Assembly: GCF_030145185.1 (NCBI RefSeq) | Contig: NZ_JAQYWB010000003.1 | Location: 62,001 to 126,000, forward strand | DNA: 64,000 nt | Origin: Desulfoluna sp. | Lineage (GTDB): Bacteria; Desulfobacterota; Desulfobacteria; Desulfobacterales; Desulfolunaceae | Direction: 5' to 3' | In this document: piece after piece, positions 1-64,000 of the stretch | Layout: every line of letters starts with the position of its first letter | Position numbering within the stretch: the stretch's first letter is position 1 | Notes under the pieces: generated by a model | Told to the model about the DNA's origin: nothing | Database searches by the model: none | What the model saw: only the letters and a program-made list of their open reading frames with translations | Translations under genes and position numbers: made by a program

Positions 1-12
1 TCGCACATGAAG

Positions 13-31
13 TAAATGTGAAGCACATTTA
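13..31. promoter_or_regulatory. Perfect 8-bp inverted repeat upstream of sat
   Basis: TAAATGTG and CACATTTA are separated by AAG, about 50 bases before the sat start codon. The symmetry and position suggest a protein-binding operator. Rex is known to repress sat in Desulfovibrio, but its TTGTGAA-N-TTCACAA consensus is not matched well, so no regulator is assigned. Only 12 bases lie upstream in the window, so the promoter itself cannot be judged. Confidence 0.4.
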
Positions 32-82
32 TTCAATTATATTTCCAAGTCATTTTTTTCTCTAACGAAAGGAGACGTGCAC

Positions 83-1354
83 ATGTCCAATTTAGTTGCT
101 CCCCATGGCGGAAAAGGTCTTACTATTTGCCTTCTTGAAGGGTCTGAGAAGGAAGCGGAACTGAAAAAAGCGGAAGGTCTCAAAAAGATTACCATCAGCC
201 CCCGTGCTGAAGGCGACCTTATTATGATGGGTATCGGCGGCTTCAGCCCCCTGACAGGTTTTATGGGTAAGGCTGACTGGAAAAGCGTTTGCGATAACTT
301 TCTGATGGCTGATGGTACCTTCTGGCCCATCCCCGTAACCCTCGACGCTTCCAAAGAAGACGCAGCCGCCATCACCGCGGGTGACGAGGTTGCACTGGTA
401 ACTGCTGCCGGCGAGATTATGGCCACCATGAAGGTCTCCGAGAAATTTGAGATGACCGAAGCGGACAAGCGTTACGAGTGCGAGAAAGTCTTCATGGGCG
501 AAGGCACTCCGACTGCTGAAGAGTTCTGGAAAATTGCCGAAGAAGATCACCCCGGCGTTCAGATGGTCATGAACCAGAAAGAGTTCAACCTGGCCGGTAC
601 GGTTAAGGTTCTCTCCGAAGGCGAATACCCCGAGAAGTACAAAGGGGTTTACCTCACTCCCGCAGAGTCCCGTGCTATCTTTGACGAGCGTGGATGGAGC
701 ACCGTTGCAGCCCTTCAGCTTCGTAACCCCATGCATCGTTCCCATGAATATCTGGCAAAGCTTGCCGCTGAGGTGTGTGATGGCGTGTTCATCCACTCTC
801 TCGTGGGTAACCTCAAGCCCGGGGATATTCCTGCGGAAGTTCGCGTTAAGTGCATTGATACCCTCGTAGACAAGTATTTCGTTAAAGAGAACGTTCTGCA
901 GGGTGGATACCCCTTGGATATGCGTTATGCCGGTCCCCGTGAAGGACTCCTCCACGCCACCTTCCGTCAGAACTACGGTGTCTCCAAGATGATCATCGGC
1001 CGTGACCATGCAGGTGTTGGCGATTTCTACGGCATGTTCGAAGCTCAGGATCTTTTTGATAAGATTCCCCAGCCCGAAGAAGCCGGCAAGCGTCTCCTCT
1101 GCGAGCCCCTGAAAATCGACTGGACCTTCTACTGCAAGAAGTGCGACGGTATGGCTTCTCTGCGTACCTGCCCCCACGGCAAAGAAGACCGCGTGATTCT
1201 TTCCGGCACCATGCTTCGTAAAGGCCTCTCCGAAGGGACCGTGATTCCTGATCACTTCGGTCGTGAAGAAGTTCTCGTTATTCTTCGCGCCTACTATGCC
1301 GGTCTGACTGAAAAAGTTGAGATCAAAACCCACGCTGCCGCTCTCGGCAAATAG
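83..1354 (+). CDS. sat: Sulfate adenylyltransferase (ATP sulfurylase)
   Basis: Cytoplasmic enzyme that activates sulfate with ATP to APS and pyrophosphate, the first step of dissimilatory sulfate reduction. The 423-residue protein has the family nucleotide-binding motif [11 protein letters not shown] near residues 210-221, GRDHAGVG near 305, and a Cys-rich segment (FYCKKC...TCPH, about 348-366) of the kind that binds zinc in the homo-oligomeric Sat of prokaryotes. Its length is normal for the family. The ATG at 83 is preferred over the in-frame GTG at 77 because AGGAG at 70-74 lies 8 bases from the ATG but only 2 from the GTG. The gene stands alone, followed by a strong terminator, and faces the qmo and apr genes whose products use its APS. 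Confidence 0.98.
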
Positions 1355-1394
1355 CATGGGCTTTCACCCCTGACAGGGTGATATCGTTTGTTTG

Positions 1395-1428
1395 AAAAAG
1401 GGCGGTGCAGCAATGCACCGCCCTTTTT
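1395..1428 (+). terminator. Rho-independent terminator of sat
   Basis: A perfect 10-bp stem (GGGCGGTGCA / TGCACCGCCC) with a GCAA loop is preceded by five A and followed by five T. It lies 41 bases after the sat stop codon. Confidence 0.95.
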
Positions 1429-1611
1429 GTATTTATCGGAGAAGTAAGGGTCATTCTGGGGTCCTGGTCATTAACCTGAGAAAGGGTCTGGATTCAGACG
1501 TTTCATCCTTCCTCCGGGTGACCGCAATCTTTTTAAAATTCGCTTGTCAAACCTATCGAAAAAAATGGGCTAAAGTCCGCTGGAGGCACAAGCTGAATAG
1601 GAACTGTTATT

Positions 1612-1978
1612 GTAACTATTCAGCGATCCATTTTTTCTTTATGGCCCCCGGTCTGACATCACCCTACGCTTTTCGTCTTTCCCGCGCAGGCGGGAATCCA
1701 TGTATGAAAATCCGTATCGTCCTCATTTTTACAATGACGTACCGGGTGGATGCATAGGGGTGCGCCGTGCGCACCGTCAGGCGTATCGTAAACCGGAAAC
1801 ACCGCATTTTGAAATAAGACTCGTGGTCATCGTTAACTTGCGAGGCTGAGGGTCCTCTCTACGGTAGAAGGTGCGGGAGCCGCACCCTAGGCGGTGATGA
1901 AAAGACGCGACGTATTGGCATTTGAATCTTTCTGTCATTTGCCTCGAACGACCTGGCGAAGGCAAGCTGAATAGTTAC
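1612..1978. mobile_element. MITE-like element, copy 1 (367 bp)
   Basis: Bounded by the exact 13-bp terminal inverted repeat GTAACTATTCAGC (1612-1624) and GCTGAATAGTTAC (1966-1978), and flanked by the 8-bp direct duplication CTGTTATT (1604-1611 and 1979-1986). It encodes no transposase. Inside are a TTTCCCGCGCAGGCGGGAA hairpin and a GGTGCGG-gag-CCGCACC hairpin (1870-1886). It is nearly identical to 38726-39081. GTAA ends with an 8-bp duplication match the IS66 family, so a non-autonomous IS66-type element is inferred. Confidence 0.85.
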
Positions 1979-2324
1979 CTGTTATTTAATGTTTGGTCTT
2001 TGCTGAATCGGTCGCAGCTTAAGTCTTGCAGCAGAGCGATTTTTTCCTGAAATTGGTTTTTAGCTAAAATTGACTGGATCGTCGTTTTGATCCATGCTCC
2101 TGCCCCCGTTTTGTGAACGGTCCCTTCTTTTAATATCGTGTATTCCCTGTCTGTCATGAGTTCGAGGTTCCCCTTCAGGGCAGATGGTTGAGCGTTTTTC
2201 TTGCACTTTATCGCATGCTCTGCTTTTTCTTATTGTGCAATTTTTGTGGGGGGCGAAGCGCTCAGTATGCCTTTTTTGTGCGGGACGTCAGTGTGCCCGA
2301 AATGATGGCAAAAGCAAAAATGCC

Positions 2325-2408
2325 CTTGGACGAACCACCCTAGCAGCCAAAACCTGTCTCTCATTCGTTATCACATCCCAGCGAGCGACTCCCTCCCGGC
2401 GGTATCGC
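2325..2408 (+). repeat. Imperfect direct repeat, copy 1
   Basis: This segment reads much like 2582-2663. Shared blocks include CCACCCT, CAGCCAA, CTCTCAT, CGTTAT, CGA followed by CTCCCGG-like text, and GTATCGC. No coding sense is apparent in either copy. Confidence 0.6.
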
Positions 2409-2581
2409 GCAAATGCCGCGACGGAGCGCAGCGCGCCTGAAAAACAGCACTGTTGAGAAGTTGAAGAGAGATGGGACCCACAGAACGAAAACACGGTCAG
2501 GGCGTTGAGAATGCTGGCACCACGGCATCCTCCTGGGCGCGCCGTGCTCCGCCGCGGCTTTTTTTGCAGGGGACTTGGCCC

Positions 2582-2663
2582 TATCCCGGACCACCCTCCC
2601 AGCCAACACTTGCCTCTCATCCGTTATTACACCCCAACGAACGACTTCCTCCCGGTTGTATCG
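2582..2663 (+). repeat. Imperfect direct repeat, copy 2
   Basis: Second copy of the repeat at 2325-2408, about 255 bases downstream and diverged at scattered positions. Both lie in non-coding sequence. Confidence 0.6.
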
Positions 2664-2750
2664 CTCTGCCGGGGGCCAAATTTTTATCAATTTGTATGAG
2701 CTGAGCTTGATAAGCAGGTCTTAATGCATATTTCAGATTTAGATCGAACC

Positions 2751-2784
2751 TGCTTTCAAGGTGGCTCACCTTGTCGCCGGAGGC
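2751..2784 (+). repeat. Dispersed palindromic repeat, copy at 2.75 kb
   Basis: One copy of an intergenic repeat with consensus GCTTTCAAGGTGGCACACCTT then GCCGCCGGAGGC. It contains AAGGTG-nnn-CACCTT symmetry and is followed by a T-run (ATTTTTT). The text before it (CTGCCGGGGGC... at about 2666) matches the interior of the element at 13270-13489, so this may be a decayed relative lacking its outer ends. Confidence 0.75.
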
Positions 2785-2860
2785 AATTTTTTGGGTCAAC
2801 TTATTATGTGTTCGTTCCTTAGCGGTGTCGCCGCATCGGAGGCATACGCAGAATCGTAAC

Positions 2861-2897
2861 AAAAAAAGGGGCTCTGCGCTGTGCGCGGAGCCCCTTT
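2861..2897 (-). terminator. qmoC: Terminator of the qmoABC operon
   Basis: The stem AAAGGGGCTC / GAGCCCCTTT continues into GCGC/GCGC around a 3-base loop. On the minus strand it is followed by a run of seven T. It lies 34 bases beyond the qmoC stop codon. Confidence 0.93.
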
Positions 2898-2930
2898 ATA
2901 ACGGATGGTGTGGCATTTAAGCCACTCCCC

Positions 2931-4103
2931 CTACTTGCGGTTTGCGTATTCAGCGTAGGTCATGCCTGCGATGCGGTAGACAAAATGCGCCAATTTGGAG
3001 AAGGGCACGTACGCAAAGAGGTGGAAGACCAGGATCAGGTGGAGATAATAGACCAGGTAGGTTCCGAAGGTGGAACCGGCCAGTCGGGCCATTTCTGTGA
3101 GAAGACCGGTGGCTCCCAGGAGAATGACGAGGCCGAGGAGGTACCAGTCTTTGTAGCCGCTGGACTTGTCTTTGCCCAGACGGTCTTTGATCATCAGAGC
3201 GGCGCCCAGAACGATGAGAATCCCGCCTAAGTTACCGAACCACTTGAGGGGGTTGATCTGGGAGTAGGGACCGGCGGTTCCTGCGAGATAGAGCAGCGAG
3301 CCGGCAATGACGGTGGCGATAAAGCAACCGACAAACCCGTAGAGGACCATCATGTGGGCCGTGCCACGGGATTTGTTCTCACCACACTCATTGAACTGCT
3401 GGTGCTTGAGGATCTTTGGAATCACGGTGGGGACGGTTTTAAGGAGCTCTTTGATGTCGAGGTCCTGCTTGTCGGTTTTTCCTTCGGTCAGGGCATTTTC
3501 GTGCATGTCATTGATCATGCGCTTGAGGCCGAGGTAGAAGATGACGACCGATGCGGTGGCCAGAGGCACGAAGGTCGCGTCCACCAACCATGTCGAGACA
3601 AAATTGGCATGGGCGATGGGGGCATCCGTGTGGTGAATCCAGTGGACGCCGAAGAATCCGAAGATTTTCTCCATGGTTCCACCGAAGAACATGGTGATGA
3701 TGGCCATCAGGGCAAACCAGGCCGCCGGAATGGCAGTGAGGATGCCGAGCTTGCTCTTGTCGGTGACCATTTTGGCCAGTTTTTTGGGCCGGGCGTACTC
3801 GGAGATGGCGTATGAGCGAATGGCGGAGAGAACATCGCCAGGCTGGGCGCCTCTGGGACACAAGGTGGAGCAGTCGCCGCATTCATGGCAGAGCCAGATG
3901 TCAGCGCTTCCCACCACACGGTCCTTAAGGCCCCATGAGGCTGCGATCATCTCTTTTCTGGGGAAGGGTGAATCTTCAGGGGCGATGGGGCATGCGACGG
4001 AGCAGCTGGCACACTGAAAGCACTTTTTCAGTGAGTCGCCACCGAGTCCCACGACTTCATCAATGAACTCCAGGTTTGGATTCACAAGGGTATTGTCGGA
4101 CAT
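2931..4103 (-). CDS. qmoC: Quinone-interacting membrane-bound oxidoreductase subunit QmoC
   Basis: Membrane subunit of the Qmo complex, which passes electrons between the quinone pool and APS reductase. The 390-residue protein starts with two [4Fe-4S] motifs (CFQCASCSVACP near 33-44 and CHECGDCSTLCP near 73-84), in the manner of HdrC. A cytochrome-b-like membrane domain with several hydrophobic helices follows (about residues 140-375). Fusion of an HdrC-like and an HdrE-like part is the normal arrangement of QmoC. A GAGGAGG site lies about 9 bases before the ATG. It is the last gene of qmoABC and is followed by a terminator. Confidence 0.96.
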   Translation of the reverse strand: MSDNTLVNPNLEFIDEVVGLGGDSLKKCFQCASCSVACPIAPEDSPFPRKEMIAASWGLKDRVVGSADIWLCHECGDCSTLCPRGAQPGDVLSAIRSYAISEYARPKKLAKMVTDKSKLGILTAIPAAWFALMAIITMFFGGTMEKIFGFFGVHWIHHTDAPIAHANFVSTWLVDATFVPLATASVVIFYLGLKRMINDMHENALTEGKTDKQDLDIKELLKTVPTVIPKILKHQQFNECGENKSRGTAHMMVLYGFVGCFIATVIAGSLLYLAGTAGPYSQINPLKWFGNLGGILIVLGAALMIKDRLGKDKSSGYKDWYLLGLVILLGATGLLTEMARLAGSTFGTYLVYYLHLILVFHLFAYVPFSKLAHFVYRIAGMTYAEYANRK

Positions 4104-4203
4104 GAGAATTCCTCCTCATTGTATTCTGCGTTAGAAACTCGCTTGAGGGGGCCTCTTTCCGTACCGAAAAAGGCCCCCGATCATTCCAGGAAACAGCCGG
4201 AGC

Positions 4204-6528
4204 TTAGAAACCCTTGAAGGGGTTCGGGCCCAGAGCCACTACCTGGTCAACAAAGGCGTTGACGATTTCAGGCAGCTTGTCCGCTTCATCGATACCGATC
4301 TCGAACTGAGCCACACGCTCTTCTTCCAGGGCGAGGGAGGCCAGGGCGTCACCGATTTTCTGCATGCGGACATCGGCAAGTTCAGAGCCTTTAACGAAGT
4401 GGCACTGATAATCGTCTCCGTGCTTGCAGCCGAGAAGGAAGACGCCGTCCATGCCCTGGGAAAGGGCATCCTTGATCCAGACCACGTTGACGGAGCCAAG
4501 GCAGCGCACAGGGATAAAACGCACCTGGGCGTCAATTCCATGTCGCTTCATGGCGGCCATGTCGAGGGCCGGCAAGGCGTCGTTCTCGCAGATGAGACCC
4601 AAAATACGCATGGGCGGCTCGTAGTAATCGTCTTCACAGGGAACCCAGACAGACTTCACCTGGGATCCGACGGAGTCGACGCTGTAGTCGGCAAAACTGA
4701 TGATGCGCTCAGGGCAGGCCCCCATGCAGGTTCCGCAGCGGCGGCACCGGGTGGGGTTCAGCTTCGGGGTCCCTCTTTCATCGTCATCCAGGGCGCCGAA
4801 GGGGCACTCTTCAGTACAGCGTTTGCACTGGGTGCAGCGCTGGAAGAAGAAGTCCGGGAAGGTCATGTCGCCACTTCGGGGATGAACCGCCACGCCACGA
4901 TCGACGGAGGCGAGGCACTGGATCGCCTTTAAGGCGGCTCCGGAGGCATCTTCAATGGACTCTTCCATGGTCAGCGCACGGCGGATGGCGCCGGCAGCGT
5001 AGATTCCGGTTCTCTGGGTTTCGTAGGGGAAGCAGATAAAGTTGGAATCTGCGTACCCATCGAAAATGTCGTTGTCACGGAAACCGGGGCCCTGGCGGTA
5101 GGCGAGGTTGATGACGGCGTCATCGACGGTCGCCGGAACCATCCCGGCGGCCAGGACCACGAGGTCTGCCTTGACCTTGAGGTTGTCACCGAGAAGGGTG
5201 CCATGGACTTCCACGGTAAAGCTTTTCCCCTCTTTGGTGACGGCGGCGATGTCCCCTTTGGTCATGAAGACGCCGTTGTCCTGCTGCATGCTCTTGTAGA
5301 AGTCCTCGGTGAGACCGGGGGTGCGCATGTGCTGATAGAAGATGTACGCCTTCCCATCATCGTAGTCTTCACGGACGTATTTGGCCTGTTTCAGGGCCAC
5401 GAGGCTGGTGACGGAGCCCGCGTACTCGAAGTCGCGGTCACTGCCAGCGCCGGGGCTCTGGATAAAGACGACGTTTTTGGCTTCCTTGCCGTCGGAGGGA
5501 CGGACAAGTTTACCGGCGGAAGCCATCTCTTCGAACTGGGCGTTGGTGACCACATCGGGGTCGCCGATGGAGAGGTGGGGGTAAGCCTCTGCCGTCAATT
5601 CGGCAGGGCGCCATCCAGCTGCCAGAACCACAGCACCGAATCGCTCGCCATTGGGGTCCAGGGTGAGGATGTCTTCCCGCCCTTCGTTGTACTCTTTGTA
5701 TTTGACGGCCAGGGCCTCGGCGTCCAGCTCGTTGCCCGCTTCATCCACCTTCATCTCCGCGGGGAGGGGGAAGGGGACGTCAAAGGGGATCTTTTCGCCG
5801 GGAGTTTTCAGGGTCACCGTGAAGTCACCGGGCTGGCCGGCAATACGAGCCACGATCGTACCGGTTTTTACGCTGATGTTGGAGAAGGTCCCCAACTTGG
5901 CGATGGTGTCCCCCACGACCGGAGGCAGCAACTCGGTATAGGGCTCGCCCTGGGGAATCTGCTTGCGCATCTTGGCTGCCCAGCCGCCGAGTTTGGCTTC
6001 TTTTTCCACGATGGTGACGTCGGCACCGGTTTTGGCAGCGTCGATGGCCGCGTTCATGCCGGTAATCCCGCCACCGATGACCAGAATCTTGTTGCTCTGG
6101 TTTTCCAGCTTGAAGGGCTCGGGAAGCTCGACTTTGTCCAGACGGGCAAGGCTCATGCGGAGGTAGTCGTTGGCGGCCAGTTGGATGTTGTCCACAAAGT
6201 AATCGTCGTCATCGGGGCCTTTGGCGGGATACTTTTCCCGGCTCATGGTCCAGATGACCTGCTCACGGACGCTGGCGCGATCCACCAGGCAGTTGTCCCA
6301 TTTGAAGACGTCGTAGTTGACGCGTCGGGAGCAGCCCACAATGGAGAGGGTGTTCACGCCGTCATTGACATCGGCGTTTAAGAGTTCAAGGCCGGCTTTG
6401 CCGCAAAGGCACTCGTGACGTTTAACGGTGAAGCCGTCGTCTTCAGCCACACCCGCCAGCTCGTCCACATTGAGGACATCGCCGATTCCACAACCTGTGC
6501 AGATATATACACCATATTTTTTAGCCAT
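4204..6528 (-). CDS. qmoB: Quinone-interacting oxidoreductase subunit QmoB
   Basis: Soluble flavin and iron-sulfur subunit of Qmo, related to HdrA with a C-terminal MvhD-like domain. The 774-residue protein has an N-terminal CTGCGIGD segment, an FAD fold with VIGGGITGMNAAIDAA near 149-164, two ferredoxin clusters (CTQCKRCTEECP and CRRCGTCMGACP, about 570-610), and a C-terminal region with CxG/GCKHG motifs (RCLGSVNV, LLGCKHGDD) typical of MvhD/FrhD. It starts six bases after the qmoA stop with a GGAGG site between, so translation is closely coupled. In this group Qmo is thought to feed electrons to AprBA, possibly by electron confurcation. Confidence 0.96.
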   Translation of the reverse strand: MAKKYGVYICTGCGIGDVLNVDELAGVAEDDGFTVKRHECLCGKAGLELLNADVNDGVNTLSIVGCSRRVNYDVFKWDNCLVDRASVREQVIWTMSREKYPAKGPDDDDYFVDNIQLAANDYLRMSLARLDKVELPEPFKLENQSNKILVIGGGITGMNAAIDAAKTGADVTIVEKEAKLGGWAAKMRKQIPQGEPYTELLPPVVGDTIAKLGTFSNISVKTGTIVARIAGQPGDFTVTLKTPGEKIPFDVPFPLPAEMKVDEAGNELDAEALAVKYKEYNEGREDILTLDPNGERFGAVVLAAGWRPAELTAEAYPHLSIGDPDVVTNAQFEEMASAGKLVRPSDGKEAKNVVFIQSPGAGSDRDFEYAGSVTSLVALKQAKYVREDYDDGKAYIFYQHMRTPGLTEDFYKSMQQDNGVFMTKGDIAAVTKEGKSFTVEVHGTLLGDNLKVKADLVVLAAGMVPATVDDAVINLAYRQGPGFRDNDIFDGYADSNFICFPYETQRTGIYAAGAIRRALTMEESIEDASGAALKAIQCLASVDRGVAVHPRSGDMTFPDFFFQRCTQCKRCTEECPFGALDDDERGTPKLNPTRCRRCGTCMGACPERIISFADYSVDSVGSQVKSVWVPCEDDYYEPPMRILGLICENDALPALDMAAMKRHGIDAQVRFIPVRCLGSVNVVWIKDALSQGMDGVFLLGCKHGDDYQCHFVKGSELADVRMQKIGDALASLALEEERVAQFEIGIDEADKLPEIVNAFVDQVVALGPNPFKGF

Positions 6529-6534
6529 GGTTAT

Positions 6535-7806
6535 TTACCTCCCTACTACGGTTTGAATCGCTTTCAGGGCCATACCTGTAGCATTCTGGTTGGAAGAGAC
6601 AACGTCGGCGGGCTTGTTGGCACAACCGCAACCGAACATTCCACCTTTTTCAAAGTCGTTTACGATGAAACCGCTGTCGTTGAAGGTGAGATCCGCCTGG
6701 GGCTTCTCTGTGGAGAGGCTGGGCTGCATGCCGGTGGCCAGAACAACGAGGTCGGCGGTCTGGCGCACTTTTTTACCCGTGACAGCATTTTCAGCCACCA
6801 CAGTCACGCAGGCGTTGTCGGCTTCGGATACTTCGGCCACTTTGCCTTTGACGAAAAAGACCTTCTCATCCTGCTTCAATTTTTCATAGAATTTTTCATA
6901 GCGCTGACCCGGGGCACGCAGATCAATATAATAGATGGTGATCTCGCAATCGGGGTACTGGGCGCGCAGGTAGGTGGCGTGCTTGAGGGAGGCCATGCAG
7001 CAGATGTAGGAGCAGTAAGGGAGATGGTTCTCATCCCTGGATCCCGCACACTGAACAAAGACGACGGATTTTGGCGCTGCATTGTCAGAGGGACGAAGAA
7101 TTTTGCCTTCTGTGGGGCCGGTGGATGACGCCATGCGCTCCAGCATCATGTTGGTGATGATGTTCTGGTGGCGGCCAAATCCCAGGTTGTCGATACGGGT
7201 CGCGTCGTAGGGCTTCCAGCCGGTCGCCCAGACCACGGAGGCCACCTTGACGGTGGTCGTGGTTTCCGTCATGGAGAAGTCGATGGCTCCATACTTGCAA
7301 GCCTCTTCGCACCTTTTCTTGTCATCGCTGCTGATGTATTCGCTGATGACATAGGTGGCGGGGAAGGCCATGGGGTGGGGCAGGTAGGCCGCCTTGGTGC
7401 GGTCCATGCCGAAGTTTAATTCGTTTTCAATTTCGCCTTCACACGCGTCGGCACAGGCGCCGCACCCGGTGCAGTTGCTGTTGACGAAGCGAGGACGGGT
7501 TTTCAGGGTGACCTCGTAGTTCCCCGGGGTGCCTTCCACTTTAACCACTTCTGTCATGGTCTGGACGTGGATGGCTGGGTTGTCCTTGATTCTGCGGAAG
7601 TTGATCTCAAGGCCGCAGGTGGGAGGACAGAGTTTGGGAAAATACTGGTTCAGCTGGAGAACACGTCCGCCAAGGTAGGCATTTTTTTCAACGAGGATCA
7701 CCTCGTAGCCAGTTTCAGCGGCTTCGAGGGTGGTGGTCAATCCGCTGATTCCACCGCCAACGACCAAAATGCTTGCACTAGCAGGGGCTGCTTTGTCGAT
7801 TGTCAT
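6535..7806 (-). CDS. qmoA: Quinone-interacting oxidoreductase subunit QmoA
   Basis: FAD-containing, HdrA-like subunit of the Qmo complex. The 423-residue protein opens with an FAD-binding Rossmann motif (VVGGGISGLTTTLEAAETG, about 15-33) and has one ferredoxin-like cluster (CTGCGACADACEGE, about 113-126), as usual for QmoA, which is shorter than QmoB. A GGAGGGA site lies 5-8 bases before the ATG. It is the first gene of qmoABC. A separate promoter is likely because the apr operon ends at a terminator 250 bases upstream. Confidence 0.96.
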   Translation of the reverse strand: MTIDKAAPASASILVVGGGISGLTTTLEAAETGYEVILVEKNAYLGGRVLQLNQYFPKLCPPTCGLEINFRRIKDNPAIHVQTMTEVVKVEGTPGNYEVTLKTRPRFVNSNCTGCGACADACEGEIENELNFGMDRTKAAYLPHPMAFPATYVISEYISSDDKKRCEEACKYGAIDFSMTETTTTVKVASVVWATGWKPYDATRIDNLGFGRHQNIITNMMLERMASSTGPTEGKILRPSDNAAPKSVVFVQCAGSRDENHLPYCSYICCMASLKHATYLRAQYPDCEITIYYIDLRAPGQRYEKFYEKLKQDEKVFFVKGKVAEVSEADNACVTVVAENAVTGKKVRQTADLVVLATGMQPSLSTEKPQADLTFNDSGFIVNDFEKGGMFGCGCANKPADVVSSNQNATGMALKAIQTVVGR

Positions 7807-7928
7807 GCTATCCCTCCATGCATAAATGTTTATAAACTATTAAAACCTAAGTATTTGCTACTCTTTTAGTGTGCCCGGGGGGGACAGGCCTGTGTCTTTG
7901 GTACCCTTCCCTTCGTATCGTGGAGTGC

Positions 7929-7986
7929 GTGTCCACATTCCGTCGGGCTTCCGCGACGTCGCTGAAGCCCGCAAAAATCTGGACAC
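7929..7986. promoter_or_regulatory. Nested symmetric palindrome between aprA and qmoA
   Basis: The outer arms GTGTCCA (7929-7935) and TGGACAC (7980-7986) enclose inner arms CGGGCTTC (7944-7951) and GAAGCCCG (7964-7971), with exactly 8 bases between outer and inner arms on each side. All pairs are perfect. It sits 120-180 bases upstream of qmoA. It could be an operator pair or a two-tier RNA hairpin in the qmo leader. No T-run follows, so it is not a typical terminator. Confidence 0.45.
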
Positions 7987-8057
7987 AACATTTCGGATAA
8001 GGAAAAAATGTTTACGGACCTGAATAAAGTCTGCCCCGTGAAAGAGTATTCTGCATT

Positions 8058-8098
8058 AAAAAAAGCCTCCAGACATCATAAGGGACATCTGGAGGCTT
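8058..8098 (-). terminator. aprA: Terminator of the aprBA operon
   Basis: A perfect 10-bp stem (AGCCTCCAGA 8064-8073, TCTGGAGGCT 8088-8097) is followed on the minus strand by seven T. It begins 33 bases after the aprA stop codon and separates apr from qmo transcription. Confidence 0.93.
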
Positions 8099-8130
8099 AT
8101 TTAAGCTAATTCATCACAGTACCCTTTGAA

Positions 8131-10110
8131 TTACTTCATGGGGATGATTCTGTGGTAAGGCTCTTTTTTCATGGTCCATTCGTTGGCCTTCCTGTCGTAG
8201 GAAGAGTTCACGAAGCAGAACCATTCTTCGTCGTCCTGGCCGGGGAAATCCGCCTGGTAGTAGAAGCCAGGGTAACGGGTTTCTTTACGGAACTGGATGT
8301 GACGAACGTGGGCTTCTACCGTGTAAAGACGGTGGAAGATTTCCCAGCATCTCATGAGTTCATGCAAGTCGCCGGCTGCGAGTTTTTCGCAGTCTTCGTG
8401 CATCATGAAGAGCAGGTCATCGATGAGAATCTCGAGGGCCTTTGAGCTGGTCTGGTAGTAAGTGGCTGTACCCCCGCCGTATTCGTTGGTGGCCTTCATG
8501 AGACGAAGAGCCATGCCGTCAGGCTTGCAGTAGTTGGGGTTCAGGTTCTGAGCGGTGGTGAATTCGCAGTTGTCGAGGTACGTGCGAACGGGCTTCCATA
8601 CAAGCTCAACCAATTCTTCTTTGGTCTCGGCCAGCTCAGGCTTGAAGGGGTTGTCCGTGATGTACTGGACCATGCCCTTGGCAGCCACACGACCTTCGTA
8701 GTGTGATCCGGAAGAGAACTTATGACCGGAGCAACCCACGCCGTCACCTGCGGTGAAGAGGCCGGGTACGGTGGTCATACGGTTGTAAACCTTGTCGCCA
8801 ACACCCCATTTGTAAGACTCGGGAACCCAGTCCTCATCGGGACCAGAGCACCAGAGGCCGCAGCAACCGGAATGTGATCCGAGGAGGTACGGTTCGGTCG
8901 GCATAATCTCGGAGTCTTTTTTCTCGGGCTCTGTGTTGGTGGCGCACCAGAGGTTCGCCTGGCCACAGGTCATGTCAAGGAAGTCTTCCCAAGCTTCGGA
9001 TTCGAGGTGCTTGAGCTCTTTCTTGTCCATGGTCTCGCCGAGTTTGGCAAGAGCGAGGGTGGTCTTCATAATGATGGGGCCACGACCGGCTTTCATTTCG
9101 AAGATCATGAGGTGGTTACGCAGGCAGGTCGGAGTGATCGCTGCGGTACCATAAGGAGCGAAGTGTGCGAGCTCCTCTTTTGAACGATCGGAGGCGGCGT
9201 AGTTTTCGCCGATACCGTTTTCAAGGTGCGCTTTGAAGAGGAGGAACCAAGCACCCACAGGGCCGTAACCATCTTTGAAACGGGCAGGGGTGAAACGGTT
9301 TTCCATCATGGAGAGCTCAGCACCGGCTCGGAGGCACATGGTGTAGGTGGAACCTGCGTTCCATACGGGGTACCATGCACGGCCCTTGCCTTCACCAATG
9401 GAACGGGGCTGGTAGATGTTTACCGCGCCGCCACAGGCAACCATCATCGTCTGGCACTTGATGATGTAGATTTTGTTCTCACGTGTGGAGAAACCAACGG
9501 CACCAGCGATCTTCGAGGGATCGTTTTTGTCGTTTAAGAGCTCAACAATGAATACACGCTCAAGAATGTTCTCTTCGCCGAGGGCCTTTTTGGCGGCTTC
9601 AGCAACGATACGCTTGTAGGATTCACCGTTGATCATGATCTGCCATTTACCTGTACGAACAGGCTTGGCACCATCTTTAAGAAGACCCATTTTCAGGCCC
9701 TTCTTTCCGTCCATGGTTTTTCCCTCTGCGGATTTTTTCCACATGGGGAGGCCCCACTCTTCAAAGAGATGGACGGAGTCGTCTACGTGACGGCCTACGT
9801 CAAAGGAGAGGTCTTCACGGATGATCCCCATGAGGTCGTTACGGACCATACGGGTGTAGTCATCGGGAGTGTTCTCACCAATATAGGTGTTGATGGCGGA
9901 GAGGCCCTGAGCGACCGCACCGGAACGTTCCATGGCGGCCTTGTCGCAAAGAAGAATCTTGGTGTCATCGCTGGCCCATTTTTTAACTTCAAAAGCGGTC
10001 CCGCAAGCGGCCATACCGCCGCCGACAATCAGAATATCAACTTCCATTTCGACGACTTCAGGGTCGCGAACAGCTTTCAGTTCTCCCAAAGGCTTGTTAG
10101 GTAATGCCAT
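8131..10110 (-). CDS. aprA: Adenylylsulfate reductase alpha subunit AprA
   Basis: FAD-containing catalytic subunit of dissimilatory APS reductase, which reduces APS to sulfite and AMP in the cytoplasm. The 659-residue protein matches the usual AprA length. An FAD-binding segment (DILIVGGGMAACGTAFEV) lies near residues 25-42. The protein is clearly of the fumarate-reductase-like flavoprotein family, with GDGVGCSGHKFSSGSHYEGR near 458-477 closing the flavin site. It lies 66 bases downstream of aprB, preceded by AGGAGG. AprA forms a heterodimer with AprB, the next gene upstream, and receives electrons from QmoABC encoded just downstream. Confidence 0.98.
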   Translation of the reverse strand: MALPNKPLGELKAVRDPEVVEMEVDILIVGGGMAACGTAFEVKKWASDDTKILLCDKAAMERSGAVAQGLSAINTYIGENTPDDYTRMVRNDLMGIIREDLSFDVGRHVDDSVHLFEEWGLPMWKKSAEGKTMDGKKGLKMGLLKDGAKPVRTGKWQIMINGESYKRIVAEAAKKALGEENILERVFIVELLNDKNDPSKIAGAVGFSTRENKIYIIKCQTMMVACGGAVNIYQPRSIGEGKGRAWYPVWNAGSTYTMCLRAGAELSMMENRFTPARFKDGYGPVGAWFLLFKAHLENGIGENYAASDRSKEELAHFAPYGTAAITPTCLRNHLMIFEMKAGRGPIIMKTTLALAKLGETMDKKELKHLESEAWEDFLDMTCGQANLWCATNTEPEKKDSEIMPTEPYLLGSHSGCCGLWCSGPDEDWVPESYKWGVGDKVYNRMTTVPGLFTAGDGVGCSGHKFSSGSHYEGRVAAKGMVQYITDNPFKPELAETKEELVELVWKPVRTYLDNCEFTTAQNLNPNYCKPDGMALRLMKATNEYGGGTATYYQTSSKALEILIDDLLFMMHEDCEKLAAGDLHELMRCWEIFHRLYTVEAHVRHIQFRKETRYPGFYYQADFPGQDDEEWFCFVNSSYDRKANEWTMKKEPYHRIIPMK

Positions 10111-10176
10111 TATTATTTCCTCCTAAAAAGAAACTTTTTGTCGTAATCAGAAACACTGGGTAGTGACCAAAAAACC

Positions 10177-10614
10177 TTAGGCAAGCTCAAGGGGCCGCGC
10201 AAGTGTCGCGCCGTCTGCTTCCTCAGTGGCGAGGAGAGCGGAGCTCAGGTCTTTGCCTTTGAGGTCGTTGTAGGCGTTGGCGGAGCCTTCAGAAGTGGTT
10301 CTGATGGGGAACTTAAAGCGTTTGATGACGCCGTTGCGGAACTTACAGGTCCACATGATGTCTTCGGTGCCCATCATGGGCATGATGCTGGAGCCCATGG
10401 GCACGAAGTCAGAGTAACCTCGGACTTCAATGGCCTGAGAAGGGCAGATCTTGACGCAGGAAAAGCATTCCCAGCATTGATCAGGTTCTTGATTGTACGC
10501 TTTCATGGCGGTGGGGTCTAAGACCATCAAGTCGTTGGGGCAGATGTACATACATGCTGTCTTATCCCCGCCTTTGCAACCGTCACATTTTTCAGCGATT
10601 ACATAGCTTGGCAT
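10177..10614 (-). CDS. aprB: Adenylylsulfate reductase beta subunit AprB
   Basis: Iron-sulfur subunit that delivers electrons to the FAD of AprA. The 145-residue protein carries two [4Fe-4S] motifs: CDGCKGGDKTACMYICP (about 10-26), with the long first spacing known from AprB, and CWECFSCVKICP (about 47-58). The C-terminal tail that wraps around AprA in known structures is present. A GGAGG site precedes the ATG. It is the first gene of aprBA. Confidence 0.98.
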   Translation of the reverse strand: MPSYVIAEKCDGCKGGDKTACMYICPNDLMVLDPTAMKAYNQEPDQCWECFSCVKICPSQAIEVRGYSDFVPMGSSIMPMMGTEDIMWTCKFRNGVIKRFKFPIRTTSEGSANAYNDLKGKDLSSALLATEEADGATLARPLELA

Positions 10615-11470
10615 TTGCTATACCTCCCTGATAGGGCATTGATCACCTGTTCAATGCCTCGTTAACTTTTGGCGATGCTCCCGAGTGGATGCACAACCAC
10701 TGACACTATTTGCCTGAAGTGTTACAACTCCTGGCTACAATAATAAAAATCATCTATCCACAGAGTTCGTCCTCTCTGTAGACACACAATGTTTTTCTCG
10801 AATTGCTTTAATTAATAGGTGATATTTTCTATCAATCCTACTTCCCTTTTTAATAATTAAGCTGCAAAGTATCACCGGGCATAGGGCTTGTCAACAATTT
10901 TTAAGGGCCGAAAATCCTTTGAAAAATAGCCTTCTCCTGTGTTTTTCGACCTCTATCCATATCTTCGATTCTGAGTAGACGTTCATACCAGATATAGGTA
11001 TCTGCTGGAATTTAAATGGAAAGTTTTGACATGGGGGAAGGGCCAGGCTTCGGCGGTAACATCCCGAAGATGCGGTGGGTTCGCGTTATTTTTTAGAATT
11101 TTTGCGGATTCGTTAAAAGGAATTTATCATAAGTTGATGTGAACGATGTTCTAGTAAATCAATAATATTGAAGGTTTCCATCAGTGAATTCCCGCTCATC
11201 GCCCGGTGGCTCTGCAACAGGGTTTATTTTTGGTTCAATTAAGGTGCCACTCGAAGTGGATGGAGCGCGCGGGCGCGTCTTGACTTTGGTCCGGGCCTGG
11301 GAGACCATGGCGGTGTGTGTGTCCTGATTTCCCGATATTCGTAGCTTTCAGCGTGAAATGGGGCGGTGTCGCTTTGGGGTGTGTTGCTTCAACGTGGCTT
11401 CGGGAGACGGGATGGCTAATGATTAAATAATGCCGGCTGATTGGCAGATTAAAGAGCAAGCGGAGGTATG
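10615..11470. other. 855-base gene-free region upstream of aprB, with leader hairpins
   Basis: No coding sequence is supported. Just before the aprB ribosome binding site, GGCATTGA (10635-10642) pairs perfectly with TCAATGCC (10651-10658). Further up, ACAGAG (10760-10765) pairs with CTCTGT (10773-10778). The region is AT-rich between about 10740 and 10870 and should contain the aprBA promoter, but no -35/-10 pair stands out. The rest, up to the next gene, shows no recognised feature. Confidence 0.5.
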
Positions 11471-12196
11471 ATGAGTGGTGAACCACAATACATCGGAATT
11501 GACGAATCTTTGACCTTTTCATGCGGTCCTCACAAAGGGTGCTTCAACCAGTGCTGCTGCGATGTGAACCAATTTCTTTATCCCTATGACATCCTCCGGT
11601 TGAGCCGGGCCTTGGGGGTATCGACCGGAGAGTTCATCGAGACGTATACCTATATATATATAGGAGACACCACCGGGCTTCCTGTGGTCTCGTTTAAGAC
11701 CTCTTCACAAAACAATCATGCCTGTCCTTTTGTTACGGAGCAGGGGTGTTCGGTGTATGAGGATCGTCCGGCCTCCTGCCGAATCTTTCCCCTGGCACGG
11801 GCTCTGGCACGTTCCCGTGAGGACGGGACCCTTTCCGAATATTTTGCGGTGATCGAAGATCCGATCTGTGAGGGCTTTCAGGGCGGGGCGGTTTGGACCC
11901 CGAGGCAGTGGGTCAAGAATCAGGGCCTCACGGCTTACAATGAGCGCAATGATAAGATGATCGAGCTGATCAGCTTAAAGCAGCAGGTGATGCCAGGCCG
12001 CCTCGAAGGAGATGATCGCAAAGATTTTGAGTTGGCCTGTTACGATCTCGACGGATTTCGAGCCCGCGTGGCCGATGGCACCCTGGCCTTCGAAGAGGGC
12101 CAGAAAAAAGCGATCCTTGAAGACGATGATGCCCTTCTGCATGGGGCCATGGATTGGCTTCGGGAGCGCCTTTTTGGGACCCGTCGGGCCTCATGA
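11471..12196 (+). CDS. YkgJ-type CxxCxxCC-domain protein (paralog 1)
   Basis: Member of the YkgJ/Fli-B-like CxxCxxCC family (zinc- or iron-chelating domain); the molecular role of this branch is not established. The 241-residue protein has the family cysteine cluster CGPHKGCFNQCCC near residues 18-30 and later conserved Cys residues (CPFVTEQGCSVYEDRPASCRIFP, about 78-100), arranged as in the family. ATG 11471 is chosen over ATG 11468 because GGAGG (11462-11466) would be only one base from the latter. An unusual TATATATATATA stretch within the gene encodes TYTYIYIG. Two paralogs lie at 13612-14388 and 14495-15076 on the other strand. It is monocistronic as far as can be seen. Confidence 0.8.
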   Translation: MSGEPQYIGIDESLTFSCGPHKGCFNQCCCDVNQFLYPYDILRLSRALGVSTGEFIETYTYIYIGDTTGLPVVSFKTSSQNNHACPFVTEQGCSVYEDRPASCRIFPLARALARSREDGTLSEYFAVIEDPICEGFQGGAVWTPRQWVKNQGLTAYNERNDKMIELISLKQQVMPGRLEGDDRKDFELACYDLDGFRARVADGTLAFEEGQKKAILEDDDALLHGAMDWLRERLFGTRRAS

Positions 12197-12440
12197 GGGT
12201 GTGAACCTTAGCCCGGGGGATGAGAAAATCAGACAGAATACCGTGGATTACATTTTGCATTTTTGAATTGTCCGCATTTTTCTTGATAACCTGTTGTAAT
12301 AACATATTGTTGCTTTTGCACGGTCGTTTTCTCATGAAATATCCGGGTTAGAGCCATTGCGACTCTGGTGCGCAGGGCGGGGGCCCTGCACGCTTGAGGC
12401 GGTTTTTTTAAGATCAGATACTTTTGGGAAGGCATGCGCA

Positions 12441-13259
12441 ATGAATGAGGAACGTGTGGCGTTGGTGCTGGGGGCTGTGAAGGGGATTGGGCGTGAGATC
12501 GGGCTATCGTTGGCCCGGCGCGGGATTCGGACGGTGCTCACCTGGCACGACTGGGAGGAGAGCCTGCCAGAGATGAGGGCGGCCTTTGAGTCCATCGGGT
12601 GTGACCATGAGATTGTTCGCGTGAATTTAACCGATACCGAGGCGGTCCCCGGTCTCATTGAGCGGGTGATGGCGCGGTTCGGACGCCTGGATATCCTGAT
12701 CAACAATATTGAGCGCGGCGGCATGCCCGTGGTCCACGGCGGTTATACAAAAAATCAGTGGGAGCTGGAGGTGGCCACCACCCTCACCGCCAAGCGGTGG
12801 GTCTTTGAGGAGGCCCTGCCTCACTTGAAGAAGGCTCCGGACGGCTGCGTGGTGAATCTCTCCTCTATCTCCGGTATTGTCGGCAGAAGCGGGCCTGCCA
12901 GTTACATCTTCAATGAAGGCTACTCAGCCTTGAATCGCGGTCTCTCTCTCTTGACCGAAACCTGGGCCCGGCTGGGAGCCCCCACCGTTCGGGTGAACGA
13001 GCTCATGCTGGGTATTATGGACACCCGTCACGGGAAGGCCACCCGTGGCTGGGGCATGTACCCTGATGAGGTGAAAAAGGGGCTCATCGACCACACCCTT
13101 CTGGCGCGGACCGGGACCCCGGAAGACGTGGTCAGGGCCGTGGAATTTTTGGTTTTTTACGCCCCCTTTATGACAGGCTCTGTGATTCGCCTGGATGGCG
13201 GGTATGTCCTGGGGGGGGATCGGGTGTGGCCCATGCCGGAGGGTGTAGAGAAACTGTAA
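12441..13259 (+). CDS. SDR-family protein with altered catalytic motif
   Basis: Short-chain dehydrogenase/reductase fold, 272 residues. The cofactor-binding glycine motif is present as LGAVKGIGREIG (about 8-19), the NNI of the NNAG motif near 91, and the catalytic serine in NLSSISG (about 143). Where the family has YxxxK, this protein reads Y-I-F-N-E, so the catalytic lysine position is glutamate. C-terminal features (GxPEDV, VIRLDGGYVLGG) are typical. A GGAAGG site lies about 8 bases before the ATG. The substrate is unknown. Loss of the lysine suggests a changed or lost oxidoreductase activity, or a shifted active site. A MITE-like element begins 10 bases after the stop. Confidence 0.75.
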   Translation: MNEERVALVLGAVKGIGREIGLSLARRGIRTVLTWHDWEESLPEMRAAFESIGCDHEIVRVNLTDTEAVPGLIERVMARFGRLDILINNIERGGMPVVHGGYTKNQWELEVATTLTAKRWVFEEALPHLKKAPDGCVVNLSSISGIVGRSGPASYIFNEGYSALNRGLSLLTETWARLGAPTVRVNELMLGIMDTRHGKATRGWGMYPDEVKKGLIDHTLLARTGTPEDVVRAVEFLVFYAPFMTGSVIRLDGGYVLGGDRVWPMPEGVEKL

Positions 13260-13269
13260 CGTTTTTTCA

Positions 13270-13489
13270 GTAACTATTCAGCTTGTGCCTCCGGCGGCCC
13301 GGCGGCCCTGCCGGGGGCTAAACTTTTGAAAAGTTTAACAAACAGATCTTAAGAATTATCCTCGATTAAATTCCAGTTTAAAAGCGGATGTGATTTGCTC
13401 CGAGGAGCGAAGGGAAAAACGCATCCGTAACTTGCTTTCAAGGTGGCACACCTTGCCGCCGGAGGCTTTTTTAGGTGCTGAATAGTTAC
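13270..13489. mobile_element. MITE-like element, short type (220 bp)
   Basis: It has the same 13-bp terminal inverted repeats as the two longer elements (GTAACTATTCAGC 13270-13282, GCTGAATAGTTAC 13477-13489), with a second nested pair GCCTCCGGCGGC / GCCGCCGGAGGC inside. Flanks are TTTTTTCA and TTTTTTCT, a 7-of-8 match to a target duplication. The right half contains one copy of the dispersed palindromic repeat (13433-13466). No coding capacity. The interior is unlike the 367-bp type, so two subfamilies share ends. Confidence 0.8.
13433..13466 (+). repeat. Dispersed palindromic repeat inside the short MITE
   Basis: A consensus-quality copy of the GCTTTCAAGGTGGCACACCTT / GCCGCCGGAGGC repeat, followed by TTTTTT. 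Its position inside the element suggests that other copies are element remnants. Confidence 0.8.
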
Positions 13490-13611
13490 TTTTTTCTTCG
13501 GCTGACATATGGAAAAGGCAGGCCTTCATCGGCGGGGTGGCGCCCCGTGGAAGCGGGTTTGCGCAAGCACTGTTCCTGTCTCCCCGCCCATTCTCGGTGA
13601 GCCCTGTTTCC

Positions 13612-14388
13612 CTATTTCATTTTGATTGTTTTCGACGGCAGACCAAAGAGAAAAACTCGAATCCATTCGAAGCCGAACTTCATCATGGCTGTATCATCCC
13701 GTTTGAGTTTCATTTTGAGATCGGACTTTATCTTGCAGCGCTTCAAAAAGGAGCTTTCGAAGATGAAGCTCCTGAAATCATCGACGTTGTAGGCCGCCAT
13801 GAAGGCCATTTTGGCGCGTTGGCCCGATGGGCCCTCGGCTCCCCATGGGTTATTTTCAAAAAGGGCTTCCACCTCTCCCCAGAGTTCGTTCATGGCATTG
13901 TGTTGTTCGGCGTGCTGGTCTTTTTGCCAGGCTTCCGGGGTGAGCTCCCGTTCCTCGTGAATCCCCTCGCAGAAGGTCGGCGGGCGCAGAAAGAGGATCC
14001 GCTCTTTTTTTCCTTCGGCGTTGAAAAAGAGGCCGTGCTCGGCTGGAAAGGTCCGGCAGGTGTCGGGGCGGTGCTCGTAGGCGGTGCAGCCGGCATCTGA
14101 AAGGAAGACGCAGGTGGCCTCGGCGTCATCCTTCATGCGGAGCAGGAGCTCGGGGAAGTGTTTTCCCTCTCGCAGGAGGGCGTCGGTGTACTGGTCGATG
14201 AACTCACCGGCAGAGATGCCGAGGCCCTGTTTCAGGCGCAGTACATCGTAGGGGCTTAAAAAGAGGTTTAAGTTCCGGCAGCATCGGTTATAGCAGGAAA
14301 GGCCTGCGTGGCAGCGGAACCGAAAGGTCTCGCCTTTTTTGATGCGGCCGGGAAGGTTTTCAAGGATGTCGGCGTCCAGTTGTTTCAT
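13612..14388 (-). CDS. YkgJ-type CxxCxxCC-domain protein (paralog 2)
   Basis: The 258-residue protein has the cysteine cluster CHAGLSCYNRCC near residues 26-37 and later conserved Cys residues in CVFLSDAGCTAYEHRPDTCRTFP (about 92-114). The layout, including SPYDVLRLKQGLGISAGEFID, parallels the protein at 11471-12196, so the two are paralogs. The family is described as putative zinc/iron chelating; the biochemical role is unknown. It is followed in transcription only by the spacer with the short MITE. Start: ATG at 14388. Confidence 0.8.
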   Translation of the reverse strand: MKQLDADILENLPGRIKKGETFRFRCHAGLSCYNRCCRNLNLFLSPYDVLRLKQGLGISAGEFIDQYTDALLREGKHFPELLLRMKDDAEATCVFLSDAGCTAYEHRPDTCRTFPAEHGLFFNAEGKKERILFLRPPTFCEGIHEERELTPEAWQKDQHAEQHNAMNELWGEVEALFENNPWGAEGPSGQRAKMAFMAAYNVDDFRSFIFESSFLKRCKIKSDLKMKLKRDDTAMMKFGFEWIRVFLFGLPSKTIKMK

Positions 14389-14439
14389 GGTATGTCTTGC
14401 TCCGTTCTGAGCCGTCTGGCGGAACCCGCTTTCCAGGTG

Positions 14440-14481
14440 GTTTTTGCGATAGTGGCCTGGCCACCTTGCCGCCGGAGGCAG
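14440..14481 (+). repeat. Dispersed palindromic repeat, copy at 14.4 kb
   Basis: Variant with GTGGCC-tgg-CCAC symmetry followed by CTTGCCGCCGGAGGC and then GGTTTTTTG. It lies between two minus-strand YkgJ-type genes. Confidence 0.65.
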
Positions 14482-14494
14482 GTTTTTTGTCCCT

Positions 14495-15076
14495 TTACAG
14501 TAAAATCATTTCGGCGATGGTTAGTTTCAGGCGATCCGTGAAGCCGGTTTCCTGTCTCAGCGTTTTTTCAAGATGGGCCATCTCTTTATAAAGGGGCGTG
14601 CGGTTCAGGGGGCGGTTGTCTGCCGCGGTCTCTTCGTAACGTGAACATCCGGGGCCTTTGAGGACGGAGCCGTCGGGCCGCTCCAGGAAGTGGGCCACGC
14701 CGTGGAGGCGACAGACCATGGGCCGATGGGTGTAGAGAAGGCATTGTCCCTCCTCCATGAGGGGGCAGGGAATTTTTTCGAGGGTCTCATCTTCAGCGCG
14801 TCGATGGAGGCGGGGGACGGCCTCCTGGGCACGAAAGGTGACGGTGTTGAGGGTCTCTTCTGACAGGCTGTTCAACCCCTCCCTGAGATAGAGCAGCTCC
14901 AGCAGGGTGTGGTGGTAAAAAAGCGAGAGGCAGCAGTTTTCTTGACAGCCCGTGCAGGAGAACTCGCCGGCCTCGGAGGCCTCCGCATAGCTGCGATCCA
15001 TTTTTTTAAACAAAAGGGCGATTCGGTTGATCCATTCCGGGTTTTCGATGGTGATCAGGGGACGGGATGTGTGCAT
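14495..15076 (-). CDS. YkgJ-type CxxCxxCC-domain protein (paralog 3)
   Basis: The 193-residue form begins MHTSRPLIT. A longer frame runs upstream to 15241 but would overlap the dGTPase-like gene and encodes an unlikely Pro/Cys-rich N-terminus, so the ATG at 15076 is preferred. The cysteine cluster CTGCQENCC is near residues 41-49, and CPLMEEGQCLLYTHRPMVCRLHG near 103-125 gives the second conserved group. It is more diverged than the other two paralogs in the window. Function unknown. It follows the dGTPase-like gene by 83 bases and may be co-transcribed with it. Confidence 0.75.
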   Translation of the reverse strand: MHTSRPLITIENPEWINRIALLFKKMDRSYAEASEAGEFSCTGCQENCCLSLFYHHTLLELLYLREGLNSLSEETLNTVTFRAQEAVPRLHRRAEDETLEKIPCPLMEEGQCLLYTHRPMVCRLHGVAHFLERPDGSVLKGPGCSRYEETAADNRPLNRTPLYKEMAHLEKTLRQETGFTDRLKLTIAEMILL

Positions 15077-15159
15077 GGGACGTACAGTCCTTTGTCTTGG
15101 ATGACAGGGGCAGGCCTGGGGCTGCGACCCTGGAAGTGTCGGAGATTTCGCAGGTGGGC

Positions 15160-16218
15160 TTACACCAGCGACGATGGAAAAAAGAGACGCGCATAGAGTT
15201 CCAGGGCATAGCGGTCGGTGATGCTGGCGATAAAGTCGCACACGGCGCGATCTTTGGGCCGGCCTTCTTTTTGTTTTGGCATCTCAAGGGCTAAGAGCTC
15301 ACTGGTGAAGATCGCATCATTTTCCGGTTGAAGAAAGAAGGTGTAGAGCTCCCGGAGGAGTTTTTTGGATTTGACGAATTCGTTGTGGACCTGGGGGGAG
15401 CGGTAGACGTTGTGGTAGAGAAAATTGCGCAGTTCATCCATGGCCCGATGGACCTCGTCTGTGATCTGAAGTTTCATCTCCCCGTTTTCAGGGTGTGAGG
15501 CGTAGATAAGATCCCGGACCATGGTGGTCGCTCGTTCTGGATGGGTTTTGCCCAGGACACGCACGCATCGTTCGGGAATTTGCGCCTCACAGATGACGCG
15601 GCTTCGAATGGCATCGTCCAGATCGTGGTTCAGGTAGGCCATGATATCGGCTACGCGCATCACCTGTCCTTCCACGGTACAGGCTTTTTCCCGTTTGGTC
15701 TCCGGGATGATGATTCCATATCCTTTGGCGTGTTTGAGGATGCCGTCCCGCACTTCATGGGTCAGGTTCAGGCCCTTGCCGTTTTTCTCCAGAACATCGA
15801 TGACGCGGAGGCTCTGGATCGGGTGAGAAAAATTACCGGAGTAGATCTCTTTTAAAACGGTTTCACCGCTGTGGCCAAAGGGGGTGTGGCCGAGGTCATG
15901 GCCCAGGGCGATGGCTTCGGTTAAGTCTTCATTCAGGCGCATGGCACGCGCAGCGGTGCGGGCGAGCTGGGCCACTTCAAGGGTGTGGGTCAGGCGGGTA
16001 CGATAGTGTTCGCCCAAGGGGGAAAGAAAGACCTGGGTTTTATGCTTTAAGCGTCGGAATGCATTGCAGTAAACGATGCGTTCCCGGTCGCGTTGGAAGT
16101 CGCTTCGAATGGGGCACGCCTCTTCCTTCCGCACACGACCCCGGGATTGGGAGCTGGGCAGGCCGTAGGGCGAGATGAAGCTTTCTTCTCTTTTTTCGAA
16201 CTCTTCTCGTGCTGTCAT
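15160..16218 (-). CDS. dGTPase-like HD-domain phosphohydrolase
   Basis: Deoxyguanosinetriphosphate triphosphohydrolase-like protein, 352 residues, of the type that hydrolyses dNTPs to nucleoside and triphosphate. It begins MTAREEFEKREESFISPYG, the usual N-terminus of this subfamily. The frame continues upstream to 16482 but that part has no family similarity, so the ATG at 16218 is chosen. The HD metal site is seen as HTLEVAQLARTA with GHDLGHTPFGHSGE (about 90-125), and ERIVYCNAFRRLKHKTQVF precedes it. The length fits the short dGTPase-like group rather than the 500-residue enterobacterial Dgt. It may form an operon with the YkgJ-type gene downstream. Confidence 0.88.
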   Translation of the reverse strand: MTAREEFEKREESFISPYGLPSSQSRGRVRKEEACPIRSDFQRDRERIVYCNAFRRLKHKTQVFLSPLGEHYRTRLTHTLEVAQLARTAARAMRLNEDLTEAIALGHDLGHTPFGHSGETVLKEIYSGNFSHPIQSLRVIDVLEKNGKGLNLTHEVRDGILKHAKGYGIIIPETKREKACTVEGQVMRVADIMAYLNHDLDDAIRSRVICEAQIPERCVRVLGKTHPERATTMVRDLIYASHPENGEMKLQITDEVHRAMDELRNFLYHNVYRSPQVHNEFVKSKKLLRELYTFFLQPENDAIFTSELLALEMPKQKEGRPKDRAVCDFIASITDRYALELYARLFFPSSLV

Positions 16219-16483
16219 GATGGCCTCGTTTATGGCTTCAGAACCATCTGTGGTGACGAAAAACACCCATAGAGACATGTTTTTTCGGTCCGCTTGCGTT
16301 GCCATTCTCCAGGACAGGCGATCGTCCATGTGCTCGCCAGGCCCAAACAAAATATTCTTTATATAACAGGGCGGGGGGGAAATACAATGGGTGGTGCCGA
16401 TTCGCCTTGGGGGGGGGGCTTGTGCCGGCCGGTGGGATCGGCTAAAATACGAGCGAGAAGCATGCATTGAAGGAGGCGTCAAG

Positions 16484-17041
16484 ATGACGGAAGGACATCA
16501 CCTGGTGCTGGGGTCCCTGACGGACTGCCTGACGGGCCGGATCCTGCCGGACACCCACGATGAACGGTATCGGCAAAAGATCGCCCGGTATCTTCTGGGG
16601 CGGTGCGGGTTTGCGGTGGCAGAGATTGACGCGTCCCGCATGCTTGAGGTGGTTGCCGGGGAGAAAAAAGCAAGCCTTCCCGTGGGGTTTATCGTCTCTC
16701 TCGAGGGGGTCGCGGCCATGGTGGTGCGTTATGGGCCTGGCTCCATGGTCACCCGGCATCGGCCCGGTCGGGCGCTTTGTCTGGTGCTGGCTCCCCATGA
16801 AATTCCTGTGGCGGTCGTGACCAACGGCAAGGATGTCGATGTGTTGAGTGGGCGCACCGGTGAGGTTATGGGGCGTGGGTTTGAAGCGATCCCCACCCGG
16901 CATGCCCTGGCCCGACTTCTCTCGGAAAAAAAACGGGTGTGGGTCCCCGATGGTCACCGGGAGCTGGCCCATCGCCTTCTCTACGCCTTTGAGGTCGACG
17001 GCAGCTGCCCGTGTGATACGTCCATTTGCAAGCTGGATTAA
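16484..17041 (+). CDS. HsdR N-terminal-domain-like protein
   Basis: A 185-residue protein resembling the stand-alone type I restriction enzyme R N-terminal domain (HSDR_N) proteins that are common in Desulfobacterota. Recognisable parts are RYRQKIARYLLGRCGF (about 27-42), a strand-rich core with FIVSLEGVAAMVVRYGPGS, and ALCLVLAPHEIPVAVVTNGKD, which fits the nuclease-like beta core. The strongest assignment is by overall shape, not by a complete catalytic triad, and no hsdM or hsdS lies nearby. AGGAGG at 16471-16476 is 7 bases before the ATG. It starts divergently from the dGTPase-like gene and precedes a deaminase gene by 91 bases. Confidence 0.6.
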   Translation: MTEGHHLVLGSLTDCLTGRILPDTHDERYRQKIARYLLGRCGFAVAEIDASRMLEVVAGEKKASLPVGFIVSLEGVAAMVVRYGPGSMVTRHRPGRALCLVLAPHEIPVAVVTNGKDVDVLSGRTGEVMGRGFEAIPTRHALARLLSEKKRVWVPDGHRELAHRLLYAFEVDGSCPCDTSICKLD

Positions 17042-17132
17042 GGGGCGGATTTGTCCATGGGGTTCGCTCCGGCAGGACCGATCGAGGTATTCTCGGCAAT
17101 CGTTACAGACAGGATTTATTCGGAAGTGGGGT

Positions 17133-17648
17133 GTGACAGTGGGTGGTGAGGACGATCGTTGGATGAGGGTGGCTCTGCAGGAGGCGAAAGGGGCTCTGGA
17201 GGGTGGGGATTTTCCGGTGGGCTGTATCGTTGTGGCCCAGGGGCGTGTGGTGGCGTCGGGACGTCGCAGTGGAACGGCAGAGGGCCCGGGAAACGAGCTG
17301 GATCATGCCGAGGTGACGGCTTTGAGGCGCCTGCTGGAGGCCGGGGGGGTGCCGGACGGCTCGGACGCGACCTTGTATTGCACCATGGAGCCCTGCTTGA
17401 TGTGCTTCGGAGCTATTTTACTCAGCGGGGTCTCTCGCGTGGTCTGGGCGTATGAAGACGCCATGGGGGGCGGGGCCTCCTGTGACCTCTCCAGCGTGGG
17501 GCCCTTGTACCGTGAGGCCGGCGTTGCGGTCCAGGGCCGGGTCCTTCGCGGGGAAAGCTTGGCGCTTTTTAAAACCTTTTTCTCCAATCCGGACAACGGG
17601 TACTGGAAGGACAGTTTTCTGGAGAGGTACACGCTCACGACGGTGTAG
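17133..17648 (+). CDS. Nucleoside deaminase (TadA / cytidine-deaminase superfamily)
   Basis: Zinc-dependent deaminase of 171 residues. It has the HAE catalytic motif (LDHAEVTALRR, about 51-61) and the zinc-binding PCLMC in TMEPCLMCFGAIL (about 84-96). The N-terminal helix RWMRVALQEAKGALEGGDFPVGCIVV matches the superfamily. The C-terminal NPDNGYWKDSFLERYTL is unlike classic tRNA adenosine deaminase, so a free-nucleoside or base substrate is possible; tRNA A34 deamination cannot be excluded. The start is uncertain: GTG 17133 is used because conserved residues precede the first ATG (17163) and GGAAG lies about 6 bases upstream. Confidence 0.75.
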   Translation: MTVGGEDDRWMRVALQEAKGALEGGDFPVGCIVVAQGRVVASGRRSGTAEGPGNELDHAEVTALRRLLEAGGVPDGSDATLYCTMEPCLMCFGAILLSGVSRVVWAYEDAMGGGASCDLSSVGPLYREAGVAVQGRVLRGESLALFKTFFSNPDNGYWKDSFLERYTLTTV

Positions 17649-18290
17649 GGGCGGTGGGCGTGGTTTCCTTGTGCTGGCCATCGATCCGCTGGGGACACCG
17701 AACCCATCTCGGTTGTTGCGCGCATCCATGGCTTTATCCCCTTTCTCTATTTGTTTTTTTCTGACATTTACTTTCTCCTTTGTTGAAATTGAGCTAAAAC
17801 AGATATGGCAATGCCACATAACCTTTGGGTAATTTGCAAAACACATGCCATTTATAGAGAGGTGGCTTTATCGCAAGGCCTTGTAATAACGAGGTATCTG
17901 CAAGATGGCCTCTCGGAGAATAGAGGGAAAAGTGTCACGAAATCAGGTAGAATGCCTGAATGATTCCCTCGGTGGGTGGGGTGCCTAAGCAGCTAAAAGG
18001 GGCCATAGAATCCGTGCCCGATCTGGAAACGGGTCCCGGTGAAAAATCGGGACTCAAGGCAGGAATTCTCTCTTGTGGGCCGTGTGTTCAGGGGTGACAG
18101 GCCGGTTTGGCCTCCCAAGAGTGGTAACACCTGGGGGAATCCGATTAACAACCCGGAAAAAGTAACTTTTTTTTCTTGCATTTATTTCGAATCTTATATA
18201 AATAGAACGGTTGTGAATGATACATTATCCGCAAAATAGACTGTGATTGCGGAATGATAGCTTGAAACAGTAGACCACGAGGAGGAGAAC
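17649..18290 (+). other. Long leader region of the infC operon
   Basis: 640 bases without a supported gene. The middle part (about 17940-18150) is GC-rich with several short inverted repeats, for example TCCCG(18033-18037)/CGGGA(18048-18052) and GGCC-ggttt-GGCC. A plausible promoter lies at 18176-18204 and gives a leader of about 80 bases before infC. The usual upstream neighbour thrS is absent. Confidence 0.5.
18176..18204 (+). promoter_or_regulatory. Candidate sigma-70 promoter of infC-rpmI-rplT-pheST
   Basis: TTGCAT (18176-18181) and TAAATA (18199-18204) are 17 bases apart. The alternative -10 TATAAA (18197-18202) gives 15. Both lie in a strongly AT-rich block about 90 bases before infC. 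Confidence 0.4.
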
Positions 18291-18803
18291 ATAGCTAACC
18301 GCAGCAAAATCAACGTCAACAACAAGATCAGGGCAAGAGAAGTGCGCGTGATTGGTTCCGATGGAGCCCAGCTGGGCGTACTTCCAATTCAGAAGGCATT
18401 GAGTACCGCCGCTGAGGGCGGACTCGATCTTGTTGAGGTGGCACCGAACTCAACTCCTCCTGTTTGCAAAATTATGGATTTTGGTCGTTTCAAATACGAA
18501 GAGACCAAAAAGCGGCAGGAGGCGAAGAAGAAGCAGAGCTCTTTCCAGATGAAGGAGATCAAGGTCCGGCCCAAGACAGGTGACCATGACCTGGAAACCA
18601 AGGTCGGTCACATCAAAAAGTTTATCGATAAAGGGAACAAGGTCAAGGTAACGTGCATGTTTCGAGGGCGTGAAATTACACTTTCCGCCTTGGGGCGTGA
18701 GTTGCTTGCCCGTGTCGCCGAAAAGACTGCAGACGTAGCGACGGTTGAGCAGATGCCCAAGTTTGAAGGGCGGACCATGTTCATTATCCTCGCCCCCAAG
18801 TAA
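18291..18803 (+). CDS. infC: Translation initiation factor IF-3, probable AUA start
   Basis: IF-3, which binds the 30S subunit and proofreads start-codon choice; 170 residues. The conserved N-terminal text NNKIRAREVRVIGSDGAQLGVL lies upstream of the first standard start codon (GTG 18342, in the middle of it). Reading back, the only start-like codon near a Shine-Dalgarno sequence is ATA 18291, five bases after AGGAGG (18280-18285). An in-frame TAG at 18258-18260 closes the frame with no ATG, GTG or TTG in between. Rare start codons for infC (AUU in E. coli) are known to let IF-3 control its own synthesis. It is the first gene of infC-rpmI-rplT-pheS-pheT. Confidence 0.95.
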   Translation: MANRSKINVNNKIRAREVRVIGSDGAQLGVLPIQKALSTAAEGGLDLVEVAPNSTPPVCKIMDFGRFKYEETKKRQEAKKKQSSFQMKEIKVRPKTGDHDLETKVGHIKKFIDKGNKVKVTCMFRGREITLSALGRELLARVAEKTADVATVEQMPKFEGRTMFIILAPK

Positions 18804-19058
18804 GACGCCTTTGCAACGCGTAAGCGAGCGCCCGCCTGGGCCGCCGGTGTTTTCGGCCGGTCGGCAGGTGTGTTGCGCTTTTTTGCAGGGCCATCATAGT
18901 GCCTGCGACACCGGGGCCCCCGTTTCCCGGTTCGGGGTTTTTTAACGTGATGACATTCGGCACAGGCGGCATCGTGCACGTTCGGTGCGCCTGTATTTAT
19001 GGGGCCTTCGGGCGACATATGTCTGTGCCGGCTTAAAAAGTGAAAGAGGTTTGACACC

Positions 19059-19256
19059 ATGCCTAAGATTAAGACCAACAGAGCGGCTGCAAAGCGCTTT
19101 AAAATTACCGGTTCCGGTAAAATCAAGTTCAACAAGTCCAACTCAAGCCACATCCTTACCAAGAAGACCACCAAACGTAAGCGGTCTTTGAGGCTTGCTC
19201 AGGTCCTTGATGCGACCAACATGAAAGCTGTCAAGAGAATGCTCCCCAACGGGTAG
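19059..19256 (+). CDS. rpmI: 50S ribosomal protein L35
   Basis: A 65-residue basic protein beginning [28 protein letters not shown], the standard L35 sequence. An AAAGAGG site lies upstream. It stands between infC and rplT in the conserved translation cluster, with a 255-base GC-rich spacer before it and 213 bases after it. Regulation by L20 through this leader region is known in other bacteria but is not demonstrable here. Confidence 0.97.
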
Positions 19257-19469
19257 TTCTCTGACGGAAGGCGACCGCCCCGCCTGGAATCCGTGCCGAG
19301 TCTGGCTGTGATCGTCAGGTTTAAGATAGGGTTGGGTCGAAGGTTTTTTGCGTTATCGGACTGTAATTGAACCCGGTTTCAGCACCAAGCACACTTATTT
19401 AAAAAAACGGTGGACATCACGGTCTTTATTAACAACAGGCCCTGATGTAACGATGGAGATACGAAGACA

Positions 19470-19823
19470 ATGAGAGTAAAAAGAGGAACTAAAGCGAGGC
19501 AGCGCAGGAATAAGATTCTTAAACTGGCCAAAGGTTTTCGTGGGGGGCGCAGTAAGCTGTTTCGTACAGCGGCCGACTCCGTAGACAAGGCGCTGATGTA
19601 TGCTTACCGTGATCGCAAGCAGAAAAAACGTGATTTCCGTAGGCTCTGGATTGCCCGAATTAACGCAGGCGCTCGAATGAATGGTCTTTCTTATAGCAAG
19701 TTCATTCACGGCCTGAAGCTGGCCAACATCGATCTGGACCGTAAGGTTCTGGCTGAACTGGCCGTCTCTGACCCTGCAGGTTTTGCAGCGGTTGTTGATC
19801 GAGCGTCCCAGCAGCTTCAGTAG
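19470..19823 (+). CDS. rplT: 50S ribosomal protein L20
   Basis: 117 residues, the usual length. It begins [25 protein letters not shown], and further on reads [22 protein letters not shown], both diagnostic of L20. It is an early assembly protein of the 50S subunit and, in well-studied bacteria, a translational repressor of its own operon. A GGAG site precedes the ATG by about 11 bases. It lies between rpmI and pheS. Confidence 0.97.
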
Positions 19824-20015
19824 ATCGATCTCCCTGCCACAGTCGGGTCGTGCATAGCGGCCTTGGTGCCACGTGTGTCGACCCGCTCTTTCGGATGGGA
19901 CTTTTTCGGGGTAAGGAGGCTTGTAGTAAATACAGGCCCTTCTTGCCTCGTTTTTTTAACAGGTCCCGACCCTCTTGAAGGTTGAGGCCATCCAAACTGG
20001 ACACGTAGCGCGATC

Positions 20016-21023
20016 GTGGAAAATAATATTGAACAAATCTACAGTGAGGCGCTTTCCGCAATAGAAGCGGCCTCCGATGAGAAAAGCGTGAAAACCCTTT
20101 CCACCCTCTATTTGGGTCGAAAGGGTTTTGTGACTCAGTACCTTAAAAATATTTCCTCGCTTCCTGAGGGAGATCGGCCCCTGGCAGGAAAGCGGGCCAA
20201 TGAAATGAAGCGGGGCCTTGACGGTGCCATCGCATCTCGTCTTGCCGTCCTTGGGGCGGAAGCCGAGGCCTCCGATCCTGGGATTGATGTCACCCTTCCC
20301 GGTCGGTTGTCGGCCTCTGGCTCTTTTCATCCGATCACTCGTATCACCACAGAAATTTGTGAGATTTTTACCCGACTCGGGTTCTCTGTGGTGGAGGGTC
20401 CAGAGGTTGAAAGTGATTATTACAACTTCGAAGCCCTCAACATTCCCAAGCATCACCCCGCCCGGGACATGCAGGATACCTTTTACATCTCCCCTGAGAC
20501 GGTCCTTCGAACCCACACCTCTCCGACCCAGCCCCGTGTCATGGAAAAGAGCGAGCCGCCCGTTCGGATTATCGCTCCTGGCAAGGTCTATCGGTGTGAT
20601 TCCGATTTGACCCATACCGCCATGTTTCATCAGGTGGAAGGTCTCTATGTGGATAAAAAGGTCTCTTTCGGGGATCTGAAGGGGGTTCTTACCTCTTTTA
20701 TTCATCAGATGTTCGATCCAGGGATCTCCCTTCGTTTCCGACCCAGTTTTTTCCCTTTTACCGAACCCAGTGCCGAGGTGGATATTAAGTGCGTCATCTG
20801 CCGCGGAAAAGGGTGCCGTGTCTGTTCTCATACCGGATGGCTCGAAATTCTGGGCTCCGGCATGGTGCATCCTGCGGTGTTGGAGAACGTGGGGTACGAT
20901 ACGGAAAAGGTGAGCGGATTTGCTTTTGGCATGGGGGTGGAGCGTATTACCATGTTAAAATATGGCGTGGATGATATCCGGAAATATTTCGAAAACGACA
21001 TCAGGTTTCTGAGGCAATTCTAA
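20016..21023 (+). CDS. pheS: Phenylalanyl-tRNA synthetase alpha subunit
   Basis: Catalytic alpha subunit of the heterotetrameric synthetase that charges tRNA-Phe; 335 residues. The class II motif 2 region is seen in LRTHTSPTQPRVM and RIIAPGKVYRCDSDLTHTAMFHQVEGL (about 165-215). Motif 3 is in GFAFGMGVERITMLKYGVDDIRKYF near the C-terminus. The N-terminal coiled-coil arm is present. The start is GTG (20016), reading MENNIEQIYSEAL. The stop is one base away from pheT, so the two are translationally coupled. Confidence 0.97.
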   Translation: MENNIEQIYSEALSAIEAASDEKSVKTLSTLYLGRKGFVTQYLKNISSLPEGDRPLAGKRANEMKRGLDGAIASRLAVLGAEAEASDPGIDVTLPGRLSASGSFHPITRITTEICEIFTRLGFSVVEGPEVESDYYNFEALNIPKHHPARDMQDTFYISPETVLRTHTSPTQPRVMEKSEPPVRIIAPGKVYRCDSDLTHTAMFHQVEGLYVDKKVSFGDLKGVLTSFIHQMFDPGISLRFRPSFFPFTEPSAEVDIKCVICRGKGCRVCSHTGWLEILGSGMVHPAVLENVGYDTEKVSGFAFGMGVERITMLKYGVDDIRKYFENDIRFLRQF

Positions 21024-21024
21024 G

Positions 21025-23454
21025 ATGAAATTCAGTCTAAGCTGGTTAAACGAATACATCACCCTGGGTATGGGAGTGGACCGTCTTGCGGACGGGCTCA
21101 CCATGGCCGGCCTTGAGGTCGACTCCGTCACGCCTCTCTATGACTCTCTCGAGGGTGTGGTGGTGGCCCGGATTGTAGAGGCGAAACCCCATCCCAACGC
21201 GGACAAGCTTCGGCTCTGTCAGGTGGATGTGGGGGCCGAAGAGAGGGTGGGTATTGTTTGTGGCGCGCCCAATGCCGCCGAGGGACTCGTGGTGCCTTGC
21301 GCCCTTCCCGGTGCGGTGCTCCCCGGGGGGATCAAAATTAAAAAGGGGAAAATTCGGGGTGAAAAGTCCGGCGGGATGCTTTGCAGTGCCCGAGAGCTGC
21401 AGCTGGCGACCGATGCCTCTGGTTTGATGGAGCTTGCCTCTGACCTGGTCCCCGGAATGCCTGTTAAAGAGGCCCTGGCGCTCAAGGACTCCATGGTGGA
21501 GATTGACTTGACTCCCAACCGTCCCGATTGCTTGAGTGTGATCGGGATCGCGCGTGAGGCCGGTTCTTTCCAGGAGCCCCCCGTGAAGGTTTCGTATCCT
21601 GAGGTTTCGCTTCCCGCTGCGGACGCGTCCCTGGGGACCATTGCCGATCACACCTCGGTCACCATTGATGATGGCGATCTTTGCTGGCGCTACGCGGCGC
21701 GTCTTGTGTTTGATGTCACGGTTGGGCCGTCTCCCGCCTGGCTTCAGCGGCGCCTTCTCTCTGTGGGGTTGGCCCCTATCAACAACATCGTGGATATCAC
21801 CAACTTTGTGATGCTGGAGACCGGCCAGCCCATGCATGCCTTTGACTTTGATCGTCTGGCAGAAAACCGTGTTGTTGTGAAACGTGCGGCCGAAGGAGAG
21901 GCGTTTACCACTCTGGATGGTAAAGAGCACACGCTGACCTCAGAGATGCTGATGATTTGTGACGGCGAAAAATCTGTGGCCATTGGCGGTGTGATGGGCG
22001 GCGTGAACTCCGAGATTGGGGAGGGGACCACCCGCGTGCTTCTTGAGAGCGCCTGCTTTAATCCCACCTCCGTTCGTAAGACCTCGAAGCTTACAGGGAT
22101 CCACTCTGATGCCTCCCATCGTTTTGAGCGCGGCAGTGACCTTGAAGGGGTGTTGTTTGCCCTGAATCGTGCGACGGCTCTCGTGGCAGAGCTTGGCGGC
22201 GGGGCCCTGGTGGACGGTCTTATCGATGAGAACCCCATGCCGTATGCCCCCCGGACCATTCGCGTGAATGTCGAGTCCCTGAACAGTCGGCTCGGCACCT
22301 CCCTTGGGGCGGTTGAGATGCAGGAGCTTCTTTGTCGCGTTGAGTTTGCCGTCGACGTGTTGGATGAGAACACCCTTGATGTGGTGCCTCCCTCCTACCG
22401 TGTGGATGTGGAGAGGCCGGAAGATCTCTCAGAAGAAATCGCCCGTCTCTGGGGGTACAATAACATTGAGACCTCCTACGCCAAGGTGGTGGCCTCCAAT
22501 GAGAGTTATCCCCCAGCCTTTTCCGCCCGCCAGGCGGTCCGCAGTGCCTTTGTCGGGATTGGTTTCAATGAAGCCGTGAACTACAGCTTTATCCGGGAAG
22601 ATGCCGTCGATCGCCTTCGCTTTGCTGAAGGAGATCCCCGAAGGCGTCTGGTCACCATCGTGAATCCGATCTCCGAAGAGCAGAAGGTGATGCGCACCTC
22701 TCTGATCGCCGGGCTTTTGGCTTCTGCGGTTCGAAACATCAGTGTTCAGGAGCGCAGCCTGCATCTTTTTGAGGTGGGGGCGACCTTTATCGCCGGTGAG
22801 GGGGAGACTCTCCCTGAAGAGCCGGAGATGTTGGCAGGACTTGTGACGGGTGACCGACGGTCTGCCTCCTGGTTCGGCAAAGAGGAGCCCTGTGACTTCT
22901 ACGATCTCAAGGGAGCCCTCGAAGGCTTTTTTGATTCCCTGCATATTTTTGGGGTCAGCTTTCGCCCCATGGTTGCCGAAGCCTGCTGTTATACCCGTCC
23001 CGGCTATACCGCCGAGATTCTGGTGGACGGCGAGGTGATCGGGCTGGCGGGCAAGGTTCATGGCGAGGTGCTGAAGAGTTTTGAGCTGAAGCAGGACGTC
23101 TTTGTCTTTGAAATGGCCATGGGGCCTCTCGCGGCCCGTATTTCTGGAGATCGTCAGGCATCATCCATTCCGAAGTTTCCGTCCGTGACGCGTGATGTGA
23201 CCATCATCTGTGATGCGTCTGTCTGTGCGGGGGATGCCATGGCGGCCATCGGGGATGAAAAGCAGGCTTTGATTGAGGGGGCCTGGCTTCTGGATCATTA
23301 CGCTGGCGAGAATATTCCTGAAGGCAAGCAGAGCCTGACCTTCAGGGTGGTGTATCGTTCCGCCGACAAAACCTTGAACGACAAGGCCGTCAACAAAATA
23401 CATACACGTATTATGGAGATGCTTCTTAAGCGGTTTGACGCGGTGCTTCCGTAA
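21025..23454 (+). CDS. pheT: Phenylalanyl-tRNA synthetase beta subunit
   Basis: 809-residue beta subunit with full domain order: N-terminal B1 start MKFSLSWLNEYI, tRNA-binding domain (about 40-150, GVVVARIVEAKPHPNADKLRLCQVDVG), B3/B4 editing domain (about 205-395, FVMLETGQPMHAFDFD), B5 domain with NIETSYAKV, catalytic-like domain (about 475-700) and C-terminal anticodon-binding domain (about 715-809, SIPKFPSVTRDVTII). It starts one base after pheS. It ends the infC operon, since a perfect terminator follows 48 bases later. Confidence 0.97.
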   Translation: MKFSLSWLNEYITLGMGVDRLADGLTMAGLEVDSVTPLYDSLEGVVVARIVEAKPHPNADKLRLCQVDVGAEERVGIVCGAPNAAEGLVVPCALPGAVLPGGIKIKKGKIRGEKSGGMLCSARELQLATDASGLMELASDLVPGMPVKEALALKDSMVEIDLTPNRPDCLSVIGIAREAGSFQEPPVKVSYPEVSLPAADASLGTIADHTSVTIDDGDLCWRYAARLVFDVTVGPSPAWLQRRLLSVGLAPINNIVDITNFVMLETGQPMHAFDFDRLAENRVVVKRAAEGEAFTTLDGKEHTLTSEMLMICDGEKSVAIGGVMGGVNSEIGEGTTRVLLESACFNPTSVRKTSKLTGIHSDASHRFERGSDLEGVLFALNRATALVAELGGGALVDGLIDENPMPYAPRTIRVNVESLNSRLGTSLGAVEMQELLCRVEFAVDVLDENTLDVVPPSYRVDVERPEDLSEEIARLWGYNNIETSYAKVVASNESYPPAFSARQAVRSAFVGIGFNEAVNYSFIREDAVDRLRFAEGDPRRRLVTIVNPISEEQKVMRTSLIAGLLASAVRNISVQERSLHLFEVGATFIAGEGETLPEEPEMLAGLVTGDRRSASWFGKEEPCDFYDLKGALEGFFDSLHIFGVSFRPMVAEACCYTRPGYTAEILVDGEVIGLAGKVHGEVLKSFELKQDVFVFEMAMGPLAARISGDRQASSIPKFPSVTRDVTIICDASVCAGDAMAAIGDEKQALIEGAWLLDHYAGENIPEGKQSLTFRVVYRSADKTLNDKAVNKIHTRIMEMLLKRFDAVLP

Positions 23455-23501
23455 TGACGGGTTGAATGCCGACCTCTTAAGGACGTGCTGTGATTTATCC
23501 G

Positions 23502-23532
23502 AAAAGGGGCGTCTATGGCGCCCCTTTTTTTT
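23502..23532 (+). terminator. Terminator of the infC-pheT operon
   Basis: The perfect stem AAAAGGGGCG / CGCCCCTTTT around a 7-base loop runs into eight T. Confidence 0.95.
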
Positions 23533-23760
23533 CGCCTCCCCGGCATGCGATTCCGCGGGGAGGCGGGGTCTCTTTTGCGCAGGACTTTTGCTGAAAAACG
23601 TGGAAAAGGCCTGCGGCACGCACTTGAACGTTTTTTACCGAATGTCTTTTTGATAGCACGGGGCCGCCGATGGATGAGCAGGCGGTCGGGAAAAGGAGGG
23701 TTGTGCGGGTGATCCGCAAAGGTGGCCTGTCTGCCTTGAAACCGAGGAGGGGAGTAGAAA

Positions 23761-24090
23761 ATGGGTATTGTCCCTCAGAAAAAGTATTTTAAGATTAGTG
23801 AGGTCAGCAGCCTGACCGGTTTGGAAACCCATGTTCTGCGTTTCTGGGAGGGGGAGTTTTCCGCCATTCGTCCCAAGCGTACCGAGTCTGGCCAGCGTAT
23901 GTATCGCAGAAAAGATATTGATGTGATTTTTGAGATCAAGAGGCTGCTTCATAACGAGCGTTATACTATTGAAGGCGCTAAAAAAATGATCTGCGCCAGA
24001 GGAAAAGAGAGCGAGGGGCCTCAGGGGGCCACCCGTGATGTTCTCAAGGAGATCATGGCTGAATTGAGAGTGATTCGAGCCTTGGTTTAG
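23761..24090 (+). CDS. MerR-family transcriptional regulator
   Basis: A small 109-residue regulator. The N-terminal winged helix spans about residues 8-78: YFKISEVSSLTGLETHVLRFWEGEFSAIRP with YRRKDIDVIFEIKRLLHNERYTIEGAKKMI. A short helical tail follows with no metal-binding Cys, so the ligand is unknown. A GAGGAGGGGAG site precedes the ATG. A MerR gene directly after pheST is a recurrent arrangement in delta-proteobacteria; its targets are not known. The 306-base gap before it contains the pheT terminator and nothing else recognised. Confidence 0.9.
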   Translation: MGIVPQKKYFKISEVSSLTGLETHVLRFWEGEFSAIRPKRTESGQRMYRRKDIDVIFEIKRLLHNERYTIEGAKKMICARGKESEGPQGATRDVLKEIMAELRVIRALV

Positions 24091-24131
24091 GTGAGTGGGC
24101 ACGTGCGTGAACCGCGTCTCCGATTAATGTA

Positions 24132-24160
24132 TTGACAATACACTTTTTTTATCTTATTAG
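24132..24160 (+). promoter_or_regulatory. Strong sigma-70 promoter for a small transcript
   Basis: A perfect -35 TTGACA (24132-24137) is followed after 17 bases by -10 TATTAG (24155-24160), with an A+T-rich spacer. No gene begins within 250 bases downstream. Confidence 0.75.
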
Positions 24161-24166
24161 ATAAGG

Positions 24167-24406
24167 CTGGAAAGTTGAGGGAGCTGTACGCAACGAGGCT
24201 GTAAACACTGCCTTTGGTGGGCGTTTCGGGGTTAGACCCTGACGTTTTTACCATTCGTGCGCCCCCTGAGACAGTCCCTTTTTTCGGGGCTCTTGCTGGG
24301 TGTGCCCCGTTTCTTGAGGCCATTTGGCAATGGCGGATGCTTGCAAAGGCGTCGCCGTGACATGAAGGTCTGTTGCATTTGAGAACGGGCAAAGCGCCCG
24401 TTTTTT
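24167..24406 (+). ncRNA. Candidate small RNA (about 240 nt) between merR and rimP
   Basis: A self-contained unit with a near-consensus promoter at 24132-24160 and a perfect terminator (AACGGGC-aaagc-GCCCGTT, then TTTTTT) at 24384-24406. There is no open frame with a ribosome binding site between them. Several local hairpins are possible: CGGGGC/GCCCCG around a 13-base loop, CCATT-tggc-AATGG, GGGT-tag-ACCC. Hallmarks of tmRNA, 4.5S RNA, RNase P RNA or tRNA were looked for and not found. A 6S-like rod was not evident either. It might instead be an attenuated leader of rimP-nusA-infB. Confidence 0.5.
24384..24406 (+). terminator. Terminator ending the candidate small RNA
   Basis: The 7-bp perfect stem AACGGGC / GCCCGTT is followed by six T, G, then five T. 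Confidence 0.9.
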
Positions 24407-24432
24407 GTTTTTATATTGCGCTGTGTTACAGT
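24405..24432 (+). promoter_or_regulatory. Weak candidate promoter of rimP-nusA-infB
   Basis: TTGTTT (24405-24410) and TACAGT (24427-24432) are 16 bases apart and lie just after the terminator, 20 bases before rimP. Weak match; offered because some promoter is needed here if the terminator is efficient. Confidence 0.3.
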
Positions 24433-24452
24433 GACATGAACGGATAGGCAGT

Positions 24453-24983
24453 ATGAGCACCCGCTCCAAAAAACAGAAATTACAAAAAAAAGAGAACCGA
24501 CCTCGTTCGGTTATCACCGGAAGGCATCTTGCCGAGGCACGCCATCTTGCCGATGAGTTGTGTGAGGGAGAAGGGCTGGAACTTGTCCATATTGAGACCG
24601 TCATGGAACTCAGCCAATCTATCCTGCGCGTTTATATTGACAAGGAAGGCGGGGTAAGCGTGGGTGACTGCACCTCCGTGAGCCGACAGCTGGGAGACGT
24701 GATGGATGTCTCTTTGGAAATTCGAGGCGAGTATCGCCTGGAAGTTTCTTCGCCGGGCCTGGATCGTCCCGTTTCAAAGCTGACAGATTTTCAGCGTTTT
24801 AAGGGTCGAGCGGCGGTGATCAAGACAGACTCTCCAGTCGGAGGGAAAAGTCGCTTCAAAGGCACGCTTCTCGGGCTGGCCCCGGGTGAGCTGGTATGCA
24901 TAGACGTTGACGGAACAACGCACGAGATTGCACTTGAGAACATCAAACGTGCCAGACTTGTCGGAAATATTGGGGAGAGCTGA
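24453..24983 (+). CDS. rimP: Ribosome maturation factor RimP
   Basis: 30S maturation factor of 176 residues, with a Lys-rich N-terminal extension before the usual start of the family. Conserved text includes LVHIETVMELSQSILRVYIDKEGGVSVGDCTSVSRQLGDVMD and YRLEVSSPGLDRPV (about 48-115), then the SH3-like C-terminal domain. Its TGA overlaps the nusA ATG (TGATG arrangement), as commonly seen in rimP-nusA-infB operons. Confidence 0.95.
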   Translation: MSTRSKKQKLQKKENRPRSVITGRHLAEARHLADELCEGEGLELVHIETVMELSQSILRVYIDKEGGVSVGDCTSVSRQLGDVMDVSLEIRGEYRLEVSSPGLDRPVSKLTDFQRFKGRAAVIKTDSPVGGKSRFKGTLLGLAPGELVCIDVDGTTHEIALENIKRARLVGNIGES

Positions 24984-26530
24984 TGCAAATTTCAGAGATC
25001 AAACGGGTTGTCGAGCAGGTCAGCAAAGACAAGGGCATCGATTTTCATGTGCTGATCAAGACAATGGAAGAAGCCCTTGCGTCTGCGGCCCGGAAGAAGT
25101 TGGGCAAGAATGCTGACATCGAGGTTCAGTACAACGAAGAATCTGGTGAAATTGAAGTCTTTCAATTTAAAGAGGTCGTGGACGAGGTGATCGATCCGGA
25201 TGTGGAGATCACCATGGAAGACGGCCGCAAGCTCGACAGCGATTGCGACATGGGCGACAGCCTCGGTCTGAAAGTGGATACCTCTACCTTTGGGCGCATT
25301 GCCGCCCAGTCGGCCAAGCAGGTCATCATTCAGAAGATGAAGGATGCCGAGCGCGAAGCGATTTACGAAAGCTTTATCGATCGCAAGGGCGAAATCATTA
25401 ATGGTATCGTTCAGCGTGTCGACCGCGGAGATTTGATCGTCAACCTGGGGAACACCGAAGCGATTCTTCCTGTGCGCGAGCAGATTTCCCGGGAACCCTT
25501 CCGTCGAGGTGACCGTGTTCGTGCCTTGATCAAGGATATCCTTTTAGAATCCCGCGGTCCGCAGGTCATTTTGACCCGGGCCAGCTCTGAGTTCCTCATT
25601 GCTCTTTTCAAGACTGAGGTTCCTGAAATCATGGAGGGTGTGGTTAAGATCAACGGTGCGGCCCGTGAATCGGGTGTTCGTGCCAAGATCGCCGTCAGCT
25701 CTATCGATTCAGATATAGATCCCGTTGGCGCCTGCGTGGGCATGCGGGGAAGCCGTGTGCAGAACGTGGTCCAGGAACTCAAAGGGGAGAAGATCGATAT
25801 TATCCCCTGGCACCCTGACTCTGCTCGTTATGTCTGCAATGCCCTGGCTCCAGCTGAGATTGCCAAGGTGATTATTGATGAAGATACCCGCACCATGGAA
25901 GTGATTGTCCCTGTGGATTATCTCTCTGTGGCGATTGGTAAAAAGGGCCAGAACGTTCGGCTCGCATCTGTTTTGACCGGGTGGCAGCTGGATGTGGTCA
26001 GTGAAGAAGAACACAGCCGTTCTTTAAAGGACGAGTTTAATGCACTGATGAGTATTTCCGGCGTCGGCGCGGCTCAGGCTGAAGCGCTCCATTCCAGTGG
26101 GTTTTATACCCTTGAGGATGTGGCGGATGCATCAATGGAAGAACTTCTTGAAATTGATGGCTTCGATGAGGAGCGGGCGACCCAGGTTCTTGAATCCGCC
26201 CGAAATCCTGAATCTGATGTGACAGGCACGGAAGAAGACGAGGCCTCTGCAGATGATGAGGTCACAAGCGACATCGCTGACGAAGATGTGTCAGTGGATT
26301 CTGAGCTGGATCCTTCGGAGGCCGATGAGGTCGATGGGGAGTCCGACAGCCCGGAACAGGAATCAGGACCCGAGCCGGAATCCACGGAGGCCGATGAGGC
26401 CGACGGGGAGACCGACAGCCCGGAGCAGGAATCAGGACCCGAGCCGGAACCCACGGAGACCGATGAGGTCGACGAGGGTGACGACAGCCCGGAACAGGAA
26501 TCAGACCCCGAGCCGAATCCCGACGCGTAA
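24983..26530 (+). CDS. nusA: Transcription termination/antitermination protein NusA
   Basis: RNA-polymerase-binding elongation factor, 515 residues. In order: N-terminal domain (1-125), S1 domain (about 135-200, GIVQRVDRGDLIVNLGNTEAILP), two KH domains (about 230-345, with VGACVGMRGSRVQNVVQELKGEKIDII and VAIGKKGQNVRLAS), a helix-hairpin-helix region with ISGVGAAQAEALHSSGFYTLEDV, and an acidic tail. The tail (about 410-515) is very rich in Glu, Asp, Ser and Pro and holds three 23-residue tandem units. The ATG overlaps the rimP stop. Such a repeated acidic tail is not part of the conserved NusA core. Confidence 0.97.
   Translation: MQISEIKRVVEQVSKDKGIDFHVLIKTMEEALASAARKKLGKNADIEVQYNEESGEIEVFQFKEVVDEVIDPDVEITMEDGRKLDSDCDMGDSLGLKVDTSTFGRIAAQSAKQVIIQKMKDAEREAIYESFIDRKGEIINGIVQRVDRGDLIVNLGNTEAILPVREQISREPFRRGDRVRALIKDILLESRGPQVILTRASSEFLIALFKTEVPEIMEGVVKINGAARESGVRAKIAVSSIDSDIDPVGACVGMRGSRVQNVVQELKGEKIDIIPWHPDSARYVCNALAPAEIAKVIIDEDTRTMEVIVPVDYLSVAIGKKGQNVRLASVLTGWQLDVVSEEEHSRSLKDEFNALMSISGVGAAQAEALHSSGFYTLEDVADASMEELLEIDGFDEERATQVLESARNPESDVTGTEEDEASADDEVTSDIADEDVSVDSELDPSEADEVDGESDSPEQESGPEPESTEADEADGETDSPEQESGPEPEPTETDEVDEGDDSPEQESDPEPNPDA
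26345..26527 (+). repeat. nusA: 69-bp tandem repeat in the nusA acidic tail
   Basis: Units begin at 26345, 26414 and 26483, each starting GACAGCCCGGA; the third is cut short by the stop codon. They encode DSPEQESGPEPE-type units of 23 residues. The 69-base period keeps the frame. Confidence 0.85.
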
Positions 26531-26634
26531 ACCTTTATACCCGGGTGGGCGTCACACAAGGATTGGTTTTTCGGTAAGCCATGTGAACAGGGAGTTGTTG
26601 CAGAATATATTGCAGAATATATTAGGGGGATTGA

Positions 26635-29580
26635 ATGGCAAAAATCAGAGTCTATGAACTTGCCAAAAGCCTGAATATGACCAACCGCGCGTTGCTCAAT
26701 AAAATTGAGGCCATGGGCATTGAGGTTGGTAGTCATATGAGTTCTCTCGAGGATGAGACCGTCGAACTGATCCGAAAGAATCTCTTTGGCGATAAAGATC
26801 CGGAGTCTCGGGACAAGCGCGTTCGTAAGACCGTAATCAGGCGACGCAAGCGCAGTAACGATGAAGACGGCGCGGAGGCCGACGAGGATTCCGAATCCGA
26901 CGCAGAACCCGCCGTTATGGCGGAAAATGAGGTGGAACGTCCCGAGGTCGATCCCCCTCAGTCAGAAATCGCTGAAGAAGCAGCTCCTGAGGTCACTCCC
27001 CCTGTTGATGAGGCGGTAGAGGCTGAGGAAGAGACCCCTGAGGCGAAGGTCACTACTGATTCCGTTAAACCCAAGAAAGCCAAGAAAAATGTGCCGGCCC
27101 GCATCATCAAGCGTCCCGAGTTGGAGGAACCTTCTGTGGAAGAGTCCTCTGAACCCGAGGTCGCCCCTGAGCCAGTTGAAGCGACGTCAGCCCCTGTTGT
27201 CGAAACACCGGAAGAACCGGTTGTTGAGGCTCAGAATCAAGAGGAGAGTGTCGCAGAAATGAATGCCGAACCCACCCAAGAGGTGGCACCGGTGGCTGAG
27301 AAAGTCGCTGAAAATGAAGTGGTTTCGACTCCTGAGACCGGAGATGCGAGCAAAAAGGGACAAAGTGATGAGGCGGAGACTTCTGCGACGGAGAAGGACG
27401 AGCCCAAAAAGAAGCGGAAAAAAGTGAAGAAATTCATGGCTGCGAAAATCATTAAACTCCCCGAGCCTGGGATCAAACCCGCTTTTCTTAAAGAAAAAGA
27501 GGAGGCGCCTCACCGAGGCAACGGCTATTCTCGTCCCGCAGCGCCTCAAGCGGATCGACCGGCCCGGGCGAAAGAGCCCGCCATGCCGCCTACAGGTGGT
27601 GAAACTGCCGGTGACGCACGCGCCAAAAAAGGGCGTCGCGGTCGACCTGGTGAAGTCAGTGGCGGCGATGCCTTCGGCGCTCGAAAAAAAGGTCGCAAGA
27701 AGACGGTGGTGGAGGGCAACGCCCTTTACTCCGAGGGACGCGGTCGCAAAGGGCGCAAGGGCGGCAGGAACAAGCAGCAGCCCGTGGGCCAGAAAACCCA
27801 GATTACCGTTCCCAAGGCCATCAAGCGTCGCATCAAGGTGGATGATACCATCGCGCTTTCTGAACTTGCCAAGCGCATGGGCATCAAGGCCAATGACATG
27901 ATTATCAAGCTCATGGGTATGGGCGTCATGGCCACCGTCAACCAGACCATCGATTACGATACCGCCGAACTTGTGGCGACAGAGTTTGGTTTTGAGGTCG
28001 AACGTGCAGCGTTTGAAGAAGATACCATTTTAAGCACCTCCGTTGTGGATGAGGATCCCTCAAAGCGTGTGACCCGGTCTCCTGTGGTGACCATTATGGG
28101 CCATGTCGACCATGGTAAAACCTCATTGCTGGATGTGATTCGACATACCTCTGTGACCTCAGGGGAAGCAGGGGGCATTACCCAGCACATCGGGGCCTAC
28201 CATGTCGCAACCGAAAACGGCACCATCGCATTTCTTGATACTCCCGGCCATGAGGCGTTTACCGCCATGCGTGCCCGTGGTGCCCAGGTGACCGACCTTG
28301 TTATTCTGGTGGTGGCCGCCGATGACGGTGTCATGCCTCAGACCGTTGAAGCGCTTAACCACGCCAAGGCGGCGAATGTGCCGATTATTGTGGCTGTGAA
28401 CAAGATTGATAAGCCCGATTCCGATCCTGACCGTGTGAAACGTGAGCTCTCTGAGCACGGCGTTCTCGCTGAAGATTGGGGCGGCGAAACCATCTTTGTT
28501 AACGTCTCTGCCAAGACCCATGAAGGGATTAGTAACCTTCTGGATATGGTCCTTCTTCAGGCCGAAGTGCTCGAACTGGCTGCCAACCCCGATCGCCTGG
28601 CCATTGGCCACGTGGTTGAGTCCAAACTCGATATCGGACGTGGCCCCCTGGCCACCGTATTGATTCAGGATGGTACCTTGACAGCGGGTCAGTCTGTGGT
28701 CTGCGGGATGTACTACGGTAAAATTCGCGCCATGTTCAATGACAAGGGCGCTCAGGTGGTTGCAGCGGGTCCCTCCATGCCTGTGGAGATCATCGGTTTG
28801 ACCGGTGTTCCCGAAGCGGGTGATGAGATGGTGGCGGTTAAGGACGAAAAAGACGCCAAGCAGGTCAGTGCTCACCGCCTTCAGAAATCTCGCGCTCGTG
28901 AACTGGCGAAGAACAGCCGGGTGACTCTGGAACGTCTCTTTGAACAGATGGAAGAAGGCGAGGTCAAGGATCTTAACCTGATCATTAAAGCTGACGTTCA
29001 TGGTTCCATTGAGGCTCTCAGGGAATCGTTGGGCAAGCTTTCCACCAGCGAAGTCAAGGTCAACGTCATCCACGCAGCGACAGGGACTGTCACGGAATCC
29101 GACGTCTCTCTGGCGGCTGTTTCCAATGCTATCATCCTCGGCTTTGCCGTGCGCCCCGCGACCAAGGTCCAGAACATGGCCAAGGAAGAGAGCGTGGACA
29201 TGCGCTTTTATGACATCATCTACGATGCCATTAAGGATCTGAAAGATGCCATGGTCGGGCTGATGGAGTCTACCTTTGTAGAGAAGATCCTGGGTCGTGC
29301 CGAAGTTCGGGACACCTTTGTGATTCCCAAGAAGGGTACCATCGCTGGATCTTATGTGACGGAAGGCAAGATCGTTCGTGGCAACAAGGTCCGTCTCCTT
29401 CGAGATGGTGTGATTGTCTACGACGGCAATCTCGGTTCTCTCCGGCGCTTTAAAGATGACGCCAAAGAGGTCGCTCAGGGTTATGAGTGTGGTATCGGCA
29501 TCGAAAATTTCAACGACGTTAAACTCGGGGATACCATCGATTGCTACTACATGGAAGAGATTAAGCCCTCCCTCGATTAG
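26635..29580 (+). CDS. infB: Translation initiation factor IF-2
   Basis: A 981-residue GTPase that brings fMet-tRNA to the 30S subunit. The N-terminal IF2_N domain is at 1-52 ([32 protein letters not shown]). A long charged linker (about 60-390) follows, then a second IF2_N-like segment ([29 protein letters not shown]). The G domain has [20 protein letters not shown] and NKIDKPD (about 485-600), then domains II-IV. An AGGGGG site precedes the ATG. Just upstream a 12-base unit TTGCAGAATATA is tandemly duplicated (26598-26621). The ylxR gene often found between nusA and infB is missing. Confidence 0.98.
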
Positions 29581-29653
29581 AGCTAATTGATTAGATACGA
29601 CGCCGGCCTTCGGGTCGGCTTTATCAGATGATTCTGTAAGATTTCTTCGTTGT

Positions 29654-29696
29654 AATGCCCCGCCATAGCCTTACTGGTTTTTCATGGCGGGGCATT
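29654..29696 (+). promoter_or_regulatory. 13-bp perfect inverted repeat upstream of rbfA
   Basis: AATGCCCCGCCAT (29654-29666) pairs without mismatch with ATGGCGGGGCATT (29684-29696) around 17 bases. It ends 33 bases before the rbfA ATG. Only three T follow, so it is more likely an RNA-processing or translation-control hairpin than a strong terminator. A smaller GCCGGCC-ttcg-GGTCGGC stem lies about 40 bases upstream, just after infB. Confidence 0.6.
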
Positions 29697-29729
29697 TCAA
29701 CGTTTGACACCAAAGGATACATACTCAGT

Positions 29730-30146
29730 ATGAAGCCCTTTTCTCGTGCTGATCGGGTCAGCGTTCAAATTCAGGCCACCATCTCGGCGTTGCTGTGTAA
29801 AAAGATCAGCGATCCCCGTCTTGAGATGGTCACCATTACCGGTGTAAAACTCACCGACGACTTGCGCCATGCGCAGGTTTTTTTCTGCGTTTCCGGCGGG
29901 AAAAAAGCCAAATACGAGGCCCTGTCAGGGTTCAAGAGCGCCTCGGGTTTTCTGAAGAAATCCCTGGCCGGAACACTGGGTATGAAGTTTATGCCCGCAT
30001 TAATCTTCCTTTATGATGAATCCCTCGATTATGGCTCCCATATCAACGAAGTGCTGAAATCTCTTTCCATTGAGGATGAGTCTGCTGCGCCTGGGGAGTC
30101 TGAGACTCCTGAGGATACAGACGCTTCTGAGGATACGGAGTCGTAA
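29730..30146 (+). CDS. rbfA: Ribosome-binding factor A
   Basis: KH-fold 30S maturation factor; 138 residues. It begins MKPFSRADRVSVQIQATISALLCKKISDPRLEMVTITGVKLTDDLRHAQVFF, the classic RbfA N-terminus. The ATG at 29730 is chosen because the frame upstream is unrelated and covers the hairpin. The last 20 residues are acidic (ESAAPGESETPEDTDASEDTES), a tail style also seen in NusA here. It follows infB by 149 bases and precedes the nrnA-like gene by 105. Confidence 0.93.
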   Translation: MKPFSRADRVSVQIQATISALLCKKISDPRLEMVTITGVKLTDDLRHAQVFFCVSGGKKAKYEALSGFKSASGFLKKSLAGTLGMKFMPALIFLYDESLDYGSHINEVLKSLSIEDESAAPGESETPEDTDASEDTES

Positions 30147-30251
30147 CTCGGCAGCGATCGTGACTTCATCATGCTTTGTTTCAGGGTGCCGATGTGTTCC
30201 TGTGGTTTTTTATCAACGGATTGTTTACCGCTTTAAGAGGCCATCAGGACG

Positions 30252-31214
30252 ATGATTCTCAAATCGCTGAAGGAGAGCAGACGTCTGCTTTTAGTGACCC
30301 ATGTAAGGCCCGATGGCGATGCCATCGGTTCGATTCTGGCGTTGGGCCGTGGCCTCTCTCTGATGGGCAAGACCGTGCGTCTCTATAACGAGAGCCCCAT
30401 TCCTGCCATTTTTCGTTTTCTTCCGGGGATTGAACAGATTGTTTCAGATCCCGGCCCTCTTTCTGACTACGATACCGCCGTCGCCCTGGACTGCAGTGAC
30501 CTTTCCCGCGTGGGGGGGCTGGCTGATGCGGTGAGCCGGATCCCTACCCTGATTAATATTGATCATCATCTGACCAACACCGGTTTCGGTGCCCACCAGA
30601 TGATAGATCCCGCGGCGTCCTCGACCGGTGAGTTGGTTTACCAGATTTTGATGGACCTGGGGATTGCGATCGATTCGGCCATGGCGTATGCCATCTACAC
30701 CGCCATTTTCACCGATACAGGCTCTTTTCTGTTTCAGAACACCAATCCCAAGGCTTTTTATATCTGCGGGCGTATGGTGGAGCTGGGCGTGAACTCCTAC
30801 ACGGTCGCACAGAAGCTTTTTGCCACCTATTCTCTGGGGCGGCTTAAGCTGCTCAATATGGTGCTGGATACCATCCAGATTTCACGAAATGGAAAGCTCT
30901 CGGTCATGTATTTGACCCAGGAGATGCTGCGTGAGACCGAGACCAGCGTGGATGATATCAATGGCCTGGTGAACTATGCCAAACACATCGAAGATGTACA
31001 GGTGGCTGTTCTTATCCAGGAATCACAGCGCCTTCCCGGGGGGGGGGATCGCTCCCATTATCATGTCAGCTTACGATCCAACGGGCCTGTAGACGTGGCC
31101 GCCATTGCCGAGTCCTATGGGGGCGGTGGGCATTCGGGCGCTGCGGCCTACACGACCTATACCAGCCTTGCCGAAATCAAAAAAAACGTGTTTCGGCTTT
31201 CCGATATATTTTAG
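30252..31214 (+). CDS. DHH-family oligoribonuclease / pAp phosphatase (NrnA-like)
   Basis: A 320-residue DHH/DHHA1 phosphoesterase. Motifs are HVRPDGDAIGS (about 17-27), ALDCSD (about 78), the signature NIDHHLTN (about 101-108) and a C-terminal GGGGHSGAAAY (the family has GGGHxxAAG). Related NrnA enzymes degrade short RNAs and pAp in bacteria that lack Orn. Location between rbfA and truB is the standard place for nrnA in this operon. A run of ten G (31038-31047) encodes PGGG and is a potential slippage site. The stop is 7 bases before truB. Confidence 0.9.
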   Translation: MILKSLKESRRLLLVTHVRPDGDAIGSILALGRGLSLMGKTVRLYNESPIPAIFRFLPGIEQIVSDPGPLSDYDTAVALDCSDLSRVGGLADAVSRIPTLINIDHHLTNTGFGAHQMIDPAASSTGELVYQILMDLGIAIDSAMAYAIYTAIFTDTGSFLFQNTNPKAFYICGRMVELGVNSYTVAQKLFATYSLGRLKLLNMVLDTIQISRNGKLSVMYLTQEMLRETETSVDDINGLVNYAKHIEDVQVAVLIQESQRLPGGGDRSHYHVSLRSNGPVDVAAIAESYGGGGHSGAAAYTTYTSLAEIKKNVFRLSDIF

Positions 31215-31221
31215 GGGATTC

Positions 31222-32133
31222 ATGAAAGACGGTATTATATTGATCGATAAGCCGGCGGGAATTTCATCGGCTTCAGTGGTCTATCGCATCAAGAAGCGGT
31301 TCTCTTTTGCCAAGGTGGGCCACGCGGGAACCTTGGATCCCTTTGCGACCGGCCTGATGGTTATCACGGTCGGGAAAGCCACGCGGCTTTCCCGGTTTTT
31401 CCTCGATGCGGACAAACGGTATACCGGGCGTCTGGTTCTCGGGACCCTGACCGATACCCTCGACCCCGAAGGCGAGGTCCTCAAGACCGAAACACCGGAG
31501 GTGATGGCCGACCTTGCGTCGACGTTGGCGCTTCCTGAGATCCACAAGGTTTTTCACGCTTTTACCGGAGATTTTATGCAGGTGCCTCCGGTTTATTCCG
31601 CCCTCAAGCACAAGGGGGTGCCTCTGTACAAGCTGGCCCGTAAAGGGCAGCCGGTGGAGAAACCTCCCCGGCCTGTGACCTTGTATAAAAACACTCTGAC
31701 GTCCTACGCTTTTCCGCACCTTGATTTTGAAGTCAGTTGTTCCAAGGGAACCTATATTCGCAGCCTGGCTCGGGATATGGCCGAAGCTCTCGGGACGGTG
31801 GGCCATCTCATCTCACTTCGTCGCATCGAGAGTTTGGGCTTCCATGTGGATGAGGCGCTCACCCTGGCCGAGGTGGAGGCGGAATCGATGGACTTCGAGC
31901 ACCTGCCCCTGATTCCTATGTCGGACGCTGTGTCTCATCTGCCCGCTTTTGTGGTCGACGAGGTGGCTCGGGCCGCGGTCATGAATGGAAATCAGCTCCC
32001 CTGGCGCCCCTGCGGCGAGGACTCGGGAGCGGATTTTTGCCGGGTCCTTGACGGCGAAGGGCACTTGATTGCCGTGGTGGAGTCGGCTAAATGTGGTGCC
32101 CATCATAAATATTGTTGTGTTTTTAACGCATAA
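31222..32133 (+). CDS. truB: tRNA pseudouridine(55) synthase TruB
   Basis: A 303-residue enzyme that makes pseudouridine 55 in the T loop of tRNAs. It begins MKDGIILIDKPAGISSASVVYRIKK and has the catalytic motif GHAGTLDPFATGLM (about 35-48, catalytic Asp in it), then FMQVPPVYSALKHKGVPLYKLAR and GTYIRSLARDMAEALG. The ATG at 31222 is preceded by AGGGGA. A longer frame from 31105 only overlaps the previous gene. The last gene before the rpsO promoter. Confidence 0.95.
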   Translation: MKDGIILIDKPAGISSASVVYRIKKRFSFAKVGHAGTLDPFATGLMVITVGKATRLSRFFLDADKRYTGRLVLGTLTDTLDPEGEVLKTETPEVMADLASTLALPEIHKVFHAFTGDFMQVPPVYSALKHKGVPLYKLARKGQPVEKPPRPVTLYKNTLTSYAFPHLDFEVSCSKGTYIRSLARDMAEALGTVGHLISLRRIESLGFHVDEALTLAEVEAESMDFEHLPLIPMSDAVSHLPAFVVDEVARAAVMNGNQLPWRPCGEDSGADFCRVLDGEGHLIAVVESAKCGAHHKYCCVFNA

Positions 32134-32142
32134 AGGTATAAT
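32115..32142 (+). promoter_or_regulatory. Promoter of rpsO-pnp
   Basis: TTGTGT (32115-32120), a 16-base spacer and a perfect TATAAT (32137-32142). It overlaps the end of truB and would give a leader of about 245 bases before rpsO. Confidence 0.6.
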
Positions 32143-32395
32143 TATTCGTTATTTGTGTAGCGATTTTCCTGTGAAGGAGGTCGTTTATACAGGCAAAAAT
32201 AGAGAAGTAACCGCCCGATGATGCAGCCGGTCTGAATGGAATATCGGATTGGAGAAGGCCGAGCGGGGCTGACGGACGCGTTTGCCAAACGGTTTGTCGG
32301 TTTTCATTATTCCAGATTATTAATTAAGGACGACCCGCATGACGGAGTGGACAGAGTGCCCTCCCACGATGCACGTCCAGACAGGAGGCCGTACC

Positions 32396-32665
32396 ATGGT
32401 ATTTACCACCGAGCAGAAACTGGGAACCATCGAGCAGTACAAAACACACGAGTCCGACACCGGCTCACCCGAAGTGCAGGTTGCGCTTCTGACCGACCGA
32501 ATCATCTACCTTACGGATCACGTTAAGGTACACAAGAAAGATCACCACTCACGTCGTGGCCTTCTGATTCTTGTTGGTCGTCGACGCCGTCTTCTGAACT
32601 ATCTCAAGAAGAAAAACATCACGCGATACCGTGATCTGATTGCACGACTCGGTCTGAAACGATAG
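32396..32665 (+). CDS. rpsO: 30S ribosomal protein S15
   Basis: 89 residues beginning [36 protein letters not shown] and ending [13 protein letters not shown], the full S15 sequence. ACAGGAGG (32381-32388) sets the ATG at 32396; the frame upstream to 32339 is not conserved. S15 is known to repress its own translation by binding its leader in many bacteria. The long leader here (about 245 bases) allows for that, but no structure is assigned. Confidence 0.97.
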
Positions 32666-32674
32666 ATGGCTTTT

Positions 32675-32712
32675 TGCGGAAGGCACGGGAAATTGTTCCT
32701 GTGTCTTCCGCA
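32675..32712 (+). promoter_or_regulatory. 17-bp hairpin between rpsO and pnp
   Basis: Positions 32675-32691 pair with 32696-32712 along all 17 positions (two G-U pairs) with a 4-base loop ATTG. It starts 10 bases after the rpsO stop and is not followed by a T-run. A long intergenic stem at this place is reminiscent of the RNase III processing sites that control pnp in E. coli. Confidence 0.7.
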
Positions 32713-32895
32713 GTCCCATACCCCGTACCGCCGCACAAGAGGCAACTCTAAAACGAACTCCTTATTAAATAAGCACACCTGAGGTATCGACCCCTGTAAA
32801 CCTGGGTGGATGGCTCACGCGTGCCGTTATTTATGAGGACGTTCGATGATAGGCCTCTAAAAAAGCAGCGGTTTCACCTAACCAAGGAGCATTAG

Positions 32896-35109
32896 ATGCA
32901 AGAATACAGCTTTGAAACCGAGCTGAACGGAAAGACACTGACCCTTAAAACCGGAAAAATCGCCAAGCAGGCCTGCGGGGCCGTCATCGCACAGATGGGC
33001 GAAACCAGTGTCTTGGTCACCGTTGTCGGTGCCGATAAAAACAAGGAAGGCATCGATTTCCTTCCCCTCTCCGTAGAGTATCAGGAGAAGATCTACTCCG
33101 CGGGGCGTATCCCCGGTAACTATTTCAGGCGTGAGCAGGGACGTCCCAGTGAGAAAGAGATTCTCACTTGCCGTCTTATCGACCGCCCCATCCGTCCCCT
33201 CTTTGCTGATGGCTACGGCTGCGAGACTCAGGTTATCGCCACCGTCATGAGCATGGACAAGGAGAACGAACCCGACGTTCTGGCGATGATCGCCACCTTC
33301 GCGGCGCTTCATATCTCCGAGCTTCCCTTTGCTGGCCCCATCGCCGCCGTGCGTGTGGCCCGTGTGGGCGGTGAATTCGTTATCAACCCCACCTTGAGCC
33401 AGATTGCCGAGTGCGATATCAACATCGTTCTGGCCGGTTCCAAGACCGGGGTCACCATGGTAGAGGCCGGAGCCAAAGTGGTTTCTGAAGCCGATATGAT
33501 TGCGGCCCTTGAAGCGGGTCACAATGCCATCCAGCCCCTCATCGAGCTTCAGGAGCAGATGCGTGAGGCGGTTGGCCGTGAAAAGCGTGTGGTTGTAGCC
33601 CCTGTGATGGATGAGGACCTTTATGCCTTCGTTGAAGGTCAGGTTTCTGCCAAGATCAAGGACGCCCTTCAGGTGAAAGACAAGATGGAGCGCAAAGCCG
33701 CTATGTCTGCCGTTAAGCTTGAGCTGATGGCTGGTCTGACCGAGGCACAGGCTGAGCGCAAAGGGGAAATTTCTGAAATTTTCAACAAGCTCAGCAAGAA
33801 GGTGGCCCGTGCCATCATCCTCGAAGACGGACACCGTATCGACGGTCGTGCCTTTGACGAGATTCGCGACATTACCTGCGATGTGAACGTTCTGGCCCGC
33901 CCTCACGGCAGTGCCCTGTTTACCCGTGGTGAGACCCAGGTCATGGGGATTCTGACCCTGGGCTCCGGCATGGACGAGCAGCGCGTGGAGACGCTTTCAG
34001 GGGATACCACCAAGCCTTTTATGCTTCACTACAACTTCCCTCCCTACTCTGTAGGTGAGTGCAAGCGTGTGGGGGCTCCCAGCCGACGTGAAATCGGTCA
34101 TGGTGCCTTGGCTTTCCGAGCCATTGAGCCGATTCTTCCTGCCAAGGAAGATTTCGAATACACCGTGCGTCTTGTCTCCGAAGTGACCGAGTCCAACGGC
34201 AGCTCGTCCATGGGAACGGTTTGTTCCTGTGTTCTGGCTCTGATGGATGGTGGGGTTCCCATCTCCAACCCTGTTTCAGGGATCGCCATGGGGCTCGTCA
34301 AAGAGGGCGACCAGGTGGCCATTCTCTCCGATATCCTCGGCGATGAAGATCACACCGGCGATATGGACTTCAAAGTGGCGGGAACCGCCGAGGGCATCAC
34401 GGCCCTGCAGATGGACATCAAGATCAATGAGCTCCCCAAAGAGATCATGATCAAGGCGTTGGAGCAGGCCAGAGCCGGTCGTCTTCATATCCTCGACAAG
34501 ATGCTTGCTGCCATTGAGACACCCCGTGAAGAGATCTCCGTCCACGCACCCAAGGTGCATGTGGTCAAGATCAATCCCGACAAGATTCGTGACATCATCG
34601 GCCCCGGCGGTAAGAACATCCGTCAGATCCAGGCCGACACCAATACCCGCTTGGAAGTCTCCGATGACGGCACGGTGAAGATTACCGCCGTTAACGCCGA
34701 AGATGCAGCCAAAGCAGTGCAGATCGTCAACGACATCGGCACCGACCCAGAGCCCGGTGAAGAGTACGACGGCACCGTTGTGAAGATTGCCGATTTCGGC
34801 GCCTTCGTAGCGATCCGTCCGGGCATGGATGGCCTCGTGCATATCTCCGAGCTGGCCCATTACCGGGTCAACAGCGTCACCGACATTGTGAAGGAAGGCG
34901 ACAAACTGAAAGTCCGTGTCCTTGAAGTGACCCGTGACGGGAAGATTCGCCTGAGCCACAAAGCCACTCTCCCTGTACCTGAAGGCACCGAGGTTCGTCC
35001 TCCCCGTGAAGATGGCGGCGAGCGACGTGAAGATCGTGGTGCACGCAGAGATGACCGCGGACGCGGCGGAAGAGGCGGTCGAGGGGGCAATGACAGGGGC
35101 CGTCGATAA
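32896..35109 (+). CDS. pnp: Polyribonucleotide nucleotidyltransferase
   Basis: PNPase, a phosphorolytic 3'-to-5' exoribonuclease of the RNA degradation machinery; 737 residues. Two RNase PH-like domains (about 10-230 and 320-545, including [21 protein letters not shown] and MGLVKEG) flank an alpha-helical domain. KH (about 555-615, [22 protein letters not shown]) and S1 (about 622-692, [30 protein letters not shown]) follow. The tail is Arg/Gly-rich ([12 protein letters not shown]). AAGGAG precedes the ATG. The 3' end overlaps the M16 peptidase gene by 20 bases. Confidence 0.98.
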
Positions 35110-36352
35110 AACCACACTCAAAAATGGTGTACGTATCGTATCGAGACGGATCGACCATGTTCGATCCGTCTCCATGGGTGTCTGGGTAGACGCAGGCGCC
35201 CGTGATGAGACCGTGATGGAAGGGGGACTTTCCCATTTCATTGAGCACATGCTCTTCAAGGGGACTCAGAAGCGTTCGGCCTACGATATCGCCAAGGCCT
35301 TTGACGCCATCGGTGGCCAGACCAACGCCTTTACCTCCATGGAGAACACCTGCTATCACGCTCGTGTGATGGACGAACATCTCGTGACCATGGCGGATCT
35401 GTTGAGTGATATCTTTTTGAACTCTACCTTTTCGGAAGAAGAGGTGGAGAGCGAAAGGCCTGTGATTCTTTCAGAGATCGGCATGGTGGAGGACAACCCC
35501 GAGGATCATATTCACACGCTGCTCGAAGAGTGTTTTTGGGGCGATCATGCCCTGGGACGATCGATTCTGGGCTCCCGTGAACAGATTATGGGATACGGCA
35601 GAGAGGATCTGGTGCGGTTTTTTTCTCACCTGTATCAGCCTGACCGGGTTCTGATCTCCTGTGCGGGACATGTCGATCACGATGAGATTCTCTCCCTGCT
35701 GGCTCCGGCCTTCGAAGGGATCAAGGCACGTGACGGTTTTCCGACGCGTGAGGTGCCCAAGCCTGTCTCCGGCGTGAATGTTCTCTCCCGGGATATCGAG
35801 CAGACCCATGTCAGCCTTGCCTGGCCGGGTCTTCCCGTGACCGACGAGACGCGGTTTGCCTCTTCTTTGATGAATACCATCCTGGGTGGGAACATGAGTT
35901 CCCGTCTTTTCCAGGAGATCAGAGAGAAGAGAGGCCTCGCCTATAACGTCTATTCATTTAACGCATCCTACGTGGACAGCGGCATGGTCGGCGTTTACGC
36001 CGGGGTGATGCCCGATAAGCTGACGGAATGCCTGGACGTGGTAAAAAGCGAGTTGGCTCGTATCTGTGAGCATGGGGTGGATGAAGAGACCCTTGAGGAG
36101 GCTAAGGCCTTCACCAAAGGGAACATTCTCCTGGCCTCTGAGAGTGTGGACAGCCAAATGGCCCGCCTCGCTTCCAGTGAGTTTCATTTCGGTGGACAGA
36201 TTCCCATGGCCGAGGTGGTGGAAAAGATCGAGTCCGTTACCACGGAAGAGGTCCGAAAGATCGCCGAGTTCTCCTTTGTTCAAGAGCCGGCCATCGCCGT
36301 TCTCGGACCCTCACCGTCAGAAGAGAAGATTCGAAAGGTCTTCGGACTCTGA
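35090..36352 (+). CDS. M16-family zinc peptidase
   Basis: A 420-residue processing-peptidase-like metalloprotease. The inverted zinc motif [11 protein letters not shown] (HxxEH, about 44-54) and downstream Glu-rich segment [15 protein letters not shown] supply the expected ligands. The C-terminal half contains the R-Y-like segment [17 protein letters not shown]. It resembles the PqqL/YmxG type encoded next to pnp in many bacteria. ATG 35090 lies inside the 3' end of pnp, preceded by GAGGGGG; the longer frame from 35006 reads the pnp tail in another frame. A terminator follows. Confidence 0.92.
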
Positions 36353-36391
36353 TGGCCGGTCGGCAGTCGCCGCTTGAGACCGATAGATTTT

Positions 36392-36431
36392 AAAAAAAAA
36401 GGTACCTCCTTAATGGGGGGTACCTTTTTTT
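36392..36431 (+). terminator. Terminator of the rpsO-pnp-M16 operon
   Basis: GGTACC...GGTACC with three further pairs (9 bp in total, one G-T) is flanked by a nine-A run and a seven-T run, so the stem may extend to about 16 pairs. It lies about 40 bases after the peptidase stop. Confidence 0.93.
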
Positions 36432-36470
36432 GTCTCTGCCTGTTACGGTAATTTTTTTGAGAACAGTCAA

Positions 36471-36510
36471 CCTGATTTCAAGGTGGCACACCTTGCCATC
36501 GAAGCCTTTT
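36471..36510 (+). repeat. Dispersed palindromic repeat, copy before dut
   Basis: TTTCAAGGTGGCACACCTT then a diverged GCCATCGAAGCC and TTTTTT. It lies 32 bases before the dut start. Confidence 0.7.
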
Positions 36511-36541
36511 TTATCCACATGATGCAATCCTGGAGTCAACA

Positions 36542-37000
36542 ATGACCGACAAACCCCGGGTGGCCTTTAAGCGCCTTGATCCACAGAAAAACTGCGATGT
36601 CCCTCTGCCTTGCTACATGACCGAGGAGGCCGCCGGCATGGATATCCATGCCGCAAATGACGCGCCCATTACCCTCGCTCCCGGTGCCGTGGCCCTGGTC
36701 CCCACCGGCTTTTCCATGGCCCTGCCCAAAGGCTTTGAGGGCCAGATTCGTCCCCGAAGCGGCCTGGCCGTGAAACACGGCATCGGCATTATCAACGCCC
36801 CCGGCACCATCGACAGCGACTACCGGGGCGAAGTGAAGGTGGCCCTCATCAACTTCGGCGCCTCCCCCTTTACCGTCAATCGAAACGAACGCATTGCCCA
36901 GATGATCATCACCCGCGTCTGGCAAGCCGAAATCACCGTGGTGGAGGCTCTTGATTCCACGCAGCGCGGTGACGGCGGCTTCGGCCACACCGGGGTGTAA
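36542..37000 (+). CDS. dut: dUTP diphosphatase
   Basis: Trimeric dUTPase that hydrolyses dUTP to dUMP, keeping uracil out of DNA; 152 residues. All five family motifs are present: AGMDIHA (about 31-37), PRSGLAVK (about 69-76), [13 protein letters not shown] (about 88-100), ERIAQMI (about 119-125) and the Gly-rich C-terminal [10 protein letters not shown]. It stands alone between copies of the dispersed repeat on both sides. Confidence 0.97.
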
Positions 37001-37302
37001 AGGTTCGCAAATGCTCCGTCCCTTCGTTCCTCAGGTCTGTCACATGTGCTGACGGGCGGCACCCGTACCTCGGTGTGGGTGACTCCAGCTTCATGGGTCC
37101 TATCCATTTTGGTGAGTGCCCGAGCATGCTGCACCATGTTACACGAAACCCGAATGCGGACGCATTTCAGTCCAACGTACCGAGAGCCAACGCGCATTCG
37201 CAAACCCGCTTTCAACGTGGCACACCTTGCCGCCGGAGGCTTGTTTTTTCCGATTTTTAACCATAGAAGGCAATGCCCTTTATCTATTTGGAATGATTTT
37301 TT
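37001..37302. other. 300-base spacer between dut and the MBL gene
   Basis: No gene is supported. It holds one copy of the dispersed palindromic repeat near its right end and otherwise nothing recognised. Confidence 0.5.
37206..37240 (+). repeat. Dispersed palindromic repeat, copy at 37.2 kb
   Basis: CGCTTTCAACGTGGCACACCTT followed by GCCGCCGGAGGC and TTGTTTTTT, 62 bases before the MBL hydrolase gene. Confidence 0.75.
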
Positions 37303-38103
37303 ATGACTGAGATTATTGAATCGGAAAATTGTTTTTGTCAGCTGGCCAGCGGGAGCAAAGGGAACGCTCTGTATGTGAAGGGAGGGGAGACGGCGGTGCT
37401 TTTTGACTGCGGGCTTTCCGGGCGAGAGCTTGAGCGGCGGATGGCGGAGCGGGGCCTTGATCCGACCACCCTTTCGGCGGTGGTGATCTCCCATGAGCAC
37501 ACCGATCATGTGGGCGGGGCCGGGGTGGTGTGCCGGCGGTTCGGGATTCCTCTGTTTATTACCGATGCGACCCGTACGGGCTCCACGAAAAAGCTGGGCA
37601 AGACCAAGTCCATGGATATTCAGACGATGGAATGCGGGCGTCGGTTTTCTGTGGGCGATCTTGAGATTCATCCCTTTTCTATCTCCCACGACGCGGCCGA
37701 TGCCTCGGGGTTTCGGGTCACCACCCCCGGGGGTTCGGTGCTTGGAATCGCCACGGATCTCGGTGTGGCCGGGCACCTGGTGAAAGAGCATCTGTCCGGG
37801 TGTGATGCGCTGGTCCTGGAGTCCAACCACGACCCGGTGCGACTCTATGCCAACCCCCATTACCCCTGGCCTCTCAAGCAGCGCGTGAGAAGTCGGGTCG
37901 GCCATCTCTCCAACGAAGAGGCGGCCACGCTCTTAGACGCCCTGGACCGGCATCGGCTCTCTCACCTGGTTCTGGCCCACTTGAGCGAAGAGAACAACAC
38001 GCCCGAACTCGCCCTTGAGGCGGCCTACCGCGTTTTAAACGGCAGCAACACCTCCATTACGGTGGCCATGCAGCACCGCCCCATTCCTGTGCTCTCTTTT
38101 TAG
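37303..38103 (+). CDS. MBL-fold metal-dependent hydrolase (YycJ-like)
   Basis: A 266-residue metallo-beta-lactamase-fold protein. The metal motif is HEHTDH (about 66-71); other ligands are in SISHDAADASG (about 128), IATDLG (about 147) and ESNHD (about 168). It resembles the YycJ/WalJ type, which is linked to DNA or RNA processing in other bacteria, by its length and the pattern LASGSKGNALYV...LFDCGLSGRELERRM at the N-terminus. The substrate cannot be told from sequence. It is the last gene before the decayed repeat region. Confidence 0.88.
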   Translation: MTEIIESENCFCQLASGSKGNALYVKGGETAVLFDCGLSGRELERRMAERGLDPTTLSAVVISHEHTDHVGGAGVVCRRFGIPLFITDATRTGSTKKLGKTKSMDIQTMECGRRFSVGDLEIHPFSISHDAADASGFRVTTPGGSVLGIATDLGVAGHLVKEHLSGCDALVLESNHDPVRLYANPHYPWPLKQRVRSRVGHLSNEEAATLLDALDRHRLSHLVLAHLSEENNTPELALEAAYRVLNGSNTSITVAMQHRPIPVLSF

Positions 38104-38140
38104 GAGGCCCTCCTCGGGGTGCCTTCGGCTCAAAAAAAAT

Positions 38141-38176
38141 GCCTCCGGCGGCAAGGTGAGCCACCTTGAAAGCGGG
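38141..38176 (-). repeat. Dispersed palindromic repeat, reverse copy at 38.1 kb
   Basis: Reads GCCTCCGGCGGC then AAGGTGAGCCACCTTGAAAGC. On the minus strand it is followed by ATTTTTTTTG. It lies 37 bases after the MBL gene stop. Confidence 0.75.
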
Positions 38177-38623
38177 TTACCGCTGGGTTTGCCTCTCGTT
38201 CATCGAGTCAAATCCCAGCGGTAGTTTATCCATCCATTGTCTCGTTATTTATTTGCGCCAGCCGTAACCCTTCAACTTCATCCTGGCTCTGCCTGGTCTC
38301 TTTTTTAAAAAAGTTTCGCAAAAACGTTTCAGCCCATGTCACATCGACACGGTGACCAAAGGTCAGACCCTTTATACGGTTTCCTTCTTCATCGCCCCTG
38401 CCGTATCGGTGTGTGGCGATTGGGTTGCGTGGGCTGAAGAGTGACCGCCAGCCTTACGTTCCCCTCGCTTCATACTCCCCCCCCCCCATGGGTTCCGCCT
38501 TTTTTAAGATGAATCTCTGTTCGGCGAAAAGGTGTCTAAAAGCCAGTACGCAAAAAAAACGATCATTTCAAATTATTGGCGCGTTCTATAGATGACCTGT
38601 GAGAGGTTTTTGTCAATTTTCTT

Positions 38624-38643
38624 ATAAACGAGCGATCGTTTAT
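38624..38643. promoter_or_regulatory. TetR-operator-like palindrome, Y copy 1
   Basis: ATAAACGA-gcga-TCGTTTAT, perfect 8-bp arms with a 4-base spacer. Same pattern as the site upstream of tetR at 40657-40678. Confidence 0.5.
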
Positions 38644-38725
38644 GGGCGATTGTGCAGAAAATAGCGGGCTCAACAGGGGAGGGCGAGGGCTCGACCGAGA
38701 AAATGGTACAATCGTTCCGTCTTTT

Positions 38726-39081
38726 GTAACTATTCAGCTATCCATTTTGTCTTTATCGCCCAGGTCTGACAGCACCCTACGCTTTTCGTCTTTCCCGCGC
38801 AGGCGGGAATCCATGTATGAAAATCCGTATCGTCCTCATTTTTACAATGAAGTACCGGGTGGATGCGCCGTGCGCACCGTCAGGCGTATCGTAAACCGGA
38901 AACACCGCATGTTGAACTAAGACTCGTGGTCATCGTGAACTTGCGAGGCCGATGGTCCTCTCTACGGTAGAAGGTGCGGGAGCCGCACCCTACGCGGTGA
39001 TGAAAAGACGTGGTGTATTGGCACTTGAATCTCTCTGTCATTTGCCTCGAACGACCTGGCGAAGGCAAGCTGAATAGTTAC
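38726..39081. mobile_element. MITE-like element, copy 2 (356 bp)
   Basis: Has the same ends as the element at 1612-1978 (GTAACTATTCAGC 38726-38738, GCTGAATAGTTAC 39069-39081) and a nearly identical interior. It is flanked by CGTCTTTT on both sides (38718-38725 and 39082-39089). The uninterrupted site ATCGTTCCGTCTTTTTTAAG occurs at 39866-39885, which directly shows that the 8 bases were duplicated on insertion. No coding capacity. Confidence 0.9.
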
Positions 39082-39208
39082 CGTCTTTTTTAAGATGAAT
39101 CACTGTTCGGCGAAAAGAGGTCTAAAAGTCGGTGGGCAAAAAAAGATATTAGTTCAGTGGATTGACGGTTTTTTGGATGTCTCGTGATCGGTTTCTGTCA
39201 ATTTTTCT

Positions 39209-39228
39209 ATAAATGAACAATCGTTTAT
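39209..39228. promoter_or_regulatory. TetR-operator-like palindrome, Y copy 2
   Basis: ATAAATGA-acaa-TCGTTTAT, one mismatch between arms. Located in the middle decayed copy. Confidence 0.45.
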
Positions 39229-39374
39229 GGGCAATTGGTCATAAAAATAGAGGGCGCAACAGGGGAGGGATGCCAGTCGATTCAGGAGACGGTCACCGCA
39301 GCGGGCAAGATGCAGGCCGCACGGGAAGGGCGAGGGCGGGACCGAGAAAACGGTACAGAGCGTGATGCCCTTTT

Positions 39375-39409
39375 GTCTCCGGCGGCAAGGTGAGCCATCT
39401 TCAAAGCGT
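39375..39409 (-). repeat. Dispersed palindromic repeat, reverse copy at 39.4 kb
   Basis: CTCCGGCGGC then AAGGTGAGCCATCTTCAAAGC. It opens the second X block. Confidence 0.65.
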
Positions 39410-39535
39410 GTGACCGCTGGGGTTTGATATTCATCCATTGTCTCATTACTTATTTACGCCAGCCGTAACCCTTCAGCTTCATTCTGTCTTTGCCTGGTCT
39501 CTTTTTTAAAAAAGTTTCGCAACAACGTTTCAGCC

Positions 39536-39815
39536 CGTAGGGTGCGGCTCCCGCACCGTTAACGTCACGCAAACCACTGGCCCCGTCTCAACACGTATCA
39601 CAGAATTCGGCGTTGCAGGTTTATCGGACGTTAAGCGGCGCGTACGGTGACATGGTTTCCTTCTTCATCGACCCTGCCGTATCGGTGTGTGGCGATTGGG
39701 TGGCATGGGCTGAAGAGTGACCGCCAGCCTTACGTTCCCCCCGCGTCATAACCCCCATGGGTTCCCGCCTTCGCGGGAAAGACGAAGACAGCGCGGGAAA
39801 GACGAAGACAGGGCG
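39536..39815. repeat. Small hairpin and tandem repeats
   Basis: A GGTGCGG-ctc-CCGCACC-type hairpin at about 39541-39560 is also found inside both long MITEs. A 20-base unit containing GCGGGAAAGACGAAGACAG is tandemly duplicated at about 39775-39814. Confidence 0.5.
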
Positions 39816-39998
39816 GAGTGATGGCTCCGGTCGCGCTGTTTGACCGTTCGGCTCTTGCCCCCTTATCGTTCCGTCTTTTTTAAGATGAATAAGTGTTCGG
39901 CGAAAAGAAGTCTAAAAGTCGGTGGGCGAAAAAAGACATTAGTTCAGTGGATTGACGGTTTTTTGGATGTCTTGTGGTCGGGTTCTGTCAATTTTTTT

Positions 39999-40018
39999 AT
40001 AAATGAACAATCATTTAT
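39999..40018. promoter_or_regulatory. TetR-operator-like palindrome, Y copy 3
   Basis: ATAAATGA-acaa-TCATTTAT, perfect 8-bp arms, 54 bases beyond the tetR stop codon. Confidence 0.5.
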
Positions 40019-40071
40019 GGGCGATTGATCAAAAAAATGGAGGGCACAACAGGGGAGGAATGCTTGTGGGT

Positions 40072-40647
40072 TCAGGAGATGGCTACCGCGTCCCAGGCAC
40101 ATGAGAAGGCCGCTTCGAGGCCCTCATCGTCCATGGCGGTGCCTTCTTTCACATGCTGCTTTGCCAGCTGGGTGAGGGGATGGAAGGCGAAGGCCAGGAG
40201 AAGGTCCAGGGAGACCGGTTTGAGAACCCCCGCATCCTGCCCGCGTTCGATGAGGTGGGTGAAGGGGGCAAAGAAGCCCTCTGCATCCTCTTTTTCGACG
40301 GCATCCACGATGGGGGCGTTGCAGAACTGCTCGGCGAACACGAAATGGTCCGGGTAGGCGAGGTAATAGGCGTAGAGGTTTTCCCACATCAGGCGAAAGG
40401 CGTCCCGGATCTCCAGGTCGTCATCGAGGCTGTCAAGAATCGCACGGCTCATTTCCCGTTTGACCTCCACATAAAGAGTGATCAGGAGGTGGTCCTTGTT
40501 CTCGAAGTAGATGTAGATGGTGGCTGGCGAGACGCCGGCTTCCCGAGCGATTTTGGACATGGAGGTGTGGGCCAGGCCATAGGTGTTGATCAGCACCATG
40601 GCGCTGTTGAGGATTGCTTCTCGTTTGCTCTCGTCTTTGGGTCTCAT
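40072..40647 (-). CDS. TetR-family transcriptional regulator (locus 1)
   Basis: A 191-residue repressor-type protein. The N-terminal HTH spans about residues 8-55: REAILNSAMVLINTYGLAHTSMSKIAREAGVSPATIYIYFENKDHLL, closely fitting TetR_N. The C-terminal ligand domain is unassigned. An operator-like palindrome (ATTAAACGA-tcat-TCATTTAAT, 40657-40678) lies directly upstream, so autoregulation is likely. The TGAATGA/TCATTCA-like half sites recall those of fatty-acid-degradation TetR regulators; that is a hint, not proof. It lies 22 bases downstream of the HD-GYP gene but probably has its own promoter. Confidence 0.9.
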   Translation of the reverse strand: MRPKDESKREAILNSAMVLINTYGLAHTSMSKIAREAGVSPATIYIYFENKDHLLITLYVEVKREMSRAILDSLDDDLEIRDAFRLMWENLYAYYLAYPDHFVFAEQFCNAPIVDAVEKEDAEGFFAPFTHLIERGQDAGVLKPVSLDLLLAFAFHPLTQLAKQHVKEGTAMDDEGLEAAFSCAWDAVAIS

Positions 40648-40656
40648 GGATATTTA

Positions 40657-40678
40657 ATTAAACGATCATTCATTTAAT
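40657..40678. promoter_or_regulatory. Operator-like palindrome upstream of tetR
   Basis: ATTAAACGA (40657-40665) and TCATTTAAT (40670-40678) around TCAT, 9-bp arms with one mismatch, 10 bases from the tetR start codon. The same motif recurs at 38624, 39209 and 39999. Confidence 0.6.
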
Positions 40679-41725
40679 GTCAAGGCTCGAAGGGGTAATG
40701 GCGGGTGTGGAATGATCCGCGAGTCGTTCTTTGATGGCAACAATGGCGTCTAAAACACTTATAAAACAGGGTATTAGATCCGGCGCAAAGAGTTTGCCCG
40801 ATTCATTCTGCATGTACTCCAGTGCCTTGGGGATGGACCATGCCTCTTTGTAGGGCCGCTTGGATGTCAGGGCGTCAAAGACATCAGCCACGGCCACGAT
40901 GCGGCCTTCGATGGGAATCTCTTCGCCTTTTAAGTGTCGGGGATAGCCACTGCCGTCCCAGCGCTCGTGATGACTGAGGGCAATGGATTTCGCCATCAGA
41001 AGAAGGGGGGAGGGGTTGTCTCCGATAATTTCAGCTCCGATTTTGGGATGGCGTTTCATGATCTGCCACTCTTCGGTGTTCAGGGAGGTTGTTTTCTGGA
41101 GGATGTTGTCCGGGATGCCGATTTTTCCGATATCATGCATGGGGGCAGCATTGTAAATACGATCCACCTCCACCTCGGGGAGGTCGATGGCTTCACCCAG
41201 GATGCGGGTGTAGTGGCTCATGCGCAGAATGTGGAGACCGGTCTCATCGTCTTTATACTCCGAGGCCCTTCCCAGCCGCTGGATGATCTCCAGGCGGGTG
41301 TTGTTGAGTTCAATGGTGCGTGCTTTCACTTTGGCGTCCAGGACCCTGTTCTGGTTATACAGGGCCAGGTGAGTGACGATGCGTGCCTTGAGAATGGCTG
41401 GGCTGATGGGCTTGGTGATGTAATCCGATGCTCCGATTTCGAGCCCGGTTTTTTCATCTTCCATCTCTGCCATGGCGGTGACGAAAATAACGGGAATGTT
41501 GCGGGTGCGAGGATCCTTTTTTAGAGCTCGGCAGGTTTGGTAGCCATTCATCTCGGGCATCATCACATCCAGAAGAATGAGATCGGGAAGTTGGCTTGCG
41601 GCCAGGGTCAGAGCCTTGAATCCGTTTTCGGCGAAAATCAGGTTGTAATGGGCTTTGAGGATGTGTTTGATGACCTCTCGATTGATGGGCTCATCATCTA
41701 CGGTTAAAATGGTCCATTTGTCCAC
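40670..41725 (-). CDS. Response regulator with HD-GYP domain (protein 2)
   Basis: Cytoplasmic REC-HD-GYP protein of 351 residues, expected to hydrolyse cyclic di-GMP when phosphorylated. The REC domain (about 3-120) has VDDEP, phosphoacceptor LDVMMPEMNGYQ and DYITKPI. A coiled linker follows. The HD-GYP domain (about 150-340) has AAPMHDIGKIGIPD and LSHHERWDGSGYPRHL, with all signature residues. The GTG at 41725 is used as start because CAGGAG lies about 8 bases upstream and the extension to 41800 is not conserved. It follows its paralog by 75 bases. Confidence 0.93.
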   Translation of the reverse strand: MDKWTILTVDDEPINREVIKHILKAHYNLIFAENGFKALTLAASQLPDLILLDVMMPEMNGYQTCRALKKDPRTRNIPVIFVTAMAEMEDEKTGLEIGASDYITKPISPAILKARIVTHLALYNQNRVLDAKVKARTIELNNTRLEIIQRLGRASEYKDDETGLHILRMSHYTRILGEAIDLPEVEVDRIYNAAPMHDIGKIGIPDNILQKTTSLNTEEWQIMKRHPKIGAEIIGDNPSPLLLMAKSIALSHHERWDGSGYPRHLKGEEIPIEGRIVAVADVFDALTSKRPYKEAWSIPKALEYMQNESGKLFAPDLIPCFISVLDAIVAIKERLADHSTPAITPSSLDIK

Positions 41726-41800
41726 GTCGGGTCTCCTGCTTGAGGGGGCGGTTTCCAGTAAGCGACTGGGTTGTTCTGACAGGCACAGGTGGGGGCGCAA

Positions 41801-42820
41801 TTATTCTGCATCGCCCCACTTGGTCAGAACCCACTGGAGATGTTTCTTAATTTTCAGGAAGGCCGTCACCAGCGTGGGGTCAAAGTGGGCTCCGGCCTCT
41901 TCTGCGATGTGTTTCAGGGCCTTCTCTATAGGCCAGGCTTCCTTGTATGGGCGTTTGCTGGTGAGGGCATCGAACACATCTGCCAGGGCGACGATGCGTC
42001 CTTCGTAGGGGATCTTTTCGCCGGCCAGCCCCTCGGGGTAGCCGGTGCCGTTCCATTTTTCATGGTGGGTCAGGGCGATGATCCGGGCGTGTTTCAGTAG
42101 CTCCGAGTAGTCCTCACCGATGATCTCAGCTCCGATCTGGGGATGGCGTTTCATGGTGGCCCATTCCTCCGCGTTCAGGGGGCCTTTTTTTTGGAGAATG
42201 GAGTCAGGAATGCCAATTTTTCCGACATCGTGCATGGGTGCCGCGTTGAAGAGGCGGGCCGCCTCTTTTTGAGAGATTCCAGCCGAGAGGGCGGTCATAC
42301 GAGCGTAGTGACTCATTCGGATGATGTGGGCACCGGTTTCGTCATCTTTATACTCCGAGGCCCGACCCAGGCGTTGAATGACTTTCAGGCGGCTGGTCTG
42401 CAGTTCATGGGTGCGCCTGTCCACGGCCTTTTCGAGCTCTCGGTTCTGGTTGTAAAGGGCCAGGTGGGTGGCGACCCGTGCCTTTAAAATCGGTGGGCTG
42501 ATGGGCTTGGTGATGTAGTCCACGGCACCGAGTTGAAACCCCTTCTTTTCATCATCCACGTGGCCCATGGCGGTGACAAAAATGATGGGTATCCGTCGGG
42601 TTCTTGGGTCTTCCTTCAAGGCTCTGCAAAGCTCGTATCCATCGAGTCCGGGCATCATCACGTCCAGAAGCAGAAGATCCGGCACGTGTTTGAATGCGGC
42701 CTGAAGTCCTTCCTCGCCGTTGGTGGCGAAGGCGAGGTCATAGTGCTCCTTCAAGATGACCCGGATGATCTGAAGATTGGTGGGTTCGTCATCCACGGCG
42801 AGTATTTTATGCCTCTCCAT
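41801..42820 (-). CDS. Response regulator with HD-GYP domain (protein 1)
   Basis: A 339-residue REC-HD-GYP protein, paralogous to the next gene downstream. The REC domain has VDDEPTNLQII, phosphoacceptor LDVMMPGLDGYE and DYITKPI (about 5-115). The HD-GYP domain has AAPMHDVGKIGIPD and LTHHEKWNGTGYPEGL, so c-di-GMP phosphodiesterase activity is expected. Its start overlaps the end of the histidine kinase gene by 14 bases, strong evidence that it is controlled by that kinase and co-translated with it. Confidence 0.94.
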   Translation of the reverse strand: MERHKILAVDDEPTNLQIIRVILKEHYDLAFATNGEEGLQAAFKHVPDLLLLDVMMPGLDGYELCRALKEDPRTRRIPIIFVTAMGHVDDEKKGFQLGAVDYITKPISPPILKARVATHLALYNQNRELEKAVDRRTHELQTSRLKVIQRLGRASEYKDDETGAHIIRMSHYARMTALSAGISQKEAARLFNAAPMHDVGKIGIPDSILQKKGPLNAEEWATMKRHPQIGAEIIGEDYSELLKHARIIALTHHEKWNGTGYPEGLAGEKIPYEGRIVALADVFDALTSKRPYKEAWPIEKALKHIAEEAGAHFDPTLVTAFLKIKKHLQWVLTKWGDAE

Positions 42821-45428
42821 CGTTTATTTCTCCATTGAGGGTGATGGCCATGTTACGGAGCACCTTTTGTGTGGCCTCCTCTGCGCCTCGAAAATCAAAC
42901 TGATCAATTCTATGTTGAAGCCTCAAGCATTCGGTTTCCGGGATGCAGGCCGTCCCCGGTGCGAGCAGGGGGGCGACTTGGTCCGGGTTGTCCGAGGCCA
43001 GGGCGGTGAGTAATTGATGGAACCAGGCACGGCAGTGGTCGAGGGGGATGTCGGGTGGCTCCGATGAGGGGGACGGCGGTTTTTCTGACAGGTTTTCCAA
43101 GGCATTGGAGACGCTGTGGAAGGCGGGGGTCAGGCTTTCAATCAAGGGTCTTATGGACTCTGTGTCCCCTGTGGGCAGAAGCAGGGCGATGTCTTTACAG
43201 GTTTTGTGTACCTCTGTCATGCAGAGATTGGCCGCGGCCCCTGTGATGGCATGAACCTGTTCGTAAAGGGTGTCGATTTTGCCTTCCTCCATGGCGTGGA
43301 TCAGGGTGCGGGGCGTTTTCGCGAATTTCTGAACAAAGGAGGAGAGGGATTGGAGATACACCGGGGGGTGCTGCCATGTTTTCATGGCTTGCGTGGTATC
43401 GACCCCCTTTATCTGAGGCCATGGGGTGGCCTGGAAAGGGAGATCCGTGACCTTGGTGGCGCGGGTGTGGGTGGCGATGGCGATATAGAGGCGCTCGAAA
43501 TCAATGGGCTTGGTGATCACATCATTCATGCCGGCATTCAGGCACTCCTTGACATCCTGTTTGCCGGCACTGGCCGTCAGGCCGATGATGGGAATCTGGG
43601 GACAGGTCTCGCCGCAACGGATGGCCCGGGTCGCTTCAAGGCCATCCATTTCGGGCATGTGGATGTCCATCAGGATGAGGTCAAAGGGCTCCTCAGACAG
43701 GGCGTCAAGGGCCTCCCGGCCGTTGGGTACGGCCCGGGTTTTGTGGCCCTGTTGTTTCAGACGAATCATGATGAGTTTGGCGTTTTCAGAGATATCTTCA
43801 GCCACCAGGATGGAGAGGCGTGCGGGGGGAGGGTCGGGGTGTCGGGTTTCGAGGACCGGTGAAGGGGGCCGCAGTGCTTTGGCCTCGGGAAGGTGAAGGG
43901 CGATGTGAAAGGTGCTGCCGGTGTCCACCTGACTTTCCACCCAGAGGGTGCCACCCATAAGCTCCAGAAGCTCCCTGGAAATGGAAATGCCCAGGCCGGT
44001 GCCCCCGTAGCTTCGGGTGGTGGAGTCGTCGGCCTGGGCAAAGGGTTCAAAGATGCTTTTCAGTTTGTTTTCGGGGATGCCGATGCCTGTGTCTTTGATA
44101 TAAAAGTGGATTTCATCGTCTTTCAGGGGCTCTACGTGAATGTCCACCCCGCCATGGTGGGTGAATTTCACGGCGTTTGACAGGAGGTTAAAGAGGACTT
44201 GCCTGAGGCGCATGGGGTCGCCAGAACAGAATTCGGGAAGGGGGCTGCCCATGAATAACTGGAGGGAGAGCCCCTTTTCCCGTGCAGTGATCTCCATGGT
44301 TTGGGTGATGTCACGGAGAAGATGGGCCAGATTGAAGGGGGTTTTGTCCAACGCCAGGCGTCCCCCTTCGAGTTTGGAGAGGTCCAGAATGTCGTCCAGA
44401 ATGCCGAGCAGGCTCCAGGCGGAGCGGTGGGCGATGTCCAGATAGTGCCGAAGTTCTTCGGGCAGCTCCCGGTTTTCCAGGGTGAGGCCGAGAAACCCCA
44501 GTAAGGCATTCATGGGGGTCCGGATTTCGTGGCTCATATTGGAGATGAAGTTTGATTTCGCCTGGTTGGCGGCTTCGGCTTTTTCCATGGCTATTTTCAG
44601 ATCTTTGGTGCGTTCGTGGATCATATTGCGCAGATTGTCCCGATGTTTTGCGAGCTCGGCATCCGCTTTTTTCTGGTGGGTGATGTCTGAAAGGGAGCCG
44701 ACAAAGAGTTGTTCATCGGAGATGTTGATTTCGGAGACGGCGATCCAGATAGGGAACACGTCCCCATTTTTGTTTCTTCCCTTGACCTCCTGACCGGTCC
44801 CGATGATTTTTTTGATCCCGGACTGAAGATAACGATGCAGGTATGTGTTGTGGTTTGCCGGGTAGGGCATGGGCATGAGGTGGCGGATATTTTCTCCGAT
44901 CATCTCTTCGGCCGTGTATCCGAAGATATGCTCTGCGGCTTTGTTAAAGGATCGAAGCGTCCCGGAGTGGTCGATGGTGACGAGGGCAGAGGCGGCGTTG
45001 TCGATGATGGCAGAGAGCTGCATCGCGTTCTCGGACAACTGTTTGTCCCGAACCTGGAGTTGGGTTTGCATCCCTTCGAAGGTATGAATGAATGGCCCGA
45101 ATTCATCTCCCCTTTGGGGGGGGAGCTCTGTCTTAAATTCGCCGTCTGCGATTTTGCGGGCGGCCTGAGTCAGGTGATTTAGAGGTTGGGTTACCCCCCA
45201 CGTGAGGCATAAAAGCAGGCCGACAAGCAGCAAGAGGGGGGCGACTATGAGAAAGATCCCCATGCGGATGGCGGCCTGGAGACGCCAGGCTGTGAAGAGT
45301 TCGAGCTCAGCCCCTGTGAAGACCTCAGGGGCGGGAGGGGCTCCGGGGAACCACCAGAAGAGAGAACCTGCCAGCAGGATGAGGGTGAAGCACATCACCC
45401 ATAAGATGACTCTTAGACGAAGGCTCAT
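42807..45428 (-). CDS. Hybrid sensor histidine kinase (HAMP-PAS-HisKA-HATPase-REC-HPt)
   Basis: Inner-membrane hybrid kinase of 873 residues. Two transmembrane segments (about 5-27 and 53-78) enclose only about 25 periplasmic residues, so sensing is probably through the membrane or the cytoplasmic PAS. HAMP about 80-130; PAS about 140-255 (SALVTIDHSGTLRSFNKAAEHIFGYTAEEM); coiled coil; HisKA with NFISNMSHEIRTPMNALLG (about 300); HATPase with NLLSNAVKFTHHGG and GTGLGISISRELLELMGG; REC with LMDIHMPEMDGLE (about 590); HPt-like end with QVHAITGAAANL, where the usual Lys after His is replaced. It overlaps the first HD-GYP regulator. Confidence 0.94.
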   Translation of the reverse strand: MSLRLRVILWVMCFTLILLAGSLFWWFPGAPPAPEVFTGAELELFTAWRLQAAIRMGIFLIVAPLLLLVGLLLCLTWGVTQPLNHLTQAARKIADGEFKTELPPQRGDEFGPFIHTFEGMQTQLQVRDKQLSENAMQLSAIIDNAASALVTIDHSGTLRSFNKAAEHIFGYTAEEMIGENIRHLMPMPYPANHNTYLHRYLQSGIKKIIGTGQEVKGRNKNGDVFPIWIAVSEINISDEQLFVGSLSDITHQKKADAELAKHRDNLRNMIHERTKDLKIAMEKAEAANQAKSNFISNMSHEIRTPMNALLGFLGLTLENRELPEELRHYLDIAHRSAWSLLGILDDILDLSKLEGGRLALDKTPFNLAHLLRDITQTMEITAREKGLSLQLFMGSPLPEFCSGDPMRLRQVLFNLLSNAVKFTHHGGVDIHVEPLKDDEIHFYIKDTGIGIPENKLKSIFEPFAQADDSTTRSYGGTGLGISISRELLELMGGTLWVESQVDTGSTFHIALHLPEAKALRPPSPVLETRHPDPPPARLSILVAEDISENAKLIMIRLKQQGHKTRAVPNGREALDALSEEPFDLILMDIHMPEMDGLEATRAIRCGETCPQIPIIGLTASAGKQDVKECLNAGMNDVITKPIDFERLYIAIATHTRATKVTDLPFQATPWPQIKGVDTTQAMKTWQHPPVYLQSLSSFVQKFAKTPRTLIHAMEEGKIDTLYEQVHAITGAAANLCMTEVHKTCKDIALLLPTGDTESIRPLIESLTPAFHSVSNALENLSEKPPSPSSEPPDIPLDHCRAWFHQLLTALASDNPDQVAPLLAPGTACIPETECLRLQHRIDQFDFRGAEEATQKVLRNMAITLNGEINDGEA

Positions 45429-45736
45429 GAAAGGCGATCCTTTGAAGGCTCGGAAAACGATGGATGGGTGGCCATGCCCGAAGGGCGGTTGCGGGTTGAA
45501 TGGTCATGCTTTTGCCTGGGAGTGGAGGTCTGGATCCGTGTTCGGCGAATTGAAGCGAGAGGGGCTCAGGCGGAACCCGTTATGCTGGATGTGCTGGAGA
45601 TACAAAGTATACCACAGATTGGGTGGGACCTTAAAGATTCATGAAAAAGTGCATTGAATCCTCTGAAGAGCCTGTGTAGAGTACGGAGACGCCATCCGTT
45701 AGTCCTTTTTACGCCAGACGTTGGAGAAGATCGTCC
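45429..45736. other. Divergent spacer between the kinase and thioesterase genes
   Basis: 308 bases, no gene supported. It contains the candidate promoter of the thioesterase gene at 45654-45682; a promoter for the kinase operon was not identified. Confidence 0.45.
45654..45682 (+). promoter_or_regulatory. Candidate promoter of the thioesterase gene
   Basis: TTGAAT (45654-45659) and TAGAGT (45677-45682) with a 17-base spacer, 55 bases before the ATG. Confidence 0.45.
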
Positions 45737-46135
45737 ATGGATACCTATGCCATCGTTCGTCCCGAGCACCTGAATCATCATGGGTACCTCTTTGGTGGTG
45801 CCCTGCTTAAATGGATTGATGAATATGCCTGGCTTGTCGCCTCCCGGGATTTTCCCGGATGTACCCTGGTGACCATCGGCATGGCTGACATTGTGTTTAA
45901 GTATCGGGTCATCAGTGGCTCGATCTTGAGGTTTCAGATCGAACCGGTGAAAAAAGGAGGCTCCTCGGTGCGTTATGGGGTGGAGGTTTTCTCCGATGAG
46001 CCGGGGGCTACGCAGGAGAAACATGTGTTTTCCACCACCATCACTTTTGTCGGGCTTGATGAGCAGGGGAGAAAAACACCGCTTCCGGGGGATGTTCGAT
46101 ATCGATCCCTGGGTGGGAGGACGTTGACGGCTTGA
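45737..46135 (+). CDS. Hotdog-fold acyl-CoA thioesterase (YciA-like)
   Basis: 132 residues with the hotdog signature NHHGYLFGGALLKWIDEYAWLVASRDF (about 13-38) and a beta-rich remainder. Family members cleave acyl-CoA to free acid and CoA; chain-length preference is not deducible. GGAGA lies about 9 bases before the ATG. It precedes a membrane peptidase gene by 53 bases, perhaps in one transcript, with no obvious functional link. Confidence 0.85.
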   Translation: MDTYAIVRPEHLNHHGYLFGGALLKWIDEYAWLVASRDFPGCTLVTIGMADIVFKYRVISGSILRFQIEPVKKGGSSVRYGVEVFSDEPGATQEKHVFSTTITFVGLDEQGRKTPLPGDVRYRSLGGRTLTA

Positions 46136-46188
46136 TGACATGGCCTCGGCAGGTGGGCAGTCGGAGTTTTAAATTTTAAGGGATCCCC

Positions 46189-46869
46189 ATGTACCTTTTC
46201 GTTTTTGTCTTGTTGTTTCTGGCCATACTCTATGGCCCCCAGAGGTGGGCACGCCATATCCTGGCCCGTTATAACCGGAAAGAGTACTTTTCCGGTACCG
46301 GCCTGGAGTTTGCCCGTCTCTTGGTCGGAGCGCTCGATCTGAAGGAGGTCAAGGTAGAGGTCTCCCTTTCCGGGGATCATTATGATCCTGAAAAAAAGTG
46401 TGTGGCCCTCGGGCCAGCGTTTGCCGAGCGCCGAACCCTCGCAGCGGTCGTGGTGGCAAGCCATGAAGTGGCCCATGCCCAACAGGCCGCCCAAGGCTAC
46501 CCTCCCTTTTATGCCCGAATACGCCTGATCAAGCTGGCCGAAGCGGTCGAGCGGGCCGGGTATCTTGTCTTTATCCTCTTGCCCTTGGTGGGTCTGGTCA
46601 CGCGGTCTCCCATCATCGGCGTTTTTATGCTTGTCGGCGCGGGGTTCGTTCTGATCATGCCGCTTCTGGTCCACCTCATCACCCTGCCCGTAGAGCTTGA
46701 CGCGAGCTTTCATCGCGCCCTGCCCCTCCTCATGTCCGGTCCTTATATTCCCGAAGAGGATCTTCCGGCGGCCCGCAGAATTTTGATTGCCTGTGCGCTC
46801 ACCTATGTGGTGGCCGCTTTGGCTGGGTTTTTTAACCTCTGGCGATGGGCCAGGGTGCTGCGGCGTTGA
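46189..46869 (+). CDS. Membrane zinc metallopeptidase (YugP / Zn_peptidase_2 family)
   Basis: 226 residues. An N-terminal hydrophobic segment (MYLFVFVLLFLAILYG) is followed by a cytosolic part with the zinc motif SHEVAHAQQ (HExxH, about 100-104). Two further membrane segments follow (about 125-165), then the family segment LPVELDASFHRALPLL with the third ligand Glu, and a C-terminal helix. The domain order and motif spacing fit the YugP family, whose substrates are unknown. The stop lies 99 bases before copA. Confidence 0.88.
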   Translation: MYLFVFVLLFLAILYGPQRWARHILARYNRKEYFSGTGLEFARLLVGALDLKEVKVEVSLSGDHYDPEKKCVALGPAFAERRTLAAVVVASHEVAHAQQAAQGYPPFYARIRLIKLAEAVERAGYLVFILLPLVGLVTRSPIIGVFMLVGAGFVLIMPLLVHLITLPVELDASFHRALPLLMSGPYIPEEDLPAARRILIACALTYVVAALAGFFNLWRWARVLRR

Positions 46870-46875
46870 TTTTTC

Positions 46876-46905
46876 TTGCGGGTGGCACATCTCGCGCCGG
46901 AATCC
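46876..46905 (+). repeat. Degenerate copy of the dispersed repeat
   Basis: GGTGGCACATCTCGCGCCGGAATCC resembles the consensus but is diverged and has no clean palindrome. It lies just after the peptidase gene. Confidence 0.35.
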
Positions 46906-46968
46906 ATGCGTTATGAAACGTTAACCATTTTTTTTAGAAAAAATATACAAGGACAGTGAGGCAACGAT

Positions 46969-49152
46969 ATGGCCCGTACAAAGAGGATTCTTTCCGTCAC
47001 CGGGATGCACTGTGTGAATTGCGCAAACGGTGTGGAGCAGGCGTTGTCGTCTGTGGAAGAGGTGACGGTGACCTGCCGGGAGGAGATGGCAGGTGAGGTG
47101 CTGGTGTCTGCCATTGAGGGGGCCGGGTTTTCGGCTTCTGCGGTGGATGAGTCCCTGGGGGACACCGGTGCGGAGGCGGAGGCCGCCTATCTGGCCGATG
47201 AGCGGAAAAAATTCCTGGTGGGTCTGGGGCTCTCCCTGCCCTTGTTTTTTATCAGCATGGGCCGTGATTTTTCCCTTCTGGGGGCTTGGAGCCACGGGGT
47301 CTGGGTGAGCTGGTTGTTTCTGGTGCTGGCAACGCCCGTGCAGTTCTACACCGGCATGGATTATTATAAGGGGGGCTGGACCAGCCTGAAAAACGGCAGC
47401 GCCAACATGGATGTTCTGGTGGCCCTGGGTTCCTCCGTGGCCTATGTTTATTCGATTGTGGTTCTGCTGATTCCAGCGGCAGGCGACCATGTCTATTTTG
47501 AAACCTCTGCCTTGATTATTACCCTGATCAAGCTGGGCAAGATGCTGGAAGCCCGAACGAAAAAACGGACCGGTGGCGCCCTACGTAACCTCATGGCCCT
47601 GCGCCCGGATACGGCCCTTCGGGTTGAGGGGGGCGTGGAGACCGAGGTGCCTCTGGACCGGGTGAAAGCCGGGGATACCCTGGCCGTCAAGCCCGGGGCT
47701 TCCATTGCCGTGGATGGGGTTGTGGCTTCCGGGGGCTCCACCGTGGATGAGTCCATGCTGACCGGGGAGTATCTTCCCGTGGATAAAGCCGAAGGGGACG
47801 CGGTGACGGGAGGGACCTTGAATATTGACGGGGCCTTTTATATGACAGCTCTTAAAGTGGGGCGGGAGACGGCCCTCTCCCGCATCATTGCCCTGGTCAA
47901 GGAGGCGCAAGGATCCAAGGCCCCCATGCAGCAGCTGGCCGATCAGGTGGCGGCGGTGTTTGTTCCGGCGGTGATTCTTATCGCCCTGGTTACCTTTGGT
48001 GTTTGGTTTTTTCTCACCGGTGAGTTCTCCGTGGCCATGATTCGCATGGTGGCGGTTCTGGTCATCGCCTGCCCGTGCGCCCTGGGCCTTGCCACGCCGA
48101 CGGCGGTGATGGCCGGTACCGGCAAAGCCGCGGAGCGCGGGATTCTCTTTAAAAACAGCGAGACCCTCGAAAAATGTGCGGGGCTGGACACGGTGGTCCT
48201 CGACAAAACCGGCACCCTCACCGAAGGCCGGCCCCGCATCGCCCATGTGGTGCCCATGAACGGAGAGACCGAATCGCGTCTGGTGCGTCTCGCGGCGGCC
48301 GTGGAAGAGGGCTCTGAACATCCGGTGGGGCGTGCTGTCGTTGATTATGCAGGGCTCGTAGGCAACTTTAGAAGTCCGGCCACTGAGTTTCTCGCCCATG
48401 GGGGCAGAGGGGTCGAAGGGGTGGTGGATGGGGAACGGATTCGGGTGGGCAAGCCCGACTGGTTGCGATCTCTGGGTATTGCGTTTCACCATGAGGAAGA
48501 AGTGTTGGCGTCTCTGGAAGCTGGAGGCAACACCACCGTGGTCGTGGAGTCGCAAGGAAAAATCCTTGGTTTTATTGCGGTGACCGATACCTTGAAGCCC
48601 GATTCCGAGCGGGCCGTGGCCACCCTGCATCACATGGGCCTTTCCGTGATTATGCTCACCGGGGACAACGCCGCCAGCGCCCGGGTGATGGCCAAGGCCG
48701 CCGGGATCGATCGGGTGGTAGCCGATGTGCTTCCCCACGAGAAAGGCGAGACGGTGATGGGGCTTCAGGCCGAGGGGAAACGTCTGGCCATGGTGGGGGA
48801 CGGCATCAACGATGCCCCGGCCCTGGCGTCTGCCGACGTGGGCATCGCCATCGGAACCGGTACGGACGTGGCCATGGAGACCGCCGAGGTGGTCCTCGCT
48901 TCGGGGAGCCTTTCCGGCATTGCCGAGGCCATCGGCATCGGGCGCGCGACCCGTCGTACCATTCGCCAGAACCTTTTTTTCGCCTTCTTCTACAACATCA
49001 TCCTGATTCCCGTGGCCGCCGGGGCCTGGCATGGTGTGGAGGCCCTCCCCATGATGTTGCGTGAACTCCATCCCATCGCCGCGGCCGCCGCCATGAGCCT
49101 GTCCAGCGTGACGGTGGTCTCCAACAGCCTGAGGTTGTATCGTCGAAAATAG
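46969..49152 (+). CDS. copA: Copper-exporting P1B-type ATPase with shortened N-terminal metal domain
   Basis: A 727-residue inner-membrane copper pump. It has the CPC membrane motif ([15 protein letters not shown], about 366-380), phosphorylation site DKTGTLT (about 408), SEHPVGRAV (about 447), [14 protein letters not shown] and [14 protein letters not shown] (about 610). The N-terminal HMA domain has [15 protein letters not shown], but only about 50 residues separate the start of its first strand from its end, about 15 short of the usual size; one strand and turn seem to be missing. Metal loading through this domain may be affected. GAGG precedes the ATG. Confidence 0.93.
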
Positions 49153-49220
49153 CGGACGGCGGGGACAAACAGAAAAGAAGCATTAAAGGATGACGGCTTG
49201 TTGGCATGGGCCGTGACAAA

Positions 49221-49258
49221 AAAAAGGCGGGCCCCCTCATGGGGACCCGCCTTTCTGT
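49221..49258 (-). terminator. Bidirectional terminator between copA and rnfA
   Basis: AAAGGCGGG / CCCGCCTTT with CCCC/GGGG inside a 4-base loop. On the minus strand it is followed by eight T and ends the rnf operon. On the plus strand CCTTTCTGTTTT follows, so it can also serve copA. Confidence 0.9.
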
Positions 49259-49297
49259 TTTCCAAACAGCAGGGCCAGAAGGCCTGTTTCTCCGCTG

Positions 49298-49873
49298 TTA
49301 GCCCATGCCCTTGAAGCCGAAGAAGGCCAGGGCGATGAAGCCGGCAGTGATGAGGCCGATGGAGGTGTCCCTTAAGGGGCGGGGCACTCGGGCCAGAATT
49401 ACGCGCTCGCGGACGCCTGCAAAGAGGACGAGGGCGAGGCCGAAGCCGGTGGCGTAGCAGAACGAAGAGATCAGGGCCTGCAGAAAGGTGTACTCTTCGT
49501 TGATGTTGATGAGACAAACACCCATTACCGCACAGTTGGTGGTAATCAGGGGCAGGAAGATGCCCAGTCCGGCATAGAGGGAGGGCATGCTCTTTTTAAG
49601 GAACATCTCCACAAACTGCACCAGGGAGGCGATGATGAGGATGAAGGCCACGGTTCGCAGGAACTGAAGGTCCATGGGCTTCAAAATAGCCGCTTCCACC
49701 ACCCAGGTGGTGATGCCCGCCATCACCAGGACGAAGATGACGGCCATGCTCATGCCCACGGCGGTGTCCATGCTCTTGGAGGTCCCCAGAAAGGGGCAGG
49801 AGCCCAGGTTCTGGGTAAGCATGATGTTGTTGACGAAGATGCAGCTGATGGCCAGCAGAATGTATTCGGTCAT
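49298..49873 (-). CDS. rnfA: Rnf electron-transport complex subunit RnfA
   Basis: A 191-residue integral membrane protein with six hydrophobic segments. It begins MTEYILLAISCIFVNNIMLTQNLGSCPFLGTSK, the typical RnfA/NqrE start, with the Cys of the NNIML...GxCP segment that in related complexes ligates an intramembrane FeS centre. The paired Cys in LITTNCAVMGVCLININ is the second half of that site. Rnf couples ferredoxin oxidation and electron transfer to ion pumping. It is the last gene of cyt-rnfCDGEA; rnfB does not follow, unlike most clusters. Confidence 0.96.
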   Translation of the reverse strand: MTEYILLAISCIFVNNIMLTQNLGSCPFLGTSKSMDTAVGMSMAVIFVLVMAGITTWVVEAAILKPMDLQFLRTVAFILIIASLVQFVEMFLKKSMPSLYAGLGIFLPLITTNCAVMGVCLININEEYTFLQALISSFCYATGFGLALVLFAGVRERVILARVPRPLRDTSIGLITAGFIALAFFGFKGMG

Positions 49874-49892
49874 GGTTTTCGCGCCTCCTTAT

Positions 49893-50486
49893 CTATTTCG
49901 ACGATGCGATGTTCATGAGACAGAGGAGAATGCCCAGCCCGATGAACGCGCCGGGGGCCTCAACCATGAAGGTGAAGGGTTGAAAAGCGGCTCCGAAAAC
50001 GGTGTGCCCCAGAAAAGTCCCTGCCCCAAGTACTTCCCGAAAGGCGCCGAGAACGGCCAGGGAGAGGGTGAAGCCCATGCCGATGCCCAGGCCGTCGGCC
50101 AGGGAGTGGGCCACGTCGTTCTTGCAGGCAAAGGCCTCAGCCCGCCCCAGAACGATACAGTTCACCACGATCAGGGGGATAAAAATCCCCAGCTTCAGGT
50201 AGAGGGGATAGGTAAAGGCCTGCATCAGAAATTCCACCACGGTGACGAAGGTGGCGATGATGGTGATAAAGCAGGCGATACGGATCTTCTGCGGAATGAC
50301 GTTTCTCAACATGGAGATAAGCATGTTGGAGCAGACCAGCACGAAGGTGGTGGCAACGCCCATGCCGATGCCGTTTTCGACGGATCGGGTAACGGCCAGG
50401 ACCGGGCAGAGGCCCAGCACCAGACGAAATGGGGGAATCTCTTCCCAGAGACCCTTGACGAACTCCTGGGTTAATGACTTGGCCAT
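49893..50486 (-). CDS. rnfE: Rnf electron-transport complex subunit RnfE
   Basis: A 197-residue membrane protein homologous to RnfA and NqrD. It begins MAKSLTQEFVKGLWEEIPPFRLVLGLCPVLAVTRSVENGIGMG and contains IVVNCIVLGRAEAFA, both diagnostic. The conserved Cys in LGLCPVLAVT and IVVNCIVLG are the expected FeS ligands. Its ATG overlaps the rnfG stop (TGATG). It precedes rnfA by 19 bases. Confidence 0.96.
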   Translation of the reverse strand: MAKSLTQEFVKGLWEEIPPFRLVLGLCPVLAVTRSVENGIGMGVATTFVLVCSNMLISMLRNVIPQKIRIACFITIIATFVTVVEFLMQAFTYPLYLKLGIFIPLIVVNCIVLGRAEAFACKNDVAHSLADGLGIGMGFTLSLAVLGAFREVLGAGTFLGHTVFGAAFQPFTFMVEAPGAFIGLGILLCLMNIASSK

Positions 50487-51091
50487 CAGTTGGCTCCTCC
50501 TTGCGATGCGAGGTTGTCCATGCTTTTTGAAAGTTCCGGCTTGAGGCGTTTGTACACCGCGTTGGCTTCGTTCACGGCCACGCAGACAGCGCGGCTGGTG
50601 ATGGTGGCGCCGGAGATCGCGTCAATGCTGCCGCCGTCTTTGCTTACCGCGGCCACCTGATCCACGCCTGAGCCTTCGAACTGGGCGACGAAGGAGGGGT
50701 CCTCCTTGGCTTTGGAGCCAAAGCCCGGGGTCTCGGTGGAGATGGTGACGCCGCTGCCGACGATGGTGTCGTTGTCGAGGTCAAAGGCCACCAGGAGACC
50801 GACGTTTCCGGCAAATCCTTTGCCGAAGGCCTCGAGGGTGACAATGTTTTGATCGCCGATCTTGCCGGGGAAGATGGTGTGTGACACCTCGCCGTCTTTG
50901 ATCTTGAAACGATCGTTCATGGGGTCATTCTCCGCATCCGCGAGGATGGCTCGAATGACCGGCTCTTTTTGGAATTTTAACTGCTGGTACTCGATGCGAT
51001 CCATCGTCAGGCCCCGTACCCCGGCGAGGACGCCGCCGGATACGGCGGTGAACACGGCAAGCACCAGTACCATCTTAAACATGTCGTTCAT
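50486..51091 (-). CDS. rnfG: Rnf electron-transport complex subunit RnfG
   Basis: A 201-residue subunit with one N-terminal membrane anchor (MVLVLAVFTAVSGGVLAGVRG) and an FMN-binding domain outside the membrane. The flavinylation motif is seen as IDAISGATITSRAV (about 158-171), the Thr of SGAT being the attachment point. It overlaps the rnfE start by one base and starts two bases before the rnfD stop ends, as expected for tight coupling. Confidence 0.96.
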   Translation of the reverse strand: MNDMFKMVLVLAVFTAVSGGVLAGVRGLTMDRIEYQQLKFQKEPVIRAILADAENDPMNDRFKIKDGEVSHTIFPGKIGDQNIVTLEAFGKGFAGNVGLLVAFDLDNDTIVGSGVTISTETPGFGSKAKEDPSFVAQFEGSGVDQVAAVSKDGGSIDAISGATITSRAVCVAVNEANAVYKRLKPELSKSMDNLASQGGAN

Positions 51092-51092
51092 T

Positions 51093-52049
51093 TTACACCT
51101 TTCCCAAAGCTTTCGGTCGGATCATGTCGAGAATGGGGTTTGCCAGGTTCATAAGAAGCACGGCAAAAAGAACTCCATCCACCCAGACGCCTTTGTTTCT
51201 GATCAGCACGGTGAGCATGCCGCCCCCGAAGCCGTAGATAAGCATGGGGATGAGGTTCACCGGTGAAGAGGAATCTTCCGTGGCCAGAAAGAAGGCCCCC
51301 ACCAGCGTGTAGCCGGTGAGAAGGTGGAAGACAGGGCCTGCGTAGAGGTCCGGGTTGCTCATGTTGAACAGGAAGGCCGCAACAAAGACCCCGCCCAGAA
51401 AGGAGAGACAGATCTCCCAGCTGCTGATACCCCGGATCATGAGGAAAATGCCGCCGAGGATCAGCCCGGCACCGCAGACAGCGCCGATGCCTCCGGCCTG
51501 GTGGCCAAAGAGAAGCTCCAGGGGGGGGTAAAGGGAGGCGGTCTCTGCACCGAAAAATTTTACATTGATCAGCGGATCCACCATGGACCAGGCCATGTCG
51601 TAATTGACGAGCATGCCGTTAAAGTTCATGAGGTGGGGCCAGGAGACCGTCAGGACCGCTGCCGAAAGGGCCGGTGGGCAAAAGGGATTGCCCCCGATCC
51701 CGCCAAAGGCGATCTTGCTCATGATGATGGCCACAAAGGTGCCGGTGATGACCATCCACCAGGGGGCCGTGGCCGGCAGCAGCATGGAGAGGATCAGGCC
51801 AATCATGGCGGCGTTGCCGTCACCGATGGTGGGCTGCTGCTTCATGAGGGTGTTGGCGGTCAATTCCCAGAAAATGGACGATGCCACTGCCAGAGCAGAC
51901 ACCCCCACTGCCGGAGCCCCGAAGAGGAACCAGCCGGGAATCAGGGCCACCAGGGCGGCGGCCATGATGAGATAGCTGCGTTTCATCACGGTGCAGGCGT
52001 CCCTGTAGAAGGGCGCATGGGATACAATCAGTTTCGTTGAATCAGTCAT
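51093..52049 (-). CDS. rnfD: Rnf electron-transport complex subunit RnfD
   Basis: A 318-residue membrane subunit with eight or more hydrophobic helices. It begins MTDSTKLIVSHAPFYRDACTVMKRSYLIM. GDGNAAMIGLILSMLLP and GGNPFCPPALSAAVL are recognisable. In the position where RnfD/NqrB proteins usually have S/TGAT for covalent FMN, the text here is GAETASLYPPLELL, so the canonical site is not visible. The ATG at 52049 overlaps the rnfC stop by 8 bases; an upstream extension to 52169 lies inside rnfC and is not conserved. Confidence 0.94.
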   Translation of the reverse strand: MTDSTKLIVSHAPFYRDACTVMKRSYLIMAAALVALIPGWFLFGAPAVGVSALAVASSIFWELTANTLMKQQPTIGDGNAAMIGLILSMLLPATAPWWMVITGTFVAIIMSKIAFGGIGGNPFCPPALSAAVLTVSWPHLMNFNGMLVNYDMAWSMVDPLINVKFFGAETASLYPPLELLFGHQAGGIGAVCGAGLILGGIFLMIRGISSWEICLSFLGGVFVAAFLFNMSNPDLYAGPVFHLLTGYTLVGAFFLATEDSSSPVNLIPMLIYGFGGGMLTVLIRNKGVWVDGVLFAVLLMNLANPILDMIRPKALGKV

Positions 52050-53346
52050 TTGAGCCTCCCATTTCAGCACTTTTTTTACTCTCGGCAAGGGTGTGCCGCG
52101 CCAGCATAATCTGCTGGAACAGGGGCATTTTGGCCACGCAGATAAAGCTGCAGAGGCCACATTCCACACAGGCGTCGAGGTCGTACTTTTCCACCGCCTC
52201 TTCGTAGAGACCGTTTTCCAGCATGCGGATCAGAAGGTTCACCGGGATGTTGGCCGGGCAGACGCGCACACACTTTCCACAGTTGATGCAGTAGGTGTCG
52301 GTGAGTCGCGGCATGTTTTCGGGACCATGGCAGAGAATGGCGTCGGTGTCGGGGTCCACGGGAAAATTTGGGGTGTAGACCGAGACGCCGGTGAGGGGGC
52401 CGCCCACGATGAGGTGATCCCGCTTGACAAGTGTTTCTCCCGCTGCCTCAAAGATTTGCGTGATGGGGGTGCCGATGCGGGCATTCACCAACCGGGTCTC
52501 TTTGTTTTTCAGGGTGAGGGTGACGAGTTTTTCCTGGGGAAGGGAGCGGGTACGCAGGGCCTTTCCCGTGGCGGCCACCGCTTCGGCGCTGAAGAGGAGG
52601 AATCCCGATTCTTCGAGGGTTTTCCCCGCTTCAATGGGCTTGCCGGCAAGACGCCCTGCAAGGAGAATGGGGTTGCCGTTGGGGTAAAGGTTTTTAATCC
52701 CCACGGTCTCACATCCGGTATCCTGGGCCTCGGCTTCCAGATATTTGGGAAGGGCCAGAACCACGCGAGCCTTTGGAGCCAGCTCTTTGATGTAGTCCGC
52801 GCCCCGTTTAAAATCGGTTTTGCGGGCCAGAAGAGCATACTGGTTGACGTTGGTCAGGAGGTCTTGCTCCAGTGCGCTTAAGATGACGGTGTGGATGCCG
52901 TCGTTTGCCAGACGGGTGAAGGGGGGCCGTCCCGGAAGTTGGGAAAGAAAGGCCAGGCTTTCTGTTCCTTTGGTGTCTGCCTCCAGGGCGTCTGAAAAGG
53001 CGGGAGATGTTTCCCCCTCTTCGCTGGTCGCAATATTGATCAGGGCGAAGTGACGTCCATAGTTACCGGTGCGGGTTTCCACGCTGGTAATGGTGCCGGA
53101 CACCGGTGCTGAGACGTTTTTTGTCTCTTCATCAAAAAGTCCGTAGAGTGCTCCTCGTTGAACCTCCACCCCTTTTTTCAGGGCAGTTTTCTTTTTATCC
53201 ACGAGGCTTTTCTGGTCGGTACCCACCTGAATCTGGAGGGTGACTTCCCCGGGAAGAGCGGTGTCTACGGGGTCGGGGAGTCCGCCCTTCACCGTCTCGT
53301 AGGGCAGTTTTGCCGCCAGGTAGCCGAAAAACGATCGTCGTATCAT
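52042..53346 (-). CDS. rnfC: Rnf electron-transport complex subunit RnfC
   Basis: Peripheral subunit, expected to carry the FMN/NADH site and two [4Fe-4S] clusters; 434 residues. An SLBB-like segment is in the second third, and the clusters are CINCGKCVRVCP (about 350) and CVECGLCSFIC (about 390). The N-terminus is short and lacks the FKGGIHP text of classical RnfC. The GG-rich NADH-binding stretch is weak. Electron input from cytochrome rather than NADH is possible because the next gene upstream encodes a tetrahaem cytochrome. Confidence 0.93.
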   Translation of the reverse strand: MIRRSFFGYLAAKLPYETVKGGLPDPVDTALPGEVTLQIQVGTDQKSLVDKKKTALKKGVEVQRGALYGLFDEETKNVSAPVSGTITSVETRTGNYGRHFALINIATSEEGETSPAFSDALEADTKGTESLAFLSQLPGRPPFTRLANDGIHTVILSALEQDLLTNVNQYALLARKTDFKRGADYIKELAPKARVVLALPKYLEAEAQDTGCETVGIKNLYPNGNPILLAGRLAGKPIEAGKTLEESGFLLFSAEAVAATGKALRTRSLPQEKLVTLTLKNKETRLVNARIGTPITQIFEAAGETLVKRDHLIVGGPLTGVSVYTPNFPVDPDTDAILCHGPENMPRLTDTYCINCGKCVRVCPANIPVNLLIRMLENGLYEEAVEKYDLDACVECGLCSFICVAKMPLFQQIMLARHTLAESKKSAEMGGSND

Positions 53347-53497
53347 TGTAGTAGTCTCAGTCCCTGTTTGTGATGGTGTTTTTCCCGATGAATCGCACCC
53401 CGGGCTCGGATCTCATTGAGTTCCAGCAGGGTCTTGCGCCGATATGGCATCCTGGATGCAAGGGGGCGTTGGCATCATCAAATGGTGAATTGGCCCG

Positions 53498-53878
53498 TTA
53501 CTTGGGCGTGGCATGGCATGCCGCGCACTCGGCGGGGCCGGCGTCCATCTCTTCGTGGCAACCGATACACTGGGCATGCATGGCGTCGGTTCGACCCATC
53601 ACATCGTCGTCGCCCGAGGCGCCGGGTTCATGGCATTCGCTGCAGGTGTACACTTCATCTCCGTCATCCAGATTGTGGTGACATGAAGCGCAATCCACAT
53701 CGTATTCCCCGATATGGACCTGATGGGTAAAGAGCACGTCCCCTGCGCTTCCTTTGAAGAGCATACGAACTGGTTCTTCAGGCGCTTCGGGCTTCAGCAC
53801 CGTGTAACAAAGCGCTGCTGCGGCCAATAGAACCAATCCCAGTATTACGGCCAGTTTCCTCTCGTTTTCTGGGCGCAT
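53498..53878 (-). CDS. Membrane-anchored tetrahaem cytochrome c3-type protein
   Basis: 126 residues with an N-terminal membrane anchor or signal (LAVILGLVLLAAAALCYTVL, about 9-28) and four CxxCH haem sites: CASCH (about 62), CSECH (about 79), CIGCH (about 103) and CAACH (about 117). Several additional His suggest bis-His ligation as in class III cytochromes c. It is the first gene of the rnfCDGEA operon (151 bases before rnfC). In several Desulfobacterota and methanogens a multihaem cytochrome is part of Rnf and links it to the periplasmic cytochrome pool. Confidence 0.93.
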   Translation of the reverse strand: MRPENERKLAVILGLVLLAAAALCYTVLKPEAPEEPVRMLFKGSAGDVLFTHQVHIGEYDVDCASCHHNLDDGDEVYTCSECHEPGASGDDDVMGRTDAMHAQCIGCHEEMDAGPAECAACHATPK

Positions 53879-54496
53879 CCTAAGTCAACTTCCTCTCTCT
53901 TGCTTGCAGATCTTTAATTGAAATGGCAGGCCCGTTCATTACCGGACCACAGGCGGTCCGGAGTGCGGTGTGCCCATGCGCAAAACATCCCTGTCGTATC
54001 GGCCGGTTCTGCGTCTGTTTTTCCAAAAAGATTCTGAGTGGTTAAATATTGAGTGTGTCCTTCAAGCTCGTATGGCGTGTCTCCACATCCCCTTCTTGTG
54101 TGGATGACATGCTCAGAGCAGCGCTTTTTTTAAAACGCAGTGGTCGCTTTGCGCCCTGCCATAGATCCGAAGGATTACATTTTTTGACCATTTCGGGGAG
54201 AACCCTTTGAATAAAAAAAGAATTCCGAAATACCCGGCGGCCAAGCTACAAATTGTCTCTCAAATTATCGCAAGAACTGTACCAGAAAACCCTCTTTTTG
54301 TGTAGCGATGGATTTTGGAAGGGATGGAGAGATTTGAGCCATAGGCCCTTGGAAAGTACCGATTGACGGCGCATTCGCTCCGTAAATTCGGACTCTACGA
54401 GTCTTCTTTTTGGGAAGGTGTTCACAAGGCAGGAGTGGGCAATTCAGGCAAAAAGTTCCTCAAGAAGGAAGGGGTTGGCGAGATGGGACCGCATTC
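53879..54496. other. Leader region of the cytochrome-rnf operon
   Basis: About 620 bases with no gene supported. A perfect hairpin CCGGACC-acaggc-GGTCCGG lies at 53942-53961, close to the cytochrome start. The promoter was not identified with confidence. Confidence 0.5.
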
Positions 54497-54940
54497 TTAC
54501 ATGAGCGGAACGTCGGGTATAATCCGTGTGATACGAGGGGTGTAGGCTTCGTTTTGAGCAATACGACCTTCGAAAAGACGAATAATGACAAACGCCACAG
54601 CCAGTGCGCCAAAGCCTCCGATTCCAGAGGAGAGGGAGGCGTTGATTTCAAGGGCCGGTGCCAGGGTGTTTCCAACAACCGCTCCTGCAATCATGGAGAA
54701 GACTGGGAATATGTAGGCCAGCAGAGACATTTTGATGAGTGTTCCCGTGGCGATGGAGACCAGAACCCGATCGCCGACACCTGCCTGGGCGTCATTGATG
54801 GCACAGACCTCCATGGCTTTCCCGGAGGCGTGACAGGAGTCCTTGGATGCACACCCTTCGCAGGCGGACGTGCGAATGGTTTCTACCCAGGCGCGACCGT
54901 GGGAGGCTGTTTTGATGACGATACCTTCTTCCTGTCTCAT
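54497..54940 (-). CDS. rseC: SoxR-reducing system / RseC-family membrane protein
   Basis: A 147-residue RseC/MucC-type protein. An N-terminal Cys-rich segment (CEGCASKDSCHASGKAMEVCAIND, about 28-51) is followed by two membrane helices (about 68-92 and 100-122: LLAYIFPVFSMIAGAVVG, GFGALAVAFVIIRLF). RseC is co-encoded with Rnf (Rsx) genes in many bacteria and helps Rsx keep SoxR reduced in E. coli. Here it is transcribed in the same direction as cyt-rnfCDGEA but 618 bases upstream, so it may have its own transcript. Confidence 0.88.
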   Translation of the reverse strand: MRQEEGIVIKTASHGRAWVETIRTSACEGCASKDSCHASGKAMEVCAINDAQAGVGDRVLVSIATGTLIKMSLLAYIFPVFSMIAGAVVGNTLAPALEINASLSSGIGGFGALAVAFVIIRLFEGRIAQNEAYTPRITRIIPDVPLM

Positions 54941-55632
54941 GATGTTTCCTTTCAGGGATCTTGGGTGGCAAGGACCCTACCATATAGGATGCCCACCCAA
55001 AAATCAAAGCCCTGATTTTTTCCTGTGTCTGCTGGGCGACGGGTGGGGGACCGCGCTTGTGTGCGGCCTCGTTTTGACGCCACCAACGGGAAAGACCCGC
55101 ATCGTCGACCGTGACTCTTGGGGTGGAGAGAATAAAAAACGGGGGGATGGTTTTGGATTCTCTATTCAAGGGTCCGGGGCGATGCGGGTCTGTCACCTTT
55201 TATGATCTATGACGGAACATACAACATGTGTGCCAAAGGTGACGCTTGTTTTTTTACCCTGTTATTTCAGGGGGGCAGGCTGTCTGAAAGGGGCCGTGAG
55301 TCTTAAATATCGGACTGAGAGATCAAAAAGTCTGAATTTTTGGAAAGCGGGTGCCGTGGCCCGAAAGACGTGTCCATGAATGGAGGTCGGGCAGGGAACC
55401 TGGGGGGGGCAAAAAAAAAGATGGGTTTGAAAAAGTGGCATAATTTTTGTAAAGAAGAGCATGTACGAAGACGGGTCGCTACCCGTCCATGGAAGGGTGG
55501 GGTCGGAAACGTCACAACGGGATGACTTCCCGGTGAGTCGTGATGGCGCATGGAAACGGTGCCATTCGATGTGACGCCTTTTTTTTCGGAACCACCATTT
55601 GCTGAAATGGTATCGCTGTAAAAAGTCAGGTA

Positions 55633-55661
55633 TTTACATTTTGGGAAACCAATTGTAAAGT
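55633..55661 (+). promoter_or_regulatory. Promoter of rnfB
   Basis: TTTACA (55633-55638), a 17-base spacer and TAAAGT (55656-55661). The leader to rnfB is about 145 bases. Confidence 0.6.
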
Positions 55662-55708
55662 GACCTCGGCCGTCACCAAACGGCGGAGGTCAGGACGTTT
55701 GATCGTCC
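55662..55708 (+). promoter_or_regulatory. Structured leader of rnfB
   Basis: Right at the predicted transcript start, GACCTCGGCCG (55662-55672) pairs with CGGCGGAGGTC (55681-55691) with one mismatch. A second stem GGACG-tttgat-CGTCC (55693-55708) follows. No T-run follows, so a stability or control element is more likely than a terminator. Confidence 0.45.
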
Positions 55709-55811
55709 CCATGGCTTTTGCCACCTTTATCAAGACAGTGTGGCGGGTAATTCAAGGCGACCCGGGGGGTTGCCAGAACCAACACCAAATATCCTTATTA
55801 ATGGGGTAGTT

Positions 55812-56777
55812 ATGACCATTGTTATTCCTTTATTGGTACTTTGTGGGCTGGGAGCTGCCATCGGCCTGCTGCTTGCCCTTGCAGACAAAAAACTAGCCGT
55901 TGAGACCAACCCTCTCATTGATGCGGTTATCGACATTCTTCCGGCGGGTAACTGCGCCAACTGCGGTTATGCCGGATGCGCTCAGTACGCCGAGGCCGTT
56001 GTCGAAAATCCGGCGGTTCGTCCCGACCTTTGTACGCCGGGTGGTAACGAAGCGGCGCAGAAGATTGCGGAGCTGACCGGGAAAAAAGCGGCCGAAATTA
56101 AACCTGTGAAAGCGGTGGCCCGCTGCAAGGGCTGTCCCGAAACCAACAGCACCACCAAATACATCTATAACGGCTTAAACGACTGCGAGGCCGCCGCCAA
56201 CCTTTTCGCCGGGGAAAAGGGCTGTGAGTATGGCTGCCTGGGTCTTGGGAACTGTGTTCGGGCCTGTCCCTTCGATGCCCTTGTGATCGGGGAACTCAAT
56301 GTGCCCGTGGTCAACATCGAGAAATGCGTGGGTTGTGGCCTGTGCGTCACGGCATGTCCCCGTGGCATCATGGCCCTTGTTCCCGATAATGCTGTCAGCG
56401 TGATCGGCTGCCAGAACCGCCAGAAGGGTGGCCAGACCAAGAAGGTGTGCAACGTGGGATGTATCGGCTGCCGCCTCTGCGTGAAAGCCTGCCCCCATGA
56501 TGCCATGAAGGTCGTGGATAACCTTTGCGAGATCGATTACGACAAGTGTCAGTTCTGCGAAGATGCCCCCTGCCTCCAGGTGGACTGTAAGCCAGGGGTG
56601 ATTGCTCCGGGTTACGGCGCTCCCATCAAGTTCCTGACCGGAAAAATCACCGAATTGGCCGGTGCCATCGACGCCGTGGGCAAAGAGGCGGTGAACTTGG
56701 ATGCTGCCGTTGAGGTGACCAAAGACGAGAGCGCACCGAAAGAAGAGAAAAAGGAGACGGCTGAAATCGAAGCCTGA
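55812..56777 (+). CDS. rnfB: Rnf electron-transport complex subunit RnfB (isolated gene)
   Basis: Ferredoxin-accepting subunit; 321 residues. An N-terminal membrane helix (MTIVIPLLVLCGLGAAIGLLLALA), the Fe-S (4Fe4S cluster) domain with GNCANCGYAGCAQYAEAV (about 44-61), then ferredoxin clusters (CLGLGNCVRACP, CVGCGLCVTACP, CNVGCIGCRLCVKACP) and a final Cys-rich part. The last 20 residues are acidic. The ATG at 55812 is used; the frame to 55740 adds no membrane-like sequence. In most genomes rnfB lies in the rnf operon, next to rnfA or rnfC; here it is 2.3 kb from rnfC on the opposite strand with its own promoter and terminator. Confidence 0.95.
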   Translation: MTIVIPLLVLCGLGAAIGLLLALADKKLAVETNPLIDAVIDILPAGNCANCGYAGCAQYAEAVVENPAVRPDLCTPGGNEAAQKIAELTGKKAAEIKPVKAVARCKGCPETNSTTKYIYNGLNDCEAAANLFAGEKGCEYGCLGLGNCVRACPFDALVIGELNVPVVNIEKCVGCGLCVTACPRGIMALVPDNAVSVIGCQNRQKGGQTKKVCNVGCIGCRLCVKACPHDAMKVVDNLCEIDYDKCQFCEDAPCLQVDCKPGVIAPGYGAPIKFLTGKITELAGAIDAVGKEAVNLDAAVEVTKDESAPKEEKKETAEIEA

Positions 56778-56799
56778 TCTTCTGTCATCGTTTAAGTGA

Positions 56800-56842
56800 A
56801 AAAAATGAGGGGCGTCAACCTGCTGGGTTGGCGCCTTTTTTG
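56800..56842 (+). terminator. Terminator between rnfB and etfA
   Basis: GGCGTCAACC (56811-56820) pairs with GGTTGGCGCC (56826-56835) over 10 positions (one G-T) around TGCTG, then six T. An A-run on the other side makes it usable in both directions; the etfA stop codon lies inside it. Confidence 0.9.
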
Positions 56843-57801
56843 TTTTGGAGGGACGGTGCCGAGAGCATCTCCAGGGTGGCTTTCATGAAGGGGAGGAGAT
56901 CGGTTTCGATGATGAGGTCGCTGATGGAGTGGATGGCGGCGTTGGGGTCCCGGTTGACGGAGACCACGGTGGTCTTTTGGGAAATGCTCGCCAGATGCTG
57001 GGTGGAGCCGGAGATTCCAAGGGCGATATAGAGCTCTGCGGAGACCGAGGTGCCGGTGATGCCCACCTGACAGGGGTAGGGCATCCAACCCATGTCCACG
57101 AGGGGGCGGGAGCACGCCTTGGCAGCCTCAGGGAGGGCTTCTGCAAAGTGGTTGAACAGGGGCAGGTTTTCTCGGCTTTCGAGACCTCGTCCCACAGAGA
57201 CCACCACCCGGGCGCCGGAAAGATTCGAAGCGCTCTCATTTCGGGCGTGGGTGGAGAGGATCTGGGTCGGTCCTTTGGAGACAGCGATCCGCTTCAGGGT
57301 CAGGGATCCGGGGGTCACAGCCCGAGGGGCGGAGGGCAGAGTCCCGGGTTGAAGGGTGACCACCGCACCCATTGGGGCTTCCACGTGCAGGCGTAATTTC
57401 CCCCCTCCAGCGGCGCGGTAGAATGTTCCGGAATTCCTGTCAAAGGCCACCACGCCGGAGACAAGGGGGAGCCCCAGGGCAATGGCCAGGGCAGGCGCCA
57501 TATCCATTGATCTGGGCGTGTGGGCAAAGAGAAGATAGCGAACCCCTCGTGTCTTCAGCAGCCCCTTAAATGCCTCTGCCATCTCCATGGCGGAGTGTCC
57601 CTCCTCTGTTCCCATAAGGCCCAGGGTCTCCGCCCCGGATTCCTCTGCAAACCACGGGGCTCCTTTCTCGCTTTGCTTTCCGTGCACCAGAGCCAGGATG
57701 TCGGAGGGTTTTCCGCTTTTCAGGCGCAGGGCCAGTTCCATGAGCTCCATGGAGACGTCGGGCACCTTGTCGCCGGTCATTTCGATGAGAAGTGCAATCA
57801 T
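56815..57801 (-). CDS. etfA: Electron transfer flavoprotein alpha subunit
   Basis: 328 residues. The C-terminal FAD domain is complete: VSVGRGLESRENLPLFNHFAEALPEAAKACSRPLVDMGWMPYPCQVGITGTSVSAELYIALGISGSTQH (about 200-268) and the NRDPNAAIHSISDLIIETDLL end. The N-terminal part is the usual alpha/beta domain. EtfAB accepts electrons from acyl-CoA dehydrogenases. It lies 10 bases after etfB and divergently from an acyl-CoA dehydrogenase gene, a natural partner. Confidence 0.94.
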   Translation of the reverse strand: MIALLIEMTGDKVPDVSMELMELALRLKSGKPSDILALVHGKQSEKGAPWFAEESGAETLGLMGTEEGHSAMEMAEAFKGLLKTRGVRYLLFAHTPRSMDMAPALAIALGLPLVSGVVAFDRNSGTFYRAAGGGKLRLHVEAPMGAVVTLQPGTLPSAPRAVTPGSLTLKRIAVSKGPTQILSTHARNESASNLSGARVVVSVGRGLESRENLPLFNHFAEALPEAAKACSRPLVDMGWMPYPCQVGITGTSVSAELYIALGISGSTQHLASISQKTTVVSVNRDPNAAIHSISDLIIETDLLPFMKATLEMLSAPSLQNKKGANPAG

Positions 57802-57811
57802 GGAAGCTCCT

Positions 57812-58570
57812 TTATGTCTTGAGTACCTGTCGCTCCTGGAGGTAGGCCACGAATTGGGCGGCTTGTTCCTCCGGGGTTCCTGTGATTCTAAGACCTCGAC
57901 CCCGCCGGGTGGGGGGGGAGGAGCCGGTGACAGGCGTTGTATTTGACGTGGCAGGGGCGTCCCTGGAGGGGATGGGGCGGGTGCGCGCTTGGATCATATG
58001 AGAGATATTGGGGTAGCGCGGGATGTTGAACCCCTGCTGGATGGTGACAAGGCAGGGAAAGGGGAGCCTGATGACCTGTCTTGAACCGGCTCCCGCGTCT
58101 CGTGTGGCTTCGAGGGTCTTGTTGTCGGAATGGATGAGAAGCTCTTTGACCACCTGACTGACCCAGGGGATACCCAGCATGGCGGCCAGGGCCGGGCCGG
58201 TCATGCCCTGCATGAGGTCTTCGCTCATGGCACCGCAGACAATGAGATCCGGGGCGAGATCCTTTAGCACCGGGCGAAGGGCCGCTGCGGTGTCGGTGGC
58301 GGAGAGGGGTTCCATCTCTGCCTTGAGGTGAATGGCATTATCAGCGCCCATGCCGAGGCCTCGTCTCAGAGCTTCGGTGACGCGGTCGGGACCGAGGGAG
58401 ATCAGGGTCAAGGTGACCCCCGGCAGGGACTCTTTGATGCGCAGGGCTTCTTCCAGCGCATGTTCATCCAGGCGGTTGATGCGGAACTCCGAGATGTTCT
58501 CCTCCCGGGCCGGTCGAATTTGCGTGGTCCCGAGGCTGTGGATCTGTTTGATCAGAACGGCGATGTGCAT
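57812..58570 (-). CDS. etfB: Electron transfer flavoprotein beta subunit
   Basis: 252 residues with the beta-subunit pattern: VLIKQIHSLGTTQIRP at the start, NRLDEHALEEALRIKE (about 33-47), LSATDTAAALRPVLKDLAPDLIVCGA (about 88-114) and MLGIPWVSQVV. The FxxN-type signature region is somewhat diverged, and the last 45 residues (TSNTTPVTGSSPPTRRGRGLRI...) form a Pro/Thr-rich addition. AAGGA lies 9 bases before the ATG. It is the first gene of etfBA and shares a divergent promoter region with the dehydrogenase operon. Confidence 0.93.
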   Translation of the reverse strand: MHIAVLIKQIHSLGTTQIRPAREENISEFRINRLDEHALEEALRIKESLPGVTLTLISLGPDRVTEALRRGLGMGADNAIHLKAEMEPLSATDTAAALRPVLKDLAPDLIVCGAMSEDLMQGMTGPALAAMLGIPWVSQVVKELLIHSDNKTLEATRDAGAGSRQVIRLPFPCLVTIQQGFNIPRYPNISHMIQARTRPIPSRDAPATSNTTPVTGSSPPTRRGRGLRITGTPEEQAAQFVAYLQERQVLKT

Positions 58571-58634
58571 GGTTCTATCCTTTTTCGTGGGGTTTACAGG
58601 GCTAATGTATCGCGGGGGGCTGAGGGATTCAAGC

Positions 58635-58660
58635 TAAAAAACGAGCGTTCGCTCTTTTTT
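58635..58660. promoter_or_regulatory. Operator-like palindrome in the etf/acd divergent promoter
   Basis: AAAAAACGAGCG-tt-CGCTCTTTTTT has arms of about 11 bases with one mismatch. It ends one base before the -35 of the dehydrogenase promoter. TetR-type symmetry; the tetR gene at 60180 is the obvious candidate for the repressor. Confidence 0.55.
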
Positions 58661-58661
58661 C

Positions 58662-58691
58662 TTGACAGGGCCTCGACATTCTTCTTAGGAT
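58662..58691 (+). promoter_or_regulatory. Promoter of the acyl-CoA dehydrogenase operon
   Basis: A perfect -35 TTGACA (58662-58667), an 18-base spacer and -10 TAGGAT (58686-58691). The start would lie about 100 bases before the gene. Confidence 0.65.
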
Positions 58692-58798
58692 AAAACCCAG
58701 CAGCGATATCCCCGACCGGATATTGGATATGTGGCCGGCGGCGGCCCCTCTTGGAAGGGGTGTGGCCGTCGCCGATCACTCTAATTAAGGAGATCCTC

Positions 58799-60001
58799 AT
58801 GGATTTTGGCGTATCGGAACGCATTGAGACCATCGTCTCAATGATCAACGAGTTTGTGGATCGGGAGCTGATTCCCATGGAGCCGGAGTATCTCGTGCAT
58901 GATTTTAATGAGATGCTGCCGAAGATCCGTGAGAAGCAGGAGATGGTGAAGAAGATGGGGCTCTGGGCCCCCAACTTCCCAACGGAGTGCGGGGGTATGG
59001 GCCTGACGCTGTTAGAACATGGGCTTGTCTCCGAAGCGTTGGGGCGCTCTCCTTTAGGTCATTTTGCCTTCTGGTGCCAGGCCCCGGATGCGGGCAATGT
59101 GGAGATCCTCCACCTGTTCGGCACCGAGGCGCAGAAGGAGCGCTACCTGAACCCCTTGGTGGAAGGCACCATCCGCAGCTGTTTTTCCATGACCGAGGTA
59201 GACATGCCCGGGTCCAACCCGGTGATGCTGGAGACCACGGCGGTCAAAGAGGGTGATGACTACGTCATCAACGGCCACAAATGGTACACCACCAGCGCGG
59301 ACGGGGCGGATTTTGCCATCGTCATGGCCGTGACCAACCCGGAGGCCCCTCGGTATCTTCAGGCCAGCATGATTATTGTCCCCAGCGACACCCCGGGGTT
59401 CAATATCGTGCGCAATATTCCGGTCATGGGCCATGAGGGGAGCGGGTACATGAGCCACGCTGAGATTCTCTATCAGTCGTGCCGGGTGCCCCAGTCGAAC
59501 CTTCTGGGACCTGAAGGCCATGGGTTTGTCATCGCCCAGGAGCGCCTCGGACCGGGTCGTATTCACCACTGCATGCGCTGGTTGGGGATCTGCAGGCGTG
59601 CCTTTGACCTCATGTGCCGGCGGGCCAACGAGCGTGTTATCGCCCCCGATGGAAAAACCCTGGCCACCCGCCAGATCATTCAGGGCTGGATCGCCGAATC
59701 TGCCGCCGAAATGGAGGCGGCCCGTCTCATGACCCTCCATGCGGCCTGGCAGATCGATCAGGTTGGCGCCGCCAAGGCCCGGGACAGCATCAGCATGATC
59801 AAGTTTGTGGTGGCCAATACCATGAACCGCATCGTGGATCGCGCCCTCCAGGTTCACGGAGGCCTCGGCATGACCGACGACACCATCTTGGCCTATTTTT
59901 ATCGCCATGAACGTGCCGCCCGCATCTACGACGGTGCCGACGAGGTCCATAAAACCTCCCTGGCCAAACGGATCCTGCGAAGCTATGAGGGCGGGAAGTG
60001 A
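58799..60001 (+). CDS. ACAD10/11-type acyl-CoA dehydrogenase
   Basis: A 400-residue FAD acyl-CoA dehydrogenase. FAD-binding segments: CFSMTEVDMPGSNP (about 138-151), WYTTSADGADFAIVM (about 160-175), RALQVHGGLGMTDD (about 350-363). Near the C-terminus it reads RIYDGADEVHKTSLAKRIL: where classical enzymes have the catalytic Glu in YEG, this has Asp in YDGADEVH, the DGxDEVH text typical of ACAD10/11 and LvaC. AAGGAG is 6 bases before ATG 58799; the longer frame from 58751 overlaps the promoter leader. It is followed by tetR, a kinase-like gene and an SDR. A role in 4-hydroxyacyl-CoA breakdown is inferred. Confidence 0.92.
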   Translation: MDFGVSERIETIVSMINEFVDRELIPMEPEYLVHDFNEMLPKIREKQEMVKKMGLWAPNFPTECGGMGLTLLEHGLVSEALGRSPLGHFAFWCQAPDAGNVEILHLFGTEAQKERYLNPLVEGTIRSCFSMTEVDMPGSNPVMLETTAVKEGDDYVINGHKWYTTSADGADFAIVMAVTNPEAPRYLQASMIIVPSDTPGFNIVRNIPVMGHEGSGYMSHAEILYQSCRVPQSNLLGPEGHGFVIAQERLGPGRIHHCMRWLGICRRAFDLMCRRANERVIAPDGKTLATRQIIQGWIAESAAEMEAARLMTLHAAWQIDQVGAAKARDSISMIKFVVANTMNRIVDRALQVHGGLGMTDDTILAYFYRHERAARIYDGADEVHKTSLAKRILRSYEGGK

Positions 60002-60124
60002 GGTAGACAGCCTCTGTGGAACGAAAAGGTCCTCCGATGACAAGGGGGTAAGAAAGGGGTGCGCAAGGGTACCCTTATGTGACGTGTTTTTAAGACCTGT
60101 TTGTTAAATTTTTCAAACGTTTAT

Positions 60125-60145
60125 CCCCCGGCAGGGCCGCCGGAG
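60125..60145 (+). repeat. 21-bp direct repeat, left of tetR
   Basis: A GC-rich unit starting CCCCCGGCAGGGCC and ending GCCGGAG, identical to 60881-60901. It continues into GGCATAAGCTGAATAG, a decayed end of the MITE family. Confidence 0.85.
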
Positions 60146-60179
60146 GCATAAGCTGAATAGATAAGGATAAGAAAAAGAC

Positions 60180-60869
60180 GTGACAGACAAAAGTTTTGAC
60201 GCATTTAAAAAAAGGTATGAGATCTCCCGGGAGGAGATGACCCGGGAGTTGTTCCGGGAAAACGCCGAATCGATTCGCGTGAAAAAAGAGGCGACGGCGG
60301 TGAGGAATCTGCAGCGGATCATCGAGGCCGTGTTCACCATCTCCAAGGTGAAGGGGTTCCAGGCCATGAGCATGCGGGACCTCTGCAACGAGAGCGGCCT
60401 CTCCATGGGGGGGCTTTACGGTTATATCAAAGGGAAAGAAGAGCTGCTGGCTCTGATTCAGGGTCAGGGACGTCGGCTCGTGGAACGGTTTCTGCTGGAG
60501 AGCCTCACAGACCTTACGGATCCGTTTGAAAAACTTGATGCCCTGATTCGGGTTCATATCTACCTGAGTGAAGTGGCCCGTCCCTGGTTTTTTTTCAACT
60601 TTATGGAATCGAGGCATCTCGGAAAAGAGGACCTCACCCAGGCTCTGATCATGGAGGCCGCAACCGAGAAGGCCCTTGCCGATCTGATCGAGGAGGGAAT
60701 CGCCCTGAAAACCTTCGCCCCTTGTGATGCAGCGCTCCTGGCCGGTCTGATCAAATCCATGCAGCAGGACTGGTACCTGAAACGCTGGAAGTTCAGAAAA
60801 CGGAAGGTCACCGTGGAACGGTATGCCGATGCCGTGATCGAGATGGCCTTTTTTCGGCTGGCTTTGTAG
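60180..60869 (+). CDS. TetR-family regulator of the acyl-CoA dehydrogenase operon
   Basis: 229 residues, with an unusual 45-residue N-terminal helical extension before the HTH. The TetR_N domain spans about 45-90: ATAVRNLQRIIEAVFTISKVKGFQAMSMRDLCNESGLSMGGLYGYIKGKEELLALI. The C-terminal domain is all-helical with an unknown ligand, plausibly an acyl-CoA. It starts with GTG 60180, with AAGGA about 11 bases before. It sits between the dehydrogenase and kinase genes, flanked by identical 21-bp direct repeats (60125 and 60881). Confidence 0.88.
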   Translation: MTDKSFDAFKKRYEISREEMTRELFRENAESIRVKKEATAVRNLQRIIEAVFTISKVKGFQAMSMRDLCNESGLSMGGLYGYIKGKEELLALIQGQGRRLVERFLLESLTDLTDPFEKLDALIRVHIYLSEVARPWFFFNFMESRHLGKEDLTQALIMEAATEKALADLIEEGIALKTFAPCDAALLAGLIKSMQQDWYLKRWKFRKRKVTVERYADAVIEMAFFRLAL

Positions 60870-60880
60870 ACAAAGATTGC

Positions 60881-60901
60881 CCCCCGGCAGGGCCGCCGGA
60901 G
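60881..60901 (+). repeat. 21-bp direct repeat, right of tetR
   Basis: Exact copy of 60125-60145, followed by ACTGTTTTTTATG. It could fold into a weak CCGGC/GCCGG terminator-like hairpin. Confidence 0.85.
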
Positions 60902-60947
60902 ACTGTTTTTTATGTTCGCCTCATTCAAACTTGGAAAAGGAGAGCAC

Positions 60948-62009
60948 ATGAAGGATACGGCACAAACCATTCGTGAAGGAGAGGGCCTGGACGAGGGCGC
61001 ACTGTATGACTGTCTGATGTCCAGCATTCCGGGGCTGTCGGGTCCCATGACCCTGACTCAGTTTCCAAGCGGGTTTTCCAACCTCACCTATCTTGTCCGG
61101 GTGGGGGAAAAAGAGATGGTGCTCCGCCGGCCTCCTTTCGGGGCCAGGATCAAGAGTGCCCATGACATGGGGCGTGAGTACCGCATCCTGAGTGCCTTAA
61201 GACCCCACTACCCTTACTGCCCCGAGCCCCTTTACTTTACGGAAGACCCAGAGGTGATGGGCTGCCCCTTTTACGTCATGGAGCGTATGGAGGGGATTAT
61301 CCTGAGAAAGGAGCTTCCCGAGGATCTCTCCTACACCCCGGCGCAGGCAAAAACCCTTTGCGAAACACTTTTAGATGTTCAGGTGGCCCTTCACAGCATT
61401 GATGTGGAAAAGGCGGGCCTTGGTTTTTTGGGGAAACCCGAAGGCTACGTCAAGCGGCAGGTGGAGGGGTGGAGCAAGCGCTACCGCAATGCCCGAACCG
61501 AGGATGCCCCCGATTTCGAGGCGGTGATGGGGTGGCTGGTGGAGAAGATGCCGGTGGACACGGCCCGGCCTACCCTCGTGCATAACGACTACAAATTTGA
61601 CAACATTGTCCTGGCCGAGGCCAATCCCATGGAGATCATCGGGGTGCTGGATTGGGAGATGGCCACCTATGGCGATCCCCTCATGGACCTGGGCAACTCT
61701 CTGGCCTACTGGGTGGAGAAGGGCGATCCGGAGGAGATGCAGATGATGCGCCTCATGCCCACCGATATGGAGGGGGCGCTGACTCGGGCGGAGCTGGTGG
61801 CACGCTACGGACGGCTGACGGGTCTCGATGTCTCAGGGTTTGATTACTATCTTTGCTTTGGTTTGTTTCGCCTGGCCGTCATCGCCCAGCAGATCTACCA
61901 GCGCTACCATCAAGGGCTGACACAGGACAAACGTTTTGCCATGTTGATTTTTGGCGTTCAGATCCTGGAGCGGGCGGCACTTTCTGTGATCGAGTCCTCG
62001 CACCTGTAA
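60948..62009 (+). CDS. APH-like phosphotransferase (ACAD10/11 and LvaA type)
   Basis: Aminoglycoside-phosphotransferase-fold kinase of 353 residues, probably acting on a hydroxyacyl-CoA. The catalytic loop is LVHNDYKFDNIV (HxD...N, about 208-219) and the metal-binding motif GVLDWEMATYGDPLMDLG (about 231-248). The N-terminal glycine loop region is FPSGFSNLTYLVRV. This exact style (LDWEMATxGDPLxDL) is shared with the N-terminal kinase domain of ACAD11 and with LvaA of the levulinate pathway, which phosphorylates 4-hydroxyacyl-CoA. AAGGAG 5 bases before ATG 60948 sets the start. Confidence 0.9.
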   Translation: MKDTAQTIREGEGLDEGALYDCLMSSIPGLSGPMTLTQFPSGFSNLTYLVRVGEKEMVLRRPPFGARIKSAHDMGREYRILSALRPHYPYCPEPLYFTEDPEVMGCPFYVMERMEGIILRKELPEDLSYTPAQAKTLCETLLDVQVALHSIDVEKAGLGFLGKPEGYVKRQVEGWSKRYRNARTEDAPDFEAVMGWLVEKMPVDTARPTLVHNDYKFDNIVLAEANPMEIIGVLDWEMATYGDPLMDLGNSLAYWVEKGDPEEMQMMRLMPTDMEGALTRAELVARYGRLTGLDVSGFDYYLCFGLFRLAVIAQQIYQRYHQGLTQDKRFAMLIFGVQILERAALSVIESSHL

Positions 62010-62127
62010 TAGAATTTTTTTTTAACAGAGTCGTTTTACATTCCAGTGACTGATCTCTACCGGTTGCCCCACGGGCGCTGGCCGTTTATGCATTAAATCA
62101 GGAATCAATGGATCATGGGAGGTAGGT

Positions 62128-62889
62128 ATGGCTGTATCTGTTTCGCTGAAGGGAAAAGTTGCGATTGTGACCGGCGCAAGTCGGGGGATTGGGGAGTCCA
62201 TCGCCCTGTTGTTGGCCGAGGCCGAGGCCGAAGTGGTGCTGGTGAGTCGGAAGATCGAGGGACTTGAAGAGGTCAAGGCAAAGATTGAAGCGGCCGGGGG
62301 CAAGGCCCATGCCGTGGCCTGCAACACGGGACATCTCGATCAGATCGAGCATCTGATGGGCGAGGTGAAGCGGCTCTGTGGGCGGTTGGATATTCTGGTG
62401 AATAACGCGGCAGCCAACCCTCATTTCGGCTTTATGATGGATGCCGAGGAGTGGGCCTGGGACAAAATTTTTGACGTGAACCTTAAAGGTCCTTTTTTTA
62501 TGATTCAGCATGGGTCGCGGCTGATGAAGGAAAATGGCGGGGGGTCCATCGTAAATGTTGCCTCAGTGAACGGCATCCGGCCCGCATTTTTTCAAGGGAT
62601 CTACTCGGTGAGCAAAGCGGGCATGATCGCCATGACCCTAGCCCTGGCCAAGGAGATGGCCGCCGATAAGATTCGTGTGAACTCCCTGCTGCCGGGACTC
62701 ACCGATACCAAATTTGCCTCAGCCATTACACAGGATGAGGGGATCATGAAGCAGGTGACTCAGCAGATCCCTGCAGGGCGTGTGGCTGAGCCTTCCGAGA
62801 TGGCCGGTGCCGTTCTTTATCTCGTCTCCGATGCGGCCTCCTATGTGACGGGCAGTGCCCTGGTTGTGGATGGAGGAATGCTCGCCTGA
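62128..62889 (+). CDS. Short-chain dehydrogenase/reductase of the dehydrogenase operon
   Basis: 253 residues with complete catalytic and cofactor motifs: TGASRGIGES (about 15-24), NNAAANP (about 91), VNVASVNG (about 142) and IYSVSKAGM (YxxxK, about 157-161). The VDGGMLA end is typical for the FabG/DHRS4 shape. GGAGGT lies 4 bases before ATG. It is the last gene of acd-tetR-aph-sdr, followed by a terminator. In the Lva pathway an SDR (LvaD) assists conversion to the 3-hydroxy form; the same role here is an inference from gene context only. Confidence 0.9.
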   Translation: MAVSVSLKGKVAIVTGASRGIGESIALLLAEAEAEVVLVSRKIEGLEEVKAKIEAAGGKAHAVACNTGHLDQIEHLMGEVKRLCGRLDILVNNAAANPHFGFMMDAEEWAWDKIFDVNLKGPFFMIQHGSRLMKENGGGSIVNVASVNGIRPAFFQGIYSVSKAGMIAMTLALAKEMAADKIRVNSLLPGLTDTKFASAITQDEGIMKQVTQQIPAGRVAEPSEMAGAVLYLVSDAASYVTGSALVVDGGMLA

Positions 62890-63350
62890 TATCGCGAAAT
62901 GAGGAAATACATTCTGCACGGGCATGCTCTCGAGAAAAAAACAGGAGCATGCCTTTTTTATTGCCTGAATAATAGAAAAATAGACACCTGTAAAAGTCAT
63001 GGACTTTTGTTGGATGAAGAGGAAGTTTGACTTTCTTCTGTGGTTTAAATGAGTTCATCCTTTGTAGTAATTGCAAATATATGGTAAGGATATCCAAGAT
63101 ATTCCTATAAATTTAGTGCCGTGCCCGGTGTTTTTCCGGGCGCGTAGCGTGCTCGCGGTTTGTGAAGGGTGGCCTTGCGGAACTTCTCGGGGCCTCAAGG
63201 GACAGCAATGGGTGAATTGTCTCTTGGGTTTCGTCTTTATTTTTTAGGACGTGGGGTCGTCTATTTTTTTTGTGTCCTGAAGTTTGTCGGGGGGGGGGCT
63301 GTTTTTTTTAGAGGCAAACTTTGCATTCATGTATTGGAGATAATCATATT
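62890..63350. other. Terminator-containing spacer before the NYN gene
   Basis: 460 bases with no gene supported. The SDR terminator is at the left; the rest is AT-rich with no clear promoter. Confidence 0.45.
62921..62959 (+). terminator. Terminator of the acd-tetR-aph-sdr operon
   Basis: A perfect 9-bp stem GGCATGCTC (62921-62929) / GAGCATGCC (62945-62953) followed by six T, 32 bases after the SDR stop. Confidence 0.92.
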
Positions 63351-64000
63351 ATGCTGAAAGCAGGTATTTTTCTGGATGTAGACAACCTCAGCTTTAACGG
63401 TGGCTGGGGGATGCGCTACAGTGTCATTCGAGATCTGGTCACCGCTCAGGACACCACGATTGTTCGCGCCAATGCTTACCTGGCGGCGGATTTTGACCGT
63501 GAAGAGTTTGATCACGAATACCGCATGCGAAGCGAAGAATATCGCAACGCGATGCGAAGAGCCGGGTTTCACTTGATATTAAAACCCGTCAAACGGTATT
63601 TCAATGATGACGGGGACACGGTGGTCAAAGCCAACGCGGATCTCGACCTGGCCGTGGATGCCCTGCTCCAGTCTGAGAACCTTGATTATGTGTTGATCGG
63701 TACCGGAGATGGCGATTTCCTGCGGCTTGTCCGGGCGCTTCAGAACCGGGGCAAACGGGTGGATTTGCTCTCCTTTGACAACACCAGCTCTGAATTGCGC
63801 AGGGAAGTGGACAACAGCTTCTCCGGGTTTCTCGTGCCGGGCTTGATGCCCAGCCGGTTTGACACCAAACAACGGGAACGCGGCGTGATTTACTCGGTGA
63901 AAGAGGGCCGTGAATATGGCTTCCTCAATATGCGAACCGGCTTGGGTGTCGGTGATGTGCAGAGCAATGTCTTCTGCCACGTGAATGATTTCGAGCCCAA
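63351..64000 (+). CDS. NYN-domain (LabA/DUF88-type) protein, cut by the window end
   Basis: The open frame from ATG 63351 reaches the window end (216 codons seen). The N-terminal part is a PIN-like NYN domain: GIFLDVDNLSFNG (about 5-17) and ANADLDLAVDALLQSENLDYVLIGTGDGDFLRLVRALQNRGKRVDLLSF (about 94-142), with the conserved Asp residues of the nuclease fold. The last visible part (RGVIYSVKEGREYGFLNMRTGLGVGDVQSNVFCHVNDFEP) resembles a cold-shock/OB RNA-binding domain. A nuclease or RNA-binding role is inferred. GGAGA lies 11 bases before the ATG. Confidence 0.88.
   Translation, partial: MLKAGIFLDVDNLSFNGGWGMRYSVIRDLVTAQDTTIVRANAYLAADFDREEFDHEYRMRSEEYRNAMRRAGFHLILKPVKRYFNDDGDTVVKANADLDLAVDALLQSENLDYVLIGTGDGDFLRLVRALQNRGKRVDLLSFDNTSSELRREVDNSFSGFLVPGLMPSRFDTKQRERGVIYSVKEGREYGFLNMRTGLGVGDVQSNVFCHVNDFEP

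Follow-up and report, generated by a model that had tools for sequence, protein, structure and literature searches.

What are the short, gene-less sequences that recur between identical ends in a Desulfoluna genome, and what moves them? The question is raised by a stretch of 64,000 nucleotides of contig NZ_JAQYWB010000003.1 (positions 62,001 to 126,000; hereafter the window), in which the 13-mer GTAACTATTCAGC and its complement bound three elements, at 1612-1978, 13270-13489 and 38726-39081. With up to 2 mismatches allowed, the window contains 11 copies of the 13-mer, where 0.45 would be expected. Comparison of sequences makes it very probable that the window elements are MITEs, non-autonomous and moved in trans by a transposase that belongs to the ISBst12 (single-ORF, TnpC-only) group of the IS66 family. 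This explanation is preferred because the same 13-bp ends are found on autonomous IS, 8-bp duplications occur on both, an empty site is present and unrelated interiors lie behind the same ends.

The coordinates and the exact 13-bp ends of these three elements, as given in a first-pass annotation of the window, are verified. Two of them belong to subfamily A and have exact 8-bp duplications: the element at 1612-1978 (367 bp, + strand, feature 1604..1986), with CTGTTATT at 1604-1611 and 1979-1986, and that at 38726-39081 (356 bp, + strand, feature 38718..39089), with CGTCTTTT at 38718-38725 and 39082-39089. The subfamily-B element at 13270-13489 (220 bp, + strand, feature 13262..13497) is flanked by TTTTTTCA and TTTTTTCT, which agree in 7 of 8 letters. 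The proposal that at least two subfamilies use the same ends holds, and a third, C, is found besides. Its copies, overlooked in the initial count of three intact elements, lie at 39465-39721 (257 bp, + strand, feature 39457..39729; ends GTAACCCTTCAGC and GTCACTCTTCAGC) and, internally deleted, at 38264-38445 (+ strand, feature 38256..38453; left end GTAACCCTTCAAC). Both C copies have the duplications CGCCAGCC; as the DNA around them is a tandem duplication and their flanks are the same, a single insertion could account for both.

Two decayed ends had also been reported, and the end search finds both, although at shifted positions. The relic right end of a subfamily-B element (GCTGAATAGGAAC; - strand, 1577..1604) is at 1592-1604 instead of 1577-1600, and the end TTATCTATTCAGC of a truncated, decayed subfamily-B element (- strand, 60087..60164) is at 60152-60164 instead of 60140-60152. 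The A element at 1612-1978 inserted 7 bp from the B relic, and its duplication consequently includes the relic's last C. The statement that none of the elements encodes a protein holds insofar as the reading frames of the window elements reach 77 codons at most, are mainly of 30-65 and have received no functional assignment. Inspection of these reading frames revealed no IS66 transposase gene, and the window elements are therefore non-autonomous derivatives and not IS66 elements. An Rfam search of the window gave 0 matches.

For the element at 38726-39081, the window itself provides proof of insertion. Its flanks, joined minus one CGTCTTTT, match a paralogous repeat at ~39864-40036 across the junction (CGTTCCGTCTTTTTTAAGATGAAT), and the resulting paralogous empty site (39864..39900, + strand) contains the flank sequence with a single CGTCTTTT. 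Around it, at 38220-40090, intergenic segments are in tandem repeat with spacings of 586, 790 and about 1200 bp, and three MITE copies lie inside. Farther along, at 41010-42682, direct tandem repeats at 1095 bp spacing (73-76% identical) occur within ORFs and are probably a duplicated gene.

The ends are abundant throughout the genome (5.79 Mb, 152 contigs, 97% complete), with 313 copies at up to 1 mismatch against 3 for a reversed-pattern control. The first-pass annotation had proposed listing the flanks of end pairs genome-wide. A total of 109 end pairs was collected, a set that includes some pairs from other genomes and a few nested end combinations, and the duplication test was made on the 97 pairs no more than 700 bp apart. 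An exact 8-bp repeat flanks 35 of these 97 and a one-mismatch repeat 14, against 0.42 and 0.60 upon random re-pairing of flanks. When the repeat length is scanned from 2 to 12, the exact pairs number 7, 4, 2, 0, 0, 3, 35, 1, 0, 0 and 0; given this sharp peak, 8 bp stands alone as the duplication length. The elements thus counted are short (about 60-630 bp), lack a transposase gene, have terminal inverted repeats and a target duplication of constant length, and exist in many dispersed copies, as expected of MITEs; the remaining trait, ends in common with an autonomous IS, is found in other genera of the order and phylum. Two elements with both ends, L038 503-567 and L039 439-501, measure only 63-65 bp, and one has a near-perfect 8-bp duplication.

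Behind these ends lie several interiors. The subfamily catalogue covers 178 of the 313 ends and assigns 74 to B (212-228 bp), 58 to A (about 365 bp, plus a 632-bp form), 13 to D (about 310 bp) and 8 to C, while 17 match a known subfamily only further in and 8 match none. Searches with the A and B elements give 52 and 58 matches in the genome, with mean identities among copies of 94.6% for A and 84.7% for B. In five congeners, the matches to A are all short and fall for the most part on a palindrome at A positions 59-91, and B is abundant in G001, G002 and G005 and present in G004 too. As A is confined to this species and B extends across congeners, A has expanded in this species and B earlier. 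The B interior is also found without ends, within repeats that occupy intergenic DNA in the genus, from which it seems that the ends enclosed host intergenic repeats to make B. The palindrome in A (window 1670-1702) is of the GCGGGAAT type and accounts for nearly all A-element matches in 70 of 292 genomes of the order. Another palindromic intergenic repeat, of ~45 bp (AACCTGCTTTCAAGGTGGCTCACCTTGTCGCCGGAGGC), lies at window positions 2747-2794, 13429-13472, 36469-36513, 37193-37246 and 38135-38190; it has at least tens of copies in several congeners, also without MITE ends.

Candidate partners of these MITEs exist outside the genus. Other genera of the order and phylum carry IS of 1.72-1.76 kb that have these ends and encode an ISBst12-like IS66 transposase, with exact 8-bp duplications in three genera. 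The initial suggestion of an IS66-type transposase acting in trans is supported by these elements; the full IS66 element with the same ends that it called for is found in other genera, but not in the own genome or genus. G017, from the same order, contains three 1758-bp IS with exact ends and exact 8-bp duplications (AAACAAGT, AGATATTT and AATAAAAA), whose single 471-aa gene matches PF03050 (1e-45) and NF033517 (7e-87), a single-ORF organisation read for this IS only. In the third copy, a 75-bp repeat starting with the IS left end (L131 228-302) directly precedes the full IS, and the left duplication lies beyond this repeat, 75 bp outside. G264 has a 1757-bp IS with the same ends, an exact duplication (AAAACGCC) and a transposase 70% identical to that of G017; G027 has one of 1718 bp, with one mismatch in the left end, an exact duplication (GGATTTTT) and a transposase 63% identical to that of G017. 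Six full-length transposases, 59-100% identical to the G017 one, form a single clade (branch support 100/99), and one or more such ends adjoin each of them; relatives at a greater distance (about 34-41% identical) have GTAACTATTCAGG or similar ends. A fragment match on C98 was set aside; it is a partial IS66 gene lying at the edge of its contig, and the end upstream of it is of the GTAAGCGTTCA type.

The partner IS have the GTAA-starting ends and the 8-bp duplication of IS66 elements, and the IS66 DDE transposase (TnpC) is the sole ORF of the G017 IS, as in the ISBst12 group. Within this group, ISDge4 has the ends GTGACTACTCAGCA and GTAACTGCTCAGCA and an 8-bp duplication, and its transposition has been observed, in a 2026 paper that is the first report of active transposition for the group (PMC12898284). 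The single ORF, the 8-bp duplication and ends near-identical to those of ISDge4 narrow the partner to the ISBst12 group. The likeness to this group thus lies in GTAACTxxTCAGC-like ends, duplication length and the single transposase ORF of the autonomous partner (PMC12898284 for ISDge4), whereas the window elements lack a transposase and have nothing but the 13-bp ends in common with the sampled IS. No long interior match exists between the two, which means that the MITEs did not arise from the sampled IS by simple internal deletion. The transposase would then recognise little beyond the 13-bp end, and almost any DNA between two ends, host intergenic repeats included, could be carried.

A counterpoint to this explanation is that the transposase of the G017 clade is found neither in the own genome, 97% complete as it is, nor in the five congeners, PF03050 and protein searches agreeing. 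In the own genome PF03050 detects only two copies, on contigs 43 and 92, both of another clade, and in the congeners one short relic, in G001. Exact ends nevertheless number 49-168 per genome in five of the six genus genomes, the congener G003 having none. The trans-acting driver is now absent, unassembled or unrecognised in this species. A variant of the main explanation, in which an IS66 driver still resides in this species and was left out of the draft assembly where contigs break at repeats, is rather unlikely. The assembly is indeed in 152 contigs, several of which end inside MITE copies, but not even a fragment of the clade is recovered by protein search or PF03050, known MITE interiors follow nearly every one of the 178 ends sampled, no captured transposase was seen behind the 8 unassigned ones, and a clade transposase is likewise lacking in G001, whose assembly is a single contig and contains 133 exact ends.

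Far less credence is given to the resident IS66 elements of contigs 43 and 92 as drivers moving the MITEs despite different ends. They are of the same family, and GTAA...TTCA is common to the ends of the contig-92 copy (GTAAGCGTTCACG) and of the MITEs (GTAACTATTCAGC); yet 5 of the 13 end positions differ, no MITEs with GTAAGCG-type ends came to notice in passing, and the transposases belong to another clade, only about 21% identical to the G017 one, so that these copies were rejected on clade and on the ends of the copy read (contig 92). It is slightly more improbable still that a transposase of another family acts on convergent ends, since the ends and the length of the duplication alike are those of the IS66 group and every autonomous same-end element read has an IS66 transposase; among the transposase families searched, nothing in favour of this reading came up. 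That the sequences are not transposons at all, but repeats of a hairpin or REP-like type that multiply in some other way, might be suggested by palindromic repeats of the interiors that also occur elsewhere in the genome or order; this idea can practically be discarded, being refuted by the 8-bp target duplications and the empty site, with the exact ends also against it. For MITEs mobilised in trans by an ISBst12-group transposase, the driver would still have been there in the recent past, when subfamily A multiplied in this species, and would since have been lost or have escaped assembly. Since no clade transposase is found in the own genome or congeners, the MITEs look orphaned, and a genus with many exact ends but no driver seen provides a case of MITEs apparently persisting after the loss of their parent.

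The placement of the elements follows a pattern of its own. Isolated insertions occupy an AT-rich, roughly palindromic target, WW, then AAA NN TTT, then WW. Tail-to-tail neighbours are present in four of the five genus genomes searched, and 13 such pairs have gaps of 7 bp (8 pairs, those on contigs 28 and 104 having the same 7-mer and perhaps not being independent), 8 bp (2), 9 bp (2) and 0 bp (1), with none at 10-30 bp; a further, decayed pair at gap 7 lies in the window (1592-1604 and 1612). A target profile was trained on 45 isolated sites from several genomes, the scored element being left out; it was made after the 7-bp spacing had been noticed, yet from neighbour-free sites. The mean score is 4.42 at gap 7, 3.45 at gap 8, where the element's own duplication is reused, and -0.55 at gap 9; real sites score 3.36 and the local background -6.5. 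Among 90 flanks, the best gap is 7 in 40 and 8 in 20.

A profile drawn from isolated insertions predicts the 7-bp spacing, which indicates that each insertion makes a preferred next target. The end (GTTA|C) followed by the duplication fits the target preference best one base inside the end, hence tail-to-tail neighbours 7 bp apart, and the tail-to-tail asymmetry results from this GTTA|C end. In mechanistic terms, the transposase would prefer AT-rich, roughly palindromic 8-bp targets, and a new insertion, as end plus duplication, would offer a preferred site for the next element. IS30-type elements target their own ends. Insertion beside existing ends is common to both systems, whereas here the gap is fixed at 7 bp and the end together with its duplication satisfies an AT-rich preference.

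MITEs as a kind are known; what is unusual here is the family (IS66), the copy number and the missing driver. Bacterial MITEs of known parent include MITECca01 of Cardinium (IS982 family, PMC9769881) and MITEPsy1 of Pseudomonas syringae (PMC3189936), which are likewise short, gene-less and multi-copy with IS ends, whereas the present ones have an IS66 parent group, several unrelated interiors on one end and no parent found in the genus. In the literature searched (ISfinder being outside this search), no paper containing the end sequence and no IS66-derived MITEs were found. The interest of the system lies in its IS66 parentage, in the number of unrelated interiors, in a driver that goes undetected in the genus and in a 7-bp spacing that the target profile predicts; the new element is that tail-to-tail neighbours stand mostly 7 bp apart, as predicted from the target profile of isolated insertions. 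With a clear end sequence, a target profile and full candidate partner IS at hand, trans-mobilisation, the minimal end and the 7-bp rule are directly testable.

Viral contigs contained no 13-bp end pair at MITE spacing. The same end pairs, 346-376 bp apart, were found in Methanosarcina, Muribaculaceae, Deltaproteobacteria, Deferribacteres, a Coxiella MAG and elsewhere; the interiors between them are unrelated, and exact 8-bp duplications often flank them. This spread fits an IS group with a conserved end that would repeatedly have given rise to MITEs. We tentatively extend it to a wider picture, plausible though somewhat less likely to be right than wrong, in which an IS66-type transposase requiring only 13 bp would repeatedly make unrelated sequences mobile in distant phyla, insertions would seed chains via the 7-bp target and MITEs would outlive their driver across the genus. 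One more arrangement was noted in passing: at L140 462-2878 and L132 151-4236, an ORF stands beside an IS66 transposase within GTAACTATTCAG(G/C) ends. The L132 ORF matches Pfam DruA, two IS66 transposases and this ORF being enclosed in one end pair with an 8-bp duplication, and the L140 ORF is similar to it in appearance.

Follow-up and report, generated by a model that had tools for sequence, protein, structure and literature searches.

A predicted TetR-controlled gene cluster in Desulfoluna sp. that may link ACAD10/11-like 4-hydroxyacyl-CoA chemistry to a dedicated EtfAB

Here we describe a cluster of six genes in Desulfoluna sp. (GCF_030145185.1), located in a 64,000-nucleotide stretch of NZ_JAQYWB010000003.1 (62001-126000; hereafter the window), which is probably a compact, self-regulated gene set that handles 4-hydroxy fatty acids for oxidation in an ACAD10/11-like manner. 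In the reading that we favour, to which we assign a probability of roughly 0.6, a unit under TetR control, with etfBA and dehydrogenase-tetR-kinase-SDR as its two divergent operons, would bring 4-hydroxyacyl-CoA into beta-oxidation, and EtfAB would act as the redox partner of the dehydrogenase.

The genes occupy positions 56815-62889, with etfA and etfB on the minus strand followed by the dehydrogenase, TetR, kinase, and SDR genes on the plus strand (Table 1). Gene calls and Pfam searches agreed with an earlier note on this DNA in all gene positions, in the divergent orientation of etfBA, and in the SDR gene downstream of the kinase. The gene between the dehydrogenase and the kinase, which that note had left unnamed, encodes the TetR-family regulator. 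The same window holds aprBA and qmoC above curated cut-offs, and because of these genes the label of sulfate reducer fits as a fair description of the host.

Table 1. Coordinates of the cluster genes and sites, counted from the first nucleotide of the window
Feature	Position	Strand	Evidence
etfA, electron transfer flavoprotein alpha	56815..57801	-	Pfam ETF_alpha 6.9e-28; best PDB match human ETF
etfB, electron transfer flavoprotein beta, dedicated clade	57812..58570	-	Pfam ETF 1.7e-31; EtfB tree; alignment; co-occurrence
Palindrome AACGAGCGTTCGCT, candidate operator	58640..58653		Sole genome match; upstream copies in relatives; tracks TetR
Promoter-like TTGACA-18-TAGGAT for the dehydrogenase operon	58662..58691	+	Consensus scan, 10/12
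Acyl-CoA dehydrogenase-like enzyme	58799..60001	+	Pfam Acyl-CoA_dh; ACAD11 PDB match; signature; tree; fold search
RLGPGRIHHCMR, dehydrogenase residues 249-260, equivalent to ACAD11 R626, R631, H634, R637	59543..59578	+	Alignment; roles from PMC12440821
Asp378 codon, equivalent to ACAD11 base D753 (Glu in classical enzymes)	59930..59932	+	Alignment
TetR-family regulator, candidate operator binder	60180..60869	+	Pfam TetR_N, TetR_C_24; cluster conservation; operator co-occurrence
APH-fold kinase, probable 4-hydroxyacyl-CoA kinase	60948..62009	+	Pfam APH 2.6e-51; PDB matches; residue table; tree
SDR, conserved in many clusters	62128..62889	+	NCBIfam PRK07035, 377.9 bits against a cut-off of 373; synteny

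The dehydrogenase is a probable 4-phosphoacyl-CoA phosphate-eliminating enzyme. Its best solved relative by sequence is ACAD11 (2wbi, 4.8e-87; 8v3u, 8.5e-85), to which it is 42% identical, and a fold search with a predicted model (mean pLDDT 78) returned the M. abscessus protein 4hr3 and ACAD11 as the best matches. Alignment to ACAD11 places R249, R254, H257, R260, and the base D378 at all known 4-phosphate-handling residues, with R249, H257, and R260 matching the phosphate pocket of the HCMR motif (ACAD11 R626, H634, and R637). In ACAD11, these three residues touch the 4-phosphate and D753 serves as the base, and mutating these residues halts turnover at the phospho-intermediate (PMC12440821). 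The DGxDEVH text and the Asp in place of the classical catalytic Glu, both read from this gene in the earlier note, were recovered as YDGADEVHK and D378, respectively. Of 113 close homologues, 112 retain the full five-residue set, and D378 is invariant within the window-type clade. The genome's five other acyl-CoA dehydrogenase-like proteins, which are 25-31% identical to the cluster enzyme, all lack the set.

The phylogenetic position of the dehydrogenase was analyzed in a maximum likelihood tree of 61 proteins; ACAD11, 4hr3, and bacterial homologues 50-59% identical to ACAD11 stood for the ACAD11 type. LvaC and LvaA were placed relative to our trees by their published identities; that of LvaC, 56% (PMC11342911), lies within the range of the sampled homologues. 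The window-type clade (98/96) is sister to the ACAD11-type clade (100/99), and the two are jointly separated from the classical enzymes (100/100). In this tree of window-type, ACAD11-type, and classical enzymes, the dehydrogenase is set apart from ordinary beta-oxidation enzymes, yet it falls outside the ACAD11-type clade; it probably works like LvaC and ACAD10/11 even though it lies outside their clade.

The motif of ACAD11- and LvaA-type kinases is present in the cluster kinase as LDWEMATYGDPL, and its catalytic D214 and N219 and CoA-contacting R76 and R170 correspond to D220, N225, R86, and R176 of ACAD11. In the PDB search, the kinase matched the ACAD11 kinase domain at 5e-45 (31% identity) and, more closely, an 'aminoglycoside phosphotransferase' (9o56, 7e-93), for which we found no paper that identifies it. 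The kinase tree places the protein in one branch (100/100) with 9o56 and cluster kinases from Azospirillum, Streptomyces, Pseudoalteromonas, and Deinococcus. The ACAD11/3dxp branch is separate, and the window kinase accordingly shares no clade with the ACAD11 kinase domain. Kinases of the same branch adjoin ACAD11-type dehydrogenases in these four genera; one kinase branch thus serves both dehydrogenase clades, which supports a shared chemistry. Identity to the ACAD11 kinase is 29-33% in the branch of the window kinase and 40-48% in the other branch, and LvaA is 29% identical to the ACAD10/11 kinase (PMC11342911), so by identity range, as distinct from tree placement, LvaA would fit the former better.

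Among 116 related genomes, 37 encode both the dehydrogenase and the kinase, five encode the dehydrogenase without the kinase, no genome has the kinase alone, and 74 have neither (Fisher p 3e-25, with the kinship of genomes ignored). The residue signatures and the presence of the kinase in 37 of the 42 relatives with the dehydrogenase make it quite likely that the two proteins form a pair of a 4-hydroxyacyl-CoA kinase and a phosphate-eliminating dehydrogenase. The earlier proposal of a split ACAD10/11 holds in its reading of phosphorylation and phosphate elimination, given the residues, phylogeny, and kinase co-occurrence, and fails as a simple split, as the dehydrogenase represents a sister clade and the kinase another APH branch. 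We also inspected an 854-aa frame (L021/L050) as a candidate bacterial kinase-dehydrogenase fusion and rejected it: a dehydrogenase gene and a TetR gene lie separately upstream, and the additional N-terminal part of the frame looks like a composition-biased overlap.

The divergent intergenic regions of the cluster and its relatives share the palindrome A[AG]CGA[AG]CG[TC]TCG[TC]T, whose core sequence our literature search found in no paper. The degenerate pattern RRCGARCGYTCGYY has one match in the whole 5.8-Mb genome, at the candidate operator, and all 47 copies of the pattern in 113 related loci (1.48 Mb) are located no more than 1.7 kb upstream of the dehydrogenase. When one mismatch was allowed, the TetR gene, which is conserved in the cluster of relatives, was found in 48 of 55 loci with the site and in 7 of 26 loci without it (p=1e-7, kinship again ignored). 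A few bases separate the operator from the -35 box of the dehydrogenase operon, and in many relatives the palindrome is situated between two divergent -35-like boxes at similar spacing. The operator is probably bound by the TetR protein of the cluster. As the shared palindrome is unique and confined to their intergenic region, etfBA and the dehydrogenase, TetR, kinase, and SDR genes look like one predicted regulon, probably with one target site.

ACAD10/11 catalysis is redox-neutral and proceeds in the absence of an electron acceptor (PMC11342911, PMC12440821), and our first expectation was that etfBA is an incidental neighbour; synteny, the EtfB clade, co-occurrence, and the shared operator ruled this out. 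An etfB gene lies within about 3 kb of the dehydrogenase in 38 of the 59 named loci with enough flank, on the opposite strand in all but one of these 38, and this synteny spans Thermodesulfobacteriota, Myxococcota-labelled deltas, Spirochaetota, SAR324, and others. The dehydrogenase copies of Actinomycetota have neither etf nor kinase genes nearby. In a tree with the other EtfB proteins of the same genome, those of five relatives, and those of solved structures, the cluster EtfB proteins grouped into a single clade (100/98) that was distinct from every other EtfB in the tree. A profile built from this clade splits sharply between scores of at least 246 bits and at most 215 bits, and 35 of the 36 genomes above the gap carry the dehydrogenase, in some cases with etfB on a separate contig. 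Seven genomes with the dehydrogenase fall below the gap; two of them (G032 and G091) have a diverged cluster EtfB and one (G041) a broken-looking EtfB, which leaves 4 of the 42 dehydrogenase genomes with no recognisable dedicated EtfB.

As in the ETFs of beta-oxidation, the FAD-site residues of EtfA (SR, T of VGITG, QH, and N) are conserved with human ETF, and EtfB keeps the hydrophobic position of the recognition loop, which reads PRYP in the clade; the cluster EtfB differs from these ETFs in forming its own clade and in an SED motif that replaces the canonical adenine-nucleotide motif AIDxDxxQ. The bifurcating-type motif DGDTAQVG, as defined by alignments of LctB, CarD, and Acidaminococcus EtfB, was not found in the alignment, where the clade has SED-MQ--TG. 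On the side of the dehydrogenase, the window type retains a GG[ML]GL loop (GGMGL) close to the region where ETF docks, and ACAD11-type enzymes have changed this loop; it lends slight weight to ETF docking, since ETF-pocket residues are largely conserved across all ACADs (PMC11153573). Only two of the 80 loci contain a second dehydrogenase-like gene; EtfAB thus lacks another regular partner in the neighbourhood, which favours a direct partnership. We infer that EtfAB most likely serves the cluster dehydrogenase as its redox partner. The coupling hinted at in the earlier note stands insofar as EtfAB is a conserved, dedicated, and probably co-regulated part of the unit, but electron transfer is not to be assumed from that, ACAD10/11 being acceptor-free.

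According to the proposed mechanism, a CoA ligase encoded elsewhere would activate the 4-hydroxy acid, or the 4-oxo acid by way of the SDR, and the kinase would use ATP to phosphorylate the 4-hydroxyl group of the CoA ester, giving 4-phosphoacyl-CoA. D378 would then take the alpha proton while hydride passes to FAD, and the pocket of R249, H257, and R260 would hold and expel the 4-phosphate with transient reduction of the FAD, so that the resulting enoyl-CoA could enter beta-oxidation. EtfAB would take electrons in net turnover or re-oxidise FADH2 left by aborted cycles, a task that oxygen could perform in aerobes and not in this host. It is possible that the SDR catalyzes a 4-oxoacyl-CoA, 3-hydroxyacyl-CoA, or dienoyl-CoA step.

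Three roles for EtfAB remain: acceptor in net turnover with a dienoyl-CoA product, rescue of FADH2, and service to later beta-oxidation enzymes. The first is a tentative idea, in which the dehydrogenase would oxidise 4-phosphoacyl-CoA and expel the phosphate to yield 2,4-dienoyl-CoA, with the electrons passing to EtfAB and not to the product, and the SDR or another reductase would complete the conversion. If true, mostly anaerobic lineages would run the ACAD10/11 reaction in an electron-yielding form served by an EtfAB subfamily of its own. Under the third, the kinase and dehydrogenase would be a redox-neutral pair of the LvaA/LvaC kind and the co-regulated EtfAB would serve other acyl-CoA dehydrogenases in later rounds of beta-oxidation of the same substrate. 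The acceptor-free catalysis of ACAD10/11 speaks for such an arrangement, as do the clusters of some relatives that include 3-hydroxyacyl-CoA dehydrogenase, thiolase, or enoyl-CoA hydratase genes, as a whole beta-oxidation unit would. We nevertheless consider it doubtful, given the rarity of a second acyl-CoA dehydrogenase in the cluster, the two other EtfBA pairs that the genome already has, one beside an acyl-CoA dehydrogenase-like gene, and the special EtfB clade, which tracks the dehydrogenase even where the genes are not adjacent.

It is rather improbable that the same logic of phosphorylation and elimination acts on another hydroxylated CoA ester, such as a branched, cyclic, or 5-hydroxy compound. 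In favour of this reading, the residue tests cover only the positions that bear the chemistry, the dehydrogenase clade has long been separate from the ACAD11 types, as its 42% identity indicates, and the kinase branch differs from that of ACAD11; against this, the residues that contact the 4-phosphate are invariant, and aerobes pair the same kinase branch with ACAD11-type dehydrogenases. An ordinary beta-oxidation acyl-CoA dehydrogenase with EtfAB and an unrelated adjoining kinase would account for the dehydrogenase fold and for the common placement of Etf beside such enzymes, but we rejected it as very unlikely on the residue signature and the tree, namely the Asp base with the R/H/R phosphate pocket and the position sister to the ACAD11 type, to which the strict co-occurrence of the kinase adds.

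The favoured 4-hydroxyacyl-CoA route can be compared with several known systems. The LvaA/LvaC system of Pseudomonas putida likewise has separate kinase and dehydrogenase-like proteins and an expected 4-phosphoacyl-CoA intermediate, and the identity of LvaA to the ACAD10/11 kinase matches that of the window branch; the window differs in having a TetR regulator in place of LvaR, a dedicated EtfAB, and a sister-clade dehydrogenase, and in its lack of a cluster ligase. The earlier note had seen no LvaE-like gene nearby, and we likewise found no LvaE-type acyl-CoA synthetase or other ligase beside the cluster; the rest of the genome has 17 AMP-binding matches. LvaB is needed for LvaA activity; a search of the Desulfoluna genome for DUF6285, the family that we take to include LvaB and used as its stand-in, gave no match. 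Among the titles and abstracts listed in a literature search, nothing relevant turned up on sulfate reducers that use levulinate anaerobically. With mammalian ACAD10 and ACAD11, the window pair shares all dehydrogenase-domain residues shown to matter and the contacts modelled for the kinase domain, whereas it consists of two separate proteins, both outside the ACAD11 clades, and ACAD10/11 work without an acceptor.

Clusters of dehydrogenase, SDR, kinase, and histidine phosphatase genes in Azospirillum, Streptomyces, and Pseudoalteromonas resemble the window in their kinase branch and SDR, and most window relatives in the phosphatase, but they have ACAD11-type dehydrogenases and no etf nearby. 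In most relatives the histidine phosphatase gene is located between etfB and the dehydrogenase; the window has lost it, as it is absent from the window and from the same-genus genome G002, and a search of the Desulfoluna genome found no homologue. The HAD domain of ACAD10 was reported to restrain the ACAD10 kinase (PMC11342911), and by analogy we offer the suggestion that the phosphatase may limit the build-up of phosphoacyl-CoA.

The kinase-eliminase logic is already known, and what is new is the sister enzyme clade, the dedicated EtfAB subfamily, the single-site regulator, and their presence in several mostly anaerobic lineages. The reaction of ACAD10/11 and LvaC was described only in 2017-2025, and the mechanisms of ACAD10/11, including their odd redox-neutral use of FAD, remain unclear (PMC12440821). 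A sister enzyme linked to an EtfAB of its own provides a natural experiment, in which the transient FADH2 step would become visible if EtfAB accepts the electrons; the dedicated EtfAB conflicts, in a testable way, with a redox-neutral mechanism and raises doubt about acceptor-free elimination here. The single-site regulator could be used as a marker or sensor. The cluster occurs in sulfate reducers and spirochaetes, for which it predicts an oxygen-independent route for 4-hydroxy acids, and also in related lineages.

AprA, AprB and QmoC, encoded in the window, score above the NCBIfam cut-offs and the two middle genes of the aprBA-qmo stretch match HdrA-type proteins, like QmoA/B, and gene content of this kind supports the prediction that the host is a sulfate reducer. 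The RnfB-like gene is set apart from rnfC, D, G and E, and RnfB adjoining etfA was found too in two genomes of the same genus. The TetR-type regulator similar to FadR has no connection with the etfBA-dehydrogenase-kinase cluster.

Table. Features in the window (coordinates without prefix) and in related loci (L) and genomes (G).
Feature	Position	Strand	Remarks
aprBA, then qmoABC-like genes	2931-10614	-	NCBIfam; HdrA-type matches
Second TetR-type regulator, similar to fatty-acid regulator FadR	40072-40647	-
rnfC, D, G and E of the Rnf complex, and separate RnfB-like gene	49893-56777
Small cytochrome-like gene accompanying the Rnf genes	53498-53878
RnfB-like gene	55740-56777	opposite to rnfC, D, G, E	adjoins etfA
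Histidine-phosphatase gene of relatives	L033:5868-6560		cluster 4 genes of L031-L061
Two tandem kinase genes in a single cluster	L060:8555-10802		51% and 55% identity to window kinase
Adjacent dehydrogenase and ACAD11-type-branch kinase	L068:7971-10324 (G072)		dehydrogenase 42%
Dedicated-type EtfB	G017:C1:118688-119449		253.8 bits

Most relatives carry a histidine-phosphatase gene between etfB and the dehydrogenase gene; the corresponding gap in the window (58571-58798) holds none, and both the window genome and G002, of the same genus, lack it. Acidimicrobiia (Actinomycetota) genomes have the window-type dehydrogenase on its own, without kinase, TetR, etf or operator (L142-L143, L149-L152, L154-L156), and in the three such genomes examined, kinases elsewhere were merely 32-39% identical. 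No window-type dehydrogenase was found in G017, one relative with a dedicated-type EtfB.

The tandem kinases of L060 possibly act on separate chain lengths or stereoisomers. Besides its pair with the ACAD11-type-branch kinase, G072 also has a window-type dehydrogenase-kinase pair, and therefore the two kinds coexist within one genome.
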